Assembly (NCBI RefSeq): GCF_900109365.1
Contig: NZ_FNZR01000003.1
Location: forward strand, 1-64,000
From: Parapedobacter koreensis
Lineage (GTDB): Bacteria > Bacteroidota > Bacteroidia > Sphingobacteriales > Sphingobacteriaceae
DNA: 64,000 bases
Reading direction: 5' to 3'
Shown: one piece after another, positions 1 to 64,000 of the stretch
Numbering within the stretch: the stretch's first letter is position 1
Layout of the letters: every line of letters starts with the position of its first letter
Made by a program: the position numbers and the translations under genes
Notes under the pieces: generated by a model
What the model saw: the letters and a program-made list of their open reading frames with translations, nothing else
Database searches by the model: none
What the model was told of the DNA's origin: nothing

Positions 1-1
1 G

Positions 2-85
2 ACGGCACGGGAACGGATAGGTCTGTACATCCGCACGTTCAATGAAAAGAACAGCCGCATCATCGAAAACCTTGACCTGCGGTGA
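2..85 (+). CDS. 3' end of an unidentified gene
   Basis: An open frame enters from the left edge and stops at TGA 83-85. The last 27 residues end in SRIIENLDLR. The fragment is basic and polar and shows no motif that I can assign to a family. It is read in the same direction as comEC, and the gap to the comEC start is 36 bases. That it is a real gene rests only on the absence of stops over a short stretch and on its position, so the call is tentative. Confidence 0.4.
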   Translation, partial: TARERIGLYIRTFNEKNSRIIENLDLR

Positions 86-93
86 TAAATTTG
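86..93 (+). promoter_or_regulatory. possible -7 box (TAAATTTG) before comEC
   Basis: TAAATTTG fits the Bacteroidota -7 consensus TAnnTTTG and begins directly after the upstream stop codon. It would place transcription start about 20 bases before the comEC ATG. No TTG was seen at the expected -33 distance, so this is a weak call. Confidence 0.3.
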
Positions 94-121
94 GTAGGAC
101 GTACGTTCGCGAAGCCCAATA

Positions 122-2245
122 ATGAACAAACAGGATCATATACACCGAGGCCATATACCCTTTGTACGGTTCTTACTAGCACTGCTGGTAGGCATAGGAG
201 CCAGCTATGCGGTGGCACCGCTGCGGCCCCTGTATGTCGCAGCTTGGTTCATGCTGATGCTCCTATTGATAGTTTTTATCGGCTTAGTTTGGCTTACACA
301 GCTACGGCGGCATAAGAGTTATGGCATATTGGGCTTTTTGATCTTGTCGGCCTTAGCTGTGGTAGGATTGATCCAGTCTTGGCATTCCGATCCGGCAATA
401 GATCGTTCGCATTTCAGTCGCTATGCATCCAGGGCACTGATTGGTTATGTGGCCGATGAGCCGCTCATGCGGGGAGATCACTTACGTTTTCCACTTGTGA
501 TTACTCAGCGGTACGGCAGTGATGGGGTCACCGCCGTTTCCGGCAGGCTGATGCTTACCGTCCGTATCGCAGATAGCCTGTCCGGGCCAGCACTGGGATA
601 TGGAGATGAGCTCCTTATTCCTGCCGCATACCAGGAGATACCACCTCCATATAATCCTGGCGAATTGGATTACCAACGTTATTTGGCTAATAAAAACATA
701 AGGCATCAAACCTATTTACAGGCCGAAAGCGTAGAAAAGATAGGAAAAGATAAGGGTAATCCGCTTATGGCCCATGCACTTGCCCTGCGACAACAAATGG
801 TTGACAAATTTTCACGATATATCACCGATAAGGATGCCTTTTCAGTGGCTTCTACATTGATTTTAGGTTATCGTGCAGATTTGAGCGAAGCGCTACTGCA
901 AGCGTTTTCTAATACGGGCACCATCCATGTCCTTAGTGTGTCGGGTATGCATGTGATTATTGTATTCTGGGTGATGTCTAAATTGCTCTGGTGGATGGAT
1001 CGGAATAAAAACCTTCGGATAGGTAAGTTTATCTTGTTGTTTACAGCCGTATGGGGCTATGCGTTGCTCACTGGCTTTTCACCTTCGGTATCACGGGCGG
1101 CCATCATGATCACTTTTGTCATGGCGGCCGCCACTTTCAAAAAACAAAACAGGGTATATAATAGCATTGCGGCCTCAGCGTTTTTTTTATTGTTATATGA
1201 GCCTAAATTTATTGCTGACGTGGGTTTTCAGCTTTCTTATCTTGCCGTGTTGGGTATTGTTTTCCTGCATCCCATATTGCAAACAGTACGGCCGGTAGCT
1301 AACCGATTGACTAAACCAATAGTAGACTATGCTTGGATGTCGGTTGCCGCCCAAAGTGGTGCCGGCCCGTTGGCTGCATATTATTTTCATCAGTTTCCCC
1401 TCTATTTCCTGCCCGCGAATCTACTTATCGTGTTGCCGGCAAGCGGTATTATGTACCTGGGATTTGCCCTATTGGTTTTGCCACCGGGGCAACTGGCCTC
1501 TGCGGTGGGAGTGGTACTGGAAAAGCTGATTTTGGGAGTTAACGGACTGCTGAATAACATGGAAGCATTACCGATGGCTAGCATACACGGGATCTGGATG
1601 ACTTGGTGGCAAAACTTACTGATTTATTCTTTGATACTGGCGGCAGTGTTTGCGTTATCAATGCGAAGTAAACGCTGGGCTTATTGTGCATTAGTCTGCG
1701 GGGCATTCTTGCTGGTTTCATCATTTTCAGCAAATGTCCGGGCACTAGGTCAGGAAGAAGTGGTCTTTTTTAACACCAGAAGGGAAGTGGCCGTTGGTTT
1801 GATCAGTAAAGGGAAAGGATGGATATATAGCAGTTTGCCGTCCGTTGATGACCAAACCATTCGTTATTCTGTGTTGCCTAAATTGGAAGCTCATGTTCCT
1901 ACATCAGCTATACGTTTCATCGCACAGGATAGCAGCTACCATGATCAACGGGTATATGCAAAAGAATCTATCGTTCAGTTCGGCGATTTAAGGTTCATGG
2001 TATACACGGGTAAAGTGCACTACACAGGGCATGTGCATGTCGATATACTTTTGCTACGAAATAATCCGCAAATCACTTGGGAAAAGCTGATGGAAACGGT
2101 CAGTTGCAGCAAATTGATATTGGACGGTTCCAACAGTGATTCGGTCATTAGCCACCTGAAGGCGGCAGCGGAGAATTCGGGAATCTCGGTATACGTGTTG
2201 AAAAATAATTTCGCATATGTGTGGGATAACAAGGCTTCATCGTAA
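122..2245 (+). CDS. comEC: ComEC/Rec2-family DNA uptake channel protein
   Basis: A 707-residue polytopic membrane protein of the ComEC/Rec2 family, which forms the inner-membrane channel for single-stranded DNA during natural transformation. Hydrophobic segments near residues 15-90 are followed by a soluble DUF4131-like region (about 95-200). The competence domain (about 225-500) carries the typical HVLSVSGMHV segment. Several membrane helices follow, then a soluble tail from about 560. That tail aligns in position with the metallo-beta-lactamase domain of Gram-positive ComEC, but I see no HxHxDH metal motif, so it is probably degenerate, as in other short ComEC proteins. The start is the first ATG after the upstream gene. 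The acyloxyacyl hydrolase gene converges on it 10 bases downstream. No other competence gene is in the window. Confidence 0.9.
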   Translation: MNKQDHIHRGHIPFVRFLLALLVGIGASYAVAPLRPLYVAAWFMLMLLLIVFIGLVWLTQLRRHKSYGILGFLILSALAVVGLIQSWHSDPAIDRSHFSRYASRALIGYVADEPLMRGDHLRFPLVITQRYGSDGVTAVSGRLMLTVRIADSLSGPALGYGDELLIPAAYQEIPPPYNPGELDYQRYLANKNIRHQTYLQAESVEKIGKDKGNPLMAHALALRQQMVDKFSRYITDKDAFSVASTLILGYRADLSEALLQAFSNTGTIHVLSVSGMHVIIVFWVMSKLLWWMDRNKNLRIGKFILLFTAVWGYALLTGFSPSVSRAAIMITFVMAAATFKKQNRVYNSIAASAFFLLLYEPKFIADVGFQLSYLAVLGIVFLHPILQTVRPVANRLTKPIVDYAWMSVAAQSGAGPLAAYYFHQFPLYFLPANLLIVLPASGIMYLGFALLVLPPGQLASAVGVVLEKLILGVNGLLNNMEALPMASIHGIWMTWWQNLLIYSLILAAVFALSMRSKRWAYCALVCGAFLLVSSFSANVRALGQEEVVFFNTRREVAVGLISKGKGWIYSSLPSVDDQTIRYSVLPKLEAHVPTSAIRFIAQDSSYHDQRVYAKESIVQFGDLRFMVYTGKVHYTGHVHVDILLLRNNPQITWEKLMETVSCSKLILDGSNSDSVISHLKAAAENSGISVYVLKNNFAYVWDNKASS

Positions 2246-2255
2246 GCAGGCAAAA

Positions 2256-3479
2256 TCATTTTTTGCGTGGCAACGAGTAACCAACCGTCCATTCCACAAA
2301 GTCAGCTACCGCCTTATGCGCCTTGATGGAAACCCCCATGTAGGAGTTGCCAAATACCCGATAGCGTACGCCCATCCGTAAATAGATAGGGTCGGTTTCG
2401 CCATTGAATTTGTTACGGTGCACATACCATCCAATATTACCGTTAAGGTAGAGTCGGCTAGTAAGCAAATGGTCGATGTTAATAGCTGGCCCGCCTGAAA
2501 ATAGTGCCCCGAAGGTGGATGCTTCGTTGCCAGCTTTTTCAGGATCCCTTCCCGAATCGGAGTAAAAAATATCGGCACCCAGTCCCAACCGCCATTTGTA
2601 ACCCACTGGACGGTTCCAAAACAACCCCAATGTGGATTTGAAATATCGCCGGTCTCCCTGGTCAAGTTGTTTGACTCCGGCGGCATAGTGGAAATCAAAT
2701 CCTCCGATTGTTTCCAAGGTAAGCACGGAATCTTTGCTGAAATCAAAATGCTTCGGTGCGGGTATATAGGTGAGTGCCACCGTGAGCGGCACCAAATTAA
2801 TGCCCGAATTGGGCTTTTTTATGGAGCCGTTTGAGAAATGGTGGAATGCAAACCCTGTACCGATCTGGAAATGATTGCTTAGTTTGTAGTTGGCTTGGAT
2901 GCCCACATCGATAAATACATTTCTATGCGTACCAAGCAGTTCATTGAATGGGTTGTTTTCCTCGTCATAGGGCTCGAAATTACTGGCCAGACCCAAGGAT
3001 ATCCGGTAATTAAAATCCCATCGGCTAAATCGTCCGGGCCTGATTGGGACGGCGATAAAACCATACAGTGCGTTGGGAGTGCCAATCTCTGCCTTTCGGA
3101 ACGTGCTGGAATATAGTCCGATACCGTAAACCGGATAGTTGAACAACTGGTGATGGCTATCCGACCCGTGCTCGGTTTGCCAGCCGACCCTAAGATTGAT
3201 CCCGTTGTAATAGATCTCGCCCAACTCTTCCCGGATACGATCATTTTTATAGAGCATCCCACCATTTTCAACTTCCAATTGGATCAGGATATTCGAAAAT
3301 TTACCTGTTGGCTCCGTGGACAAACCTTTGAGGTGATCATACCTTGGAACAATTTGCGACAGACCGAGACCGGGCATCAACCAGAAGGTGTGAAAGAAGA
3401 TCACCACCGCAAAGTTTTGCAAACGGAAAAGAGCGTGGTATTGCTGGAATCGATATGAAGCCGATAAACGTAGGGGCAT
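2256..3479 (-). CDS. acyloxyacyl hydrolase, PagL-like lipid A deacylase
   Basis: A 407-residue outer-membrane beta-barrel protein related to PagL lipid A 3-O-deacylase. The N-terminus has a long, partly basic region, then a hydrophobic signal segment (about residues 22-41). The family signature HHFSNGS is at residues 213-219, followed by KKPNSGINL. The His and Ser of this motif are the expected catalytic residues. The protein is more than twice as long as classical PagL, with about 170 extra residues after the motif that look like further amphipathic strands. Such longer forms are common in Bacteroidota. The likely substrate is the ester-linked acyl chain of lipid A, but this has not been shown for this subgroup. 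An internal start nearer the signal peptide is possible. Confidence 0.8.
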   Translation of the reverse strand: MPLRLSASYRFQQYHALFRLQNFAVVIFFHTFWLMPGLGLSQIVPRYDHLKGLSTEPTGKFSNILIQLEVENGGMLYKNDRIREELGEIYYNGINLRVGWQTEHGSDSHHQLFNYPVYGIGLYSSTFRKAEIGTPNALYGFIAVPIRPGRFSRWDFNYRISLGLASNFEPYDEENNPFNELLGTHRNVFIDVGIQANYKLSNHFQIGTGFAFHHFSNGSIKKPNSGINLVPLTVALTYIPAPKHFDFSKDSVLTLETIGGFDFHYAAGVKQLDQGDRRYFKSTLGLFWNRPVGYKWRLGLGADIFYSDSGRDPEKAGNEASTFGALFSGGPAINIDHLLTSRLYLNGNIGWYVHRNKFNGETDPIYLRMGVRYRVFGNSYMGVSIKAHKAVADFVEWTVGYSLPRKK

Positions 3480-3641
3480 ATACGCGGGATATAGAATACG
3501 CTTTTACCTTGGCGAAGGTATCATCTTTTGTTTAAAATTCATCTTAAAAATGTATTTTCTTAACATTAGGTAGTGTTTTACTGCGAAAATCACCAGAGGC
3601 CTAAACCGCCCTGTGCTTATGCGAATAATTTTTCAAATACT

Positions 3642-3675
3642 CGGTATCATTTTAGCACTCGTCTCCTTATATATA
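3642..3675 (+). promoter_or_regulatory. candidate ECF sigma promoter, copy 1
   Basis: CGGTATCAT (3642-3650) is followed after 16 bases by TTATATATA (3667-3675), with CC just before the AT-rich box. The same arrangement is found at 12567 and 14985. This copy lies 60 bases before the transporter start and would drive the operon that ends with the ECF sigma gene itself. A partial copy of the first half (GGTATCAT, 3517-3524) lies upstream but lacks a matching AT box. The function is inferred from repetition and placement. Confidence 0.55.
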
Positions 3676-3734
3676 GTGAAAGGGGATGGAAGTGGATCGT
3701 CCTTGGAACCAATAAGAAACCAAATAAAAGTCAA

Positions 3735-4178
3735 ATGAAAATTTACCTTGTTCTTCTCATGTTTGTGATTGGTGCTGTATTAGCGCTTCATTTAAGTATG
3801 AATGCGCAAGTCGGCGTCATACTCAGGAACCCTAAAGTAGGCAATGCCGTGTTTTGGGTCATCGGTGCTATCACCGCTATCATCATTGGCCTTACAGCCC
3901 ATGATTCAGAGAGCTTGAATCGCTTGAAAGATGTACCACTTTGGCTGCTCACCGCTGGTGCAATCGGTGCAACATTGGTATTTGGCATTGCATGGGCTAT
4001 TCCGCAACTGGGTGCTGCACCGGCTTTTCTATTGATGATAGCAGGACAGGTTGTGGCGGGGATGGTTTTTTCACACTACGGTCTTTTAGGCTCGCCAATC
4101 GAGCCGATTTCATGGATTAAGGTATTGGGTGTCATTTTACTTATCAGTGGTGCTGGCATCGTATCATTCGCCAAATAA
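3735..4178 (+). CDS. YdcZ/DUF606-family DMT transporter
   Basis: A 147-residue inner-membrane protein with about five hydrophobic helices and almost no soluble part, matching the small YdcZ (DUF606) branch of the drug/metabolite transporter superfamily. The frame is open further upstream, but that part is polar, overlaps the promoter element at 3642-3675 and looks non-coding. The ATG at 3735 starts directly at the first helix (MKIYLVLLMF) and is preferred. It is the first gene of a same-strand run that continues with short gaps to the sigma gene at 11894. It probably moves the substrate or a product of the locus across the inner membrane. The solute is unknown. Confidence 0.75.
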   Translation: MKIYLVLLMFVIGAVLALHLSMNAQVGVILRNPKVGNAVFWVIGAITAIIIGLTAHDSESLNRLKDVPLWLLTAGAIGATLVFGIAWAIPQLGAAPAFLLMIAGQVVAGMVFSHYGLLGSPIEPISWIKVLGVILLISGAGIVSFAK

Positions 4179-4201
4179 ATAAAGCAGACAAGGAATTAAT
4201 A

Positions 4202-5143
4202 ATGGAAACTAAAAATCAATTTAACAGACGAGATTTTATCAGATTGATGGGACTTGGGGCTGCGACAGCTGCTTTATTGCCGCCATTAGCCGTATGGGGG
4301 GCGCGAGATCGGAAATTCCAAATAGGTGCTACCTTTATTTTATGGGGCTACGGTCCCGATAACCTTGAACCAGCCCTCAAGGATATTTCCGAGTTAGGAT
4401 ACCATGCCTTTGAAACTTTCGGTTCAGTCATCCAGGAGTGGGAAGAGAAGCGTGGCGGACTAAATCAGCTGATTGAAAAATATCAAGTCCCCCTCATTTC
4501 GGGATTTTGTATGACGGACGTCTTAGACCCATCTAAAAAGAAAGACGAGCTCAAAAAACTAGTTCACTGGGCAAGGCTTTTGAAAAAAAATGGCGGTAAA
4601 GTCGTGGAATATTGCGCTTCCGGCATCGACCGCGAAAAACTCAAATTCGATTATCGGGAGCACAAGCAATATATGATCGAATCCATGAACGACTATGCAA
4701 AAGCCGTGACCGACGAGGGGTTGGTATGCGCATTGCATCCCCACACGGGTACACCTATTGAAACCGAAGAAGAAGTCTATTTCGTCATGGAAAACCTGAA
4801 TACCGACTACATGAAGTTTGGTCCGGATGTAGGACAACTGGAAAAGGGTGGGGCCGATCCGGTGAAAATCGTCAAGGACTTCATTCCGTTGATTGAGCAT
4901 GTACACTTAAAGGATTTCGAAGGGGGAGACAATGGTTATTTAGGTTATGCGCCGTTGGGCGTGGGACATGTCAAACTGAAAAAGATCCTTGACCTTTTAG
5001 AGCAGAAAAGGGATCAAATGGCAGGCATGATTATGTTTGAGCTTGATTTCGACCGGGATATTACGCCAAGATGGACCCCAGATAAGGCCGCTGAACTATC
5101 TCGTGACTACCTGCAATCGCTGGGCTATACATTCAATCACTAA
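4202..5143 (+). CDS. Tat-exported sugar isomerase/epimerase-like TIM-barrel protein
   Basis: A 313-residue protein of the xylose isomerase-like TIM-barrel superfamily (AP endonuclease 2 fold). The N-terminus is a twin-arginine signal: RRDFIRLMG at residues 9-17, then the hydrophobic stretch AATAALLPPLAVWGA. This predicts export in folded form to the periplasm, probably with bound metal. The barrel follows from residue 37. Motifs such as ALHPHTGTPIETEEE, FGPDVGQLEKGG and HVHLKDFEGG supply His, Asp and Glu residues typical of the metal site. The genes around it, other than the transporter, encode proteins without export signals, so the product may work with the periplasmic quinoproteins of the second block. 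The substrate is unknown. Periplasmic 3-keto-sugar conversion is one possibility. Confidence 0.8.
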   Translation: METKNQFNRRDFIRLMGLGAATAALLPPLAVWGARDRKFQIGATFILWGYGPDNLEPALKDISELGYHAFETFGSVIQEWEEKRGGLNQLIEKYQVPLISGFCMTDVLDPSKKKDELKKLVHWARLLKKNGGKVVEYCASGIDREKLKFDYREHKQYMIESMNDYAKAVTDEGLVCALHPHTGTPIETEEEVYFVMENLNTDYMKFGPDVGQLEKGGADPVKIVKDFIPLIEHVHLKDFEGGDNGYLGYAPLGVGHVKLKKILDLLEQKRDQMAGMIMFELDFDRDITPRWTPDKAAELSRDYLQSLGYTFNH

Positions 5144-5160
5144 AACATAAAAAGTATATA

Positions 5161-6675
5161 ATGACGGACAAAACATCCATTCGTAAGCTGGAGGCAATCA
5201 TCGGTGGGAAAGCGGTGATCAGCGTTTCAAACGAGCATTTCGATATCTATAACCCCAGTACAGGCCAGGTACAAGCGTTGGCACCAAAATGTACACAAGA
5301 GGAGGTTGTTGCCGCCATCGAGGCGGCACATCGGGTATTTCCGTCCTGGGCGGATGTGCCCGTGATGAAACGTATTACTGTACTCTATAAATTCAGGGAT
5401 CTCATCGAACGCCATGAAGATGAATTGGTCGAGTTATTGAGCCGTGAAAATGGGAAAACGCTCGGGGAAGCACGTGGGGATGTGCTCAAGGCTAAGGAAG
5501 TCGTGGAGCTGGCGTGTGGTACACCTTCGCTCATGATGGGCGAATCAGTGATGAATGTATCATCTGGCTTTGATACGGTATCTTACCGTGAGCCATTGGG
5601 CGTATTCGCAGGCATTGCGCCCTTTAATTTTCCGGCGATGATTCCCCTGGGCTGGATGGTACCCCTGTGCATCGCCACAGGTAATACTATCGTCTTGAAG
5701 GCATCCAACGTCACGCCGATGACGTCTTTCCGCATGGTAGAGTTGCTCTATGAGGCTGGCTTGCCAGCAGGAGTCGTAAACGTGCTGACCTGTGATGATC
5801 ACGCGGCTGCTCCCCTGTTGGAACATCCCCATGTCAAAGGGGTCACGTTTGTCGGGTCCACACGCACTGGCCAATTTATCTATCAGAAAGCTTCTGAACA
5901 TGGCAAACGGGTGCAGGCGCTGTGCCAGGCGAAAAACCATGCGCTGGTGCTTGAGGACGCTGATTTGGAAAAAACGGCACATGCCATCATCAATGCGGCC
6001 TATGGCTGTGCTGGCGAGCGATGTATGGCCCTGTCGGCGGTGGTGGCACAGGAAACCATCGCGGACGATTTGGTGCAGCTATTGGTCCAGTATGCCCAGG
6101 CACTGAAAGTAGGGCCGGGCTATCATCCGGATACACAGATGGGACCACTCGTCACCCCTGCTCACCATGAAAAAGTAACGGGTTGGATCGCTAAAGGCTT
6201 GGAAGAGGGCGCTCAACTGGTGTTGGATGGCCGTCAATTTATCGTGCCGGGATTTGAAGATGGATGTTACCTTGGACCTTGCCTATTTGACCACGTCACG
6301 CCGGAGATGACCATTGGTGATGAAGAAATATTCGGGCCGGTATTAAGCATAAAACGCGTAAAAGATTTTGAGGAGGGCCTTGGTATTATGAACAACAATC
6401 CCTATGCAAACGGCTCCATCATATTCACCAACAACGGACATTACAGCCGCGAATTTGCCAGACGTACCCATGCTGGCATGGTCGGGATCAATGTAGGTAT
6501 TCCGGTACCGGTCAGCATATTCCCGTTTACCGGCCATAAGCAATCATTTTTTGGTGATTTGCACGCCATAGGCAAAGACGGTGTGCGCTTTTATACGGAA
6601 TCCAAGATTGTAACCACCCATTGGTTTGGCCCCGGCGAAGGGAAGAAAATGGATGCCTGGGGCGGCGCGATGTAA
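5161..6675 (+). CDS. mmsA: CoA-acylating methylmalonate-semialdehyde dehydrogenase
   Basis: A 504-residue aldehyde dehydrogenase of the MmsA/IolA type. This family oxidises methylmalonate or malonate semialdehyde with NAD and CoA, giving propionyl-CoA or acetyl-CoA. The nucleophile Cys288 is in GERCMALS, the MmsA form of the ALDH active site. The CQAKNHALVLEDAD segment (near residue 258) and PFNFPAMIPLGW (near residue 155) are also typical. In IolA the usual active-site Glu is absent, and the same region here reads QAKNH instead. The gene is 17 bases after the isomerase-like gene and is followed by a cyclase-family hydrolase. The context suggests that the pathway ends in a three-carbon semialdehyde or a similar oxo-acid, as in inositol breakdown, but the other inositol enzymes are not here. 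Confidence 0.9.
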   Translation: MTDKTSIRKLEAIIGGKAVISVSNEHFDIYNPSTGQVQALAPKCTQEEVVAAIEAAHRVFPSWADVPVMKRITVLYKFRDLIERHEDELVELLSRENGKTLGEARGDVLKAKEVVELACGTPSLMMGESVMNVSSGFDTVSYREPLGVFAGIAPFNFPAMIPLGWMVPLCIATGNTIVLKASNVTPMTSFRMVELLYEAGLPAGVVNVLTCDDHAAAPLLEHPHVKGVTFVGSTRTGQFIYQKASEHGKRVQALCQAKNHALVLEDADLEKTAHAIINAAYGCAGERCMALSAVVAQETIADDLVQLLVQYAQALKVGPGYHPDTQMGPLVTPAHHEKVTGWIAKGLEEGAQLVLDGRQFIVPGFEDGCYLGPCLFDHVTPEMTIGDEEIFGPVLSIKRVKDFEEGLGIMNNNPYANGSIIFTNNGHYSREFARRTHAGMVGINVGIPVPVSIFPFTGHKQSFFGDLHAIGKDGVRFYTESKIVTTHWFGPGEGKKMDAWGGAM

Positions 6676-6715
6676 ACCCATGTCAAACAGCTAAATGATG
6701 AATAACACATAACAA

Positions 6716-7489
6716 ATGAAGAAAGCATATTGCCCACCATTTAACTTACAAACGCGGTTGCGGTTCCTTGGCCATGACTGCATCGTGACAGATCTGAGCC
6801 ATACGATTAGCAAAGAGGATCCAACATTTATCGGGCACCAACGTACACTAATATGGGATCATTTGACGCATGAAGAAACCCAGCAGATGGGATTGACCAA
6901 GCCGCCATATTCGTATAAAGTGGTAGGATTTACCTTGTGTGATCATTCCAATACCCATGTGGATGCCATCAATCATGTGGTCAACGAGCCGGATGCGCGG
7001 GCAATAAACCAACTGCCCTTGGAATGGTTCATGGCGCCGGGCGTTTGGTTTGATTTTGCATGGAAGGAGCCGCGCAGCTATATCACACGGCAGGATATCG
7101 AAACGGCAATCGCGCAAACCGGAGTACACATACAGCCGCAATCCGTGGCTTTGATTCATACCGGATGGTACAAAAAATGGAAGGATCCCTTCAATTACAT
7201 CCGAGACTACCCTGGTCTGGATCGCAGTGCCATGGAGTACCTTAATGATTTGGGAGTCATCAGTGTGGGGGCCGATGCGCCGAGTATCGATAGTTATCAC
7301 GAAGTGGCTGTGGTCAAAGAGCAACCAGCGCACATTGTATGCCGTGAACGGGAAATATTGAATATGGAAAACCTTGCGCAGGTAGACCTGATACCAACCA
7401 AGGAGTTTTGGTTTATTGGCCTACCGTTAAAAATCAAGGGTGGGTCGGGATCGCCATTTAGGGGAGTTGCTGTTGTGCCACAAAATTAA
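6716..7489 (+). CDS. cyclase-family metal-dependent hydrolase
   Basis: A 257-residue cytoplasmic protein of the kynurenine formamidase/cyclase family (PF04199 type). These are metal-dependent hydrolases that open amide, ester or lactone rings. The family motif HxGTHxDxPxH appears as HSNTHVDAINH at residues 77-87. All metal-binding His and Asp positions are kept, but Gly becomes Asn and Pro becomes Ile. A second conserved stretch, SVGADAPSID, is near residue 180. No tryptophan-pathway gene is nearby, so kynurenine is an unlikely substrate. Between two dehydrogenases and MmsA it could hydrolyse a lactone or cyclic diketone formed by oxidation of a sugar or cyclitol. It lies 40 bases after mmsA and 9 before the alcohol dehydrogenase. 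Confidence 0.8.
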   Translation: MKKAYCPPFNLQTRLRFLGHDCIVTDLSHTISKEDPTFIGHQRTLIWDHLTHEETQQMGLTKPPYSYKVVGFTLCDHSNTHVDAINHVVNEPDARAINQLPLEWFMAPGVWFDFAWKEPRSYITRQDIETAIAQTGVHIQPQSVALIHTGWYKKWKDPFNYIRDYPGLDRSAMEYLNDLGVISVGADAPSIDSYHEVAVVKEQPAHIVCREREILNMENLAQVDLIPTKEFWFIGLPLKIKGGSGSPFRGVAVVPQN

Positions 7490-7498
7490 CGTATTAAG

Positions 7499-8575
7499 AT
7501 GACGACATATCATGAGATGGATGCTTTGGTGTTGAAAGGTGTCCGCGATTTTTCAATAGAACGGGTGTCTATTCCGGTGCCGGGAGATGACGAGGTCATC
7601 TGCAAGGTTGATACGACTTATATATGCGGAACAGACCCGCATATCATCGGGGGTGATTTTCCAGGGTTTTGGCCTACTGCTTTTCCATTTATCCCCGGTC
7701 ACGAATGGTCGGGAACGGTCACCGTTGTGGGTGCGAAGGCCGCTGCTCTTGGCTGGCGGGAGGGCGACCGCGTCTGTGCGATTTCCCACTGTGGCTGTGG
7801 ATATTGCAGCATGTGCCTGAAAGGACGCTACAACATTTGCTTGAATTACGGACATGAGGAACGCGGGCATCGCCAATATGGGCATTATACGCCAGGGGCA
7901 TATGCACAATACATGCGTACTTCAGTGAAAAGCATCTTCAAGATACCCGATGAAATGGAATTGGAATATGCCGCTTGTGTAGACCCACTTAGCATCGCTT
8001 TATATACCGTCAAACGTTCGCGTATGGAGCCGGGTGACGATGTATTGATCCTGGGTACGGGACCGCAGGGGTTGATGGCTGTCTTATGCGCGAAGGCACT
8101 TGGAGCCGGACGAATCTTTGCTGTGGGCAATGGCGATCGCCTCAATAAAGCAGAAGAGCTGGGTGCTGTCCCGATTAATTACCGGAATGATGATGTACTT
8201 GGCCTACTGCGGCAGTTTACTGAAGGTAAGGGCGTTCCGGCGGTGCTTGAATGTGCGGGAACGGCAGCGTCACTGCAACTGGCCTGCCTCGCTGCGTCAA
8301 AGGGTGGGGTGATTTCGGTCATTGGTATCCCCCATACCGATCCAAGTATCCCACTGAAACGGATGGTGCTTGATGAAGTGGAATTGGTGGGCAACCGAGC
8401 CAACCCCAATACGGCTCAAGAGGCTATCGATCTGCTGGTCAATAATCGGATAGATCTGCACCCACTCTTGACACACCGCTTCTTATTGAAAGACTTCAAA
8501 GAGGCATTGCAGACCTTCGAAGACCGGATCGACGGGGCCATCAAAGTTGCTGTCAAACCGAATGAAATGGACTAA
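7499..8575 (+). CDS. zinc-dependent alcohol/polyol dehydrogenase (MDR family)
   Basis: A 358-residue medium-chain dehydrogenase. The catalytic zinc site is seen as C43-G-T-D and G67-HE. The structural zinc lobe is the Cys cluster at residues 98, 100, 103, 106 and 114. The nucleotide-binding glycine motif GTGPQG is near residue 182. The sequence is closest in style to threonine/sorbitol/galactitol dehydrogenases, which oxidise a secondary alcohol of a polyol or sugar with NAD(P). It is encoded between the cyclase-family hydrolase and an SDR. Two successive oxidations followed by hydrolysis would be a reasonable scheme. The substrate cannot be read from sequence. Confidence 0.88.
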   Translation: MTTYHEMDALVLKGVRDFSIERVSIPVPGDDEVICKVDTTYICGTDPHIIGGDFPGFWPTAFPFIPGHEWSGTVTVVGAKAAALGWREGDRVCAISHCGCGYCSMCLKGRYNICLNYGHEERGHRQYGHYTPGAYAQYMRTSVKSIFKIPDEMELEYAACVDPLSIALYTVKRSRMEPGDDVLILGTGPQGLMAVLCAKALGAGRIFAVGNGDRLNKAEELGAVPINYRNDDVLGLLRQFTEGKGVPAVLECAGTAASLQLACLAASKGGVISVIGIPHTDPSIPLKRMVLDEVELVGNRANPNTAQEAIDLLVNNRIDLHPLLTHRFLLKDFKEALQTFEDRIDGAIKVAVKPNEMD

Positions 8576-8608
8576 TTGTAAAATGTAGCGATAATTAAGA
8601 AAACAGCT

Positions 8609-9364
8609 ATGAGCGAAAAAGTGATGATTGTAAGTGGCGGGGCTTCGGGTCTGGGATTGGCCGCCGCAATCAAGTTTGCCCAACAGGGCTACGATATTGT
8701 GCTTGTGGACATTGACAAGCAAAAGGGAGAAAAGGCCGCGGAGCAGATCCAGAAGATGGGCAGGCAAGCGCTGTTCTGCGAATGTAATATTGCCGATGGC
8801 CTTCGGATACGGGAAGTGGCCCAGCAAACCAAGGAACAGTTTGGGCGCGCGGATGCGCTGATCAACAATGCAGGTTTGGAACTCCGGGGAAGTATCCTAC
8901 AATGTACGGAAGAAGAATGGGAACGTACATATGCTATCAACCTAAAGGGAATCTACCACATGGCAAATGCATTTGTGCCCATGATGATCGAGCAGGGCAA
9001 GGGAGCCGTGATCAATACGGGATCCATCCTGGGATTCCGCACGGTACCCGAGCGGGCGGCATATTCTTCATCCAAGGGTGCCATTGATACGCTCACACGG
9101 AGTATGGCGCTCGACTTGGCCCCTCACCACATCCGGGTCAATTGTGTGGCACCTGGAGCCATTGATACACCCCTGTTGCGCGGTTCCATCAACGATTCGC
9201 CGGACCCTGCCGCGACGGAGAAAATCTTGGGTTCCAAAAGCGTATTTAATCGAATGGGCACGGCGGAGGAGGTAGCCAATGTGATGTATTTCCTGGCTTC
9301 GGATGAAGCATCTTTTGTCACGGGCGCTACCTACTTCGTGGATGGTGGTTGGTCGATATTATAA
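8609..9364 (+). CDS. SDR-family oxidoreductase
   Basis: A 251-residue classical short-chain dehydrogenase/reductase. The cofactor motif is GGASGLG (residues 10-16), a GG variant of TGxxxGIG. NNAG is at 86-89. The catalytic residues are Ser139, Tyr152 and Lys156 (YSSSK). Asp34 and Asp36 after the second strand (VLVDID) favour NAD over NADP. The C-terminal FVTGATYFVDGG is standard for the family. It probably acts on a hydroxyl or keto group of the pathway intermediate. The gene is in the middle of the operon, 33 bases after the MDR dehydrogenase and 27 before the transketolase start. Confidence 0.9.
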   Translation: MSEKVMIVSGGASGLGLAAAIKFAQQGYDIVLVDIDKQKGEKAAEQIQKMGRQALFCECNIADGLRIREVAQQTKEQFGRADALINNAGLELRGSILQCTEEEWERTYAINLKGIYHMANAFVPMMIEQGKGAVINTGSILGFRTVPERAAYSSSKGAIDTLTRSMALDLAPHHIRVNCVAPGAIDTPLLRGSINDSPDPAATEKILGSKSVFNRMGTAEEVANVMYFLASDEASFVTGATYFVDGGWSIL

Positions 9365-9391
9365 TGGTAAAATCCTTTAATACAAGTTGTT

Positions 9392-11482
9392 TTGATTAGT
9401 TTAGTAGCTAAAAAATCTCAGTTGGCGAAAGGTCTTGTCCGCTTGCTGGAAATAAAGGATGCCGATATTCGGTTGTCCAATTTGTATCAGTGTCGCTACG
9501 CCGTAGATCAGGCCATCCACATCGGCGGTGCATCATCGGCAGTTATTCCGATGGTAAGCGTTTATTACAGTGGCGTATTGGATAGTGATGTTGCACAGCC
9601 GACAGCGCCCGATCAAGACTTATTTATATTAAGCAAAGGGCATGCCGTAGCTACCTTAGCGTCCATCTACGCGGACTTGGGGTATTTCGCCGATACGGTG
9701 TTGCAAAATTCACGGTCGATATCCAGCATACTCAATGGGCATCCCGGTCCCATATTGCCCGGTGTGCATTTGGCCACGGGTCCGATGGGGCAGGGCATGG
9801 GTGTAGCACAGGGGTTTGCCATTGCAGGGCAACGATCAGGCAATTTTGATGTCTATGCGCTTACAGGCGACGGTGAATTGCAAGAAGGTCCGATATGGGA
9901 GACGGTCATGTACGCTGGATACAAACGGCTGGAAAACCTGTGCGTTTTAGTCGATCACAATGGGGGGCAACTGGATACCACAGCCAAACTGCATTTTCCA
10001 TATACCCATTTGGCTGCAAGCTTCCAAAGCTTCGGCTGGCGGGTGATAGAGGTAGATGCTACGCAATACCATGGTGTGGTAAATGCCTTGTATACCTTTA
10101 AATTTGGGCGGCGGGATGGTCGGCCAACCGTTATTATCTGCAATGCTACAAAGGGCCAAGGCGGTTATTCGGATTACATGAATAACCATAAAGTATCCAT
10201 AGCGGCAAATTTGCTTGATCAGGAAGAAAAACTTCTCCAACAACGAAGGCTGAATCATATCCGTCGTTTTGGCCAATATTTCCAACGTTTACAAAACGAG
10301 CGCTTGTCCGATGTTTGCGAGGCGCTGGAGCAGTATGCCGATCGGTTGGGCTATGTGTATTCATCGACGGAAACAGCGGCACGTCTTTTCTTGGAAAAGA
10401 AACCGGTGACGGTGAAAACGGTGAAGGCTCCAATACGCGAAAAACGTATCCGTTTTGATGCTGCATCGTTGCCCAAATTAGAAATGGGAGCCAACTATAT
10501 GCCGCATAAAGTGATTGAAATGGTAATGAAAGTATTTGCGAAGGATGACAAAGTCGTCTCTGTGGATGCTGATTTATCATCAACAAGCGGGTTGCAAGCC
10601 GGTGTAGGTTATGTAGATCAGACTCGGGCGCTGAATGTAGGCGTTGCCGAGGCCAACATGATGCTTATCGGGGAAGCTTTCGCCATACTGGGTGGAAATG
10701 TCTGGATAAGCACGTTCTGCCCGTTTTATGATTGGAAAGTGCTACGCCGTATAGCGGTGGGTTATCAGGAACGATTGGAAGCTATTGCTGCCAATAGTTG
10801 GCTGTCCGAGGGCCATGGCATTGATTTGACGTTGGTGGCAACAGCCGCCGATTTGGAAACCCAGTCAAATGGTGCTACGCATATGGGCAATGATGACGCC
10901 GTGATGCTCGATGGATTGGCTCATCTCAAGATTATCAACGCTTCCTGTCCGCAGCAATTATTGGGGATCTTGCGTTGGATAGCGCAGGGGAATAAAGGGA
11001 TTGTGTACCTACGGATACTGCGGGCAGCCGCACCGGTGATTTATGCAAGTGATTTTGAGTTTGAATATGGTCGTTCATATGTTGTGAAGGACGCAGCGGA
11101 ACCCGACATCACGGTGGTGTCCAGCGGACGTCAGGTGTTTGAATCCTTGGTAGCAGCAGACGAGTTGGCCGCCAGGGGAATCGCGGTAAAGGTGATAGAC
11201 ATGCCGTCCATAGACCAACAAGTGCTGTTAGCGGAATACCATAGCGGTAGACCTATAGTTATCGCGGAACAAAACAATGGCTACATCTGGAACAATTTCA
11301 TTAAGGTACTCTTTGAAAACGAAAAACAGGTTGATACTGGACAGCTTTACGCTGTGAATACCGTGGGTAAAGGGCCGTTACAATATATTCACTCTGGTAC
11401 TTATGCCGAGTTAGCCGACTATTATGGACTATCGGGGAGTCGGCTTAGCGACTACCTCATTGATTTATTAAACAAAAATTGA
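9392..11482 (+). CDS. transketolase-family protein (full length, both ThDP domains)
   Basis: A 696-residue thiamine diphosphate enzyme. The N-terminal domain has SKGHA and the ThDP/Mg motif GDGELQEG with VLVDHNG. The pyrimidine domain begins near residue 365 and has NVGVAEANM and THMGNDDA. A C-terminal transketolase domain follows. Family members transfer a two-carbon ketol unit between a ketose and an aldose, usually as phosphates. No ATG exists in the first part of the frame: TTG 9392 is the best start, and TTG 9422 is an alternative. An upstream ATG at 9364 overlaps the SDR stop but is in another frame and ends after 11 codons, so a sequencing slip or a real non-ATG start are both possible. 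The next gene follows after 1 base. No sugar kinase is in the locus. Confidence 0.85.
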   Translation: MISLVAKKSQLAKGLVRLLEIKDADIRLSNLYQCRYAVDQAIHIGGASSAVIPMVSVYYSGVLDSDVAQPTAPDQDLFILSKGHAVATLASIYADLGYFADTVLQNSRSISSILNGHPGPILPGVHLATGPMGQGMGVAQGFAIAGQRSGNFDVYALTGDGELQEGPIWETVMYAGYKRLENLCVLVDHNGGQLDTTAKLHFPYTHLAASFQSFGWRVIEVDATQYHGVVNALYTFKFGRRDGRPTVIICNATKGQGGYSDYMNNHKVSIAANLLDQEEKLLQQRRLNHIRRFGQYFQRLQNERLSDVCEALEQYADRLGYVYSSTETAARLFLEKKPVTVKTVKAPIREKRIRFDAASLPKLEMGANYMPHKVIEMVMKVFAKDDKVVSVDADLSSTSGLQAGVGYVDQTRALNVGVAEANMMLIGEAFAILGGNVWISTFCPFYDWKVLRRIAVGYQERLEAIAANSWLSEGHGIDLTLVATAADLETQSNGATHMGNDDAVMLDGLAHLKIINASCPQQLLGILRWIAQGNKGIVYLRILRAAAPVIYASDFEFEYGRSYVVKDAAEPDITVVSSGRQVFESLVAADELAARGIAVKVIDMPSIDQQVLLAEYHSGRPIVIAEQNNGYIWNNFIKVLFENEKQVDTGQLYAVNTVGKGPLQYIHSGTYAELADYYGLSGSRLSDYLIDLLNKN

Positions 11483-11483
11483 G

Positions 11484-11864
11484 ATGACAATCATTCACGA
11501 AGATGATGTGCGAGAAACCTTACAACCAGGCAGGTATATGCGATGGCTTACTAATGACGATACGTTAAAAGCACAATACCTGTCCGTTTGTGTGATACGT
11601 GTGCTGCCGGGAGAGGCTGTGCGCCCGGCACATTCACACCCTAAGAGTGAGGAAGCCATTTATATTATTAGTGGTAATGGAAAAGTAATGATTGAAGGGG
11701 AGGTGGGAAATGTGAAGGCGGGGTCGTTGGTACTCTTTGAACAAGGTAAAGTCCATATGCTGAAAAATACCAGCACGGAAGAAATGAAGGTGGTTTGTTT
11801 TTTTGCCCCGGCAACCAGTCTGGACAATTACCTGTTGTTTGAGGACGTCCAAATTCCCGATTAA
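11484..11864 (+). CDS. small cupin-domain protein
   Basis: A 126-residue single-domain cupin. Cupin motif 1 is seen as HSHPKSEEAIYIISGNG (near residues 50-66), with two His and a Glu as metal ligands. Motif 2 is AGSLVLFEQGKVHMLKN, supplying the last His. Its size fits a sugar or oxo-acid isomerase, a lactonase-like helper or a sensor domain, and these cannot be separated by sequence alone. It starts 1 base after the transketolase stop, so it is almost certainly co-transcribed and perhaps translationally coupled. The sigma gene follows 29 bases later. Confidence 0.8.
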   Translation: MTIIHEDDVRETLQPGRYMRWLTNDDTLKAQYLSVCVIRVLPGEAVRPAHSHPKSEEAIYIISGNGKVMIEGEVGNVKAGSLVLFEQGKVHMLKNTSTEEMKVVCFFAPATSLDNYLLFEDVQIPD

Positions 11865-11893
11865 TAGTTAACCGTTGCTTAGGTATCATAATT

Positions 11894-12538
11894 ATGTTGT
11901 CCATCATGGGTAGGGTACGAAAACTGTCGAAAACCGAAAAATATGTGTCGGGTGAATTTCCTATAAAGCGTGTGAAAACCGTGAACGATTATGCACAATT
12001 ACCCGATAGATCAGTATGGGAAGCGTTTAAGGAAGGGGATGAATTGGCGTTTGTCAATATCTACAGAACCTACGTCGATGTACTGTTTAACTATGGTTGC
12101 CAGTTTACTGCCGACCGTGAAATGGTGAAGGATTGTTTACAGGATTTTTTTGTTTATCTCCGCAATAGCCGGGCAGGCTTGGGAAAAACGGATAATATCA
12201 AACTGTACTTGTTGAAAGCCTTCAGACGACGTGTGTTCGACTACCTCAAAAAGACAAATCGGGAGATCCAACACAATGAATATTTTGCCTTTCTGCAATT
12301 TCCTATTGAACTATCCAGTGAATCCATGTATATCAACCGACAAATAGAGGCCGAACAACTGGTACGGTTGAATACAGCGTTGCAGGCCTTGAACACCAAG
12401 GAGCGGGAGGCGATTTATTACTTCTATTACGAAGGGTTGAGCTATGAACAGATCGCGGAAATCCTGCATGTTACCCATGTGTCATCTGCTCGGCGTATCG
12501 TGTATCGGGGATTGAGCCATCTGAAAAAGTTTTTTTAA
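11894..12538 (+). CDS. ECF RNA polymerase sigma factor (FecI-like)
   Basis: A 214-residue extracytoplasmic-function sigma factor. Region 2 spans about residues 45-115 (AFVNIYRTYVDVLFNYG, then DFFVYLRN). Region 4 spans about 160-212, with the helix-turn-helix GLSYEQIAEILHVTHVSSARR. In Bacteroidota such factors work with a FecR regulator and an STN-containing SusC receptor to switch on carbohydrate uptake. Both partners are encoded at 15038 and 16228, but a quinoprotein gene separates them from sigma. The gene is last in the catabolic operon, so activation of the first promoter would also raise its own level. ATG 11894 is the assigned start, and ATG 11906 is equally possible. Confidence 0.9.
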   Translation: MLSIMGRVRKLSKTEKYVSGEFPIKRVKTVNDYAQLPDRSVWEAFKEGDELAFVNIYRTYVDVLFNYGCQFTADREMVKDCLQDFFVYLRNSRAGLGKTDNIKLYLLKAFRRRVFDYLKKTNREIQHNEYFAFLQFPIELSSESMYINRQIEAEQLVRLNTALQALNTKEREAIYYFYYEGLSYEQIAEILHVTHVSSARRIVYRGLSHLKKFF

Positions 12539-12566
12539 CCAATTATCCAGTTTTTATTGTTTTATC

Positions 12567-12600
12567 CGGTATCATGGATCGCCTTTCAGCCTTATTATAT
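12567..12600 (+). promoter_or_regulatory. candidate ECF sigma promoter, copy 2
   Basis: CGGTATCAT (12567-12575) is followed after 16 bases by TTATTATAT (12592-12600), again preceded by CC. It lies 53 bases before the quinoprotein ATG and 29 bases after the sigma stop codon. It would let the second block be transcribed independently of the sigma operon. Confidence 0.55.
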
Positions 12601-12653
12601 TAAGCACGTCAGGGCATACCAATTTGCTCGCACGTAACTAATTCGAACTAAAG

Positions 12654-14969
12654 ATGATGAATATGTTATTAGTTAGATCAACTAAAAGGGGAAGACTTTT
12701 GCCCATTCTCAGCGCGGTTTTGTGTGCCTTCGTTGTCGCGGGGTGCAGCCGTCCCGATTCCGCTGACCAATATACGACATGGATGAACTATGGGGGGGGT
12801 GCGGATCAATCCAAGTATTCCAAATTGGATCGCATCGATAAATCAAATGTGTCCCAACTGTCCGTGGCGTGGTCATATGCCACAGGTGACAATACTTCTT
12901 ACCAGTTTAATCCGATTATTGTAGATACCGTGATGTACGTACTGGCAAAAAACAGTTCCCTGGTGGCACTCCACGCAGTTACGGGCGAGGAACTTTGGAT
13001 ACATGCCAATCTGAATGGGATCGCTCGACGGGGGATAAACTATTGGGAAAGCAAGGATCGCTCGGACAGAAGGCTGATTTTTCAAATCAACGATTACTTG
13101 CAGGAAATCGATGCACATACGGGACAATCGATACGGACGTTCGGAAAGGATGGGTTGGTCGATTTGCGGGAAGGGCTTGGGCGTGATCCGGGGACGATTG
13201 CCCGCGCGCAGTCGGGCACACCCGGAGCAATATTTGAAAATCTCATTATCCTGGGGGCTTCCACCGGTGAGGGGTTTCTTTCTACACCCGGTTTTCTGCG
13301 GGCTTACGATATTCTGACAGGCGATCTGGCTTGGACATTCCATACGATTCCCCAACCGGGAGAATTTGGTTACGACACCTGGCCCAAAGACGCTTATAAA
13401 TACATTGGCGGAGTCAATACTTGGGGCGAAATTTCCCTTGACGCGGAGCGGGGGATAGCTTATTTTCCGGTAGGTTCGCCTACGTACGATTATTACGGTG
13501 CTGACCGGATTGGCGCCAATTTATTTGGTAATTGTTTGCTCGCGCTGGATGCCCGTACGGGTGAGCGCCTATGGCATTATCAATTGGTGCATCATGACCT
13601 TTGGGATTATGACCCTTCTGCAGCTCCACAACTGGTCACGGTCAACCATGGTGGTAAAGCCATCGACGCGGTGGCTATCGCTACTAAACATGGGTTTTTG
13701 TTTGCGTTTGACCGGGTGACGGGCGAGCCGCTGTGGCCCATTGAAGAACGTGCTGTTCCTGCCAGTGACCTGCCGGGCGAAGAGGCTTGGCCCACACAAC
13801 CGTTCCCAACCATATTGCCCCCCTTTGCCCGCCAGCAGATGACATCAGCTGACCTTACGCCGTTTTTCTTGAATCCGGACGAACGGGAGGAATGGACGCG
13901 TAAGATTGATAGTATGCAAACGGGTTTATTTACACCATTGTCTCACCTGAAGGCAACCGTCACACAACCCGGTGCAGTAGGTGGGGCCAATTGGGGCAGT
14001 ACGGCCGCCAATCCCGCTACGGGTATGGTATACGTCCGTAGCATTGATTGGCCTTCGTTTTATGGGAAGATGATTAGACAGGAAGCCCCCGATGAGCAAG
14101 CGGAAGCTGCTGGTCCCGGGGAACTGAGTGGAGACGCATTATATGTCCAATATTGCCAGGCTTGCCACGCGAACGATCGATCCGGTGGCGTAGGTCCCTC
14201 GTTGGTGGGACTGTCAGCTCGCATGCAGTTCAATGAATTTCATCAGCTTGTATCAGGTGGCCGCGGTGAAATGCCGGCACTCCACCACCTCGATGAGGAG
14301 GCTGTCCAGCGCCTGTATAGATACCTGGCCCGGCTCGACAGAATGAGTCCGCAACGGACAAACGATACCGTGGAGGGGCCAGTGGTCGCATCGGGAGGCA
14401 TACCGGGTGGTTTGGAATTGCGGAAAGCCCCGAATCTGGGTAGTTATGGGGGGAATGATTTCGGCCCACCCTATCCTGCAGGCGTTGAAGCGCCTTCGCT
14501 TCGCTACTTCGTTCCTCCCGGATGGGGACTGGAACATCCATACCTCATCAGTCCACCCTGGTCTACGATTACAGCATATGATCTAAATGAAGGGACGATT
14601 AAATGGACAAGGGCTATTGGTGAAGATAAGATGGCGGCAGCGGAAGGGGGAAAGAACACGGGAGTACCAAGGGCGCAGCGAAATGGCATGATTGTCACTG
14701 CCACGGGACTTCTGTTTTCTACCAGCAAAGATGGAAAAATATATGCATTTGATGCAGAGACTGGTGAGCAATTGTGGGCTGGTGATTTGCCTATGGGAAC
14801 GGAAGGCCTTCCCTCGCTTTACCGAGTTGGAGGACGTGATTACTTGGTGGTCTGCGCGTCCACACCCATCCGCTGGTCGATAGATAAGGGAGAAGGAGAC
14901 GAGCAAGAGCAAGCAGGTCAGCAGGGCCAATATGTCGTCTTTTCATTGCCTGAAAATGTCGGCCAATAA
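12654..14969 (+). CDS. PQQ-dependent dehydrogenase lipoprotein with inserted cytochrome c domain
   Basis: A 771-residue quinoprotein. The N-terminus is a lipoprotein signal ending in VAGC, so the enzyme should be anchored in the periplasm. A beta-propeller of PQQ-dehydrogenase type covers about residues 40-470 (DQSKYSKLDRIDKSNVSQLSVAWSY style repeats; YQLVHHDLWDYD). A haem c domain is inserted at about 485-560, with CQACH at 501-505 and a likely axial Met in GEMPAL. The last propeller blades follow (PPWSTITAYDLNEG). Family members oxidise alcohols, sugars or polyols and pass electrons through the haem to the respiratory chain. PQQ synthesis genes are not in the window. The gene has its own candidate ECF promoter. 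ATG 12654, 12657 and 12663 are all possible starts. Confidence 0.9.
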   Translation: MMNMLLVRSTKRGRLLPILSAVLCAFVVAGCSRPDSADQYTTWMNYGGGADQSKYSKLDRIDKSNVSQLSVAWSYATGDNTSYQFNPIIVDTVMYVLAKNSSLVALHAVTGEELWIHANLNGIARRGINYWESKDRSDRRLIFQINDYLQEIDAHTGQSIRTFGKDGLVDLREGLGRDPGTIARAQSGTPGAIFENLIILGASTGEGFLSTPGFLRAYDILTGDLAWTFHTIPQPGEFGYDTWPKDAYKYIGGVNTWGEISLDAERGIAYFPVGSPTYDYYGADRIGANLFGNCLLALDARTGERLWHYQLVHHDLWDYDPSAAPQLVTVNHGGKAIDAVAIATKHGFLFAFDRVTGEPLWPIEERAVPASDLPGEEAWPTQPFPTILPPFARQQMTSADLTPFFLNPDEREEWTRKIDSMQTGLFTPLSHLKATVTQPGAVGGANWGSTAANPATGMVYVRSIDWPSFYGKMIRQEAPDEQAEAAGPGELSGDALYVQYCQACHANDRSGGVGPSLVGLSARMQFNEFHQLVSGGRGEMPALHHLDEEAVQRLYRYLARLDRMSPQRTNDTVEGPVVASGGIPGGLELRKAPNLGSYGGNDFGPPYPAGVEAPSLRYFVPPGWGLEHPYLISPPWSTITAYDLNEGTIKWTRAIGEDKMAAAEGGKNTGVPRAQRNGMIVTATGLLFSTSKDGKIYAFDAETGEQLWAGDLPMGTEGLPSLYRVGGRDYLVVCASTPIRWSIDKGEGDEQEQAGQQGQYVVFSLPENVGQ

Positions 14970-14984
14970 AAAAATCAAATTATT

Positions 14985-15020
14985 CGGTATCATTTTCCGA
15001 TAGCGTCCCTTTATTATAAT
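14985..15020 (+). promoter_or_regulatory. candidate ECF sigma promoter, copy 3
   Basis: CGGTATCAT (14985-14993) is followed after 17 bases by TTATTATAAT (15011-15020), preceded by CCC. It lies directly upstream of fecR, with only about 17 bases between the AT box and the GTG start. The fecR messenger would therefore have a very short leader or start at a downstream codon. Confidence 0.55.
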
Positions 15021-15037
15021 AGTAAGCGAATTGTAAG

Positions 15038-16090
15038 GTGAACGTGCACGAATTTGAAATATTCCTCCGGTTGATTATGAACAAAGGGTTCCGTGATTGG
15101 GTGATCAATCCCAACGAGGAACGAAATTATTTCTGGAGAAAATGGATGGCAGAACATCCCGACGCTACAAATGTGGTCAAGAAAGCACGAGAGTTTGTCG
15201 ATCGGATAAGTTTCAAACATGAACAGCTTTCGGACGACGAAAAAGAAGCGTTGTTAGGAAAGATCATCGCTTCTGAAAAGCATCAGTTCAAAGGCAGTCG
15301 TACGTCCGATTTCTACAGCAACGTGAGGTGGTGGATGAAGGTGGTAGCGGTATTGGTGCTTTGTTTTGGCTTGATTTTGCTGACCGACGATTTCACATCG
15401 CGGATTCAGATTAAACCCGAGCGGTTTTTAAATGAATGCAAGATCATACAGACAGGAAAAGGGCAACGGCATAAGGAAATCTTACCGGATGGAACTACGG
15501 TTTACCTCAACGCGGAAAGTACGTTACAATTTCCATTACATTTTAATGCTGCTATCCGAAGAGTGGAGCTCAAGGGAGAGGCTTTCTTCGAAGTGGTACG
15601 CATCGACACGGTGCCCTTTATTGTTTCGGCTCAGGGAATTGAAACACAGGTGTTTGGTACTTCGTTCAATGTAAGGGCTGTGGAAGAGGAGCTCGCAACG
15701 GAGGTGTCTTTAGTGTCGGGCAAAGTCAGTGTTGATGTGGCGGGTAATAAGGAAGGAATAGGGGGTTCGGTCTTGAAACCAGGAGAACAGTTCAGCTATA
15801 ATTGGCACTTGGGAAAATCGGAGAAACATACGTTTGACATCCAAGAAATAACCGCCTGGAAAGATGGTATCATTTATTTGAAAGATGCAAGCTTGGATGA
15901 TTTTATTGTGAAAATGGAAAATTGGTATGGTGTTGATTTTCAGGTTTTCGGTAAAGCATCCAAGGAATGGAGAATCAATGGACGGTACCAAAATGAAGAA
16001 TTAGACAATATCCTCAAAGGACTCATGTTTGTATATGGCATTAGTTATAAAATTGACGGGGACAATGTCATGCTGATAGTTAACCAATAA
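15038..16090 (+). CDS. FecR-family anti-sigma/sigma regulator
   Basis: A 350-residue inner-membrane regulator. A cytoplasmic N-terminus (about 1-95, with FWRKWMAEHPD) should bind the sigma factor. One membrane helix (VVAVLVLCFGLILL, about 107-121) follows. The periplasmic FecR domain has the conserved ILPDGTTVYLNAESTLQFP and RRVELKGEAFFEV segments. The C-terminal DUF4974-like region (LDDFIVKMENWYGVDF) contacts the STN domain of the receptor. The start used is GTG 15038, which gives the usual N-terminus of the family. GTG 15044 and ATG 15077 are alternatives. The gene is followed after 137 bases by an STN-type SusC, the expected signalling partner. Confidence 0.9.
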   Translation: MNVHEFEIFLRLIMNKGFRDWVINPNEERNYFWRKWMAEHPDATNVVKKAREFVDRISFKHEQLSDDEKEALLGKIIASEKHQFKGSRTSDFYSNVRWWMKVVAVLVLCFGLILLTDDFTSRIQIKPERFLNECKIIQTGKGQRHKEILPDGTTVYLNAESTLQFPLHFNAAIRRVELKGEAFFEVVRIDTVPFIVSAQGIETQVFGTSFNVRAVEEELATEVSLVSGKVSVDVAGNKEGIGGSVLKPGEQFSYNWHLGKSEKHTFDIQEITAWKDGIIYLKDASLDDFIVKMENWYGVDFQVFGKASKEWRINGRYQNEELDNILKGLMFVYGISYKIDGDNVMLIVNQ

Positions 16091-16227
16091 GTTATGCGAC
16101 CCGACGTAGGTCAATAAAAAGCGTCAATAGTGACATTTTTTGATTTGTAGTATTGGCGACTAACGGCCGTGGTCGGTGATCTATAATAAATGTTAGTTAT
16201 AACCAATTAATTAATAAAACCTATATT

Positions 16228-19200
16228 ATGGAAATTTTTAGATTACACTTGTCGTTTAAGGCAAGAGGATTGGTATTGGGAATCCTTTTGTCACAACTGA
16301 GTATGACTTGGGTGTTTGCACGCCAACGTTTGCGTGACCAAGTAGCTGCTGTTTCGTTTGTACAGCATACCTTGAAACCAAGAGGGGTAACCAGCCTGTT
16401 GGAAGGAACGATCGATTTAAATATCCGCAATGTAAAAGTTGCCGAGTTGTTCCAAACGGTCGAAGCAAAAACCGGTTTGAATTTCGTCTATGACAAAGAA
16501 GTGCTGACCTACAGTAAAACGTTTACGATAAAGGAGCGTAATATTACTATCCGCGCACTATTGGACGAGATCTCACGACAATCCAAACTTCGCTTTAAGG
16601 CAGTCAGCAACAATATTAACGTCCGGTTAGTGGATGAAAAACATCCTGAACCGCTGGAATCCAAAAGCATGGCAGATGTGACCATAAATGGTCAGGTTCA
16701 GGACAAGGATAATGTACCACTGGCCGGAGTCACCATTAAGGCAGCGGGCGGCACCCAAGGTGCGGCAACCGATGAAGAAGGTCGGTTTTCCATCACCGTA
16801 CCGGAGAATGCCGTGTTGGTATTCTCATTGATTGGCTATGTAGAACAACGTATTCCGGTTGGGCAGCAGCGCACGCTCCGCGTGACGCTGGCGGAAAGCA
16901 CTTCTTCGTTGGAGGAAGTGGTGGTCGTTGGTTATGGTACGCAACGACGCAGCGACGTTACCGGTGCCATTGCTTCGGTTACATCGAAAGAGCTTGAAGA
17001 TGAACCTGTGTTGCAAGTGGGACAGGCCCTGCAAGGTAAGGTGCCGGGATTGCAGGTATCACAGAACTCTGGTGCGCCGGGGTCCGGTTTGTTAATCCGC
17101 GTGAGGGGTACCGGTACAGTAAATAACTCCGAGCCTTTGTATGTGATAGACGGTAACCCCAATGTCGAAGCCATTGATATCGCACCCGATCAGATCGAGA
17201 GTATCCAGGTGCTGAAGAGTGCAAGTGCTGCGGCCATTTATGGCGCCCAAGGTGCCAACGGCGTCGTGCTGATCACGACCAAACAAGGCCGGGCCGGGAA
17301 AACCCAGCTGGACGTTAATTTTTCTCAGGGATTACAGCAGATTCAGCGGTATTTCCCGATGACCAATGCCATGCAATACGCCACCTTGTATAACGAAGGT
17401 CTGGTGAATGCCGGGCAGGCCCCACTCTATCCGGATCCGGAAGCGTTAGGCGAGGGGACCAACTGGCAAAAGGAAATATTTCGCCTTGCTCCGATGACGG
17501 ATGTGGGTCTTGCCGCCAGTGGCGGTAATGAATCAAGCAGGTTTTATTTTTCTGCTGGTTACACCAAGCAGGATGGTATTGTTAAGAACAGCACGTTTGA
17601 CCGGATTAGTCTTCGCGTCAATTCTTCACATAAGATCAATGATTTTATAAGTTTAGGGCAAAACCTGTCCACGAGTCTGGCCACGTACAGTAATATTTCG
17701 GAGTTTGGATATGGCGTATTAAATAGCACGTTAACAGCCAACCCGGAAATACCTGTAAAAAACCCGGATGGAAGTTGGGGTTTCTCCGCAAACTCTTTGA
17801 ATTCCAGTAACCCGGCAGCTGCTTTAAGTTATGTCAATGATGACACCAAACGTCCCGTAATCAACGGGAATGCTTATCTCGATATTACGCCACTGGAAGG
17901 ATTAGTTTTCCGTTCTCAGCTTAATTTCAATATGGGTAGAAGCGAACGAAAAACCTTTACACCGGTGTATCGGGTTTCTACTTCCCAGTTTAACGACGTG
18001 GCTACGCTTGCCGAGCAAGAAAGTCGCTTTAACGAGTACAGTTGGGCAAATACATTGACATACCAGAAAGAATTTGGCGAACACAACCTGGAGGTGTTAG
18101 GAGGTTTCACCGTACAGGAATCATACCGGCAAAATATTAACGCATCAGGAAGGGGGCTTCCTCCCGCAGCCACCGACAATGAGGGTATTCGTTATCTCGA
18201 CCTTGCGATTTCCAATTTCAGCGCCACAGGGGGTGCCGGGGAATGGGGTATCCTATCTTATTTAGGACGTGTTAACTACAACTTTGCCGGAAAATATTTT
18301 ACAACGGTTAATTTTCGTGTGGACGGTTCTTCCCGTTTTGGCGAAAACAACAAATATGGTAGTTTCCCTTCTTTTTCACTGGGGTGGAAAATATCGGAAG
18401 AGAATTTCCTGAAAGATGCAAATTGGGTAAGCAACCTCATGTTAAGAGGCGGATGGGGCTCATTGGGCAACCAGAGTTCATTGCCAAACTACGCTTTCGC
18501 GCACCTTGTTACGCCGAATGTTAATTACGCCTTTGGCAATGCCGTTGTAAGAGGCCAGGCACCCACTACCCTGGGTAATCCGGACTTAAAATGGGAGTCA
18601 ACCCGGGAAACAAATCTCGGTTTTGATTTTACCGGATTCGGGGGGAAAGTGAATGCTTCTTTTGACTGGTATTATAAGAAAACGACCGATATGCTGTTGC
18701 AGGTGCCGCTGGTAGGATACGCAGGTATTACTACGGCTCCTTATGTAAATGGCGGTGATGTGCTTAATAAAGGAATTGAAGCCATGCTGGGGTACAATCA
18801 TTCGACCAGCAGCGGAATCAATTTTGAAGTGTCGGGAAATATAGCCTTCAATAAAAATAAGGTAACCGCGCTGAGTAACTCGGGTACCTCCATTCAGCAA
18901 TTCCTGAGTTTCGTAGGACTGATGAATTCCACACAGGTGGGAGCGCCGATCGCCTCTTTTTACGGCTGGATCGTGGATGGCGTGTTCCAGTCGGAGGATG
19001 AGATTGCAGCACATGCCGTTCAAAGTAACGGTACTGCGCCGGGCGACTTTAAATTCCGCGACCTGGATGGTAATGATGTGATCGATGCCAATGATCAGAC
19101 GATTATTGGCAACCCGTGGCCCAAGTTTACATATGGCATAAATGGGGGGATTTCCTATAAAGGGTTGGATTTGAAAGTACTGTTGCAGGGAACTTACGGA

Positions 19201-19614
19201 AATGACATTTTCCAGGCGTTTAAATTCAGGACAGAAGGGGCAAGCTTCTTCAACTATACCAAGAATGTTTGGGATAACCGGTGGACAGGTCCGGGCACCA
19301 GCAACACGATGCCACGGCAGACCACAAGCGATCCGAACAACAACATGCGTTCTTCTACCTATTACGTAGAAGATGGCTCATACCTCCGGGTCAGAAATAT
19401 TCAACTGGCCTATAACATACCCGTGAAACGGGCTCTTTTACGCAATGCGAGGGTATATGTATCGGTTCAAAATGCATTTGTGTTTACAAAATACCCAGGT
19501 TTTGATCCGGAAATAGGAACGAATCGGGACGCGAACCCGCTATATATCGGAATCGATGAGACCAATTATCCTATTCCCCGTATTTACACGGTAGGGTTTA
19601 ATGTGGGTTTTTAG
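16228..19614 (+). CDS. SusC/RagA-type TonB-dependent receptor with STN signalling domain
   Basis: A 1128-residue outer-membrane TonB-dependent transporter. After a signal peptide (about 1-31) comes an STN domain (about 52-127; LNIRNVKVAELFQTVEAKTG), which transmits ligand occupancy to FecR. A carboxypeptidase-D-like regulatory domain (about 150-225) leads to the SusC signature LEEVVVVGYG. The plug and 22-strand barrel fill the rest, ending in an aromatic residue (GFNVGF). The STN domain distinguishes it from the second SusC of the window, which lacks one. Together with sigma and FecR it forms a trans-envelope signalling chain. It imports the unknown substrate together with the SusD encoded 40 bases downstream. 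Confidence 0.95.
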   Translation: MEIFRLHLSFKARGLVLGILLSQLSMTWVFARQRLRDQVAAVSFVQHTLKPRGVTSLLEGTIDLNIRNVKVAELFQTVEAKTGLNFVYDKEVLTYSKTFTIKERNITIRALLDEISRQSKLRFKAVSNNINVRLVDEKHPEPLESKSMADVTINGQVQDKDNVPLAGVTIKAAGGTQGAATDEEGRFSITVPENAVLVFSLIGYVEQRIPVGQQRTLRVTLAESTSSLEEVVVVGYGTQRRSDVTGAIASVTSKELEDEPVLQVGQALQGKVPGLQVSQNSGAPGSGLLIRVRGTGTVNNSEPLYVIDGNPNVEAIDIAPDQIESIQVLKSASAAAIYGAQGANGVVLITTKQGRAGKTQLDVNFSQGLQQIQRYFPMTNAMQYATLYNEGLVNAGQAPLYPDPEALGEGTNWQKEIFRLAPMTDVGLAASGGNESSRFYFSAGYTKQDGIVKNSTFDRISLRVNSSHKINDFISLGQNLSTSLATYSNISEFGYGVLNSTLTANPEIPVKNPDGSWGFSANSLNSSNPAAALSYVNDDTKRPVINGNAYLDITPLEGLVFRSQLNFNMGRSERKTFTPVYRVSTSQFNDVATLAEQESRFNEYSWANTLTYQKEFGEHNLEVLGGFTVQESYRQNINASGRGLPPAATDNEGIRYLDLAISNFSATGGAGEWGILSYLGRVNYNFAGKYFTTVNFRVDGSSRFGENNKYGSFPSFSLGWKISEENFLKDANWVSNLMLRGGWGSLGNQSSLPNYAFAHLVTPNVNYAFGNAVVRGQAPTTLGNPDLKWESTRETNLGFDFTGFGGKVNASFDWYYKKTTDMLLQVPLVGYAGITTAPYVNGGDVLNKGIEAMLGYNHSTSSGINFEVSGNIAFNKNKVTALSNSGTSIQQFLSFVGLMNSTQVGAPIASFYGWIVDGVFQSEDEIAAHAVQSNGTAPGDFKFRDLDGNDVIDANDQTIIGNPWPKFTYGINGGISYKGLDLKVLLQGTYGNDIFQAFKFRTEGASFFNYTKNVWDNRWTGPGTSNTMPRQTTSDPNNNMRSSTYYVEDGSYLRVRNIQLAYNIPVKRALLRNARVYVSVQNAFVFTKYPGFDPEIGTNRDANPLYIGIDETNYPIPRIYTVGFNVGF

Positions 19615-19654
19615 TGTCAAGAAATAAATTTTAGTAGAAGTAAAACTATTAAAG

Positions 19655-21163
19655 ATGAAGTACTTAGCTTATATTACTATACTGTCCGGTTTACTTTTAA
19701 CCAACCAAGGGTGTAAAAAAGTCTTATATAAGACGCCGTTGGCACAATTGAGTACTGACGTGAACTATGTAACGCCAGACGATGCCGTAAGAGCGGTAAC
19801 CGCCGCTTATACGCCCGCTGCCGGCAACAATTGGTGTTGTACGTATGTGGGAACGGGTTATATGCATTGGGTGTTGGGGAATGTGGCTTCAGATGATACG
19901 GATAAAGGCGGTGAGTCCGGTTCTGACCAGTTATATGCGCAACAGGTGCAGCTTTTTAATATTCCCGCAGACAACGATGCGACCCGGTTTGCTTACCAGG
20001 TTTCCTATATAGGGATTCGCCGCGTCAATTTGGTGCTTGAGCATATTGTAAACATACAAATGGACGAAAACCTGAAAGCCCGCTTCCTTGCTGAAGTTAA
20101 GTTTTTGAGAGGCTGGTATTATTTCAATTTGGTGAAAGCCTTTGGTGATGTGCCGCTGGTACTTTCTTCCGAACTTGAATCTTTTGATTTGGTGCGGTCG
20201 CCCAAAGCGGAGGTTTGGGCGCAGCTTATTAAGGACTTTACCGAAGCGGAAGCGGTATTGCCGGAAGCTTCCGAATACAGTGCAGCAGATCATGGCCGCG
20301 CTACGAAAGGCGCTGCACAGGCCTATCTGGGTAAGGCATATTTGTATCTGAATGACTTTGCGAAGGCGGAAGAGTGGTTTGGTAAAGTAATAGCCTCCGG
20401 TCAGTATGCGTTAAGTTCAGACTACCTGGAAATGTTTATGAGAGCTGGAGAAACCAGTAGCGAACACATTTTCCAGGTTAAATTTTTAAACGACCAGGGT
20501 GCACAACCTGCAAATAATAATAATATCGGTACCACCTTTGGTAGTCGGGCCAAAAATGGCTGGGGCTTTAATTTGCCTACACAGGATTTCGTGGATGCTT
20601 TTGAACCCGGCGATCCGCGGCTAAACCAAACGGTTTATAAAAATGGTGATGTCATGCCGGATGGCTGGATAGCAAACGTGGGAAACAGCACGACAGGCTA
20701 TCTTGTTAAGAAATACTACGTGCCGGATTATGAGCGAATACAAGGTTCAGTACAGGCGGGAAGAGACGATATCTATATGCGGTTAGGAAAGGTGTACCTG
20801 TGGTATGCCGAAGCAGCCAATGAAATCGGTAAGACCACAGATGCTTTACATTACCTGAATGAAGTGCGTAGGCGGGCCAGACAGGGTAATAATGACGTAT
20901 TGCCCGATATTACGGTGACTGATAAGGATGCCTTGCGATCAGCCATCTGGCATGAGCAGCGAGTCGAATTCGGACAGGAGTATGAACGCTTCTTTGAGCT
21001 GGTACGGCAGGACCGTGCAGGACAGGTATTGAGAGCCTATGCTGCCAAATACAATACCGCCAAAGGCGAAGGGTTCAGGGATGGAATCAATGAGATATTT
21101 CCCATACCTCAAACCGAAATCAATTTGAGCGGAGGTAAAATAGTCCAAAATCCTGGGTACTGA
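19655..21163 (+). CDS. SusD/RagB-family substrate-binding lipoprotein
   Basis: A 502-residue outer-membrane lipoprotein that caps the SusC pore and binds its ligand. The signal ends in the lipobox-like LTNQGC (Cys20). TPR-like helices typical of SusD are visible, for example FLRGWYYFNLVKAFGDVPLV and GAAQAYLGKAYLYL. The C-terminal RQDRAGQVL and INEIFPIPQTEINLS segments are also standard. It is 502 residues long, normal for the family. The stop codon overlaps the start of the next gene by one base (TGATG), which indicates translational coupling to the DUF1080/FG-GAP protein. Confidence 0.95.
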   Translation: MKYLAYITILSGLLLTNQGCKKVLYKTPLAQLSTDVNYVTPDDAVRAVTAAYTPAAGNNWCCTYVGTGYMHWVLGNVASDDTDKGGESGSDQLYAQQVQLFNIPADNDATRFAYQVSYIGIRRVNLVLEHIVNIQMDENLKARFLAEVKFLRGWYYFNLVKAFGDVPLVLSSELESFDLVRSPKAEVWAQLIKDFTEAEAVLPEASEYSAADHGRATKGAAQAYLGKAYLYLNDFAKAEEWFGKVIASGQYALSSDYLEMFMRAGETSSEHIFQVKFLNDQGAQPANNNNIGTTFGSRAKNGWGFNLPTQDFVDAFEPGDPRLNQTVYKNGDVMPDGWIANVGNSTTGYLVKKYYVPDYERIQGSVQAGRDDIYMRLGKVYLWYAEAANEIGKTTDALHYLNEVRRRARQGNNDVLPDITVTDKDALRSAIWHEQRVEFGQEYERFFELVRQDRAGQVLRAYAAKYNTAKGEGFRDGINEIFPIPQTEINLSGGKIVQNPGY

Positions 21164-23076
21164 TGAAGTATTATAGCTATCTTTTTGCTGTGCTGTTTGC
21201 GTTTCAGGCAACAGCACAGCCTGCACAGGACAGCGCGGTGGTTGCGCCGAGCATGACGTTCCTGCCCGACTGGACGTTTAAGGGAAACGAGCTGGCAGAA
21301 TGGAAGGCTCTGGGAAACACGGCATGGCACGCAACGGATGGCGAGCTGCGGGCGCAATCGTCATCGGGTAAGCCCATGCGGGGATGGTTGGTAAGCAACC
21401 AGTCTTATCAGGATATTGGTTTCAGGGCATTGTTTAAATGCGAGGGAACCGCCGAAACGGGATTGCTGTTCCGCTTGGAGCAGCAATCATCCGGATACCG
21501 CGGTATATACCTTTCTCTCAAAATTGGTGATGTGGGATTGTATGCAGTAACCCTGGATGCTGACGGAAATCTGCAACAGCAGGAGCCCCTGCGCCGGGCA
21601 GGGGGAATCTGGTATCGGTTGGCCCCGCCGCCGGAAGAGGACAGCCGTGCTGTCGGTAATTTTCAACGTCCCAACCCCCCCGATGTTTACCGCCCAATAA
21701 GTCCACCCAATACCGACTATCAGCAGGGCGTGTGGAATCAGATTGAAGTGTTTTTTGACTTAAATACCATCCGCGCATTTCTTAATGACGGTCGGGAAAT
21801 CGGTGGAGCTGCCGATGCATACCTGGAAGGGTACGGACCGGTGGCATTGTATGCCGCAGGCGAGGGAAGTGTGCAGTTCAAGGATGTGGGCATCAAGGAT
21901 ATCGCCCTCCGCTTTACGCCGGATGAAGAAACGTCAGCGCATTTCAAGTCGCAGCGGATAAGCGATATGTATTATTCGTGGGGCGCTGATGCCGCGGATT
22001 TCAACCGCGATGGGCATCTGGATGTCATTTCGGGCCCCAATATCTTTTATGGCCCCGATTTTACCACCCATCGTGAAATTTTCCCGGCAATAGCGGTGAG
22101 CCCTTCAAAGGAATTTACCGCTGTCAATGTGCAATATACCTATGACTTCAACGGTGATGGCTGGCCCGATGTGTTGGTGAGCCCTTCGCGGGCGGTGCTG
22201 TACCTGAATCCAGGGAACGCTTCGCGCCGATGGGCAGAGCATGTCGTTATCAAGGAAGTTCAGACTGAAATCACGGATTTCAAGGATATCGACGGGGATG
22301 GCAAACCGGAGCTTATCTATGGCGCAAATGGTTCACTTCGTTATGCCAAGCCGGATGGCGATGATCCGACCCGGCCTTGGAAGGAATACCGTGTTTCCGA
22401 AGACGGGTATGTGCTGGCCCACGGCATCGGCACGGGTGATATCAATGGGGACGGCAAATTGGATATCCTCGGTCCCTACGGGTGGTGGGAACAGCCAGCC
22501 ACGCTGGAGGGACAGTTATGGAACTACCACCCCGTCGCTTTCGGACGTTATGGCCATCGCGGCAGCAACGTAGGCGGTGCCATCATGGCCGTCTATGACG
22601 TCAATGGGGATGGACTGAATGACGTGGTCACCAGTCTCAATGTACATGGATTTGGCTTCGCTTGGTTCGAGCAGCAACGGGATGGGCGGGATAGCATTTC
22701 GTTTGTCCGGCATATGATCAGCGATGATTACTCAAGGGATGGCGCTGGAGGCGTGACCTTTTCGCAAGCCCATGGAGCTACATTTGCGGATGTCGATGGT
22801 GATGGTGTGCTCGATTTTATCGTGGGGAAGCGCTATTTTACACACCTGGACAATTATTATGATCCCGATCCTTATGGTCCGCCGGTGCTTTACTGGTACC
22901 GTACAGTACGTAACCCCGATGCCCCCGGTGGTGCGGAGTTTGTGCCGGAGTTGATCCACAACCGATCCGGTGCAGGGTCCGAAGTCGATGCCATTGACTT
23001 AAACGGGGATGGCCGGGTAGATATTATCACAGCGACCAACCGGGGTACATTTATCTTTTGGAACCAATACGAGTAG
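21163..23076 (+). CDS. secreted DUF1080 (3-keto-disaccharide hydrolase-like) plus FG-GAP propeller protein
   Basis: A 637-residue exported protein. A Sec signal ending in ATAQ is followed by a DUF1080 domain (about residues 25-245, concanavalin-like fold; GTAETGLLFRLEQQSSGYRG). Some members of this family hydrolyse 3-keto-disaccharides. From about residue 265 there are seven calcium-binding FG-GAP/VCBS motifs of the form DxNxDGxxDxxx (for example DFNRDGHLDVIS, DINGDGKLDILG, DLNGDGRVDIIT). Seven copies match a complete integrin-like seven-bladed propeller. The gene starts inside the SusD stop codon, so the protein is probably made in step with the uptake complex. It may be a surface-exposed or periplasmic binding protein or hydrolase for the same ligand. 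Confidence 0.82.
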   Translation: MKYYSYLFAVLFAFQATAQPAQDSAVVAPSMTFLPDWTFKGNELAEWKALGNTAWHATDGELRAQSSSGKPMRGWLVSNQSYQDIGFRALFKCEGTAETGLLFRLEQQSSGYRGIYLSLKIGDVGLYAVTLDADGNLQQQEPLRRAGGIWYRLAPPPEEDSRAVGNFQRPNPPDVYRPISPPNTDYQQGVWNQIEVFFDLNTIRAFLNDGREIGGAADAYLEGYGPVALYAAGEGSVQFKDVGIKDIALRFTPDEETSAHFKSQRISDMYYSWGADAADFNRDGHLDVISGPNIFYGPDFTTHREIFPAIAVSPSKEFTAVNVQYTYDFNGDGWPDVLVSPSRAVLYLNPGNASRRWAEHVVIKEVQTEITDFKDIDGDGKPELIYGANGSLRYAKPDGDDPTRPWKEYRVSEDGYVLAHGIGTGDINGDGKLDILGPYGWWEQPATLEGQLWNYHPVAFGRYGHRGSNVGGAIMAVYDVNGDGLNDVVTSLNVHGFGFAWFEQQRDGRDSISFVRHMISDDYSRDGAGGVTFSQAHGATFADVDGDGVLDFIVGKRYFTHLDNYYDPDPYGPPVLYWYRTVRNPDAPGGAEFVPELIHNRSGAGSEVDAIDLNGDGRVDIITATNRGTFIFWNQYE

Positions 23077-23083
23077 GCGAAAC

Positions 23084-26000
23084 ATGCATTTGATGATGAT
23101 TCAACGGTGGCTTAAATTTTTCACGGTAGTCCGCGCCATGCTGTTGCTTGCCGGCATGTCGGTGTTTTTGCAGACATGCAGCGACAAACGCGAGGGAAAT
23201 CCCCGCATCCTGGTATTCAGCAAAACGGCCGCTTTTTACCACGAGTCCATACCTGCCGGCAACGCCGCATTGCTTAAAATGGGTGCAAATAACGGTATTG
23301 ACGTGGATACGACCACGGATGCGAATAGGTTTAACGAAGACAGTTTGAAGCAGTATTCGGCCGTGGTTTTCCTGAGTACCACCGGCGATATCCTCGATCA
23401 ATACCAGGAAGTGGCTCTTGAGCGGTACATCCAGTCCGGTGGCGGATTTGTAGGTATCCATGCTGCAAACGATGCGGAATACGACTGGGGCTGGTATGGC
23501 CGATTAGTGGGCGCTTATTTCCAAGACCATCCCCGCCCCCAGGAGGCCCGGTTTCGGGTGGTGAATTCCCAGCATCCGGCTACCGAAGGGTTGCCGGAGA
23601 CGTTTACTTATGCCGATGAATGGTACAATTTCAAACGCATTTCGCCTGACATCAAGGTGCTCATCACCATCGATGAGCATAGCTACGAAGGGGGTACCCA
23701 TGGCGATAGCCATCCCATGGCATGGTACCATGACTTCGATGGCGGCAGGTCGTTTTTCACGGCATTTGGACACTCGGCCGAATCGTTTCAGGATTCATTG
23801 CAACTGCGGCACATCCTTGGTGGCATCCGTTATGCGATTGGAAATAATGAAAAACTGGATTATCGGAAAGCCAAAAGCAAACTTGTCCCCGAACGGAAAC
23901 GGTTCGTGAAGACGCAACTGATGAAGGGCGAACTGTTTGAACCTACCGAAATGGCCTTGCTTCCCAATTCGGATATCTTGGTGGCCCAACGTAGGGGTGA
24001 ATTGCTGCTGTATCAACAGGCTACGGGAACAATAAAGCAAGTGGGACAGTTGGATGTATACCATCGTACCGAAGTGCCCAATGTGAATGCCGAGGAGGGA
24101 CTATTGGGAATGGCCCTGGATCCGGCGTTTGAAAAAAACAACTACGTATACCTTTTTTATAGCCCCACGGATACTTCCGTAAACCGCCTGTCCCGTTTTG
24201 TGTATGACCGGGATACATTGGATAGGGCGTCTGAGCAGGTTATCCTTCAGTTTTATTCACAGCGGGACATCTGCTGCCATACCGGAGGGTCCATCGCTTT
24301 TGGCAGTGACGGACTGCTGTATCTATCCACTGGCGATAATTCCACGCCTTTTGACCAACCGGATCCTTCCCGGTACAAAAATCAGGGATTTGCGCCGATG
24401 GATGGCCGCTCCGGTTTCGAGCAATACGACGCCCGCCGATCCTCCGGCAATACCAATGATTTGCGGGGCAAGATTCTCCGAATAAACGTACTGGCCGACG
24501 GAACCTACGATATACCGGAAGGCAACTTGTTTGCTGTGGGACAACAGCATACCCGGCCGGAGATTTACGTCATGGGCACACGCAATCCGTACCGCATATC
24601 CGTTGACCCGAAGACCAACTTTCTCTATTGGGGTGAGGTAGGGCCGGATGCTGGTGAAGACCGTGTGGACACGCGGGGTCCGCGCGGTTATGATGAGGTC
24701 AATCAAGCGCGCGAGGCTGGATTTTTCGGGTGGCCATTCTTTGTCGGAGCCAATTATGCTTATCGTTCGTATGATTACGGCACTGGCCAATCGGGGCCGT
24801 TGTTCGACCCTGAAGGCCCGGCAAATACATCACCCAACAATACCGGGCTCAATAGGCTTCCGCCAGCGCAGCCAGCATTTATCTGGTATCCTTATGCGGC
24901 GTCTCCTGATTTTCCGCAGGTGGGTACCGGCGGCCGTAATGCTATGGCGGGGCCGGTATACCATGTGGATCGGTTCCCGAAAGCAACACGTTATCCCGAC
25001 TACTATGACGATAAATTAGTTATCTATGATTGGGTAAGGGGCTGGGTGAAGGTGGTGACCATGCTGCCAAATGGAGATTTTGACCGACTGGAACCGTTCA
25101 TGGAGGGTGAATCGTTTGCCAGCCCCATCGATATGGAGGTAGGCAGGGATGGGAGACTTTATGTCTTGGAATACGGTAAGGGATGGTACTCGAAAAATCC
25201 CGATGCTGGTATTGCCCGGATTGATTACTATCCTGACAATATCCCGCCGAAGATAGGTGGGCTTACAGTCGACCGGAATAGTGGCGATGTGCCTTTTACC
25301 GTAAATGCCCGCGTGGATGTCATGGATGATGAAAACGATCCACTGACTTATCAATGGCATATCGACGGTGTATGCGTACAGACAGACGGGCCTATGCTTA
25401 CACATACATTGGAAACCGTGGGCGAGCATGGCATTAGCGTCACGGTTGAGGATTCCAACAGTGGGCGGGCTACAAGTTCCCCAATACTGGTGTATGCTGG
25501 GAATGACCGTCCGGCTATAGATATTCTTGTCGCTAATCCGGAAAGGACATTTCATATGGGCGATGCCATTGCATATGAAGTGCGGATAGACGATGGTGGA
25601 CGTGCCATCAACCCGGACAACTTGGTGGTGACGGTAGACTACCTGCAGGGTACGGATCTAGCCGGAGCGTCGACGGGCCATCAACAGGCATCACAACTTA
25701 TTGAGGGACGGAGCCTGATGCAGGCGTCAGACTGCCAATCTTGCCATAAACTTGACGAACCGAGCATAGGGCCATCCTTTATGCAAGTGGCCACACGTTA
25801 CCGGGGTAAGCATGATTCGCCGACGTATTTGGTAGAGAAAGTTGTGAAAGGTGGCAGCGGTGTCTGGGGGGAAGTAGCCATGGCGGCACATCCCGATATG
25901 AAAGAAGCTGAAGCGCAACGTATTGTACAATGGATCCTTTCATTGGCAGAAATATCAGATGGCAGGAAATCCTTGCCCGCTAAAGGTATCATCATTGCTA

Positions 26001-26131
26001 AACCGCCTTTTGGTAACGATGAACCGGCCGTTTTGCGGATTACCGCGCAGTACACGAATGCGCCTGAACCGGGCATACGGCCACTCACAGGGGTCAAAAC
26101 ACTTGATTTGACATTGGTTGGCGATAAGTGA
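23084..26131 (+). CDS. ThuA / sorbosone dehydrogenase-like / PKD / cytochrome c fusion lipoprotein
   Basis: A 1015-residue periplasmic protein with four parts. The N-terminus is a lipoprotein-like signal (MSVFLQTC). A ThuA-like domain (about 42-255; GGGFVGIHAANDAEYDW) resembles trehalose-utilisation proteins. A glucose/sorbosone dehydrogenase propeller (about 285-690; DICCHTGGSIAFG, RNPYRISVDPKTNFLYWGEVGPDAGED) is a PQQ-type oxidase fold. A PKD-like beta domain (about 695-790) precedes a haem c domain with CQSCH at 884-888 and a likely Met ligand in AMAAHPDM. The arrangement predicts a sugar or sugar-lactone dehydrogenase that passes electrons to its own haem. It is the last gene of the operon, 7 bases after the FG-GAP gene. 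ATG 23084 is used, with ATG 23093 and 23096 close by. Confidence 0.85.
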   Translation: MHLMMIQRWLKFFTVVRAMLLLAGMSVFLQTCSDKREGNPRILVFSKTAAFYHESIPAGNAALLKMGANNGIDVDTTTDANRFNEDSLKQYSAVVFLSTTGDILDQYQEVALERYIQSGGGFVGIHAANDAEYDWGWYGRLVGAYFQDHPRPQEARFRVVNSQHPATEGLPETFTYADEWYNFKRISPDIKVLITIDEHSYEGGTHGDSHPMAWYHDFDGGRSFFTAFGHSAESFQDSLQLRHILGGIRYAIGNNEKLDYRKAKSKLVPERKRFVKTQLMKGELFEPTEMALLPNSDILVAQRRGELLLYQQATGTIKQVGQLDVYHRTEVPNVNAEEGLLGMALDPAFEKNNYVYLFYSPTDTSVNRLSRFVYDRDTLDRASEQVILQFYSQRDICCHTGGSIAFGSDGLLYLSTGDNSTPFDQPDPSRYKNQGFAPMDGRSGFEQYDARRSSGNTNDLRGKILRINVLADGTYDIPEGNLFAVGQQHTRPEIYVMGTRNPYRISVDPKTNFLYWGEVGPDAGEDRVDTRGPRGYDEVNQAREAGFFGWPFFVGANYAYRSYDYGTGQSGPLFDPEGPANTSPNNTGLNRLPPAQPAFIWYPYAASPDFPQVGTGGRNAMAGPVYHVDRFPKATRYPDYYDDKLVIYDWVRGWVKVVTMLPNGDFDRLEPFMEGESFASPIDMEVGRDGRLYVLEYGKGWYSKNPDAGIARIDYYPDNIPPKIGGLTVDRNSGDVPFTVNARVDVMDDENDPLTYQWHIDGVCVQTDGPMLTHTLETVGEHGISVTVEDSNSGRATSSPILVYAGNDRPAIDILVANPERTFHMGDAIAYEVRIDDGGRAINPDNLVVTVDYLQGTDLAGASTGHQQASQLIEGRSLMQASDCQSCHKLDEPSIGPSFMQVATRYRGKHDSPTYLVEKVVKGGSGVWGEVAMAAHPDMKEAEAQRIVQWILSLAEISDGRKSLPAKGIIIAKPPFGNDEPAVLRITAQYTNAPEPGIRPLTGVKTLDLTLVGDK

Positions 26132-26198
26132 TATGCATTTAGCACCAAATAGCAATTTGTAGGTTTGCTATACCCACCAATTGGGGGTGTTTGTATTC

Positions 26199-26233
26199 AT
26201 GCCACGGCTATCTTTGCCGTGGCATCGCCTTTT
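26199..26233 (+). terminator. intrinsic terminator of the quinoprotein/SusCD operon
   Basis: A perfect 10-bp stem ATGCCACGGC / GCCGTGGCAT with a 7-base loop is followed after four bases by TTTT (26230-26233). It lies 67 bases after the last stop of the operon and before recQ. Confidence 0.6.
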
Positions 26234-26293
26234 ATGCAACTGTCCAACACGCGTATCCCACCAGCCTTGCATGCGCGGCTAAGGATAATTTTG

Positions 26294-26301
26294 TATGTTT
26301 G
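26294..26301 (+). promoter_or_regulatory. possible -7 box (TATGTTTG) before recQ
   Basis: TATGTTTG fits TAnnTTTG and lies 21 bases before the recQ ATG. The nearest upstream TTG (26267-26269) is 24 bases away, longer than the usual spacing, so the call is weak. Confidence 0.3.
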
Positions 26302-26322
26302 GGGGGTAGAAGCCCAATCGCA

Positions 26323-28209
26323 ATGAACAGTGTAGAAATCCTGCGTAAATACTGGAAACATGAGTCGTTTCGGCCTTTACAGGAGGAGATCATTCAATCG
26401 GTACTGGGTGGTCGTGACACACTGGCATTGATGCCGACTGGAGGTGGCAAATCGATTTGTTTTCAGGTGCCGGCGCTGGCCAAGGCCGGCATATGCATCG
26501 TGGTGACACCACTTATCGCGTTGATGAAAGACCAAGTGGAAAACCTCAAAGCTAGAGGGATTGAGGCCATAGCCGTTTTTTCGGGCATGACGAAACGGGA
26601 GGTAGATATTGCCTTGGACAATTGCATCTACGGTCCGGTGAAATTCCTCTACCTTTCTCCAGAACGGCTCGCAAGCGAGTTGGTGCAGGAACGGATCCGG
26701 CACATGAAGGTCAACCTATTCACCGTCGATGAGGCACATTGCATTTCGCAGTGGGGTTATGATTTCAGACCGGCTTACTTAAATATTGCCTCATTGCGGG
26801 CATTGCATCCCAATGTGCCTTTTCTCGCGCTCACCGCTACAGCCACCGCTAGGGTAGTGGACGACATCCAGGAAAAACTGGGGTTTTCTGCCATCAATGT
26901 ACTGAAGAAAAGCTTTTTGAGGGGTAATCTCGCTTACATGGCCTTTGAGGAGGAAGATAAGATGGGACGTATGTTGCGTATCATCCGCAAGTTGGGGGGC
27001 AGCGGCATCGTGTACGTCCGCAACCGGCGTGAAACGCAGGAAGTGACACGTATCTTGCTGCATGAAGGGGTGTCAGCTGATTTTTACCATGCGGGCTTGG
27101 AAACACCCGAACGCGCGCGTAAGCAGGAAGCTTGGAAAACCAACGCCGCGCGGGTTATCGTTGCTACCAATGCCTTCGGCATGGGCATAGATAAACCTGA
27201 TGTGCGTTTTGTCATCCATCTGGATCTGCCGGATTCATTGGAAGCTTATTTCCAAGAAGCCGGCCGGGCGGGGCGTGATGGCAAGAAAGCATACGCAGTG
27301 CTGCTGCATCATGGAAGCGATCGTGACCGCCTGCTCAAGAACTTTGAGTTGAGCTTCCCTCCGATTGATTTCATCAAACAAGTCTACCAGCAATTGGGTA
27401 ATTATTACCAATTGGCTTATGGGGCAGGGGAGGGGATTACAATGGATTTTGATGTGGCCGATTTTTGTGGCCGTTATAAGTTAGATGTCGTAATGACGCT
27501 CAATGCCTTGAAATTTCTTGAACGTGACGGTTGGATCGGTGTGAGCGAAAATGTATACCTGCCATCGCGGGTTAAGTTTGAGGCCAATCAACAGGATCTC
27601 TACAGATTCCAGGTGGAAAATATGGCTTACGATGGGTTTATCAAAACCGTCTTGCGGAGTTATGGGGGCGCATTTGATTATTTTATCCCCATTCGCGAAT
27701 ATGACCTCGCCCGCAAGACGGGTAAAAGTGCCGCGACGATTATCGAAATGCTGCGGTATCTCCAAAAGATGGAAATTCTCACCTACCTTCCGCAAAGGGA
27801 TAGCCCGCAATTGCAGTTTTTGCGGCCGCGAATGGATAGTAGCCGATTATTTATTGATAACCAATACATCCGTATACGCAAGGAAACAAAGCGCGAACAA
27901 TTGGAAGCGGTTTTCCATTACCTGGAGGATGGGGCCTGTCGCAGTATACAGTTGCTGGCTTATTTTGGCGAGCAAAAGTCGAGGCCCTGCGGCATTTGTG
28001 ATTGCTGTATCAAAGCCAAACGGCATGAAAATGTAGAACACCAACTGATGGCGGAGCTTGTTGAGGTGCTGGCAGATGGGCCAATGACCATCGATCTCCT
28101 TATCTCGGGCATGCAGTCGGGCGATGAGGCGGCCCGCTTGGCATTTATCCGTAAACGGTTGGATGAGGGAACGCTAAAAGTGAATGGCGACAAGTATTAT
28201 TTAAGTTAA
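26323..28209 (+). CDS. recQ: ATP-dependent DNA helicase RecQ
   Basis: A 628-residue superfamily 2 helicase acting in recombination repair. Walker A is MPTGGGKS, motif II is DEAH (VDEAHCISQWGYDFRP), and the second RecA domain has TNAFGMGIDKPDVRFVIH and the arginine-finger region QEAGRAGRDG. A zinc-binding segment RPCGICDCC near residue 560 marks the RQC part. The C-terminus is short, and I see no separate HRDC domain, as in many short Bacteroidota RecQ proteins. The frame is open 44 codons upstream, but that part crosses the terminator and the likely promoter, so ATG 26323 (MNSVEILRKYW) is chosen. Confidence 0.95.
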   Translation: MNSVEILRKYWKHESFRPLQEEIIQSVLGGRDTLALMPTGGGKSICFQVPALAKAGICIVVTPLIALMKDQVENLKARGIEAIAVFSGMTKREVDIALDNCIYGPVKFLYLSPERLASELVQERIRHMKVNLFTVDEAHCISQWGYDFRPAYLNIASLRALHPNVPFLALTATATARVVDDIQEKLGFSAINVLKKSFLRGNLAYMAFEEEDKMGRMLRIIRKLGGSGIVYVRNRRETQEVTRILLHEGVSADFYHAGLETPERARKQEAWKTNAARVIVATNAFGMGIDKPDVRFVIHLDLPDSLEAYFQEAGRAGRDGKKAYAVLLHHGSDRDRLLKNFELSFPPIDFIKQVYQQLGNYYQLAYGAGEGITMDFDVADFCGRYKLDVVMTLNALKFLERDGWIGVSENVYLPSRVKFEANQQDLYRFQVENMAYDGFIKTVLRSYGGAFDYFIPIREYDLARKTGKSAATIIEMLRYLQKMEILTYLPQRDSPQLQFLRPRMDSSRLFIDNQYIRIRKETKREQLEAVFHYLEDGACRSIQLLAYFGEQKSRPCGICDCCIKAKRHENVEHQLMAELVEVLADGPMTIDLLISGMQSGDEAARLAFIRKRLDEGTLKVNGDKYYLS

Positions 28210-28224
28210 GTGCCGGCAAGGCTG

Positions 28225-28255
28225 TTGACTGCCCACCATTTTTTGACTACATTTG
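28225..28255 (+). promoter_or_regulatory. Bacteroidota-type promoter of the isocitrate dehydrogenase gene
   Basis: TTG (28225-28227), 20 bases, then TACATTTG (28248-28255) fits the -33/-7 pattern of the Bacteroidota housekeeping sigma. Transcription would start near 28262, about 50 bases before the ATG. Confidence 0.55.
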
Positions 28256-28294
28256 TTGCCATTCATGGAAATAAATAACCTTTCGCACCAGTAA

Positions 28295-30532
<2,238 letters not shown>

Positions 30533-31066
30533 CTAAGGCTTGATCTTCGTGACCTTGTCGCTTGTCTCAAGGTAAGCGGGCAATGCCGCAGAACCATACC
30601 AATCGAAAAGCTCCACTTCAAGGAGCTTTTCTTTTATGGCGGGATCTGTTTGTAGCATGGCGGACACTTCATCTTTGTCTTGGGAATCAAAAATGAACAG
30701 GCCACGGTAGGCGTGGCTATTTTCCCCGAATGGCCCGGCGATTATTAGTTTTTTCTGCTCAACAAGCCGGTTGATATTGTCCATGTGGCCCCGGAATAAT
30801 TCGCCTATTTTTTGCTGATCATCGATTTTGGCGGTGCCGGATTTCAGGATAACGAAGATGTACGACTTCATCCCATATTCGTCGGCACCCATGGAATCTG
30901 CCAGTGCCTTATCGTAGCCGGGGTTGGCCGTCTGTGCCCATACGCTGCCGTATCCCAGCATTCCGGTAATAAGCAGAACATTCCCTATTCCACGCATATG
31001 CAAAACCAACTGTGCCATCTGTATCGCAATATTCGGGATGATAAGGTTTTTTTTAAAGGTTTTCAT
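30533..31066 (-). CDS. exported YciI-like domain protein
   Basis: A 177-residue protein with a C-terminal YciI-like (dimeric alpha/beta barrel) domain from about residue 65. The stretch YIFVILKSG...GELFRGHMDNINRL is followed by IAGPFGENSHAYRGLFIF, matching the YciI pattern. The N-terminus contains a hydrophobic segment ending in GSVWAQT that looks like a Sec signal. The most natural signal peptide starts at the internal Met24 (30997), so the first 23 codons may not be translated. YciI proteins are mostly cytoplasmic, so an exported copy is less usual. The function is unknown. It ends directly against the isocitrate dehydrogenase gene, with no room for a terminator. Confidence 0.7.
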   Translation of the reverse strand: MKTFKKNLIIPNIAIQMAQLVLHMRGIGNVLLITGMLGYGSVWAQTANPGYDKALADSMGADEYGMKSYIFVILKSGTAKIDDQQKIGELFRGHMDNINRLVEQKKLIIAGPFGENSHAYRGLFIFDSQDKDEVSAMLQTDPAIKEKLLEVELFDWYGSAALPAYLETSDKVTKIKP

Positions 31067-31144
31067 ACGATGGTCAATTTGTTAAACAAACTTCGATAAA
31101 GTTTTGCTTAAATGCAAGAATACGAAAAGGTGGCTGTACAGGAC

Positions 31145-31181
31145 AAAAAAACTCCCGCTATATTCTAAGTATAGCGGGAGT
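31145..31181 (-). terminator. intrinsic terminator of rpsA
   Basis: A perfect 12-bp stem, ACTCCCGCTATA (31151-31162) with TATAGCGGGAGT (31170-31181) and a 7-base loop, is followed on the minus strand by six T. It lies 34 bases after the rpsA stop. Confidence 0.9.
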
Positions 31182-31214
31182 GGTATTTAACTGTTGATTC
31201 GTTAATCGGTCAAC

Positions 31215-33158
31215 TTACTTTTTGGCTCTTTTAGCGCTTTCTTCGTCTTCCAATTGCTCTTTCAATTGTGCAAGAACGTCCAAATCGCCCAATGTAGATT
31301 TCTCTACTGATTCTTTCACCTTTTTCACCGCAGAAGTCGCCGCTCTGGCTTCTTTTTTGCGGTTATTGAATTCTTCCATCCGCGCTTCAGCCCGTTGGTC
31401 TTCCCAGATGCGGGAATGCGAAATGACGACGCGTTTGTTTTCCTTATTGAATTCGATGATTTTGAAATCAGCCGTTTCATCCAGTTTCAGCACACTGCCA
31501 TCTTCTTTCACGCTGTGCTTAGCAGGGCAGAAACCTTCAACACCATAAGGCAACGCGACGATATTACCTTTTTCGCCTACCTTGATGACCGTTCCTTGGT
31601 GGATAGAATCAAGCGTGAAAATGGTCTCGAAGGTATCCCATGGGTTTTCTTCCAATTGCTTGTGGCCAAGGCTCAACTTGCGGTTATCTTCGTCAAGCTC
31701 CAATACAACCACTTCCAGTTCTTCACCAACTTTGGTAAATTCATTCGGGTGGTTGATCTTCTTAGACCAAGAGAGATCGGAGATGTGGATCAAGCCGTCG
31801 ATACCTTCTTCAAGTTCTACAAATACGCCGAAGTTGGTCATGTTTTTCACAACTGCTTTTTGTTTAGAACCTATTGGGTAACGATCTGCAATATTTTTCC
31901 AAGGATCAGGCGTCAATTGTTTAATGCCGAGGCTCATTTTGCGCTCGTCACGATCCAAGGTCAGTATTTGGGCTTCTACCTCGTCACCCACTTTCAGGAA
32001 CTCCTGTGGGCTACGCAGGTTTTGCGACCATGACATTTCCGATACGTGGATCAAACCTTCTACACCAGGAGTGATTTCGAGGAATGCACCGTAATCGGCC
32101 ACGGTCACGATTTTGCCTTTTACTTTTGAGCCTACTTCCAATGACGGATCCAAGGATGCCCAAGGATGCTCGGTCAATTGTTTTAAGCCAAGTGCAATAC
32201 GTTTCTTTTCGTCGTCGAAATCCAATACCACCACATTGATGGTTTGGTCAAGCTGCAATACTTCTCTCGGGTGCTCGATACGGCCCCAAGAAATGTCTGT
32301 AATGTGCAGCAAGCCATCCACGCCCCCAAGATCGATGAATACACCGAAGTCGGTAATGTTTTTGACCGTACCTTCCAGTACCTGTCCTTTTTCGAGTTTG
32401 GAAACGATTTCGGTTTTTTGGTTTTCCAGATCGTCCTCGATAAGTACCTTATGGGATACAACCACATTCTTGAATTCATGGTTTATTTTCACCACCTTGA
32501 ATTCCATGGTCTTGCCCACGTAGATATCATAATCACGTATGGGTTTAATATCAATTTGTGAACCGGGTAAGAAGGCTTCCACACCTTTGATGTCTACAAT
32601 AAGACCACCTTTGGTACGGCTTTTCACGAAGCCATCAATGATGGTGTCATTTTCAAGGGCTTCGTTGATTTCTTCCCAGGATTTTTGGGTTTTGGCGCGT
32701 TTGCGCGAAAGCACCAACTGTCCGTTGGCGTCTTCTTGTGATTCGACAAATACGTCTACCGCATCACCTACCTTCAAATCGGGGGTGTCACGGAATTCAG
32801 AAAGGGATACCAAGCCATCTGACTTGAAACCGATGTTGAGCACCACATCCTTGTTGTTGATGGATACAACGGTGCCCCGTACAATTTCCCCTTTGTTAAC
32901 GGAATTGAAGGTACCGGCATAGAGGTCTTCCAACTTAGTGCGTTCTTCATCACTGTAGCTGCCAAAACCTTTTTCGTCCCGATCCCAGTCAAAATCATCA
33001 TCGGGGGTGTTCCAAGTAGTTGATTTGATTTCGTCAATGAACTTCGAATCGGCTTCCGACTCGATGTCTTCTTTTTCTTTCACTAAGGTGTCCTCAGCGT
33101 CTTGAAGTTCAGCTTTTTTTGCTGCTAATTCCTTTTCTGCTTCTTGTTTTTTTGCCAT
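31215..33158 (-). CDS. rpsA: 30S ribosomal protein S1
   Basis: A 647-residue S1 protein that binds mRNA on the small ribosomal subunit. An acidic, coiled-coil-like N-terminal extension (about 1-75, rich in Lys and Glu) precedes six S1 OB-fold repeats. Examples are GEIVRGTVVSINNKDVVLNIG, GQVLEGTVKNITDFGVFIDLG and GSKVKGKIVTVADYGAFLEI. The C-terminal tail is charged. In Bacteroidota S1 is larger than in E. coli, and initiation often depends on A-rich leaders rather than on Shine-Dalgarno pairing. The start ATGGCA overlaps a two-codon upstream reading frame (see the leader entry). The gene is followed by a strong terminator. Confidence 0.95.
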   Translation of the reverse strand: MAKKQEAEKELAAKKAELQDAEDTLVKEKEDIESEADSKFIDEIKSTTWNTPDDDFDWDRDEKGFGSYSDEERTKLEDLYAGTFNSVNKGEIVRGTVVSINNKDVVLNIGFKSDGLVSLSEFRDTPDLKVGDAVDVFVESQEDANGQLVLSRKRAKTQKSWEEINEALENDTIIDGFVKSRTKGGLIVDIKGVEAFLPGSQIDIKPIRDYDIYVGKTMEFKVVKINHEFKNVVVSHKVLIEDDLENQKTEIVSKLEKGQVLEGTVKNITDFGVFIDLGGVDGLLHITDISWGRIEHPREVLQLDQTINVVVLDFDDEKKRIALGLKQLTEHPWASLDPSLEVGSKVKGKIVTVADYGAFLEITPGVEGLIHVSEMSWSQNLRSPQEFLKVGDEVEAQILTLDRDERKMSLGIKQLTPDPWKNIADRYPIGSKQKAVVKNMTNFGVFVELEEGIDGLIHISDLSWSKKINHPNEFTKVGEELEVVVLELDEDNRKLSLGHKQLEENPWDTFETIFTLDSIHQGTVIKVGEKGNIVALPYGVEGFCPAKHSVKEDGSVLKLDETADFKIIEFNKENKRVVISHSRIWEDQRAEARMEEFNNRKKEARAATSAVKKVKESVEKSTLGDLDVLAQLKEQLEDEESAKRAKK

Positions 33159-33195
33159 TAATTCATTTTTCTCCTTTTTCCCGATTTTTATCGGG
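33159..33195 (-). promoter_or_regulatory. rpsA leader: hairpin, Shine-Dalgarno-like site and two-codon upstream frame
   Basis: Read on the minus strand, a 6-bp hairpin (CCCGAT 33195-33190 region paired with ATCGGG, 4-base loop) is followed by AAGGAG (33176-33171). An ATG AAT TAA mini-frame (33166-33158) begins 4 bases later, and its stop overlaps the rpsA ATG as TAATG. The AAGGAG is 12 bases from the rpsA start but only 4 from the mini-frame start. Confidence 0.5.
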
Positions 33196-33199
33196 ACTG

Positions 33200-33207
33200 C
33201 AAAGTTA
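33200..33207 (-). promoter_or_regulatory. possible -7 box (TAACTTTG) of rpsA
   Basis: TAACTTTG on the minus strand fits TAnnTTTG. It lies just upstream of the leader hairpin, with transcription expected to begin near 33193. No TTG was found at the -33 distance. Confidence 0.4.
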
Positions 33208-33256
33208 CGAAAACTTTTATTTATAGGGAGTTATTATTTTAATTTTCTGGTTCTTC

Positions 33257-33410
33257 TACCGGTTGTTTACTCCTGATTTACCGGTTGTTTATGATTGCCT
33301 TACCCCTTACTTACCTTTTCCTTACCCTTTGTTTACCTTTTCTTTACCCTTTGCTTACCTATTCCTTACCCATTGTTTACCTTTTCCTTACCCTTTGTTT
33401 ACCTTTTCCT
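33257..33410. repeat. seven tandem 22-bp repeats between the MFS gene and rpsA
   Basis: Seven adjoining 22-bp units each begin with TACC (33257, 33279, 33301, 33323, 33345, 33367, 33389) and are strongly pyrimidine-rich on the plus strand. Units 4-7 are nearly identical, while units 1-2 share a different first half (TACCGGTTGTTTA). An eighth unit starts at 33411 but decays. An inverted arm, GGGTAAAGAAAAGGTAA (33419-33435), is the exact reverse complement of the junction of units 4 and 5. The array fills most of the 330-base gene-free stretch 33159-33488. No open frame is kept across it, since 22 is not a multiple of three. Confidence 0.85.
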
Positions 33411-33488
33411 TACTCCTTGGGTAAAGAAAAGGTAATGCAGGCGTATCCGAATGGCCCACCAGGGTTAAGACCAACCTCTTAGAAGCGG

Positions 33489-34631
33489 TCATCTCCTTGG
33501 TAGGCGGCTACCAATAAACCAGATGGCCAAAAAACAAGCCAGTAAGACTGAAAAAGAAGCTACTGCACCGGCAATGTCATTCAAAAACCCCATCGCAGGG
33601 GGGATGATAGCCCCACCTGTAATTGCCATGATCATGAGGCTGGATAGTTCGTTTACCCGTTCAGGAAGCCGCGAGATAGCTACCGAAAAGATGAGCGGAA
33701 ATAGGTTTCCTGCCCCGATTCCGATGACGAAAATACCAACATAAGCAATTGTCATCGTGCTGGAAAACCATAGGATAAAAAGCCCCCCTATCGCGACGGC
33801 TGTCGTAGCTAGCAGGAAAAGACGGGGATTGGCCACCATTAGCAAAAATGCGCCAACGAAGCGGCTGATGAGCAATGCGGTAAAATAGATGCTGATGCCA
33901 TAAGATGCCTGTTCCAACGGGATTTGATGCAAATGGATGAGGAAACCTTGGATGTTGGCATTCATCCCCACGTCTGCACCGACAATTAGGAAGATGGCGC
34001 CGGCCATTAACGCTACAAAGCCGTTGCTAAGCAGGCTGAATGCCGACCGGAAAGTTGCGCGGGGCAACTCGCTTTTCGGAATGGATTCGCGAATCGTGGT
34101 ATTGGACAACCACAACAAACTGCTTACCGAAAAGAGTGCGTATACGGCAAACACCAATTTCCAGTTGTCCCATTGCATGGCTGCATAGGTCGCCAATAGG
34201 GGGCCGAGCAATGACGTAATCGCCTTGAGGAATTGGGAAAAGCTGAGGAAGCCGGAGAGCCGTTCAGCAGGGACGGCATCCTGCAATAGCGGATTGGCGG
34301 CTACCTGTATCATGGTGTTCCCGACACCAAGCAGGATGAAGGTGACCAGCATCATCGGGAAGGAATAGTGGACAAACGGCAATACCATCGCTACCGTGGT
34401 CACGAAAATTCCAATAACCATTGCCCGTTTTTTCCCAAATCGATCCTGAAGGATACCTGTGGGTACGGAAAGGAGGAGAAACCAACCGAAGACCATCATC
34501 GGAAGTAGCTGTGCCGCTTGGTTGCTCAGGTGGAAGTCCTGTCGGACATAGCCGGTGGATACCCCCACGATATCCACAAATCCCATGACAACGAAAGTCA
34601 TTAAGACGGGCAGCAGGCTGAAAGGTTTCAT
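33489..34631 (-). CDS. MFS sugar permease (FHS/FucP-like)
   Basis: A 380-residue major facilitator with about 12 hydrophobic helices, similar in style to the fucose/glucose-galactose permeases. Between helices 2 and 3 the MFS loop motif appears as GILQDRFGKKRAM. The frame extends 49 codons upstream, but those codons overlap the end of the glycosidase gene. ATG 34631 lies 4 bases after that gene's stop and begins directly with the first helix region (MKPFSLLPVLMTF). It is last in the mannoside operon and probably imports the released monosaccharide, most likely mannose, across the inner membrane. Confidence 0.85.
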   Translation of the reverse strand: MKPFSLLPVLMTFVVMGFVDIVGVSTGYVRQDFHLSNQAAQLLPMMVFGWFLLLSVPTGILQDRFGKKRAMVIGIFVTTVAMVLPFVHYSFPMMLVTFILLGVGNTMIQVAANPLLQDAVPAERLSGFLSFSQFLKAITSLLGPLLATYAAMQWDNWKLVFAVYALFSVSSLLWLSNTTIRESIPKSELPRATFRSAFSLLSNGFVALMAGAIFLIVGADVGMNANIQGFLIHLHQIPLEQASYGISIYFTALLISRFVGAFLLMVANPRLFLLATTAVAIGGLFILWFSSTMTIAYVGIFVIGIGAGNLFPLIFSVAISRLPERVNELSSLMIMAITGGAIIPPAMGFLNDIAGAVASFSVLLACFLAIWFIGSRLPRR

Positions 34632-34635
34632 CGGC

Positions 34636-35937
34636 CTATTGGTGATGGGTTTCTGCATAATCTTCAAGCAGTTTAATGGCATCATAAAGTACACCGGCAG
34701 CACCACGGAATGTTCCTGATCCTTTTGGCTCATTGGCAATGGAATACCATTCGTAAAATCCATTGTTTTCGACAGCACGCGTCAGCATGGGGCACAATTG
34801 TTCATAGGCCTCCTTTACAAAACCGTGGCGAATGAGCTGTTGGATCATCCTGCCACCAAACCAATCCCAATCTCCGCCATTTTGGTAGCCATAGGGATAC
34901 ATGCCGGGATTCTGGAAACTTCCAGCAGGGTAGGTGGGATAGATTGTCAATCCGATGGTAGGGGCACCCGACTCCTTCACATTGGCCACCATGCGGCCGA
35001 GCGCCTGGCCCACTTGTTCTTTCGATAGCAACCCCGCCTCGATGGCTACCGCCGTTCCGCCGTGGTAGTACACTTCTGATTCGTCAAAATCAGTCGGGAA
35101 AGGCGATTCACCGAGGTACAGATGTGGAATGAATTGCTGACGTTTTTTGTCCCACAGGTGCCGCATGCAGTTTGCAGCGATGTGGCCACGTATGGTATCC
35201 CATTTTGCCTTGATACCCGGCACCATAGCCGTCAGGTTATCCAATGCGATCAGGAACATCGCATTGTCATAGATGTCGACGGCATAATGGGTGTTGTCAT
35301 CCAAATAAACTCCCCATGAATGCTCGGGTTGTACGTCTCCCCAGTCAACGGTGGTCGCTCCCCAAAGTAGGCCGTATTGCTCATTGTAGCGGTGCTGCAT
35401 CAGAAAATCCATGGCCCGCTCCAAACGGGTAGCGACAGCTTCGTTGCCGATTGTTTCTTGGAGGAAGCTATGGTCTTCGGTTTTTTTGATGTATTTGTAT
35501 ACGGCCTGTACCAACGAACTTTCCTGGTCGGTTTCTACCGTGTTTTTATGGCCAGCAAACCGAAGTTCCAATGGGGTGTGGATATATACATAACCGCCCT
35601 CGGCGGCCGTTGCTTTTTCTTTGGCAATGAAGCCGTCCACAATGTTGCCATCGATGCCCTGCAACCGGAAAAATACACGCAGGTTTTCTTTGATTTGATC
35701 GGGTGGATGTATTTCCGTGGCCAGGGTAATGAATGTATTGTAATCGCGTATCCACACTTCACCGTACCCGTCGCCTGCGTTAAATCCGGATTGGACGGTT
35801 TTTCTGGCCATGGTTTTAATGGTTTGCAGCAACGTATCCTGGCTTATACGCTCTGCTAACTGTTGGCTTTCGCTGACTGGGGATTGGCATGCCAGGAGTG
35901 TGCATATACTGATGATGAGTGAAAATCGAAGAGTCAT
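34636..35937 (-). CDS. (alpha/alpha)6 six-hairpin glycosidase-like lipoprotein
   Basis: A 433-residue lipoprotein (signal ending LLAC) with a six-hairpin glycosidase fold. Visible landmarks are GYGEVWIRDYNTFI near residue 60, LRFAGHKNTVETDQES near 130, LLWGATTVDWGD near 195 and YQNGGDWDWFGGRMIQQL near 355. The WIRD and GDWDW segments resemble active-site regions of GH families with this fold (for example GH63, GH125 and amylo-1,6-glucosidases), but I cannot assign a family. Its position between GH92 and a sugar permease suggests trimming of manno-oligosaccharides in the periplasm or at the outer membrane. Confidence 0.75.
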   Translation of the reverse strand: MTLRFSLIISICTLLACQSPVSESQQLAERISQDTLLQTIKTMARKTVQSGFNAGDGYGEVWIRDYNTFITLATEIHPPDQIKENLRVFFRLQGIDGNIVDGFIAKEKATAAEGGYVYIHTPLELRFAGHKNTVETDQESSLVQAVYKYIKKTEDHSFLQETIGNEAVATRLERAMDFLMQHRYNEQYGLLWGATTVDWGDVQPEHSWGVYLDDNTHYAVDIYDNAMFLIALDNLTAMVPGIKAKWDTIRGHIAANCMRHLWDKKRQQFIPHLYLGESPFPTDFDESEVYYHGGTAVAIEAGLLSKEQVGQALGRMVANVKESGAPTIGLTIYPTYPAGSFQNPGMYPYGYQNGGDWDWFGGRMIQQLIRHGFVKEAYEQLCPMLTRAVENNGFYEWYSIANEPKGSGTFRGAAGVLYDAIKLLEDYAETHHQ

Positions 35938-35982
35938 ATTGCGTTTGATAATTAGTATTGGTTAAACAGGAGGTATTTATGT

Positions 35983-38900
35983 TCAATCCGTTCGGCCCGT
36001 TTTGTTGGAAGATACCGTTTGCGGGAGTGGGCCGGTACCCCAAGACGAGTTGGGGGTTGGCCCCATGTCCAAGATCAATGATCCCCCTTTTAAAAGCTCG
36101 TCCGCCGGAAACCAGAAGCTTTCGAGCGGTTTTCCATTGAGCCATGCCTGCTGTACATAGCAGTTTTCCCGTGAGTTGTTTTTCGCTTCGATGGTAAAGG
36201 TCTGCCCCCTGCCATAGCGGCCGCCCAACTGGATGGTCGTTCGTTCAAAAATGGGGCTGCCGATTTCATAGATAGGCTGCTGCCGCGCTCCGCCATCTAG
36301 CTGGAATAATCCTAATGCACTCATGACAAACCATGCGCTCATTTGTCCTTGATCTTCATCCCCCAAGTAAGCATTGGAAATCCCGTAGCCATAGTAGCGG
36401 TCCATGATTGCCCTGCTCCATTGTTGGGTAAGCCAGGGTTTCCCCACCCAGTTAAACAGGTAGGCAAAATGCATGGACTGCTGGTTGCCCTGCACGACCG
36501 GGTAATCCCAATACTGGTCGTTTGGGCCGTTGAACCGCCATTTATAGCTTTCGCCGAATCCCCACTCCAGGCGCTTGGTGAACGTGGTCTTGCCGATCAT
36601 TTCGGCCAACCCGGGGATATCCTGTGGTACAAAGAAGGTCAGTTGCCAGGCATTGCCTTCGACATAATGGTGGTTGGCCCCGGATTTGAATGGATCAAAG
36701 TCCGGCAACCAGTTGCCCGCGGCATCTTTCATGCGGGCATAGCCCGTGGCGGTGTCAATGACATTGCGCCACCAGTTGCCCCGATCGGCGAAGTATGCAT
36801 AGTCGTCATGCTTGCCGAGTGATTTGGCCAGTTGGGATACGGCCCAATCGTCAAAGCTATATTCCAATGAATTAGAAAACCGCCCTTCATCATGCGGTAC
36901 GTACCGATGTGTGAGGTAGGTTTCGAGGTCGCGGTTGCCAGCCAAGCCACCACCCACACGTTGGGCAGGCGTAGTCTGCATTTTCCGGATGGCTTCGTAG
37001 GTTTTCTCGGCATCGAAATCGCGTATGCCCATGTTATACGCGCTTACCATTAATGGAATCTCGTGCTCGGCGACCATCACAGGGATGTATTCCATGCCTG
37101 CTGGACCTTTGGCCAGCCAGCCGTCGGTGTCATACATCGCGAGTTGTGAGCGTACCCACCGGCTGGACCATTCCGGGGTGACGAGGTTCCAGAATTGATT
37201 GAGGTTCCAGAACGTATTCCAAAAGGCATCGCAACCTAATGCGACATCGTCGGTATTGCTGAATTGCTGGACACGTTCCTCTGCATCGCGCCAACGTCCG
37301 TCTACGTCACTGAAGGTGTTGCGGCTGGCCAATGAGCGGTACATATTGGTATAAAACCGCATCTTCTCAAGGCGGTCGTCGCTGCCTACTGCAATCCGGC
37401 CCAATAGTTCATTCCACACGTCTCGTTGGTGGTTGCGCACGGCATCGAAATCCCAACCGAAAGGTTGCGTAATCTCACTGTTGAGGTTCGCCGCTGCGTT
37501 GTCAATGCTGACGTAGGAAATACCCGTACGAAGCTGCACGGTGGGCGATCGGCGGGTATCAAATTCGACATACATGCCCGCTGTTTCGGGTTGTTTTGCA
37601 TGGAGACTGGAGCCAGCTGATAGATTGCCGTTTAGCCAATAGCCGATCCGGCTGATAGGCTGGTCAAATTCCATCACGAAGTGGACGATATAATCTTGGT
37701 TGACGCCACCGGACCAGACATTGGTCGATAGCTGCTTGCTGTATCCACTGATACGGTGCGTGTCCAATTGCTTGATTTCCAATGCTTCGATGCCATATCG
37801 GTATTCCGAAGGAATCATCAGATCGATCATTACCCTTCCGGTATCGGTATCATGGTACGTATAGCGCTGGAAGCTGGCCCTCGTCGTAGCAGTCAGTTCC
37901 GCGGTTATCCCATAGTCTACGAGGTCAACCTTATAATATCCCAACGGAGCTTCTTCCGTCGTCTTATCTATCCGTGAGCGGTATCCGGAATCGGGATTGG
38001 ATTGATCGCCAATTTCCGTGCGTATTGGGCCGTTCACGGGAAAGGTGCCTAATCCGGCCATCGTCCACTCGTGGATATGGCTGAATGTGCCGATGGATTC
38101 GAAGGAAGGATCATATCCGGCTTGCCAGCCGCTGTTTTGGTTGTCAGGGCTCAATTTGACCATCCCGAAAGGCATCCAGGGGCCAGGCGCAATCATCCAA
38201 CGGGAATGGGCCGCGCCCATCATGGTATTGACGTAGTCTGCCGGCGTAATCAGCGGTTGGGGCGCGCGGGTAACGCTTCCGCTATGAAGTTCCCGCCCAT
38301 CCAGCAAGATCGTAAATTGACTGGTTGTATCCTTGGCCACAGCAGGCATGGGCACCTCCAAACCGTATTCACCGCGTTCCATGCGCCGCTTGAATAGCGT
38401 TGTTCCGTCGAGCTCAACGGATAACACGGGGGAATTTTTGATGTGCACCGCATCCACAAGCAATGGCTGAAAACGGTTGCCTCCAATGGAGGTTTCATAG
38501 CTGGCGGGCGCGATGGTTTTGACCAACACATCGGGGTTATTGTCCAGCTTTACATCTGATGGTCCCGTCAGTTGCAGCGCATCAAACACCAGCCAGCCTC
38601 CAGAGAGGGTAGTCAGGCTAATTTCGTTGTAGCCCTGTTTAATCAGGCCTTGCGGCAAATTGGCGGTAAGGAGCTGCTCGTATTCATTTGAATACGGGCC
38701 TTCGGGAAACGTTTGGCCACTGCCGTCCTGAAGTTGGTAGGTGCGCGCATGACCGTTTATCGTGGTTTTCAGCAAGGGAGGATTTTCGCGTTCGGCATCG
38801 AGAATATCCACAGTAAATACCCAGTCTCCGGCTCGGGGAATCTGCCGTATATAAAAGCAGATGGTAAGTGTATGCGTGCGGATACCGGCTGTCGGGCCAG

Positions 38901-39183
38901 TGCCGCCCCATTCATTTGCCGGACCTGGAAGCACATAGGGCCAGTCGGTGCCGGAATTGGAATGCCCTACCAGAAAAAAGCGGTCTTCAAAGCCGAAATC
39001 ATGTTCGACGAATTTTGTGTAATTTCCCGGCGACAGGGCCATGTAGCGGGGCGTACCGTCGTTTTCGCCGATTTGCCATACGGTATGGCCTGTAGGCGGC
39101 TGTGCTTGGGCAGCTGTCGTCAGTCCGATCAGTAATCCCAGCAAATAGCGATTTATGTTATGCATGACAATTTCTTTATACAT
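35983..39183 (-). CDS. GH92 alpha-mannosidase with N-terminal carbohydrate-binding-like domain
   Basis: A 1066-residue secreted enzyme. A signal peptide (ending TAAQAQ) is followed by an unusual N-terminal domain (about 35-215; WQIGENDGTPRYM and GGWLVFDALQL) that looks like the beta-sandwich domain III of family 4 polysaccharide lyases. The GH92 core begins near residue 310 (VNTMMGAAHSRWMIAPGPW; FSHIHEWTMAGLG). Conserved late motifs are HYVEGNAWQLTFFVP and GDEDQGQMSAWFVMSALGLF, which hold calcium- and acid/base-related residues in known GH92 enzymes. These are exo-acting, calcium-dependent alpha-mannosidases of mixed linkage specificity. ATG 39183 overlaps the preceding stop by 8 bases. ATG 39165 would avoid this and still leave a normal signal peptide. 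Confidence 0.92.
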   Translation of the reverse strand: MYKEIVMHNINRYLLGLLIGLTTAAQAQPPTGHTVWQIGENDGTPRYMALSPGNYTKFVEHDFGFEDRFFLVGHSNSGTDWPYVLPGPANEWGGTGPTAGIRTHTLTICFYIRQIPRAGDWVFTVDILDAERENPPLLKTTINGHARTYQLQDGSGQTFPEGPYSNEYEQLLTANLPQGLIKQGYNEISLTTLSGGWLVFDALQLTGPSDVKLDNNPDVLVKTIAPASYETSIGGNRFQPLLVDAVHIKNSPVLSVELDGTTLFKRRMERGEYGLEVPMPAVAKDTTSQFTILLDGRELHSGSVTRAPQPLITPADYVNTMMGAAHSRWMIAPGPWMPFGMVKLSPDNQNSGWQAGYDPSFESIGTFSHIHEWTMAGLGTFPVNGPIRTEIGDQSNPDSGYRSRIDKTTEEAPLGYYKVDLVDYGITAELTATTRASFQRYTYHDTDTGRVMIDLMIPSEYRYGIEALEIKQLDTHRISGYSKQLSTNVWSGGVNQDYIVHFVMEFDQPISRIGYWLNGNLSAGSSLHAKQPETAGMYVEFDTRRSPTVQLRTGISYVSIDNAAANLNSEITQPFGWDFDAVRNHQRDVWNELLGRIAVGSDDRLEKMRFYTNMYRSLASRNTFSDVDGRWRDAEERVQQFSNTDDVALGCDAFWNTFWNLNQFWNLVTPEWSSRWVRSQLAMYDTDGWLAKGPAGMEYIPVMVAEHEIPLMVSAYNMGIRDFDAEKTYEAIRKMQTTPAQRVGGGLAGNRDLETYLTHRYVPHDEGRFSNSLEYSFDDWAVSQLAKSLGKHDDYAYFADRGNWWRNVIDTATGYARMKDAAGNWLPDFDPFKSGANHHYVEGNAWQLTFFVPQDIPGLAEMIGKTTFTKRLEWGFGESYKWRFNGPNDQYWDYPVVQGNQQSMHFAYLFNWVGKPWLTQQWSRAIMDRYYGYGISNAYLGDEDQGQMSAWFVMSALGLFQLDGGARQQPIYEIGSPIFERTTIQLGGRYGRGQTFTIEAKNNSRENCYVQQAWLNGKPLESFWFPADELLKGGSLILDMGPTPNSSWGTGPLPQTVSSNKTGRTD

Positions 39184-40945
39184 GGCAAGCTTCTTCTTTT
39201 ACAAACGCTACGACCACCTTGGCACCGACCGGGCCACGGTTGGTCAGCCGGTACCTAGCAGCCGCAGCAGGTATAGCAAAGGTTTCCGCGAAATGGAACG
39301 TTGCCAGGTAGCCGTTTTCCGTCTCCACATCAACTGTTGTCCCTTCCACCAACATCAGCACATGGCATTGCGCATGTGTATCGATATTCACTAGGGTGTC
39401 AAATTCATAGCGATGGATCTCATAGAAATGTTCCGGGTGGGTAGGAAGCTTGAATTGCTTCCAGTCAGGTCCTTCTTGTACCACTTGGGGCCTGGATACC
39501 AACGTTTCCTGTACTACATTCCCCTTGCGGCTAAAATTGAGGTTTTCAAAAGCACGGTCGATATTCAGCGGGCGCGGATGGCCATCAAGGTCTACGCGCA
39601 GCCAATCATACATTTTGAACGTAAAAATGTATGGCGTTGCACTGATTTCGAGTACCAGATTATTTATGCCAGAGCAATGTACCGTGCCATGGGGTATCAA
39701 GAACAGTTCGTGTTTGTGGGAAGGCATGACTTGCACAAATTTGCTTACGTCAAGCGCCTCATGCCGTTCGAAGCTGGTTTCTAGGGCTTGGCGGAATACT
39801 TTGGGGTCTATATTTTCCTGGAAACCGAGGTAAACCTGGGCGTCAGGCGCGGCATCCAGGATGTAATAGGTTTCATCTTGGGTAAAATGCTCGCCGAAGT
39901 GCGCTTTCGCATATTCGGGAGAGGGATGGCATTGCAGCGATAGGTTGCCGCCGTTGAAGGTATCCAGGAAATCAAAGCGGATGGGGAAATCATATCCGAA
40001 CCGCTTGGCAGCCTTCCCCAGTACCTCGTCCGATTCCTGGTACATCAGCAAGTCAAATGAAATTTCCATCGTGTTGCCGCTGTCGTGAATCAGCAATCCA
40101 TTTTCTGGCACAATCATCTCAAAGGACCAAGCGTAGTTAGGTGCATCCTGATCAAGCCCAAGATGATTTTTCATCCAATCGCCGCCCCATACGCCGGGTT
40201 CAAACCAAGGCCTTACACGGAAACAGCTGGTGCTCATCCGGTGCAACGTCTGCCGGAGTATAGCTCCGCTGGTCCAAGTGACGGTGCCGGCTACTTGCTG
40301 GTCTGCAATCCATTCCAACTGGGGCAGCAACTGCTGTTTATGCTTATTCAAGACAATCCAATCTACGAAATAACACCGCTTATAGGTGGCTTTGAATGAT
40401 GTCGGCAGCATTGCGCCCAAGTTGCGGTGGGTTCCGGCTCTGATGCGTCGCTGAATCTCATTTTTAGGCACATCGAAATAGGCGATTGGGGCATCCCAGT
40501 GTAAGAGCGCGGCACCGCATCCGTATACCAAGTACAAGTCTACCGTGGGATCGGGCTGCAAAGCGGCAAGCTTTTTGGTATCGAAGAAATCGGCCAATTG
40601 CAGCGTGGTCCTGCTACCGAACAGTGGGTCATCTCCCCCCAGGAATGGCTCGACGAGTTTCCAGATGGCTTTTTCCGGAAGCATCGCTTCAGCCACGGAA
40701 GCGAACTGGACGGTTTTCCCCAAAGCCGAGGCTTGGTCATGGATGTGGGTGGTCACCTCATCCCAATCGACGCCCGAGTATCCGTCAATTAAACAAACTT
40801 GATGTTCCAACAATAAGGAAACCAGCCGGGCATAGCCGGCATGGATTTCACCATTTGCTGGATACACTGGAAAAATGTTATAGGTGTTAGACGATGTGTG
40901 TTGGCTTGTTCTTGTAGATAGTAAAACCTGATCTGGAAAACTCAT
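39176..40945 (-). CDS. manA: class I mannose-6-phosphate isomerase with kinase-like N-terminal extension
   Basis: A 589-residue protein. The C-terminal part (from about 240) is a cupin-type phosphomannose isomerase, which interconverts mannose-6-phosphate and fructose-6-phosphate. Zinc-site segments include LSLQCHPSPEYA, FTQDETYYIL and PHGTVHCSGINNLVLEI. The first 240 residues resemble a uridine kinase-like P-loop protein: VCLIDGYSGVDWDE stands where Walker A (GxxGxGKS) is expected, and YFDVPKNEIQRRIRAG matches the kinase lid region. The lysine and Ser/Thr of the P-loop are missing, so ATP binding is doubtful. The gene is between SusD and GH92 in the mannoside operon. No mannose kinase is encoded in the locus. 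Confidence 0.85.
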   Translation of the reverse strand: MSFPDQVLLSTRTSQHTSSNTYNIFPVYPANGEIHAGYARLVSLLLEHQVCLIDGYSGVDWDEVTTHIHDQASALGKTVQFASVAEAMLPEKAIWKLVEPFLGGDDPLFGSRTTLQLADFFDTKKLAALQPDPTVDLYLVYGCGAALLHWDAPIAYFDVPKNEIQRRIRAGTHRNLGAMLPTSFKATYKRCYFVDWIVLNKHKQQLLPQLEWIADQQVAGTVTWTSGAILRQTLHRMSTSCFRVRPWFEPGVWGGDWMKNHLGLDQDAPNYAWSFEMIVPENGLLIHDSGNTMEISFDLLMYQESDEVLGKAAKRFGYDFPIRFDFLDTFNGGNLSLQCHPSPEYAKAHFGEHFTQDETYYILDAAPDAQVYLGFQENIDPKVFRQALETSFERHEALDVSKFVQVMPSHKHELFLIPHGTVHCSGINNLVLEISATPYIFTFKMYDWLRVDLDGHPRPLNIDRAFENLNFSRKGNVVQETLVSRPQVVQEGPDWKQFKLPTHPEHFYEIHRYEFDTLVNIDTHAQCHVLMLVEGTTVDVETENGYLATFHFAETFAIPAAAARYRLTNRGPVGAKVVVAFVKEEACHV

Positions 40946-41017
40946 GATGGTATGTAATGGAATAGCTGCTATGAATATGAATGAAAAAAATTAATGTAAT
41001 GAAGTGTTATTTGCATA

Positions 41018-41054
41018 TCCACAGCATGGAATAAATCCTATTCCATGCTGTGGA
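41018..41054 (-). terminator. strong intercistronic hairpin between susD and manA
   Basis: A perfect 16-bp stem (TCCACAGCATGGAATA / TATTCCATGCTGTGGA) with a 5-base loop lies 20 bases after the susD stop on the minus strand. No T-tract follows directly; a run of T appears only about 30 bases further on. It may be a leaky terminator or an mRNA-protecting hairpin that keeps susCD expression above that of the downstream genes. Confidence 0.65.
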
Positions 41055-41073
41055 CGATGTTACCTGAATGCGC

Positions 41074-42654
41074 TTAAGGTTGATAACCCGGATTTGGTTC
41101 CAAAGCGGGGTTACGTTGCAGTTCGTCATCAGGCAGCGGGAAGAGCAGATGCTTTTCCGCGTAAGTTGCTCCGAAGCTGTTTTGTTGACCTACAACGTCT
41201 ACAAATGAAATCTGTCCGTTTTGCGTTACCGGGAATTTCCGGGTACGTTGGATATCAGACCAAAGGCCAAACTGGAAGATTAATTCGCGCAACCGTTCTT
41301 TCCAGACCTCTTCCACAAATTGCTGGGGTGTGAGGTTTGCTAAGGTTGCTTCCACCTGCTCGGTGGTTTGTTTCCAGTAGGCCCGAGCCCTTACCTGGGC
41401 GAGGTAATCCACGGCTTCGGGGGTGACGCCATCCGAAAGGGCGATGGCCTCGGCACCAATCAATAGCACGTTGGCATAAGTCAGGATGGGAAGGTCCTTG
41501 CCGGAAGTAGCCGTCTCGAAAGCCGCCTGATCGTCATGCCAAAAATAAGGGGCCGTTTGGAAGTTGACCACCGTTCCATCCGCCTCGGTGAATGACGTAT
41601 GGAAGTACTGCTTTTCTTGTCTCCGTAAATCCGCATCGGCATCATACGCCCGCAAGAGGCTTGCAGTGGGACTGTAGGCGTTATTCGAGATGGCGTAGGC
41701 CAATTCCGGTGCTACGCTGGCTGGAAATGCCCATTGCGCATATACGGAAGTCTCGATGCCAACGCTGTACTCAAAATAATAGAGGTGTTCATTTGGTAAA
41801 TTGTCGGCAAGCCGTGCTTGGTTGTAGGCACTGTTGGCCATGTCCACTTCGCCTTGGCTGTTGCGCCCGTGTTGGGTGAGGTTGTAGACACCGCTGTTAA
41901 TCAGTTCGCGTGCCTCACGCGCAGCATCAGCATATCGGTTGGCCTGTAGGGGGAAGCCACTCATCGTCAGGTACACTTCGGCCAGCAATGCTTTTGCGGC
42001 GCCCAACGTGATGCGGTTGCCATTGTCGCTCATACGTGAGTTGGCCAATTGCCCTTGTTGGGTGGCATACTCCAAATCGGAGGTAATGAGCCCGTAAATT
42101 TGGTCGACCGGTGCCCGCTCTACATAGAGGTTTTCAAGGCTTTCGTAGGGCTCCGTAATCAAGGGCACGCCACCGAAAAGGCGCACAAGCTGGTAATAAG
42201 CCAGCGCCCTGAAAAAGCGCGCCTCGCCCGTCAGGCGGCTGATTTCGGCCTCGGATAGCCCTGGCGTCTGCGGGACGTATTTGATGGCATTATTGGCACG
42301 GGATATGCCCAGGTAGAGATCGCGCCACATCCCGCCGAGGTAGCTCGAAAGATTAATGCTATTGAAGGTCAGCTGTTGGGCATGTTGTACATGTACTTCC
42401 TGGCCTTTATATTCATTATCCACAAATCCGGATGTGTAGGGGCCAAACATCAGCCGCGATCCCGAATAAACACCGCCACCAAACAGCGAAGGTGCGCCGG
42501 TACGGTACAACGCGTTTACCGCGTTATAAGCATGATCAGGATTGGTGAAAAACTGACTCGGGGCAATTTCATCTTTAGGGATTTCCGTTAGGAAATCCGA
42601 ACATGAGGAGGTTAAAAGCCCCAGAGATACTATCATTATTGTTAATTTTTTCAT
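41074..42654 (-). CDS. SusD/RagB-family lipoprotein of the mannoside locus
   Basis: A 526-residue outer-membrane lipoprotein; the signal ends at LLTSSC (Cys18). SusD landmarks include FFTNPDHAYNAVNALYR, FFRALAYYQLVRLFGGVPLI and a C-terminal WKERLRELIFQFGLWSDIQRTRKFP. It should bind mannose-containing oligosaccharides at the cell surface and close the partner SusC, encoded 17 bases upstream. It differs strongly from the SusD at 19655, so the two loci are not recent duplicates. Confidence 0.95.
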   Translation of the reverse strand: MKKLTIMIVSLGLLTSSCSDFLTEIPKDEIAPSQFFTNPDHAYNAVNALYRTGAPSLFGGGVYSGSRLMFGPYTSGFVDNEYKGQEVHVQHAQQLTFNSINLSSYLGGMWRDLYLGISRANNAIKYVPQTPGLSEAEISRLTGEARFFRALAYYQLVRLFGGVPLITEPYESLENLYVERAPVDQIYGLITSDLEYATQQGQLANSRMSDNGNRITLGAAKALLAEVYLTMSGFPLQANRYADAAREARELINSGVYNLTQHGRNSQGEVDMANSAYNQARLADNLPNEHLYYFEYSVGIETSVYAQWAFPASVAPELAYAISNNAYSPTASLLRAYDADADLRRQEKQYFHTSFTEADGTVVNFQTAPYFWHDDQAAFETATSGKDLPILTYANVLLIGAEAIALSDGVTPEAVDYLAQVRARAYWKQTTEQVEATLANLTPQQFVEEVWKERLRELIFQFGLWSDIQRTRKFPVTQNGQISFVDVVGQQNSFGATYAEKHLLFPLPDDELQRNPALEPNPGYQP

Positions 42655-42671
42655 CGCTCAAAGTATTTCGG

Positions 42672-45600
42672 TTAAAATTGGAAGCTGGTACCTAATGTGA
42701 ATGTCCTCGGGTTGGGATACTGGAAAAAGAAGATATTTTGCCCCCATTGGTCGCCGCCCCATGATGTTGCTTCCGGATCATAACCCTTGAAGTCGTCTGA
42801 TTTGACCAAGAATGCATTCTGTACGCTTGCATAGATACGCAAGCCCTTCAGGTTCCATTTGTTCAGTGCCAGATCACCGAAGTTATAGCCGAGTGAAATA
42901 AGGTTGCCACGGATATAGGATCCGTCGGCGACCCAATGGTCATCCACTTCGCTATTCTGCCCCGAATAAGGGCCGTTCCGGATTTGCTGGATCATGGTGT
43001 TTTGGTTGTCTTCGGTCCAGCTTTCATACAAGGTGGAGGCAAATCCGTTCGAATAACCCGTACGATCCTGCATCGAGTGGAAAAACTGCTGCAGGATGTT
43101 GACACCGAACACAAATTGGACATCGACCGTCAGGTCGAAGTTTTTGTAGCTTACATTATTTACGAAGCTTCCCACCCAGTCAGGCAGCCCCTTGCCGATG
43201 ACCATGCGATCGGCACTGCGTTTGGCTTCGCCGGGAATGGCACCCACCGCGGCTGCTTCAGCGGCCTCATCAGTGCCCCATGTACCCAGGCGGCGATAGC
43301 CCCAGAATGAACTAAGCGGTTCGCCCACACGCAGGATGGTTTGGCTGCCGGATACCCAGTTAGGCCCAGGGAAGATATCTTCGTCATTTTCACCCAGTGC
43401 TTCTATCCGGTTTTTGTTGTAGCTAAAATTAAGCGTAGATTGCCAGCGCAAGGCGTCATTGGCCACCGGGGCACCCGATACTAATATTTCAACACCCCTG
43501 TTGGATACTGAGCCGATATTGTCCCGTACACCGGTGAATCCGGTAGAGGTAGGCACAGGTTTGTCCAGCAGCAGGTCTGTAGTGAGTTTGTAATAATAAT
43601 CAACACTCATGCTCAGCCGCCTGTTGAATAAGGCCAGATCAAACCCAATGTCAAACTGTTTGGTCTTTTCCCATTCGAGGTTGGGGTTGGGCAGACGGTT
43701 TACGTAGCTCTGCGATACACGGGAGCCGTTTAGCAGGGTGGTTCCTGTAGAAATGGTGCCAAGCGATTGGTATGTCGGGATTTCCGTATTGCCGGTAATA
43801 CCAAAGCTGGAGCGCAATTTCAACTCATTCAACCGTTCAATCCCGCTAAGGAACGATTCTTCGGACAATACCCATCCAAGCCCCGCCGAAGGAAAGATGC
43901 CGTATTTGTTGTTTTCCCCGAAGCGTGACGATCCGTCGACACGGCCCGTTACTGTCACCAAGTATCGGTTTTTAAAGCTGTAGTTTCCACGAAGGAAATA
44001 CGAGTTCATTGTCCATTTGTCGTAAGACGAACCCGGCGCGCCCGGTTGGCTGGCCGACTGGATGGCGTTGAACCGGAAGAAATCATCAGCAAACCCCTGT
44101 GCGGAAATGTAATTATTTTCATAATTGCGCTGTTGCCAGCTTAATCCCAATGCCGAATTGATACGGTGTTCGCCAAATTCCTTGTTGTAGTTCAGGTAGG
44201 TTTCCTCCTGCCAGTAGAAGGAACGTTGGTTTTCGAGGTAAGCGTAGCCGAGCGGTGCGGAGATGTTGATCAAATCCGTGGGGCTATACTCCTGAATGTT
44301 GTTATCGTGCTTGTCAAATCCGAATTGTGTACGTAAGTCCAATCCGGGAAGGATGTGAAACGTTAGGTAGGCATTGCCAAACAATTGCTGCCGTTTGCGG
44401 AGCCTGTCTTGGGTTTCCAATACGTGCACGGGGTTCGGGATGGCTTCCAATCCGTAAGCATCTGTGATCATGCTGCTGTTTGCCCAAGTGCCGTCGGGAA
44501 ACTTCACAGGAAATATCGGTGGCATTTCCAGCATGGATCTGCGGGGCATCTGATGGCCACCGCCTTCTTCAAACTCGTTTTCACGCGTGTAGTTGGCCAG
44601 TAGGTTGATACCTAGTGAAAGCCATTTTTTGGGTTGGGCATCATAGGCGATTTTGCCATTTACACGCTCCACCCAACTGCTCAGCATGATACCCTGCAGA
44701 TTCGCATAATTGAGGAATGCGCCAAAGGACGAATTGTCGGCCTTGGTTTGTACCGAAAACTGGTGTGTGTTTGAAAAAGCAGTGCGGGTGGCCTCTTCCT
44801 GCCAATCGGTATCATACAAGGGGTTTCCCTGCGCATCGAACAGGCGGGGGTCGTTGCGGGTAAATGCCGGTGGGGAGCCATCTGGGTTATATTTGGCGTA
44901 ATTAGCAAAGCCGCGCTCAAGGACTTCCATGTACTCCTGGGCATTGAGGACGTCGAGTTTGCGGGGCAGGACGCCCACGGTAGCGAATCCATCATAACCC
45001 ACAATGGTACCGCTCACCTTAGCGCCGCGTTTGGTAGAGATCAGTACGACGCCATTGGCGCCACGCGCCCCATAGATGGCGGTAGAAGAGGCGTCCTTGA
45101 GTACTTCCATGCGTTCGATGTCATTGGGGTTCAGAAACTGGATGTTTTCCATGACCACGCCGTCTACCACAAAGAGCGGATTGGAAGACGAATTGATGGT
45201 GCCTAGTCCCCTGATCAGGATGCGTGGACTGCCCGAAGGCGACCCGGAATTCAGGAATACGTTCACCCCCGCCACGCGCCCCTTCATGCCCTGCAACGGG
45301 TTCGATACGGGAGCTTTAAGCAAGTCATCGCCGGATAATACCGCGACCGAACCTGTCAGGTCGGATTTGCGCTGCGTTCCGTAGCCTACTACAACCACTT
45401 CGTCAATCTGTTGGTCATTCGGCGTGAGCAGCACCTCCAATGTTCGGTTGCCAGCTACGGCGATCTCTTGGCTTTGATAGCCCAGGTAACTAAAGACCAA
45501 CACCGATTCCGTTGAGGGAACTTCAATGGCAAAGCGCCCGAATTCGTCTGTTGTGGTTCCTTTTTCAGTCCCTTTCAGCATGACACTTACTCCGGAAAGC

Positions 45601-45764
45601 GGGGGATTGCCTTGCGTGGCGTCTACGGATTTGACGATACCGGAGACCGTGACCCCAGCAGGTTGACCATGCCCTATGAAAGGGCATAGTATCCCAAAAA
45701 TTACACCTATGGCAAGCACATGGGATCTGAGCTTCGATAGGCAATAAGCATAGTGGTTCATCAT
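42672..45764 (-). CDS. SusC/RagA-type TonB-dependent receptor without STN domain
   Basis: A 1030-residue outer-membrane transporter. A signal peptide (about 1-34, ending GHGQ) leads to a carboxypeptidase-D regulatory-like domain (about 38-115; GVSVMLKGTEKGTTTDEFGRF, EVLLTPN) and the SusC signature DEVVVVGYG. The plug (LKAPVSNPLQGMKGRVAGV; GARGANGVVLISTK) and barrel follow, ending in Phe (TLGTSFQF). No STN domain is present, in keeping with control by the divergent GntR regulator and not by a sigma/FecR pair. It is the first gene of a six-gene operon running to 33489. Confidence 0.95.
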   Translation of the reverse strand: MMNHYAYCLSKLRSHVLAIGVIFGILCPFIGHGQPAGVTVSGIVKSVDATQGNPPLSGVSVMLKGTEKGTTTDEFGRFAIEVPSTESVLVFSYLGYQSQEIAVAGNRTLEVLLTPNDQQIDEVVVVGYGTQRKSDLTGSVAVLSGDDLLKAPVSNPLQGMKGRVAGVNVFLNSGSPSGSPRILIRGLGTINSSSNPLFVVDGVVMENIQFLNPNDIERMEVLKDASSTAIYGARGANGVVLISTKRGAKVSGTIVGYDGFATVGVLPRKLDVLNAQEYMEVLERGFANYAKYNPDGSPPAFTRNDPRLFDAQGNPLYDTDWQEEATRTAFSNTHQFSVQTKADNSSFGAFLNYANLQGIMLSSWVERVNGKIAYDAQPKKWLSLGINLLANYTRENEFEEGGGHQMPRRSMLEMPPIFPVKFPDGTWANSSMITDAYGLEAIPNPVHVLETQDRLRKRQQLFGNAYLTFHILPGLDLRTQFGFDKHDNNIQEYSPTDLINISAPLGYAYLENQRSFYWQEETYLNYNKEFGEHRINSALGLSWQQRNYENNYISAQGFADDFFRFNAIQSASQPGAPGSSYDKWTMNSYFLRGNYSFKNRYLVTVTGRVDGSSRFGENNKYGIFPSAGLGWVLSEESFLSGIERLNELKLRSSFGITGNTEIPTYQSLGTISTGTTLLNGSRVSQSYVNRLPNPNLEWEKTKQFDIGFDLALFNRRLSMSVDYYYKLTTDLLLDKPVPTSTGFTGVRDNIGSVSNRGVEILVSGAPVANDALRWQSTLNFSYNKNRIEALGENDEDIFPGPNWVSGSQTILRVGEPLSSFWGYRRLGTWGTDEAAEAAAVGAIPGEAKRSADRMVIGKGLPDWVGSFVNNVSYKNFDLTVDVQFVFGVNILQQFFHSMQDRTGYSNGFASTLYESWTEDNQNTMIQQIRNGPYSGQNSEVDDHWVADGSYIRGNLISLGYNFGDLALNKWNLKGLRIYASVQNAFLVKSDDFKGYDPEATSWGGDQWGQNIFFFQYPNPRTFTLGTSFQF

Positions 45765-45796
45765 AATAATTGAATAATTGGTGTTTAATAAAAATG

Positions 45797-45806
45797 TATG
45801 TACATA
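45797..45806. promoter_or_regulatory. operator-like palindrome 1 (TATGTACATA)
   Basis: A perfect 10-bp palindrome within ATGTATGTACATAT, 33 bases upstream of the susC start. It shares its half-site (TATGTA) with palindrome 2. It is a probable binding site of the divergently encoded GntR regulator. Confidence 0.5.
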
Positions 45807-45856
45807 TAAAAAATATGCTAATTGTGGTTGCGTATTTGTTGTTTTATTAGTTTTAT

Positions 45857-45866
45857 AAACCGGTTT
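45857..45866. promoter_or_regulatory. palindrome AAACCGGTTT of unknown role
   Basis: A perfect 10-bp palindrome between the two TATGTA palindromes. Its central CG and form are reminiscent of LacI-family operators, but no LacI gene is near. It could also be part of the susC promoter region. Confidence 0.3.
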
Positions 45867-45875
45867 GTTTGTTAG

Positions 45876-45889
45876 TATGTATATACATA
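45876..45889. promoter_or_regulatory. operator-like palindrome 2 (TATGTATATACATA)
   Basis: A perfect 14-bp palindrome about 40 bases upstream of the gntR -7 box. Its centre is 81 bases from that of palindrome 1. Two spaced sites that share a half-site between divergent genes are typical for a GntR repressor that controls both its own gene and the operon. Confidence 0.55.
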
Positions 45890-45929
45890 TGCAAATATAT
45901 ATAAAAATCTAACAAATCAAATTTTTTTC

Positions 45930-45937
45930 TAAATTTG
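45930..45937 (+). promoter_or_regulatory. -7 box (TAAATTTG) of gntR
   Basis: TAAATTTG fits TAnnTTTG. Transcription would start near 45944, which rules out the more upstream TTG (45935) as a start codon and supports TTG 45992. Confidence 0.45.
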
Positions 45938-45991
45938 CTTCCTACCGTCGCTTTTGACTGGGAGTACTTACTTGGTAAAACTTTAAATGAT

Positions 45992-46735
45992 TTGAATCTC
46001 AGGATAGATCACAGTAGTCCAATACCGCTTCATCTTCAGGCAGAAGAACTATTGCGTAAAATGATTACACAGTCTGAATACCAATCCGGTAAACTTTTGC
46101 CTAATGAAGTAGATTTAGCAAAGCGGCTTGCGATATCCCGGGCCACGTTGCGACAGGCTATCAATAAACTGGTTTATGAGGGGTTGCTCGTCCGGAAAAA
46201 GGGAGTTGGCACCAAGGTAGCAAGCCGGAAAGTCAGTTCTAAATCCAATAACTGGCTGAGTTTTTCACAAGAGATGGCCGCGCGCGGTGTTCCTATCAAG
46301 AATTTTGAGCTTCATGTATCGTGGGAAACCCCGGACGATATGCTTGTCCGTTTTTTTGGCATCGACCCCCGCCAAAAGGTGTTGAAACTGGAGCGGGTGC
46401 GTGGACGGCAGGAAGGCCCGTTTGTTTATTTTGTTTCCTTTTTCCACCCGCGTATCGGTCTTACGGGCGATGAAGATTTTACGCGGCCGCTTTATGATAT
46501 CCTCGAAAAAGATTTCCACGTGGTGGCCGATTTGTCAAAAGAAGAGATCAGTGCACTGGTGGCTGATGAATTTTTGGCTAAGAAGCTGGAAACCGATACC
46601 GGGGAGCCGGTTCTCTTCCGTAAACGTTTTGTCTTCGACCAGGCGGATAGGCCGCTTGAATATAACCTGGGATACTACAAGGGGGATAGCTTTAACTATA
46701 CCGTCGAGAGCAGGAGGCAGGGCATTTCAGGATAA
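45992..46735 (+). CDS. GntR-family transcriptional regulator (HutC type)
   Basis: A 247-residue regulator. The N-terminal winged helix (about 8-75) contains SPIPLHLQAEELLRKMI, LPNEVDLAKRLAISRATLRQAI and the wing GLLVRKKGVGTKV. The C-terminal UTRA domain (about 90-245), a small-molecule sensor of chorismate-lyase fold, shows VLKLERVRGRQEGPFVYF and DRPLEYNLGYYKGDSF. No ATG is available before the DNA-binding domain. TTG 45992 gives the usual N-terminus (LNLRIDHSSPIPL) and lies after the -7 box. It is divergent from susC, with palindromic sites between, so it probably represses the mannoside operon until a sugar or sugar phosphate binds. Confidence 0.88.
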   Translation: MNLRIDHSSPIPLHLQAEELLRKMITQSEYQSGKLLPNEVDLAKRLAISRATLRQAINKLVYEGLLVRKKGVGTKVASRKVSSKSNNWLSFSQEMAARGVPIKNFELHVSWETPDDMLVRFFGIDPRQKVLKLERVRGRQEGPFVYFVSFFHPRIGLTGDEDFTRPLYDILEKDFHVVADLSKEEISALVADEFLAKKLETDTGEPVLFRKRFVFDQADRPLEYNLGYYKGDSFNYTVESRRQGISG

Positions 46736-46741
46736 CCCCGT

Positions 46742-46749
46742 TATTTTTG
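46742..46749 (+). promoter_or_regulatory. possible -7 box (TATTTTTG) before the OmpA-like gene
   Basis: TATTTTTG fits TAnnTTTG and begins 7 bases after the gntR stop codon, 50 bases before the next start. No -33 TTG was seen. Confidence 0.35.
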
Positions 46750-46798
46750 GCATCAAGTTGGCATGGTATCTCCTGAATATATTAAAAAAGGAGACGTT

Positions 46799-47722
46799 AT
46801 GAAACGGTTGTCAATATACGCCGGTATGGCCTTTTTGGCTATGGCGTTGCTCTTGCCGGGATGCGTGAGTAATAAGAGGTATAACACGCTTCAGGAGAAC
46901 TATGATGCAATTCTTCTGAAGGAACGGGAGGTGGCCGCACGTTACCAAGATGTGCAAAAGCAGCTTTCTTCCGCGAATACCAGGGTAACAAGCTTGGAAG
47001 ACCAGATTGCCTCGGAACGGGCTAATGTGAAATCGCTCCAGGAGGCACTTAACCAGTGCCTTACTTCCTCTAACCAAGGCAATGTGAATATTTCCAAATT
47101 GGTGGATGAGATCAATGCTTCCAACCGGTATATCCAGCATTTGGTAAACACCAAGAACAAAAGTGATTCGCTGAATATGGTGCTTACCAACCGGCTGACC
47201 CGCTCATTGAGCCGGGAAGAAATGCAGGATGTGGATGTGCAGGTACTGAAGGGCGTAGTCTATATTTCTTTGTCAGACAATATGCTTTACAAATCAGGTA
47301 GTTATGAAATATCTGAACGGGCAGGTGAGACACTCAGTAAGATTGCCAAGATTATCATGGATTATAGCGACTATGAAGTGTTGGTGGAGGGCAATACGGA
47401 TAATGTGCCTATTTCACAACGCAATATCCGCAATAATTGGGATTTAAGTGCGTTGCGTGGCTCTTCGGTGGTGCAGGCATTGCAAAATGACTATGGGGTA
47501 GATCCCAAGCGCCTCACTGCTGCCGGGCGGGGTGAATACAATCCTATTGCGAGCAATGACACAGAAAGCGGAAAGACACGCAACCGCCGTACCCAGATTA
47601 TTATTACACCGAAGCTCGACCAATTCATGGAGCTAATTGACAAAGCGCCGGAAAATGGCGCTACCCCAGACACAGGAAGCACCACGGTGGATACGACCCG
47701 GGTATTGCCTATTCAGCAATAA
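46799..47722 (+). CDS. OmpA-family peptidoglycan-associated lipoprotein
   Basis: A 307-residue outer-membrane lipoprotein (signal ending LLPGC, Cys20). A coiled-coil region (about 30-110; heptads of Leu, Glu and Lys) spaces the anchor from the C-terminal OmpA domain (about 150-275). The peptidoglycan-binding pattern is clear: VEGNTDNVP, then NWDLSALRGSSVVQAL and NRRTQIII. ATG 46799 is chosen since it starts the signal peptide and has AAGGAG 7 bases upstream, a rather strong ribosome site for this phylum. An in-frame ATG at 46763 lacks such support. The tail is rich in Thr and Pro. It likely links outer membrane and cell wall. A good terminator follows. Confidence 0.9.
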   Translation: MKRLSIYAGMAFLAMALLLPGCVSNKRYNTLQENYDAILLKEREVAARYQDVQKQLSSANTRVTSLEDQIASERANVKSLQEALNQCLTSSNQGNVNISKLVDEINASNRYIQHLVNTKNKSDSLNMVLTNRLTRSLSREEMQDVDVQVLKGVVYISLSDNMLYKSGSYEISERAGETLSKIAKIIMDYSDYEVLVEGNTDNVPISQRNIRNNWDLSALRGSSVVQALQNDYGVDPKRLTAAGRGEYNPIASNDTESGKTRNRRTQIIITPKLDQFMELIDKAPENGATPDTGSTTVDTTRVLPIQQ

Positions 47723-47740
47723 CGACATCAATCATCACAT

Positions 47741-47769
47741 GCAGCCCGTATTTAACGGGCTGCTTTTTT
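47741..47769 (+). terminator. intrinsic terminator of the OmpA-like gene
   Basis: A 9-bp stem GCAGCCCGT / ACGGGCTGC with a 5-base loop is followed directly by six T (47764-47769). It lies 18 bases after the stop. Confidence 0.9.
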
Positions 47770-47873
47770 GCCAACCGTACCGCCTGTAACATTTATATCA
47801 CATCGGCTACCAGCATGTAGCAGTACACGGTTTTTATCTAAATTGCACCAAAAAAATCAAACCGATGACTGAA

Positions 47874-47931
47874 TGAAACCTGTATGGGGGCTACTGCCCG
47901 CAGGAAAGCATGTGAGCTCATGCAGGCTTCA
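47874..47931 (+). other. candidate structured leader RNA before the M14 pair
   Basis: An outer helix TGAAACCTG (47874-47882) with CAGGCTTCA (47923-47931), one mismatch, encloses two hairpins: GGGC-TACT-GCCC (47888-47899) and GCATG-CATGC (47908-47923). CCTG can also pair with the nearer CAGG (47901-47904), so two exclusive folds exist. It resembles no riboswitch class that I can recognise. The rest of the 236-base gap before the first peptidase gene holds only the OmpA terminator. Confidence 0.35.
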
Positions 47932-47958
47932 TCACCATTAAAAAAATTATTTATGTAG

Positions 47959-49632
47959 ATGAAAAAAATCTTACTATCCTTATGTGTGGCATTGTTGTGT
48001 GGAGGTAGCCTCCGTGCACAATCCAATTACAGCAACAGGCAACAGCTTGCCCAACGCGTGAATACACTTGCAAAAAGTTATCCCCAATATGTCAAAACAC
48101 AATCGCTGGCCAAGACGGTTGGTGGTTCGGACATCTGGATGGTCACCATCGGCACGGGACAGACCGACCAGAAACCGGCCATTGCCGTGGTAGGCGGGGT
48201 CGAAGGCAAACACCTGCTCGGGGTCGAGCTGGCTATCGGTTTTGCTGAAAAGCTGCTTGCCGGTGCAGTCGCGGATAGCGTCCGGCAATTGCTTGATGAA
48301 CAGACATTTTATGTGTTTCCGAACATGAGTCCGGATGCCACGGAGCAATATTTTGCTGCGCTCCAATACGAGCGTAGTGGGAACGCGAATAAGGCCGACT
48401 ATGATCGGGATGGCCAAACGGGGGAAGACGGCTACGACGACTTGGACGGGGATGGCAAAATCACATTTGTCCGTGTGGAAGACGCGACAGGCACACATAT
48501 CCTCAACCCCGACGATCCGCGCTCGTTGATTCCAGCAGATTTGGCAAAGGGACAGGCTGGCCAGTACCTGTTGTTTGCCGAAGGGATTGACAACGATAAG
48601 GACGGCCAGTTTAATGAAGATGGTGAAGAAGGGATTCATTTCAATAAAAATGCGACCTACCGGTACCGGAATTTCCTGCCCGGAGCTGGTGAGCATGCCG
48701 TATCGGAAGTGGAAAACCGGGCGTTGTTTGATTTTTTGTATGACGCCTTCAATGTGTATGCTGTGGTGGCTTTCGGGCCGTACAATAACCTCTCGACGCC
48801 TGAACAAGTGGGCAGGAGCGGCGGGGATGAGCAGCCGCAACTGGGACGGCGCCCGGGGGGACGCAAAATTACAAGCTGGTCGGCACAAGATGCCAAAGCG
48901 AATGTGTTTGTCTCCGAGCAATACAATAAAATAACCGGAACAACAGGGGCTCCAAAGACGGTGGCTGGTGAAGGAAGTTTTGCCGAATGGGCTTACTACC
49001 ATTACGGAAGGTTCAGTTTCAGCACACCGGGCTGGTGGGTACCTTCGGTGAAAGCAGACTCCACAGGACGGGCACGTGGCATGGGCAGTAGCGCATCAGA
49101 CCCTGTAGGGGCTTACCTGAAATGGGCGGCATCCGAAGGGATTACCAACAATTTCACGGAATGGAAGGCCATTGAACACCCGGATTTCCCCGGCAAACGT
49201 GTGGAAGTGGGAGGGATTCATCCCTTTGTGCTGACCAATCCGCCATATGCCTTGGTTGACGGCATTGTTGGCAAACATACCGATTTTGTCATCGCCTTGG
49301 CGGGCATGGCGCCGAAAGTCGATGTGTTGGATCTCAAAACGGAAAAACTGGATAATGGACTTACGCGCGTATCGTTGAAGGTGTTTAATTCGGGATTGCT
49401 ACCCAACCTGACGCAGGTGGGCGAACGCAGTTATTTCCTGAAACGTATCGCCGTGAATGTACAGACCACAGGCAATCAGCAGGTGTTGAGCGGACGCAAA
49501 TCGCAAACTCTTGATGCCATCGGTGGCCGTGAGACCGTTGAGTTGAGTTGGCTTGTGCAGGGCAGCGGCAAGTTGAGCATCAAGGCTGGAAGTGTTTCCT
49601 CGGGCACAAAAACTGTTGAAGTAACCCTTTAA
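47959..49632 (+). CDS. M14-like secreted protein with degenerate zinc site (pseudopeptidase candidate)
   Basis: A 557-residue exported homologue of zinc carboxypeptidases (M14), with signal peptide 1-20 (SLRAQ). The zinc motif HxxE is replaced by the reverse, E82-x-x-H85 (GGVEGKHLLGVE). The substrate-binding NPDSR of its neighbour is SPDAT here (124-128), and the third zinc His is absent (FGPYNN). An inserted Asp-rich region (about 145-225) has calcium-loop motifs DYDRDGQTGEDG, DLDGDGKIT and DNDKDGQFNEDG. The C-terminal part (from about 460) is a beta-sandwich. It may be a binding or chaperone partner of the active peptidase encoded 12 bases downstream. Catalysis by another residue set cannot be excluded. 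Confidence 0.8.
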   Translation: MKKILLSLCVALLCGGSLRAQSNYSNRQQLAQRVNTLAKSYPQYVKTQSLAKTVGGSDIWMVTIGTGQTDQKPAIAVVGGVEGKHLLGVELAIGFAEKLLAGAVADSVRQLLDEQTFYVFPNMSPDATEQYFAALQYERSGNANKADYDRDGQTGEDGYDDLDGDGKITFVRVEDATGTHILNPDDPRSLIPADLAKGQAGQYLLFAEGIDNDKDGQFNEDGEEGIHFNKNATYRYRNFLPGAGEHAVSEVENRALFDFLYDAFNVYAVVAFGPYNNLSTPEQVGRSGGDEQPQLGRRPGGRKITSWSAQDAKANVFVSEQYNKITGTTGAPKTVAGEGSFAEWAYYHYGRFSFSTPGWWVPSVKADSTGRARGMGSSASDPVGAYLKWAASEGITNNFTEWKAIEHPDFPGKRVEVGGIHPFVLTNPPYALVDGIVGKHTDFVIALAGMAPKVDVLDLKTEKLDNGLTRVSLKVFNSGLLPNLTQVGERSYFLKRIAVNVQTTGNQQVLSGRKSQTLDAIGGRETVELSWLVQGSGKLSIKAGSVSSGTKTVEVTL

Positions 49633-49644
49633 ATCTGACAAACC

Positions 49645-51387
49645 ATGACAAAAAGCAAAAAATATATACTGACATTGTCCGTAATGATGACCATGGCGTT
49701 GATGGCGATGGCGCAAAAACCGGAGAATATCCTGGCGGCGGCGGGGTCGCCGCCTAATCCCAAGGTGCCAATCAGCTGGAATAGGTACCATGATAATACG
49801 GCGCTGGAGGAAATTTGCCGTAAGATGGTAGCTGCCCACCCGGGCTTGGTGTCCATGGCCTCCATCGGCAAATCCGTGGAAGGACGTGAACTCTGGATGC
49901 TCACCATCACCGATAGGGAGCAAGGCTCGGCGGATCGAAAGCCTGCGGCCTATATAGACGGCGGCATCCATGCCAATGAAATACAAGGTGTCGAGTTTGC
50001 TTTGTACATCGCTTGGTATGTCACAGAAATGCATGCCGCTGGAAATCCGTTTTTCAAGCAACTGCTTGCAGAAAAGACTTTTTATATTGCGCCAAGCATC
50101 AATCCGGACTCCCGGGATCATTTCATCCATAACCCCAATACGCAAAATTCCTCCCGATCGGGGCAAAAACCAGTGGATAATGACCGCGATGGCTTGGTAG
50201 ATGAAGATGATTTTGATGATCTCAATGGCGATGGGCATATTACCCAAATGCGGCGCAAAAGCCCGTATGGCGAATACGTGTTGGATCCGCAAGATCCCAA
50301 ACGTCTTATTCCTGCTGGAGAGGGACAAAAGGGTGAATATGAATTGCTGGGCTATGAAGGGATTGATAATGATGGCGATGGATTGGTGAATGAGGACGGC
50401 GCAGGGGGGTATGACCCCAATCGGGACTGGGGATGGAATTGGCAGCCCAACTATATCCAGGGCGGCGCTTATAAGTATCCATTCTCGCTTCCGGAAAATC
50501 GTGCGGTGGCTGACTTTTTTCTAAGCCACCCCAATATTGGGGCGGCGCAGAGCTTCCACAATACGGGGGGACTTCTTTTGCGAGGTCCCGGTGCGCAGGA
50601 GGATGAGCCCAACTTCACCCGAGATGACATCGCCGTGTACGATGCACTCGGCAAGAAGGGCGAAGAGCTAATACCCGGCTATCGGTATATTGTCACCTAT
50701 AAAGATTTGTATTCGGTATACGGTGGCGAATTTGATTGGATGCATGGTGCACGTGGTGTCTTCGCGATGAGCAATGAACTGTGGAACGCCAATTTTTACT
50801 TCAACCGGCAGCAGGGAGGCGGAAGATCACAGGCTGATCAATACCTGTTTGACCAGTACCTGATGTTTGGCGATGGTTTTGTGGAATGGAAACCTTATAA
50901 CCACCCCCAATATGGTGAAATCGAAATCGGTGGCTTTAAAAAGAATTACGGACGCTTACACCCTGGTTTTCTGTTGGAAAGCGACGCGCATCGGAATGCG
51001 TCATTCGTGATATACCATGCCTACCATACCCCGAAGGTAGCGGTAGCTGATGTTGAAGTGGTCGATGCGGGTGGAGGACTCAAGCAAGTGACCGCAGTAA
51101 TAAAGAACGAGCGGATTATCCCTACACACTCGGCTCATGATATCGCGCACAAAATTGAAGTGCCTGATGTGGTATCACTCAGCGGCGGTACGGTGGTGGC
51201 TGGCATGGTCGTGGAAAACCGGGATCTGGGCATCACGACCGAACAACGGAATGACCCCGCAAACATCAAAGTGTCCAATATACCGAGCAACGGCATTACA
51301 ACTGTACGATGGCTGGTGAAGGGGGGAGATAAATTCACCGTGACCGTTGACAGCAAAAAAGGTGGTACGGCGTCTAAATCACTTTAA
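49645..51387 (+). CDS. secreted M14-family zinc carboxypeptidase
   Basis: A 580-residue exported metallopeptidase with signal peptide 1-22 (MALMAMAQ). The M14 zinc ligands are present: H109-x-x-E112 in GGIHANEIQGVE and H305 in SFHNTGG. Substrate-binding NPDSR is at 153-157. As in the upstream paralogue, an Asp-rich insertion (about 170-265) carries calcium-loop motifs DNDRDGLVDEDD, DLNGDGHIT and DNDGDGLVNEDG. A C-terminal beta domain follows from about 470. It should remove C-terminal residues from peptides, or D-amino acids from wall peptides, outside the cytoplasm. Specificity is not evident. It is co-transcribed with the degenerate paralogue. Confidence 0.88.
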   Translation: MTKSKKYILTLSVMMTMALMAMAQKPENILAAAGSPPNPKVPISWNRYHDNTALEEICRKMVAAHPGLVSMASIGKSVEGRELWMLTITDREQGSADRKPAAYIDGGIHANEIQGVEFALYIAWYVTEMHAAGNPFFKQLLAEKTFYIAPSINPDSRDHFIHNPNTQNSSRSGQKPVDNDRDGLVDEDDFDDLNGDGHITQMRRKSPYGEYVLDPQDPKRLIPAGEGQKGEYELLGYEGIDNDGDGLVNEDGAGGYDPNRDWGWNWQPNYIQGGAYKYPFSLPENRAVADFFLSHPNIGAAQSFHNTGGLLLRGPGAQEDEPNFTRDDIAVYDALGKKGEELIPGYRYIVTYKDLYSVYGGEFDWMHGARGVFAMSNELWNANFYFNRQQGGGRSQADQYLFDQYLMFGDGFVEWKPYNHPQYGEIEIGGFKKNYGRLHPGFLLESDAHRNASFVIYHAYHTPKVAVADVEVVDAGGGLKQVTAVIKNERIIPTHSAHDIAHKIEVPDVVSLSGGTVVAGMVVENRDLGITTEQRNDPANIKVSNIPSNGITTVRWLVKGGDKFTVTVDSKKGGTASKSL

Positions 51388-51392
51388 TGAAT

Positions 51393-51427
51393 AGCAAGCT
51401 GACGGGGTATCACCCTGTCAGCTTGCT
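51393..51427. terminator. hairpin between convergent M14 and histidine kinase genes
   Basis: A 15-bp stem (AGCAAGCTGACGGGG / CCCTGTCAGCTTGCT, one G-T pair) with a 5-base loop lies 5 bases after the peptidase stop and 9 before the kinase stop. T-tracts are poor on both strands, but the position suggests a two-way terminator. Confidence 0.6.
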
Positions 51428-51436
51428 GGGTTAATG

Positions 51437-53563
51437 TCAAGCAAGTGCTTTTAAAATAGCTTTCACGATCTCAGCTTCTGTAAACGGCTTTTCAATGAAC
51501 CCATCAAATGACGCTTCTGTCGGCCTTTCTTCTGCATACTTCAACGTAGACATGTCGGCAGAGATGGCTAATACACGGATGGACTTATAGCGTCCTTCGT
51601 TACGGATTTTTTCCAGCAGCTCTACACCGCTTATACCGGGCATATTGATGTCCGTAATCACAACATCTACAAGTTGTTCCTGTAGGAACGCCAATGCATC
51701 TTCCCCATTGTTGACGGTGTAGGTATATCCGACGCCCTTGAAGAACTGTTTCATCAGGAGGATGTTTATGGGATTGTCATCCACTATCAATAGACGTAGG
51801 TTACGGGGCAAATCTGATAGCTTGGTTTGCTGTTGCCCTTGCGTTTCGATTTTACGCTGGGTGAACGGAATGTCTGCAAAGAAAATTGATCCCTGCTCCT
51901 GTTTGCCCTTTAGCCCGATGGTGCCGCCCAATTCCTCAACCATGATTTTGGCGATGTATAATCCCAAGCCGATGCCTCCTGAGTTTGGACTGGCGGTAAA
52001 ATATTTGCGGAAGACATGGGGGCGATTTTGCTCTTTGATGCCTATGCCACTATCCTCGACTTCGATATGCAAGCAGGAGTCGCCGCTGGTGCCGGAAAGA
52101 GATGCCCGGAAAATGATTTCGCCTTTCTGGGTATACTTGATGGCGTTACTTAAGAAATTAGAAGCTATTTGCCTTATCCTGAATTCGTTGCTTAATAAGT
52201 GCAGGTGCGGGTCTATCTCGATTTCTGTGCATAAACGCAGGTTTTTTAATTCTGCTTGGTTTTTATGCAAGGTGACCACCTCTTGGAATGATCGATGGGG
52301 TGCAAAATATTCCAAAGCGATATCCCCCTTATTGGATGCTTCGAGCTTGCTGAGACTCAGGATGTCGGAAATGTTGTTGCTGATGATGTTGATGCTGTAG
52401 TAGGCGGAATCGATTAACTTCGCATCGATATTGCCGGATGCCGTCCTGTTTTTAAACAGGTCAATAATGCCCAAAAGAGAATTGAGGGGGGTGCGAATTT
52501 CATGGCTGATATTGGCCAGCACATTGGTTTTCTCTTCTGCGAGCTTAGCGGCATAGTCTTTTTCTTCCCGGAGCCTGCGTTCGTAGGAGGTGGCATAAAC
52601 TTGGTAGTAGCCCAAGGCTACTATCATGACAAGCATGAGGATTAATGCAAAAATCAACTGCTTGCCAAATCGCTCGATATTTTTTTTATAGAGCGTAAAA
52701 TCGTGCTCTTCCGCTTGGCGAAGCACATAGATATCAAGTTCCTCAATGGTTTCGACGTTTTCTTTTAGCCCGTTCAATAAATCGAGGTTTGTGGTGATCA
52801 GTTGTCTTTCCTTTTCTTGGAGCCGTAAAAACGTATTCCGGAGCTGGTTGAGGCTGCTGGAGTACAATTGGGCTATTCCCTGCTGGACGGCCGATAGGTT
52901 CTCTTTAAGTAAAGTTACCCGCTCGATATCGAGCTGCTGATGTTCATTCGCTACTACAATGGTGTCGTCCTTTGCGTTGAAAATCCGTTTGAACAGGCCC
53001 GGTTTTTTGCGTACTATGGTGTCCGCCATTCGCTTTTTCGTTGAATCGATCAATACTTGATTGACAATAGCGTCCATTTTCGATGGCCTGATTGGCTTTA
53101 CGCGGATTGATCCATTAAGCAGGCGAAGTGAATCGCTGGTATGTAATACCAAATGATCCAGCCGCTTTTTGAGCGTGGCAAACTCCATCGCGATTTTTTG
53201 CTGGTCTGCTACCTTTAAAGCAGCATTGTTCATCGGATTATTGCTGAGGGGTAGGGAGGCCAGTGAGTCTACAAAACCCTTGAGTAAATGGAGTCTCCCA
53301 AGGTATGCGTGATAATTGCTGTCTGCAAAGTCCAAGGTGTACAAACGGAATAGGTTTTCGACCTCACCGTATGTTGAAAACAAATACCTGAGACTTTCCG
53401 ATCCTGTTTGCCGTATTTCATAGGCGTTGGTCAGCCGCTTTTCCAATACCCGGTATTGGCCGTATTGGTAAATAAAGACAGCTCCAATAAACAGGAACAA
53501 GATGACAAAACAGCATAGCAATGCAATTCTGACGGCAGGCGTTTTTTTGGCGTTTTCTTTCAT
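51437..53563 (-). CDS. hybrid sensor histidine kinase / response regulator
   Basis: A 708-residue membrane kinase. Two membrane helices (about 12-30 and 308-328) frame a mainly helical extracytoplasmic sensor that I cannot assign to a family. The HisKA motif LANISHEIRTPLNSLLG (near 355) holds the phospho-accepting His. The HATPase domain shows NAIKYTQKG, DSGIGI and GLGLYIAKIMVEELGG. A C-terminal receiver (about 585-705) has LLIVDDNP and the acceptor Asp in VVITDINMPG. With no DNA-binding output, the phosphate must pass to another protein, or the receiver acts as a sink. The gene is alone on its strand between a convergent peptidase and the YihY gene, and no partner regulator is near. Confidence 0.9.
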   Translation of the reverse strand: MKENAKKTPAVRIALLCCFVILFLFIGAVFIYQYGQYRVLEKRLTNAYEIRQTGSESLRYLFSTYGEVENLFRLYTLDFADSNYHAYLGRLHLLKGFVDSLASLPLSNNPMNNAALKVADQQKIAMEFATLKKRLDHLVLHTSDSLRLLNGSIRVKPIRPSKMDAIVNQVLIDSTKKRMADTIVRKKPGLFKRIFNAKDDTIVVANEHQQLDIERVTLLKENLSAVQQGIAQLYSSSLNQLRNTFLRLQEKERQLITTNLDLLNGLKENVETIEELDIYVLRQAEEHDFTLYKKNIERFGKQLIFALILMLVMIVALGYYQVYATSYERRLREEKDYAAKLAEEKTNVLANISHEIRTPLNSLLGIIDLFKNRTASGNIDAKLIDSAYYSINIISNNISDILSLSKLEASNKGDIALEYFAPHRSFQEVVTLHKNQAELKNLRLCTEIEIDPHLHLLSNEFRIRQIASNFLSNAIKYTQKGEIIFRASLSGTSGDSCLHIEVEDSGIGIKEQNRPHVFRKYFTASPNSGGIGLGLYIAKIMVEELGGTIGLKGKQEQGSIFFADIPFTQRKIETQGQQQTKLSDLPRNLRLLIVDDNPINILLMKQFFKGVGYTYTVNNGEDALAFLQEQLVDVVITDINMPGISGVELLEKIRNEGRYKSIRVLAISADMSTLKYAEERPTEASFDGFIEKPFTEAEIVKAILKALA

Positions 53564-53649
53564 GGTTAATCGGCTGATGTGCGATAGGCACGGCCAGATG
53601 TGGTTTTAACCCATAAAAGTGTGCCAAAATTTCATTTTTAGAAAAAAAA

Positions 53650-54663
53650 TTAATTCTTATTTTTTTGTTCGTTTTTTGGATGTACCGATTCGTCAGGCGC
53701 GTTGTCTGTCTTGAACGAGTTGAGCTTTCGGGGACGTACAATCTTGATACTCTGCTTAGAAAGGGCAATACTGGCGTTTAGTTCAAATCCGACCAGCAGT
53801 ATCAACGAGTTGAGATAAAGCCAGATCATGATGACGATCAAGGTACCAATCGATCCGTAAATTTTGTTGTAAGCGTTAAAATTATTAATATAAAATGCAA
53901 AGCCGGAAAATGTCAATATGGCAAGTATGGTAGCCAGCATGGCACCTGGGCTAAAAAGCTTCCACTTCCTTGACGATGCTGGACCGAATTTATAGAGTAT
54001 GCTTACCGTGAAAAAATAGATACCAAAGAGGATCAGCCAACGGGACGCGGTGATGACAAAACGCCAGAAAGCTGCATTGAACGCGATGGTTTCGCGCAAA
54101 TAGCCAATGACATAACCAGCCACGGTGAAAATTGTCATCCCGACGGTGAGGGCAATGATAATCATTAGCGTGAGGCCGATGGCAGCCAACCGTTGGTGGC
54201 CCCAACTGCGGCTTTCTATAAGCAATGACGCTTTATTGAAGGCAAGCATCAATGAGCTTACCCCATTGGTTGCGAAAAACGTGGCTAGGATGAAACCGAC
54301 GGAAAGCAAGCCGCTGTTTTGGTTTTTTACGATATCTTCCAGCGTCGACTCCACGGCGAGGAACGCGTTTTCCGGCATAATTACTTCCATGAAATCAAGC
54401 AGTTGCTGTTGGAAATTGGCGATCGGTATATAGGGTATCAGTGTAAATAAGAAGATGATGCCGGGAAAGATGGCCAACATGAAGTTGTATGCCAGTGAGG
54501 ATGCTTTGTTGAGAATCGATTCGCGGGCAATTTCCTGGAAAAAAAATGTAGCGACCGTATACAAAGGTAGTGATCCAAACCCGGGAAGCACAACGCTCTT
54601 GGTCCATTCGACAAAATGGCAGTATGGTTGGAATTTCAATAGTATACGATGCGCCCAACTCAT
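53650..54663 (-). CDS. YihY/BrkB-family inner-membrane protein
   Basis: A 337-residue polytopic protein of the YihY (formerly BrkB) family, with about six membrane helices. Typical segments are SLAYNFMLAIFPGIIFLFTLIPYI near residue 40, LMLAFNKASLLIESRSW near 140 and YGSIGTLIVIMIWLYLNSLILLVGFELNA near 260. The C-terminal tail is hydrophilic and charged. The family has no settled biochemical role; some members are linked to envelope properties. The start overlaps the thioesterase stop by 4 bases (ATGA), which indicates translational coupling. It is the last gene of the PASTA-MltG-thioesterase operon. Confidence 0.88.
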   Translation of the reverse strand: MSWAHRILLKFQPYCHFVEWTKSVVLPGFGSLPLYTVATFFFQEIARESILNKASSLAYNFMLAIFPGIIFLFTLIPYIPIANFQQQLLDFMEVIMPENAFLAVESTLEDIVKNQNSGLLSVGFILATFFATNGVSSLMLAFNKASLLIESRSWGHQRLAAIGLTLMIIIALTVGMTIFTVAGYVIGYLRETIAFNAAFWRFVITASRWLILFGIYFFTVSILYKFGPASSRKWKLFSPGAMLATILAILTFSGFAFYINNFNAYNKIYGSIGTLIVIMIWLYLNSLILLVGFELNASIALSKQSIKIVRPRKLNSFKTDNAPDESVHPKNEQKNKN

Positions 54664-55073
54664 GGTTTATCAAAATAGGGTTGCAGGCGACTCAAGAAAT
54701 CGGGAGGAGCCATACATGGTTTGTTGCGGGCCATATCTACGAAGACCAACGTGGTATGTCCCGTGTTTAGCAACTCACTTCCCTCGTTAAACAATTCATA
54801 GTCAAACCGGATTTTTACCGCGGGTTTTTCGTTCAGATAGGCCTTTACCGTGATTTCTTCGTCATACCGCGCGGGTTTGAAAAACCGGGAATACAGCTCC
54901 AATACCGGTAGCATAATGCCGCTGTCCTCCAATGCTTTGTATGAAAACCCCAAGCTGCGGAATAATTCTACACGACCCACTTCGTAAAAAGCAGCGTAGT
55001 TGCCATAATAGACATACCCCATCTGGTCGGTTTCAGCATAGCGAACCCTAAGTTTCGTTTCAGACGTATACAT
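54660..55073 (-). CDS. YbgC/FadM-type acyl-CoA thioesterase
   Basis: A 137-residue hotdog-fold thioesterase. The family signature RYAETDQMGYVYYGNYAAFYEVGR is seen near the N-terminus, and Asp16 is the expected catalytic residue. Family members hydrolyse acyl-CoA thioesters of short or medium chains; in enterobacteria YbgC is encoded with the Tol-Pal system. Here the gene overlaps both neighbours: its ATG shares a base with the mltG stop, and its stop overlaps the YihY start. The substrate is unknown. Confidence 0.9.
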   Translation of the reverse strand: MYTSETKLRVRYAETDQMGYVYYGNYAAFYEVGRVELFRSLGFSYKALEDSGIMLPVLELYSRFFKPARYDEEITVKAYLNEKPAVKIRFDYELFNEGSELLNTGHTTLVFVDMARNKPCMAPPDFLSRLQPYFDKP

Positions 55074-56167
55074 TAGCGCATGATATTTCGTTCATTGAGA
55101 GCTTGCTGGAATTTGCGTGCATTCCTGCTATGTTCGGCTTGCGTCACCGCAAAGTTGTGGTACCCCGAAAAATCGTCCTTGGCTACCATGTAAAGGTAGT
55201 CATGATGCTGGTAGTTCAATACGGCGTCAATGGCAGCGATGCTCGGCATCATAATAGGTCCCGGAGGCAACCCACGGTATAGATAGGTGTTGTAAGGCGA
55301 ATCTGTGCGCAGGTGCCTGTATAGTACGCGGCGGATGGTGAAGTCCTGGTTGGCAAAGATCACCGTAGGGTCGGCTTGCAACAACATGCCCTTCCGCAGC
55401 CTGTTGAGGTAGAGACCGGCTATAGTAGGCATCTCATCGGTATGCAATGCTTCACCTTTTACGATGGCAGCCAGTGCGCTGACCTCCTGTGGGGTCAGAT
55501 TGAGCTTTGCTGCTTTTTCGCTGCGTTCTTCATTCCAAAACTTCTGGTATTCTTCGTGCATCCGCTCCATAAAATGAGCAGCGGACGTATTCCAGTAAAA
55601 TTCATACGTATTGGGAATAAACATGCTGAAAAAATTCTCGCCATTGAATCCGTAGCGGGCAGCAAGACTATCGTCATCCAGCAGGTTGATAAAGGCAATG
55701 GAATCCGGTTCAAGTTGATTGGCTAATATACCCGCCAGATTTTCCTTCAGCCGGATGTTCTCGAAGCGGAGCTTTACGGGTTCTTGGAAGCCGCCGCCTA
55801 ATTTATTGATCAATGTCCGGTTGTTCATGCCGGGCGTAAGCTTGTATTTTCCCGGTTTTACCCGGCTGGGATATTCCATTTTGTTTGCTGCCCAGCGGAA
55901 AGAAGCGGTATCGTTTACCGCGTGTAGCTCTCCGATGCTGGTCATTACATCTTCAAAATCCCAGTGTGTATAAATATATAAATATTCGCTTTCCGCCGTG
56001 ACGTTAGGTTTAAAAAATCCCTTATAATATCGATAGCCAATGACGCCCCCGGCAATTACTGCGACTAGTACAATGACGAGCAGTGTCTTGAAAAGCCCTT
56101 TTTTTTTCTTTTTTTTCATACTGTTGTTTCTCGACTGCTTCCCATTGTTCATGTTATTGCTGTTCAT
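55073..56167 (-). CDS. mltG: endolytic murein transglycosylase MltG
   Basis: A 364-residue inner-membrane protein. A Lys-rich cytoplasmic segment is followed by one membrane helix (LLVIVLVAVIAGGVIGY), then a LysM-like region and the YceG/MltG catalytic domain. The active-site Glu is expected in AAIVKGEALHTDEMPTIAGLYLNRLRKGM, and QADPTVIFA is also typical. MltG cuts nascent glycan strands and so sets their length. The frame is open 34 codons further upstream, but that part overlaps the PASTA gene. ATG 56167, 13 bases after the PASTA stop, is preferred. Confidence 0.92.
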   Translation of the reverse strand: MNSNNMNNGKQSRNNSMKKKKKKGLFKTLLVIVLVAVIAGGVIGYRYYKGFFKPNVTAESEYLYIYTHWDFEDVMTSIGELHAVNDTASFRWAANKMEYPSRVKPGKYKLTPGMNNRTLINKLGGGFQEPVKLRFENIRLKENLAGILANQLEPDSIAFINLLDDDSLAARYGFNGENFFSMFIPNTYEFYWNTSAAHFMERMHEEYQKFWNEERSEKAAKLNLTPQEVSALAAIVKGEALHTDEMPTIAGLYLNRLRKGMLLQADPTVIFANQDFTIRRVLYRHLRTDSPYNTYLYRGLPPGPIMMPSIAAIDAVLNYQHHDYLYMVAKDDFSGYHNFAVTQAEHSRNARKFQQALNERNIMR

Positions 56168-56180
56168 CGTCGGTTGGCCA

Positions 56181-56939
56181 TCATGGGTTAACCAATGCGA
56201 TGTTAACTGGTGTCCCGATGCTGACCATGGGATCTTCGTGGGTGGGTGTCTGCGAGATGACCACAGCACTAAGGCTGTCGGTCACTATGCCCATGTAATT
56301 TACCGTGCCCAGTGTCAGCGATGCACCTTGCAATGCAAAGCGAACTTCGGCCAAGGTCAAACCGCTGAGGTCAGGCACCTGAACTTCATTCGCCCCTCGT
56401 CCGTCGCCCAGTACCAAATCAACAGTCGATCCTTTCGGGACCGGCCGGCCGGCATTAAGCCGTTCGCCTCCGAACTTTACATCCAGGACGACATCGCGGG
56501 CGATATCAGGGATATACGTGGTATCACCCAGCTTGAGGCCATAGCTGTTCAGGACAGCGCGCGCTTCCACAAAAGTTTTTTCCACAAGCTCGGGAAAAGC
56601 TACTTCCGGTGCAGTTCGCGTAATGATCGTCAGGTAAAGGGTCCGGTTCTTTTTTACCTTGGTACTGGGATCGGGATCCTGCTCGATCACCAAACCGGGG
56701 CGTGCATCCACTTGATACACGGAGTCCAAATCGTATTCGAAACCTTGTCCCTGCAATTTTTTTATCGCGTCGTCTATCAGCAACCCTTTAAGTTCGGGTA
56801 CGGCGACAGATTCATTGTGGCGCGTATATTGGCGGAGGCTGAAAACAATGATCAGAAAGAAAACGGTTAGCCCGATGAGTGCGGCAATGAGGTTTTTTCT
56901 AAATGTTTCTGTTCTTAGGTACTGAAAAATTTTTACCAT
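56181..56939 (-). CDS. membrane protein with three PASTA domains
   Basis: A 252-residue protein. A short cytoplasmic N-terminus and one membrane helix (NLIAALIGLTVFFLIIVF, about residues 15-33) are followed by three PASTA domains (about 45-110, 112-182 and 184-252). Typical phrases are VPELKGLLIDDAIKKLQGQGFEYD, GLVIEQDPDPSTKVKKNRTLYLTI cut at domain edges, and VPDLSGLTLAEVRFAL. There is no kinase domain, unlike PknB-type proteins. PASTA domains bind muropeptides or pair with cell-division enzymes. Encoded just before mltG, it probably helps guide wall synthesis. ATG 56939 (MVKIFQYLRTE) is the usual N-terminus for the family. Upstream in-frame ATGs at 56954 and beyond look non-coding. Confidence 0.88.
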   Translation of the reverse strand: MVKIFQYLRTETFRKNLIAALIGLTVFFLIIVFSLRQYTRHNESVAVPELKGLLIDDAIKKLQGQGFEYDLDSVYQVDARPGLVIEQDPDPSTKVKKNRTLYLTIITRTAPEVAFPELVEKTFVEARAVLNSYGLKLGDTTYIPDIARDVVLDVKFGGERLNAGRPVPKGSTVDLVLGDGRGANEVQVPDLSGLTLAEVRFALQGASLTLGTVNYMGIVTDSLSAVVISQTPTHEDPMVSIGTPVNIALVNP

Positions 56940-57041
56940 GTTATATCCTGTCATATCGGCACTGTAGGCCATTTTAAGGTGTAATGCTGCAATATTAACG
57001 CCACACTTTGTATCCCATGAAATAAAGTGGGATCTACAGGG

Positions 57042-57072
57042 CAAACTTAGCCAAACTTGCTTTCATATGCAA
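57042..57072 (-). promoter_or_regulatory. Bacteroidota-type promoter of the PASTA-mltG operon
   Basis: On the minus strand TTG (57072-57070), 20 bases, then TAAGTTTG (57049-57042) is a full -33/-7 match. Transcription would begin near 57035, giving a leader of about 95 bases. Confidence 0.6.
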
Positions 57073-57130
57073 GTGAGGAGGTGCCGTGCCAACGCCGGTA
57101 GAAAATTTCGTTTTTCTGTATTTCACCGTT

Positions 57131-57138
57131 TATCTTTG
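57131..57138 (+). promoter_or_regulatory. -7 box (TATCTTTG) of ddl
   Basis: TATCTTTG fits TAnnTTTG and lies only 6 bases before the ddl ATG. TTTCG at 57106-57110 is an imperfect -33 candidate. If used, the ddl transcript would be leaderless or nearly so. Confidence 0.45.
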
Positions 57139-57144
57139 TCAACT

Positions 57145-58146
57145 ATGAAGCTTAAAATCGCATTGCTTACTGGAGGATACACGGCGGAATCCGAGGTTTC
57201 GTTGAAAAGCACGGAGTTTGTCTACCAGCAGCTGGACAAATCTAAATTTGAGGTTTACATGATTACCATCACGACCGGCGGTTGGTTTTATGTGGGTGAC
57301 AACGGGGTAAAGCATACCATCAACCGGGACGATTTTACATTATCCCTGGATGGGCATATCATTCGTTTTGACGTAGTTTTTATCATGGTACACGGATCGC
57401 CGGGAGAGGACGGTCGGTTGCAAGGCTATTTTGACATGGTGGGGTTGCCCTATACCTCGTGCGATGCGCTTACTTCGGCCCTGACGATGAATAAGGCTTA
57501 CACCAAGGCTGTCTTGGCAGGCATCCCTGATTTGTACTTGGCCAAGTCGGTACAACTGTTCGAGTCGCAACGCGAAGAAGCGGCAGATATGGTATGCCGC
57601 GAACTGTCATTGCCTTGTTTTGTGAAACCGAATGCGGGAGGCAGCAGCATCGGGATGACGAAAGTGAAAACGGAAGCGGAATTGCCTGAAGCGATTGAAA
57701 AAGCATTCAATGCAGCGAATACCGGCAGACAGGTTATTGTGGAAGAGTTTGTGGAAGGCAGGGAGTTTTCCGTCGGCATCTACCGGCGTGCCGATGGGCT
57801 GTTTGTATTGCCGGCTACCGAGGTCATCACCGAGCGTGAGTTTTTCGATTTTGAGGCCAAATATGTGCCGGGCTTGACGGAGGAAATCACTCCGGCAATC
57901 CTCACACCGGAACAGCGGGCCCGCGTTGAGCGGTTGGTGAAGGCTATTTATATCCGGCTGAACTGCAAAGGCATGGTGCGTGTCGATTATTTCCTGGAAA
58001 AGGATACTGATCGTTTCTTTTTCATTGAGATCAATACCGTGCCGGGACAGACCGCCCAAAGTTTCATCCCGCAGCAGGTGCGTGCCGCAGGAATGACGGA
58101 AACGGATTTTTATAGCGAGTTGATTGTGATGAGTTTAAAGTCGTAA
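57145..58146 (+). CDS. ddl: D-alanine--D-alanine ligase
   Basis: A 333-residue ATP-grasp ligase that joins two D-alanines for peptidoglycan precursors. The N-terminal part shows GGYTAESEVSLKS. The ATP-grasp core has CFVKPNAGGSSIGMTKV. The C-terminal signature FIEINTVPGQTAQSFIPQQVRAAG holds Mg-binding Glu and Asn and the substrate loop. The frame is open 26 codons upstream, but that part contains the -7 box, so ATG 57145 (MKLKIALLTGG) is the start. It is divergent from the PASTA-mltG operon, another wall-synthesis block, and converges with the alpha-2-macroglobulin gene 10 bases downstream. Confidence 0.95.
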   Translation: MKLKIALLTGGYTAESEVSLKSTEFVYQQLDKSKFEVYMITITTGGWFYVGDNGVKHTINRDDFTLSLDGHIIRFDVVFIMVHGSPGEDGRLQGYFDMVGLPYTSCDALTSALTMNKAYTKAVLAGIPDLYLAKSVQLFESQREEAADMVCRELSLPCFVKPNAGGSSIGMTKVKTEAELPEAIEKAFNAANTGRQVIVEEFVEGREFSVGIYRRADGLFVLPATEVITEREFFDFEAKYVPGLTEEITPAILTPEQRARVERLVKAIYIRLNCKGMVRVDYFLEKDTDRFFFIEINTVPGQTAQSFIPQQVRAAGMTETDFYSELIVMSLKS

Positions 58147-58156
58147 CTCTTCCAAC

Positions 58157-61100
58157 TCAATTCCCCACCACTTCCACCCAGTTTCCGGGGATGACAGCCT
58201 GTATCCGGTTGTCATACATCGCTTCGGCGCTTACCGCTGGCATGAAATACTTTCCGACATAGGAGGCATTGAGTAACACCCGAAAGGTCAGCGTCTCCTG
58301 TGGCCTGACATTGAAATGGGTAAGCACACGGTCGTCACGGATATCCTTGTAGGTGGCAGGCGATGAATGTAAGGCCGACTCGGTATCGCTCAGCCGCGTG
58401 TTGATGATTTCCCAGCCCGATGGGAAGATCTGCGCAAGCGCCATGTGCTCGTATGTACCCATATTCCCGGTGTTTTTGATGGTTACTTCGGCGATGAAAT
58501 CCGTGCCTTGTGCAAGTTTTACGGGATTGATGGCTTCGCCCTTGCCGTTGGTATAACGCACGTTCATCGCCAGCAGATTGGGATTGTTGGTCACGGGTGG
58601 GTTATCGCCTGCGGGCAATTGACCTTCGCGTACAACGCGGATATACAGTTTGCTGCCACCGTTGTTTTGGATGCGCAGCTGATTGCTGGGGTTTGCCCCA
58701 GCTAGGGTGATGCGGTGTAGATAGGTATCCATTGCCACGTTAGTCGAGTTGCCGTTGAGCACATACGCAAAAGCAGCTTTGTCCTGGGTATTGCCACCAA
58801 ATTTACCGATGGCCAGCAGAGCATAGGCGGTAGTTTGTGTACTGTACCAACTGTCATCCCCTAATCCGGCGGCGACGGCGCGTAATACACGTTCGGCTTC
58901 CTCGCGCCGTCCCATCAATTCCAATGCCTCCAATATCATCGCACGGTCGCGCAAAGCCGAGCCAAAGGTGTGGCCGGCTTGCTCGTAGGGTTTTCCGTCA
59001 ATGGGCCGGTTCCTCACCAATTGGTTGGCTGCAATGCCCTGGCCAGCCAATTGATAGGCGGCCGCAAGGCGCCACGCCGCTTCATCGGACAGGTGCTGGG
59101 ATTCTTTCAGCCGGTTCATTGCGCCCAGCTCGGGCGCCTTGGCCAGTGCCATCACGTACAGCCGGTAGGCTTGCACCAAGTCACCGCCGCGCCAATTGTA
59201 TTGGTCGGGTGTCCAGTTTTGTGCCATGCCGCGTTGGTAGCGCAACCATCCATCAAGAAAGCCCGTTGGCAACACGAAGCCTTTCGCCTGCGCTTCCAGC
59301 AGGAAATGACCGGCATAGTTGGTGCTCCACTCATCGGCCTCGTTGGCACCGGGCCAGTAACCCAATCCGCCGTTGGACAACTGGTAGTTGCGCAGCCGAT
59401 TGATGCCAGCTTTTATATTGCGATCGATGGCAGCCTTGTCTGCTTCGTTTAGTGCCACGATCCGATTGAGCATCAGCTGGGGGAAGACGCTTGAGGTGAC
59501 CTGCTCCACGCATCCGTACGGATAGCGGATGAGGTAATTGAGCCGCTTGCTCAGGTTGATGGGCGGTAGGGACGATACTTCCACCATCGCACTGTTGCGG
59601 TTGCCCGGCCCGAGCGGCCGGATGTCTTGCTGCCACGAGGCACCAGTATTGATTTCGGCCTTGTCTATGGAAGTAATGAAGGGATTGGGATTGCGGATGT
59701 CGATTTCCACTTCATATACGGCAGTTTCATTGCCACTTTTGGCTACGACCCTCACGTTGCCTATGCCGGTACGATTTCCAGCGGTGACTGTTGCGTAAGC
59801 CATCTGTTCGCCCTGCTGGGCGAACGTGAGCGTTTGTTTCCCTTGTTGCACGGATAGTCCACCGGAGGCCGTTGCCTCAAGATTTACCTGCTTGATGTGG
59901 TTTTCCATGGCAAAGACGGTGAGTGGCAGTTTGAAGGTTTCCCCCGGGCCAACTACCCGTGGCAAGGTAGCCAGTAGCATCAGCGGTTTTTTGACGGCCA
60001 CAGCCTTTTCGGCGAATCCGTAAGCGCCATCTTGACCAGCAACAACCATCGCGCGGACGGAGCCAACATATTGGGGTAGCGTAAAGGCATGTGTGTTTTT
60101 CTCACCTTTGCGCAGCGTAAAGGGTCCGAGGAATTTGACTACGGGTTGAAAACGATTGGCCTTGGCGGGATTTACGTTGCGGTCGATTTCACCGTCGCCT
60201 CCGATGCTGAGGATACGTTCAAGATCGCCTCCCCATGCGCCAAGTACTTGGTCAAATAGATCCCACGATTTGACGCCAAGCGCTTCGCGGGCATAGAAGC
60301 TGGCGTGCGGATCAGGTGTCTTGAAGCGGGTCAGATCCAACAACCCTTCATCCACTAAGGCGATGGTATAGGTCATGGCCTTGCCTGACGTTTCAGAAAT
60401 GGTGATGCTGGATTTCGTTTCTGGGCGCAAGGTTTCAGCCATCGTTATTGCCGGCTTGAGGATGGTTTGCGGGTTTTCAACGTGCAGCGGTATCACTCCG
60501 TACATGCGTATGGGAAGGTCATTGGCTGTTTGCGCGTGCGGTTGCAGCAGCGTGACGTTGACGAATACATTTGGGGCCATTTCTGCTGTTGCTTTGAATG
60601 TATAGGTGGTCTGTCCCTGCTCGGTGGCTATCCATTTGCTTTGGAGCACACGGCTACCATTTTCGATGCTGATGAGGCCTCTGCCATCGGCGGAGGAAGG
60701 GATGGTCAGTGTGATTTCTTCACCCATGCGGTAGGATTCCTTGTCTGCCGTAAACGATAGCATGGCTGCTTCGGTAGGGTTGTTTTGTTGCTCGCGCTGT
60801 GCCCATCCGGGCCAGTCGATATACAACGTCTTCCCCGAGGCATGGCCGCTGGCGAGGTCGACGATGCGTATCAGGTAGCGCCCCCAATCGGGGTAATTCA
60901 CGCGGATATTCCATTTGCCACGGCCATTGTTGAGCGTAATGGTTTCCTTCTTGAGCAATTGGTTGTATTGGTCTTGCGTGAAGTTGCCCAAGTATTCTTC
61001 TTCCTGGTTCCACCACCATCGCCAGCGAATTTTGTAAAACTCCAGCTGCACGCGGCGTGTGCCAGTAATTTTCTTGCCGTTGGCATCCACGTCTACGATT

Positions 61101-63751
61101 TCCACTTCATGATTCTCGTCGGTGAGCAGCATGCCCGACAGGCGGTTGCCCTGTGGCGTACGCAGTCCCACATAGCTTTCATATGGGCTGTACGGCATGC
61201 TCACATTGTCAATACTGAAATTGCCTCCCGGCTCGAATACACGCGTAGTAAAACTGGCCCGAAGCATGCCAGGGGCTTCGTTGGTAGCCGTGATGTCAGC
61301 AGGGAAGGACGCCCGTCCCTGTCCATCCAACGTGCCGTCGAAGAGCACCTCGCTTTCGGTCGTGAAGTTGCGTGTCGGGTCGTCAAACGTGTACTGTCGG
61401 TAGTTCGGGAAAACGGTGGTCACCGGAGACACGACGGCCTCTACACGGGCGTCGAGATTTTGTACATCGGCACCGAAGAGCCATTGGGCAGCGAGCTGTA
61501 TGGGCGTGCTGCTACCTTTGCGCAGTACCTTGTGCGCACCAAAGTCAAGCGCAATGCGCAGGCGATTGGGCATGACTGTCTCTATTTTCAGCGTTTTCTG
61601 GAACACAGCGCCGCCGACACTCACCTTGGCCAGCCAATTGCCTGTCGGTGCGGTGGATTCCGTCTGTGTCTTGAAGGCATAAAAGCCATTGGTATGCTTG
61701 GACTCCACCAAGCGTCGGCTCAATTGCCCCTTGGGATTGTACAATTCAAATGTGACGGGGTGGCCCTCGGGGAGGTTGGCTGATTGGTTTTCCATGATAA
61801 ACCCGATGAAAAGGGAGTCTCCGGGACGCCAGACGCCGCGTTCGCCATAAATGAACCCTTTGATGCCTTTTTGTACAATATCGCCACCTACGTCAAAACG
61901 TCCCAGGGGAAGCGTAGCGCCATCATCGAGCTTGAGGTAGCCGCGTTCCTCACTTTTGGTGGCAATGAGCATGAAAGGTTTGCGAGAGGCATCGATTTCG
62001 ACGAATCCCTCGCCATTAGTCGTGCCGGTCTGGATGACCTGCTGCTGGTAATCCAGCAGTTTCACTTCTACACCTTCCATGGGCTGGGCGGTGAGGATGC
62101 TGGTGGCAATGACGGTCATGCTGTTGTCATTACCACGCTTGGCAATAAGCCCAATGTTGGAAGCCAACATATCGCGGCTGGCCCACCGTTCGGTGGTATA
62201 GTATGACGGGTGGCATGGGTTATTGCGTTCGTTCCAGTCATAGTCATAAGGGTAGTAGCTGTTGTACCGCGACCAGAATTCGTCGTCTTCATCGATATTG
62301 TCGGCATAGTAGTAACTGTATTGGTCCGCGTCGCCCCGGGTATCTTCCGTCGCCCCGGTATCACCACAGGGATATATGGAATAGCTATGGCGGAAGCCAA
62401 CCAAGATGCGGTAGATAGCGCCGGGTTCGGCTTTCAGCAACTGGTCAATGTCCAGTGAAAAGCGGTTTTTGCGCCGTAGGTTGAGGCCTTTGTCGGTATC
62501 CAGTGCGATGGTTTTCTGCACGACGGGCTTAGCTACACGACGAAGCTCGTATTTGCTATCATACGTATTCTGAAAATATTGAGGCACATTGTTTTCATAG
62601 ATTTTTACGATGGTCACATCCACGGCGCGCAGGTTGACCGCCTCGAAGGGTATGGTAAGCTTGCCTGATCCGGGTAGGATGGTGCCCTTGCCGGGAATGT
62701 TGACGGATGGCAGCCTGTTTTCGAAGGTCACATTGGCGGAATACGTAGCGGTGATTTTTTTGGTATCGATGTTTTCCACGCCTTCGTTTATAACTACGGC
62801 GTAGTCTCCCTCCAGCCTGTCTGTAGCATATACCTTCACCTCGCTGCCGTCAATGGTGTAACGCGCGTCACCGATGCCACTGACGCCAATCAAGCCGTTG
62901 AGCTGTTGGGCTACCAATAGTGGATCCGAAAACTGCACCAGCACGTATTGTTCCGGCTCATGTACTGCTCGGATATCGAGCACCTTAAATGCTCCGATTT
63001 CCGGCACTTCAACATCCCGGCTATCCTTCTTTTTGGAACCGATGGGAGCGCCGTCCCATTGCAGCGTAAGCTTAGCAGGCTGCTTACCGCGGGGGATGGA
63101 ATCAACGGTGAATGCCGAGACACGACCTGCACCATTATGCGCCCACTTAATGCCTATGGGTTTGCCACTATATGTGGCCGTCAGCATCTTTTCGATAGCT
63201 TCGGGCTGTTCGGTATCGGCAAAATAGATAGTTCCAGTAAACTTCATGCGATCCAGCGCACCGGTGGTCTGTGCTTTCAGTCCGTCCGTTTCAAGGCTAT
63301 ACGAAGGGTCGATGACTTTAAAATCAAAGACAAAGGTCTGCAACTCAGCACGGACTTCGGCTACCTTGCCAAGGCCGAAGCTTACGCGGTATTCCGCTCC
63401 CGGTTTGAGCGGGCCATCGGGCCTGAACTCCAGGGTACGGGCATCTATCCAGTAGAGCTTGCCTTTTACCGTGGGGCTGATGGCAATGAGCTGGCGGCTT
63501 TCTTCCTGGTTGGTCTGCTGGAATGTATTTACTTGGGCTGCAAGGCGCACGCGTATCGCACTTTCACGGGAAACCACGCCCGTGGTATATCCTTCGATAT
63601 ATTCAGCGAAGGCTGCATTGCCGGCATTCACGATGGCCGGTTGATGGTGCTTCCAAACAAAAAAGGTGATGGCTGCGATGACGAAAACCCCGGCTGCTGC
63701 AATGGTGGTAGTCCTGCGTGCCGGGATCCAATTGGCTTTGTCCATGTGCAA
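58157..63751 (-). CDS. alpha-2-macroglobulin family protein with intact thioester
   Basis: A 1864-residue exported protein related to bacterial alpha-2-macroglobulins, which trap proteases in the periplasm. The N-terminus has a basic stretch and one hydrophobic helix (TIAAAGVFVIAAITFFVW), so it is either signal-anchored or cleaved; no lipobox Cys is seen. Macroglobulin (MG) domains fill about 80-1150 (GFIYGERGVWRPGDSLFIGFIM is MG2/3-like). The A2M signature region lies near 1190-1260. The thioester motif CVEQ is at 1414-1417 in YPYGCVEQVTSSVFPQ, followed by the helical thioester domain and a C-terminal receptor-like domain. Such genes often sit beside pbpC, which is not visible here. ATG 63751 or 63745 can be the start. 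Confidence 0.92.
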   Translation of the reverse strand: MHMDKANWIPARRTTTIAAAGVFVIAAITFFVWKHHQPAIVNAGNAAFAEYIEGYTTGVVSRESAIRVRLAAQVNTFQQTNQEESRQLIAISPTVKGKLYWIDARTLEFRPDGPLKPGAEYRVSFGLGKVAEVRAELQTFVFDFKVIDPSYSLETDGLKAQTTGALDRMKFTGTIYFADTEQPEAIEKMLTATYSGKPIGIKWAHNGAGRVSAFTVDSIPRGKQPAKLTLQWDGAPIGSKKKDSRDVEVPEIGAFKVLDIRAVHEPEQYVLVQFSDPLLVAQQLNGLIGVSGIGDARYTIDGSEVKVYATDRLEGDYAVVINEGVENIDTKKITATYSANVTFENRLPSVNIPGKGTILPGSGKLTIPFEAVNLRAVDVTIVKIYENNVPQYFQNTYDSKYELRRVAKPVVQKTIALDTDKGLNLRRKNRFSLDIDQLLKAEPGAIYRILVGFRHSYSIYPCGDTGATEDTRGDADQYSYYYADNIDEDDEFWSRYNSYYPYDYDWNERNNPCHPSYYTTERWASRDMLASNIGLIAKRGNDNSMTVIATSILTAQPMEGVEVKLLDYQQQVIQTGTTNGEGFVEIDASRKPFMLIATKSEERGYLKLDDGATLPLGRFDVGGDIVQKGIKGFIYGERGVWRPGDSLFIGFIMENQSANLPEGHPVTFELYNPKGQLSRRLVESKHTNGFYAFKTQTESTAPTGNWLAKVSVGGAVFQKTLKIETVMPNRLRIALDFGAHKVLRKGSSTPIQLAAQWLFGADVQNLDARVEAVVSPVTTVFPNYRQYTFDDPTRNFTTESEVLFDGTLDGQGRASFPADITATNEAPGMLRASFTTRVFEPGGNFSIDNVSMPYSPYESYVGLRTPQGNRLSGMLLTDENHEVEIVDVDANGKKITGTRRVQLEFYKIRWRWWWNQEEEYLGNFTQDQYNQLLKKETITLNNGRGKWNIRVNYPDWGRYLIRIVDLASGHASGKTLYIDWPGWAQREQQNNPTEAAMLSFTADKESYRMGEEITLTIPSSADGRGLISIENGSRVLQSKWIATEQGQTTYTFKATAEMAPNVFVNVTLLQPHAQTANDLPIRMYGVIPLHVENPQTILKPAITMAETLRPETKSSITISETSGKAMTYTIALVDEGLLDLTRFKTPDPHASFYAREALGVKSWDLFDQVLGAWGGDLERILSIGGDGEIDRNVNPAKANRFQPVVKFLGPFTLRKGEKNTHAFTLPQYVGSVRAMVVAGQDGAYGFAEKAVAVKKPLMLLATLPRVVGPGETFKLPLTVFAMENHIKQVNLEATASGGLSVQQGKQTLTFAQQGEQMAYATVTAGNRTGIGNVRVVAKSGNETAVYEVEIDIRNPNPFITSIDKAEINTGASWQQDIRPLGPGNRNSAMVEVSSLPPINLSKRLNYLIRYPYGCVEQVTSSVFPQLMLNRIVALNEADKAAIDRNIKAGINRLRNYQLSNGGLGYWPGANEADEWSTNYAGHFLLEAQAKGFVLPTGFLDGWLRYQRGMAQNWTPDQYNWRGGDLVQAYRLYVMALAKAPELGAMNRLKESQHLSDEAAWRLAAAYQLAGQGIAANQLVRNRPIDGKPYEQAGHTFGSALRDRAMILEALELMGRREEAERVLRAVAAGLGDDSWYSTQTTAYALLAIGKFGGNTQDKAAFAYVLNGNSTNVAMDTYLHRITLAGANPSNQLRIQNNGGSKLYIRVVREGQLPAGDNPPVTNNPNLLAMNVRYTNGKGEAINPVKLAQGTDFIAEVTIKNTGNMGTYEHMALAQIFPSGWEIINTRLSDTESALHSSPATYKDIRDDRVLTHFNVRPQETLTFRVLLNASYVGKYFMPAVSAEAMYDNRIQAVIPGNWVEVVGN

Positions 63752-63782
63752 TAGGATTTATAAAAGCGAATGTACGGATTTT

Positions 63783-64000
63783 TTACGCTTTAAGCTTGCT
63801 GGGCAAATAGCCGAAGTGTTTTTTGAATGCCTTGGTAAAGTTATAGGGTTCACCGTATCCCAGGGTATAGGCCACTTCATGTACGCTATACGCCGTGTCA
63901 AGCAACAATTTACGTGCGTATTCCATCCGGAGTTTCGTGAAATATTCGAATACCGTAGTGCCGAAAAGTTCCTTGAACCCTTTTTTCAGCTTGAAATCAT
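63783..64000 (-). CDS. AraC-family regulator, C-terminal part (truncated by the window edge)
   Basis: The last 72 codons of an AraC-type regulator enter from the right edge. The second helix-turn-helix of the family is clear: KLRMEYARKLLLDTAYSV, then EVAYTLGYGEPYNFTKAFKKHFGY and the end LPSKLKA. The ligand-binding part lies outside the window, so the regulated pathway is unknown. It is upstream of the alpha-2-macroglobulin gene on the same strand, with a 31-base gap, so the two may be co-transcribed. Confidence 0.9.
   Translation of the reverse strand, partial: DFKLKKGFKELFGTTVFEYFTKLRMEYARKLLLDTAYSVHEVAYTLGYGEPYNFTKAFKKHFGYLPSKLKA

Follow-up and report, generated by a model that had tools for sequence, protein, structure and literature searches.

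What reads the promoters of a nutrient-uptake locus that carries a gene for its own ECF sigma factor? The question is raised by the first 64,000 nucleotides of contig NZ_FNZR01000003.1 of Parapedobacter koreensis (this whole stretch is referred to below as the window), where the 9-mer CGGTATCAT occurs on the + strand at 3642, 12567 and 14985, all within one such locus. A preliminary description had listed these three copies, which are present at those positions, and had proposed that they are the target of the sigma factor encoded at 11894. Bacteroidota genomes hold dozens of ECF/FecR/SusC systems whose promoters are mostly unknown; here a sigma factor can be tied to a promoter from sequence alone, through a motif specific enough to be tested directly. 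We consider it very probable that the element is a -35/-10 promoter pair read by the sigma factor encoded at 11894.

All of the genes of the locus lie on the + strand. Nine of them, with gaps of 1-40 bases, form operon 1 behind the first copy of the element. The first (3735..4178, start assigned by homology) encodes a YdcZ-type membrane transporter (DMT_YdcZ; Pfam PF04657, 98 bits), and the seven that follow (4202..11864) encode an IolE-like TIM barrel, an MMSDH-type dehydrogenase, a cyclase, a Zn alcohol dehydrogenase, an SDR, a transketolase and a cupin; the IolE model gave the TIM-barrel gene 81.9 bits, which is below its 290-bit cut-off. As a guess from the family names, these enzymes may oxidise and degrade a sugar or cyclitol. 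The ninth gene (11894..12538) encodes the ECF sigma factor, which was recognised by NCBIfam TIGR02937 (65.2 bits, cut-off 42.9) and Pfam PF08281 (42.7 bits, cut-off 25.7) and which, at 76.1 bits, missed the cut-off of 126.4 for the Bacteroidetes subfamily TIGR02985. Downstream of operon 1 are genes for a PQQ-dependent dehydrogenase with a cytochrome c domain (12654..14969; Pfam PF01011 and PF13442), a FecR-type sigma regulator (15038..16090; Pfam PF04773, 56.8 bits, cut-off 24, and PF16344 (FecR_C), 54.5 bits, cut-off 24.4), a SusC-type TonB-dependent receptor (16228..19614; Plug and beta-barrel models) and a SusD-type lipoprotein (19655..21163), the last named from its place after SusC and its own sequence. 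The receptor has an extra, STN-like N-terminal region that scored 19.6 bits with the STN model PF07660 (cut-off 28.4) and is 47-52% identical over 75-79 amino acids to the corresponding region in three relatives, G459, G460 and G496. The genome contains 41 FecR_C matches, so the locus is one of many such systems. Further downstream, positions 23084-26131 encode one protein in which ThuA, glucose/sorbosone dehydrogenase, PKD and cytochrome c domains are combined.

In each of the three full copies of the element (CCTTATATATA, CCTTATTATAT and CCTTTATTATA, in order of position) exactly 14 bases separate CGGTATCAT from CC and an A/T-rich box. Copy 1 occupies 3642..3675 on the + strand (9-mer at 3642-3650, CC and A/T box at 3665-3675) and begins 93 bp before the transporter gene; copy 2 occupies 12567..12600 on the same strand (12567-12575 and 12590-12600), 87 bp before the PQQ dehydrogenase gene; and copy 3, also on the + strand, occupies 14985..15018 (14985-14993 and 15008-15018), 53 bp before fecR. 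The second box had originally been given as TTAT..TATA, preceded by CC, at a distance of 16-17 bases. The CC is indeed present in all three copies, and the distance is right if it is counted to the T run after the CC, the CC itself coming after 14 bases. The A/T-rich nature of the box also stands, but its literal wording was loose, as TTATNNTATA was matched nowhere in the genome at 14-20 bases after the 9-mer and CGGTATCAT-N14-CC-TTWT fits the sites better. It can be seen that every copy is intergenic, upstream of the next gene and on the same strand as that gene, as had been stated; before copy 1 there is a frame with a GTG start at 3573, but homologous transporters start at the residue matching 3735. 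The arrangement, two boxes at a fixed distance before genes of the sigma factor's own locus and with a spacer of 14 in every copy counted, is that of an ECF-type promoter. The -7 box of the housekeeping sigma-A, TAnnTTTG (consensus from an excerpt of PMC9723704), was not found in any of the three intergenic regions.

The preliminary description had put the expected number of the 9-mer at far less than one per strand, and for the window it is indeed low (0.42); however, it is present there five times and not three, a count that 0/100 shuffles reached. The two additional copies, at 37845 and 44807, lie inside minus-strand genes, have no second box and are probably due to chance. When both boxes were considered, at least three places at ≤1 mismatch were found in 0/150 first-order Markov simulations of the window, in keeping with the view that the second box makes coincidence unlikely. 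The 5.55-Mb genome was then scanned with the refined pattern CGGTATCATN14CCTTWTWWWWW at ≤3 mismatches. This gave 22 places, two without mismatches, one with one, one with two and 18 with three; a reversed control pattern gave 19 places at the same threshold, and the three-mismatch places are therefore background. The best three places were the reported sites at 3642, 12567 and 14985, although their top rank is partly built in and is not independent proof, since the pattern was refined on these same sites. They were also the only places in the genome at ≤1 mismatch, so that the many copies at unrelated genes that would have spoken against the proposal were not seen, and the sole two-mismatch place sits in a 262-codon open frame.

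If the element is read by the sigma factor, it should be sought where the sigma factor has orthologs, and these are rare. We found them, at 50-64% identity, in five other genomes, two of Chitinophagaceae type (G458 and G1233) and three of Muricauda type (G459, G460 and G496). A scan of genome contigs yielded the Segetibacter metagenome assembly G458 (64%), Muricauda CP2A G459 (53%) and the Bacteroidia metagenome assembly G460 (50%); the Muricauda genus set, in which the sigma factor is present in 3/71 genomes, added G496 to the two already found; and G1233, at 56% identity to the window sigma, was found among 176 Segetibacter-family genomes after the motif had been fixed. A sigma factor of Zhouia (G461) is 41% identical. 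With the best few candidates per genome scored, there was no ortholog at E ≤ 1e-40 among the 398 other family genomes sampled, and none beyond the query genomes in a class sample of 395 genomes (1e-45) or a Flavobacteriaceae sample of 378 genomes (1e-40). The sigma factor and element occur in Sphingobacteriales, Chitinophagales and Flavobacteriales, but the three Muricauda-type sigma factors are 93-94% identical and come from close kin, and the independent lineages are therefore fewer than six. This patchy distribution may point to transfer of the locus. A search of plasmids for a copy of the operon lacking the sigma gene, made with the cyclase, returned only three haloarchaeal records (31-35% identity). 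Region 4.2 of the sigma factor is 61-74% identical in four of the orthologs (all except G1233), against 20-43% in 16 rows (15 distinct) of more distant sigma factors. The helix-turn-helix of this region has one extra residue, common to the window sigma, the four aligned orthologs and Zhouia and absent from 15 other aligned sigma rows.

All six sigma-bearing genomes, the window genome included, have the element before the transporter operon. Its presence at the orthologous operon in 5/5 of the other genomes supports, short of proof, the assignment to the sigma factor at 11894. With the pattern fixed, whole-genome scans gave one place at ≤1 mismatch in G458 and two each in G459, G460 and G496, and of these seven, four precede the orthologous transporter and three precede fecR; the Zhouia genome has no such place. 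For G1233 the 40 kb around the sigma gene contained one place at ≤1 mismatch, 140 bp before the transporter. As 1/150 simulations of that stretch also gave one place, this match is convincing because of its position and not because of its count.

Counterparts of the other two copies were also sought, as the preliminary description had suggested, with a mixed outcome. The element precedes fecR, as copy 3 does, in G459, G460 and G496, and the distance to the gene is 48 bp in both G459 and G460, against 53 bp in the window. A counterpart of copy 2 was found in Segetibacter, where CTGTATCAT-N14-CCTTATATAAG (L127:558, two mismatches) lies between the cupin and PQQ dehydrogenase genes on contig C37, which at its start shares 127 identical bases with the end of C119. 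It was the first fetched of three two-mismatch places in G458; the other two are both in long open frames and were discarded. No good copy was found within 400 bp upstream of the PQQ gene in G459, G460 and G1233, nor of the first PQQ gene of G458. The same distance upstream of the sigma gene held no good copy in G458, G459, G460 or G1233, so that self-amplification of the sigma factor through operon 1 would be, among the genomes checked, a trait of the window organism. Variants with three mismatches occur upstream of SusC in G1233 (TGGTATCAA-N14-CCTTAT, 201 bp before the gene) and similarly in Segetibacter G458 (CGGTATCAA-N14-CCTTAT). Two other candidates were rejected: CCGTATCAT in Zhouia (L054:10937), which is within the fecR reading frame and is not followed by a second box, and L169:15192, where the 9-base box and CC are present and the A/T box is missing. 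At L051:10724 in Segetibacter, 274 bp before the transporter's element, the -35 box recurs, but its second box is poor (CTTCTACTTAA).

To compare the parts of the element, we aligned seven sites, the three of the window, two of Segetibacter and two of Muricauda. Pairwise identities were 183/189 in the -35 box, 42/42 in the CC and 104/189 in the A/T box; they were 101/294 for the spacer, 238/735 on the upstream side and 262/966 on the downstream side. The choice of sites had in part favoured matches in the boxes, but it took no account of the spacer and flanks. We conclude that the putative -35 box and the CC are kept and that the spacer and flanks have diverged.

Could the copies nevertheless resemble one another by chance? 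Single places at ≤1 mismatch are frequent across the family, with at least one in 113/398 of the other genomes (114/399 with the window genome), although outside the window genome only two are exact, one in G079 and one in G030. These background places are mostly in long open frames, 25/30 among the matches listed being in frames of at least 120 codons. The sites of the six sigma-bearing genomes differ in this respect, as only 2/14 are in such frames, namely copy 1, where the open frame is that of the transporter itself, extended upstream, and the site before a fecR stub in G458. Against three copies in one locus, a number that the simulations of the window never produced, and orthologous positions in six genomes, we regard chance likeness as negligible.

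Since the sigma gene and the operon occur together in everything searched, a different factor might in principle use the element. It might be the operator of a DNA-binding regulator that is not a sigma factor, as a box of nine bases could serve as one. A candidate exists in G458 and G1233, where a gene for an AraC-type protein with a cupin-like N-terminus (L051:8686-9561 and L203:18839-19714, both on the - strand, 73% identical) is divergent to the sigma gene; but when this protein was searched by tblastn against the loci of the remaining four genomes, which also have the element, nothing close was matched (best 33% over 101 amino acids), and the DNA-binding protein common to all six loci is the sigma factor. 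Two unlike boxes, an invariant 14-base gap, an A/T box and a distance of 48-53 bp to fecR also fit a promoter, making an operator very improbable. It is very improbable, too, that the element is an ECF promoter read by one or more other ECF sigma factors encoded in this genome. The abundance of FecR_C matches noted above means that cross-talk could occur, yet the genome's only three places at ≤1 mismatch are all within this sigma factor's own locus, and the element accompanies the ortholog in six genomes that are unlike in their remaining ECF sets.

Reading by the sigma factor encoded at 11894 would fit a signalling route of a known kind. A nutrient outside the cell would bind the SusC receptor, whose N-terminal region would contact FecR in the periplasm, and FecR would in turn free or activate the sigma factor. 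Together with RNA polymerase, the sigma factor would read CGGTATCAT through region 4 and the CC and A/T box through region 2, and three transcripts would begin, covering operon 1, the PQQ dehydrogenase gene and fecR-susCD. With the sigma gene at the end of operon 1, the window organism would have positive feedback.

The E. coli FecA-FecR-FecI system similarly has a sigma-specific promoter before transport genes (excerpt of PMC9249621). In the locus described here, the substrate is probably a sugar or cyclitol and not iron citrate, the receptor is of the SusC/SusD type, there are three candidate promoters, and the sigma gene lies in a target operon, whereas fecIR is under sigma70 control in E. 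coli. The boxes of the E. coli Fec promoter are GGAAAT and TCCTTT. The same list of parts is found in Bacteroides, in the ECF sigma/anti-sigma systems that belong to polysaccharide utilization loci and in which the anti-sigma factor is said to sense SusC-type porins (excerpts of PMC3878776 and PMC12596196). Promoter prediction for these systems has been called challenging and in need of mapped start sites (PMC3878776, in part), and for SigW-1 the excerpt of PMC12596196 gives only a non-significant motif, TGTT near -10. Another comparison is with the SM6 motif of Flavobacterium psychrophilum, an ECF-type promoter from the same phylum; compared with SM6 as it appears in the excerpt of PMC9723704, the present element lacks CGT and has CC with A/T as its second box. 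The motif is absent from what the available parts of PMC3878776, PMC12596196, PMC9723704, PMC9249621 and PMC10766802 show. The earlier statement that no published ECF promoter with this sequence is known agrees with the literature searched and holds only to that extent; among papers containing the 9-mer, none of the titles inspected concerned ECF promoters. On the sequence evidence, then, we take the promoter to be real, specific and, as far as the literature was searched, undescribed: a new promoter in a known kind of system.

The input to the sigma factor may differ among the genomes. Searches of the loci (not whole genomes) by tblastn showed that G459, G460 and G496 resemble the window, with matches to FecR over 348-352 amino acids and to the N-terminal region of SusC over 75-79 amino acids. 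Neither the 1,011-residue SusC of G458 nor the 1,008-residue SusC of G1233 gave a match to the N-terminal region; in the 40 kb of G1233 nothing matched FecR at 1e-3, and in the G458 locus only FecR residues 12-81 were matched (40% identity, E 6e-11). The AraC-type genes are divergent to the sigma gene in these same two loci, in which full-length FecR was not found. A tentative reading, to which we give somewhat less than even weight, is that one sigma/promoter module conserved in three Bacteroidota orders has two inputs, FecR with an N-terminally extended SusC in the window genome, G459, G460 and G496, and an AraC-type regulator in G458 and G1233, where FecR would have disappeared along with the signalling region of SusC. 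This putative switch of input, which rests on two genomes, is the more surprising part of the system.

The FecR match in G458 is a cytoplasmic stub, an 88-amino-acid frame with a TTG start (L124:5936-6199, - strand), which begins 50 bp after a variant element, ends before a membrane segment and precedes the SusC gene that has no N-terminal signalling region. No Pfam model recognises it, nor is the N-terminus of the window FecR recognised by any. G458 is a metagenome assembly, and caution is needed on that account. In E. coli, constitutive activation of FecI is reported for FecR fragments from the N-terminus, such as 1-59, and replacement of W19, W39 or W50 is reported to abolish induction (PMC9249621, in part). 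By analogy, the stub may be a natural activator that keeps its sigma factor always on; alternatively it may be a decaying remnant, because the tryptophans of the window FecR N-terminus are replaced in it at the aligned places. The six genomes offer a natural series, from full FecR through FecR stub to no FecR found, in which the role of FecR for the sigma factor can be asked.
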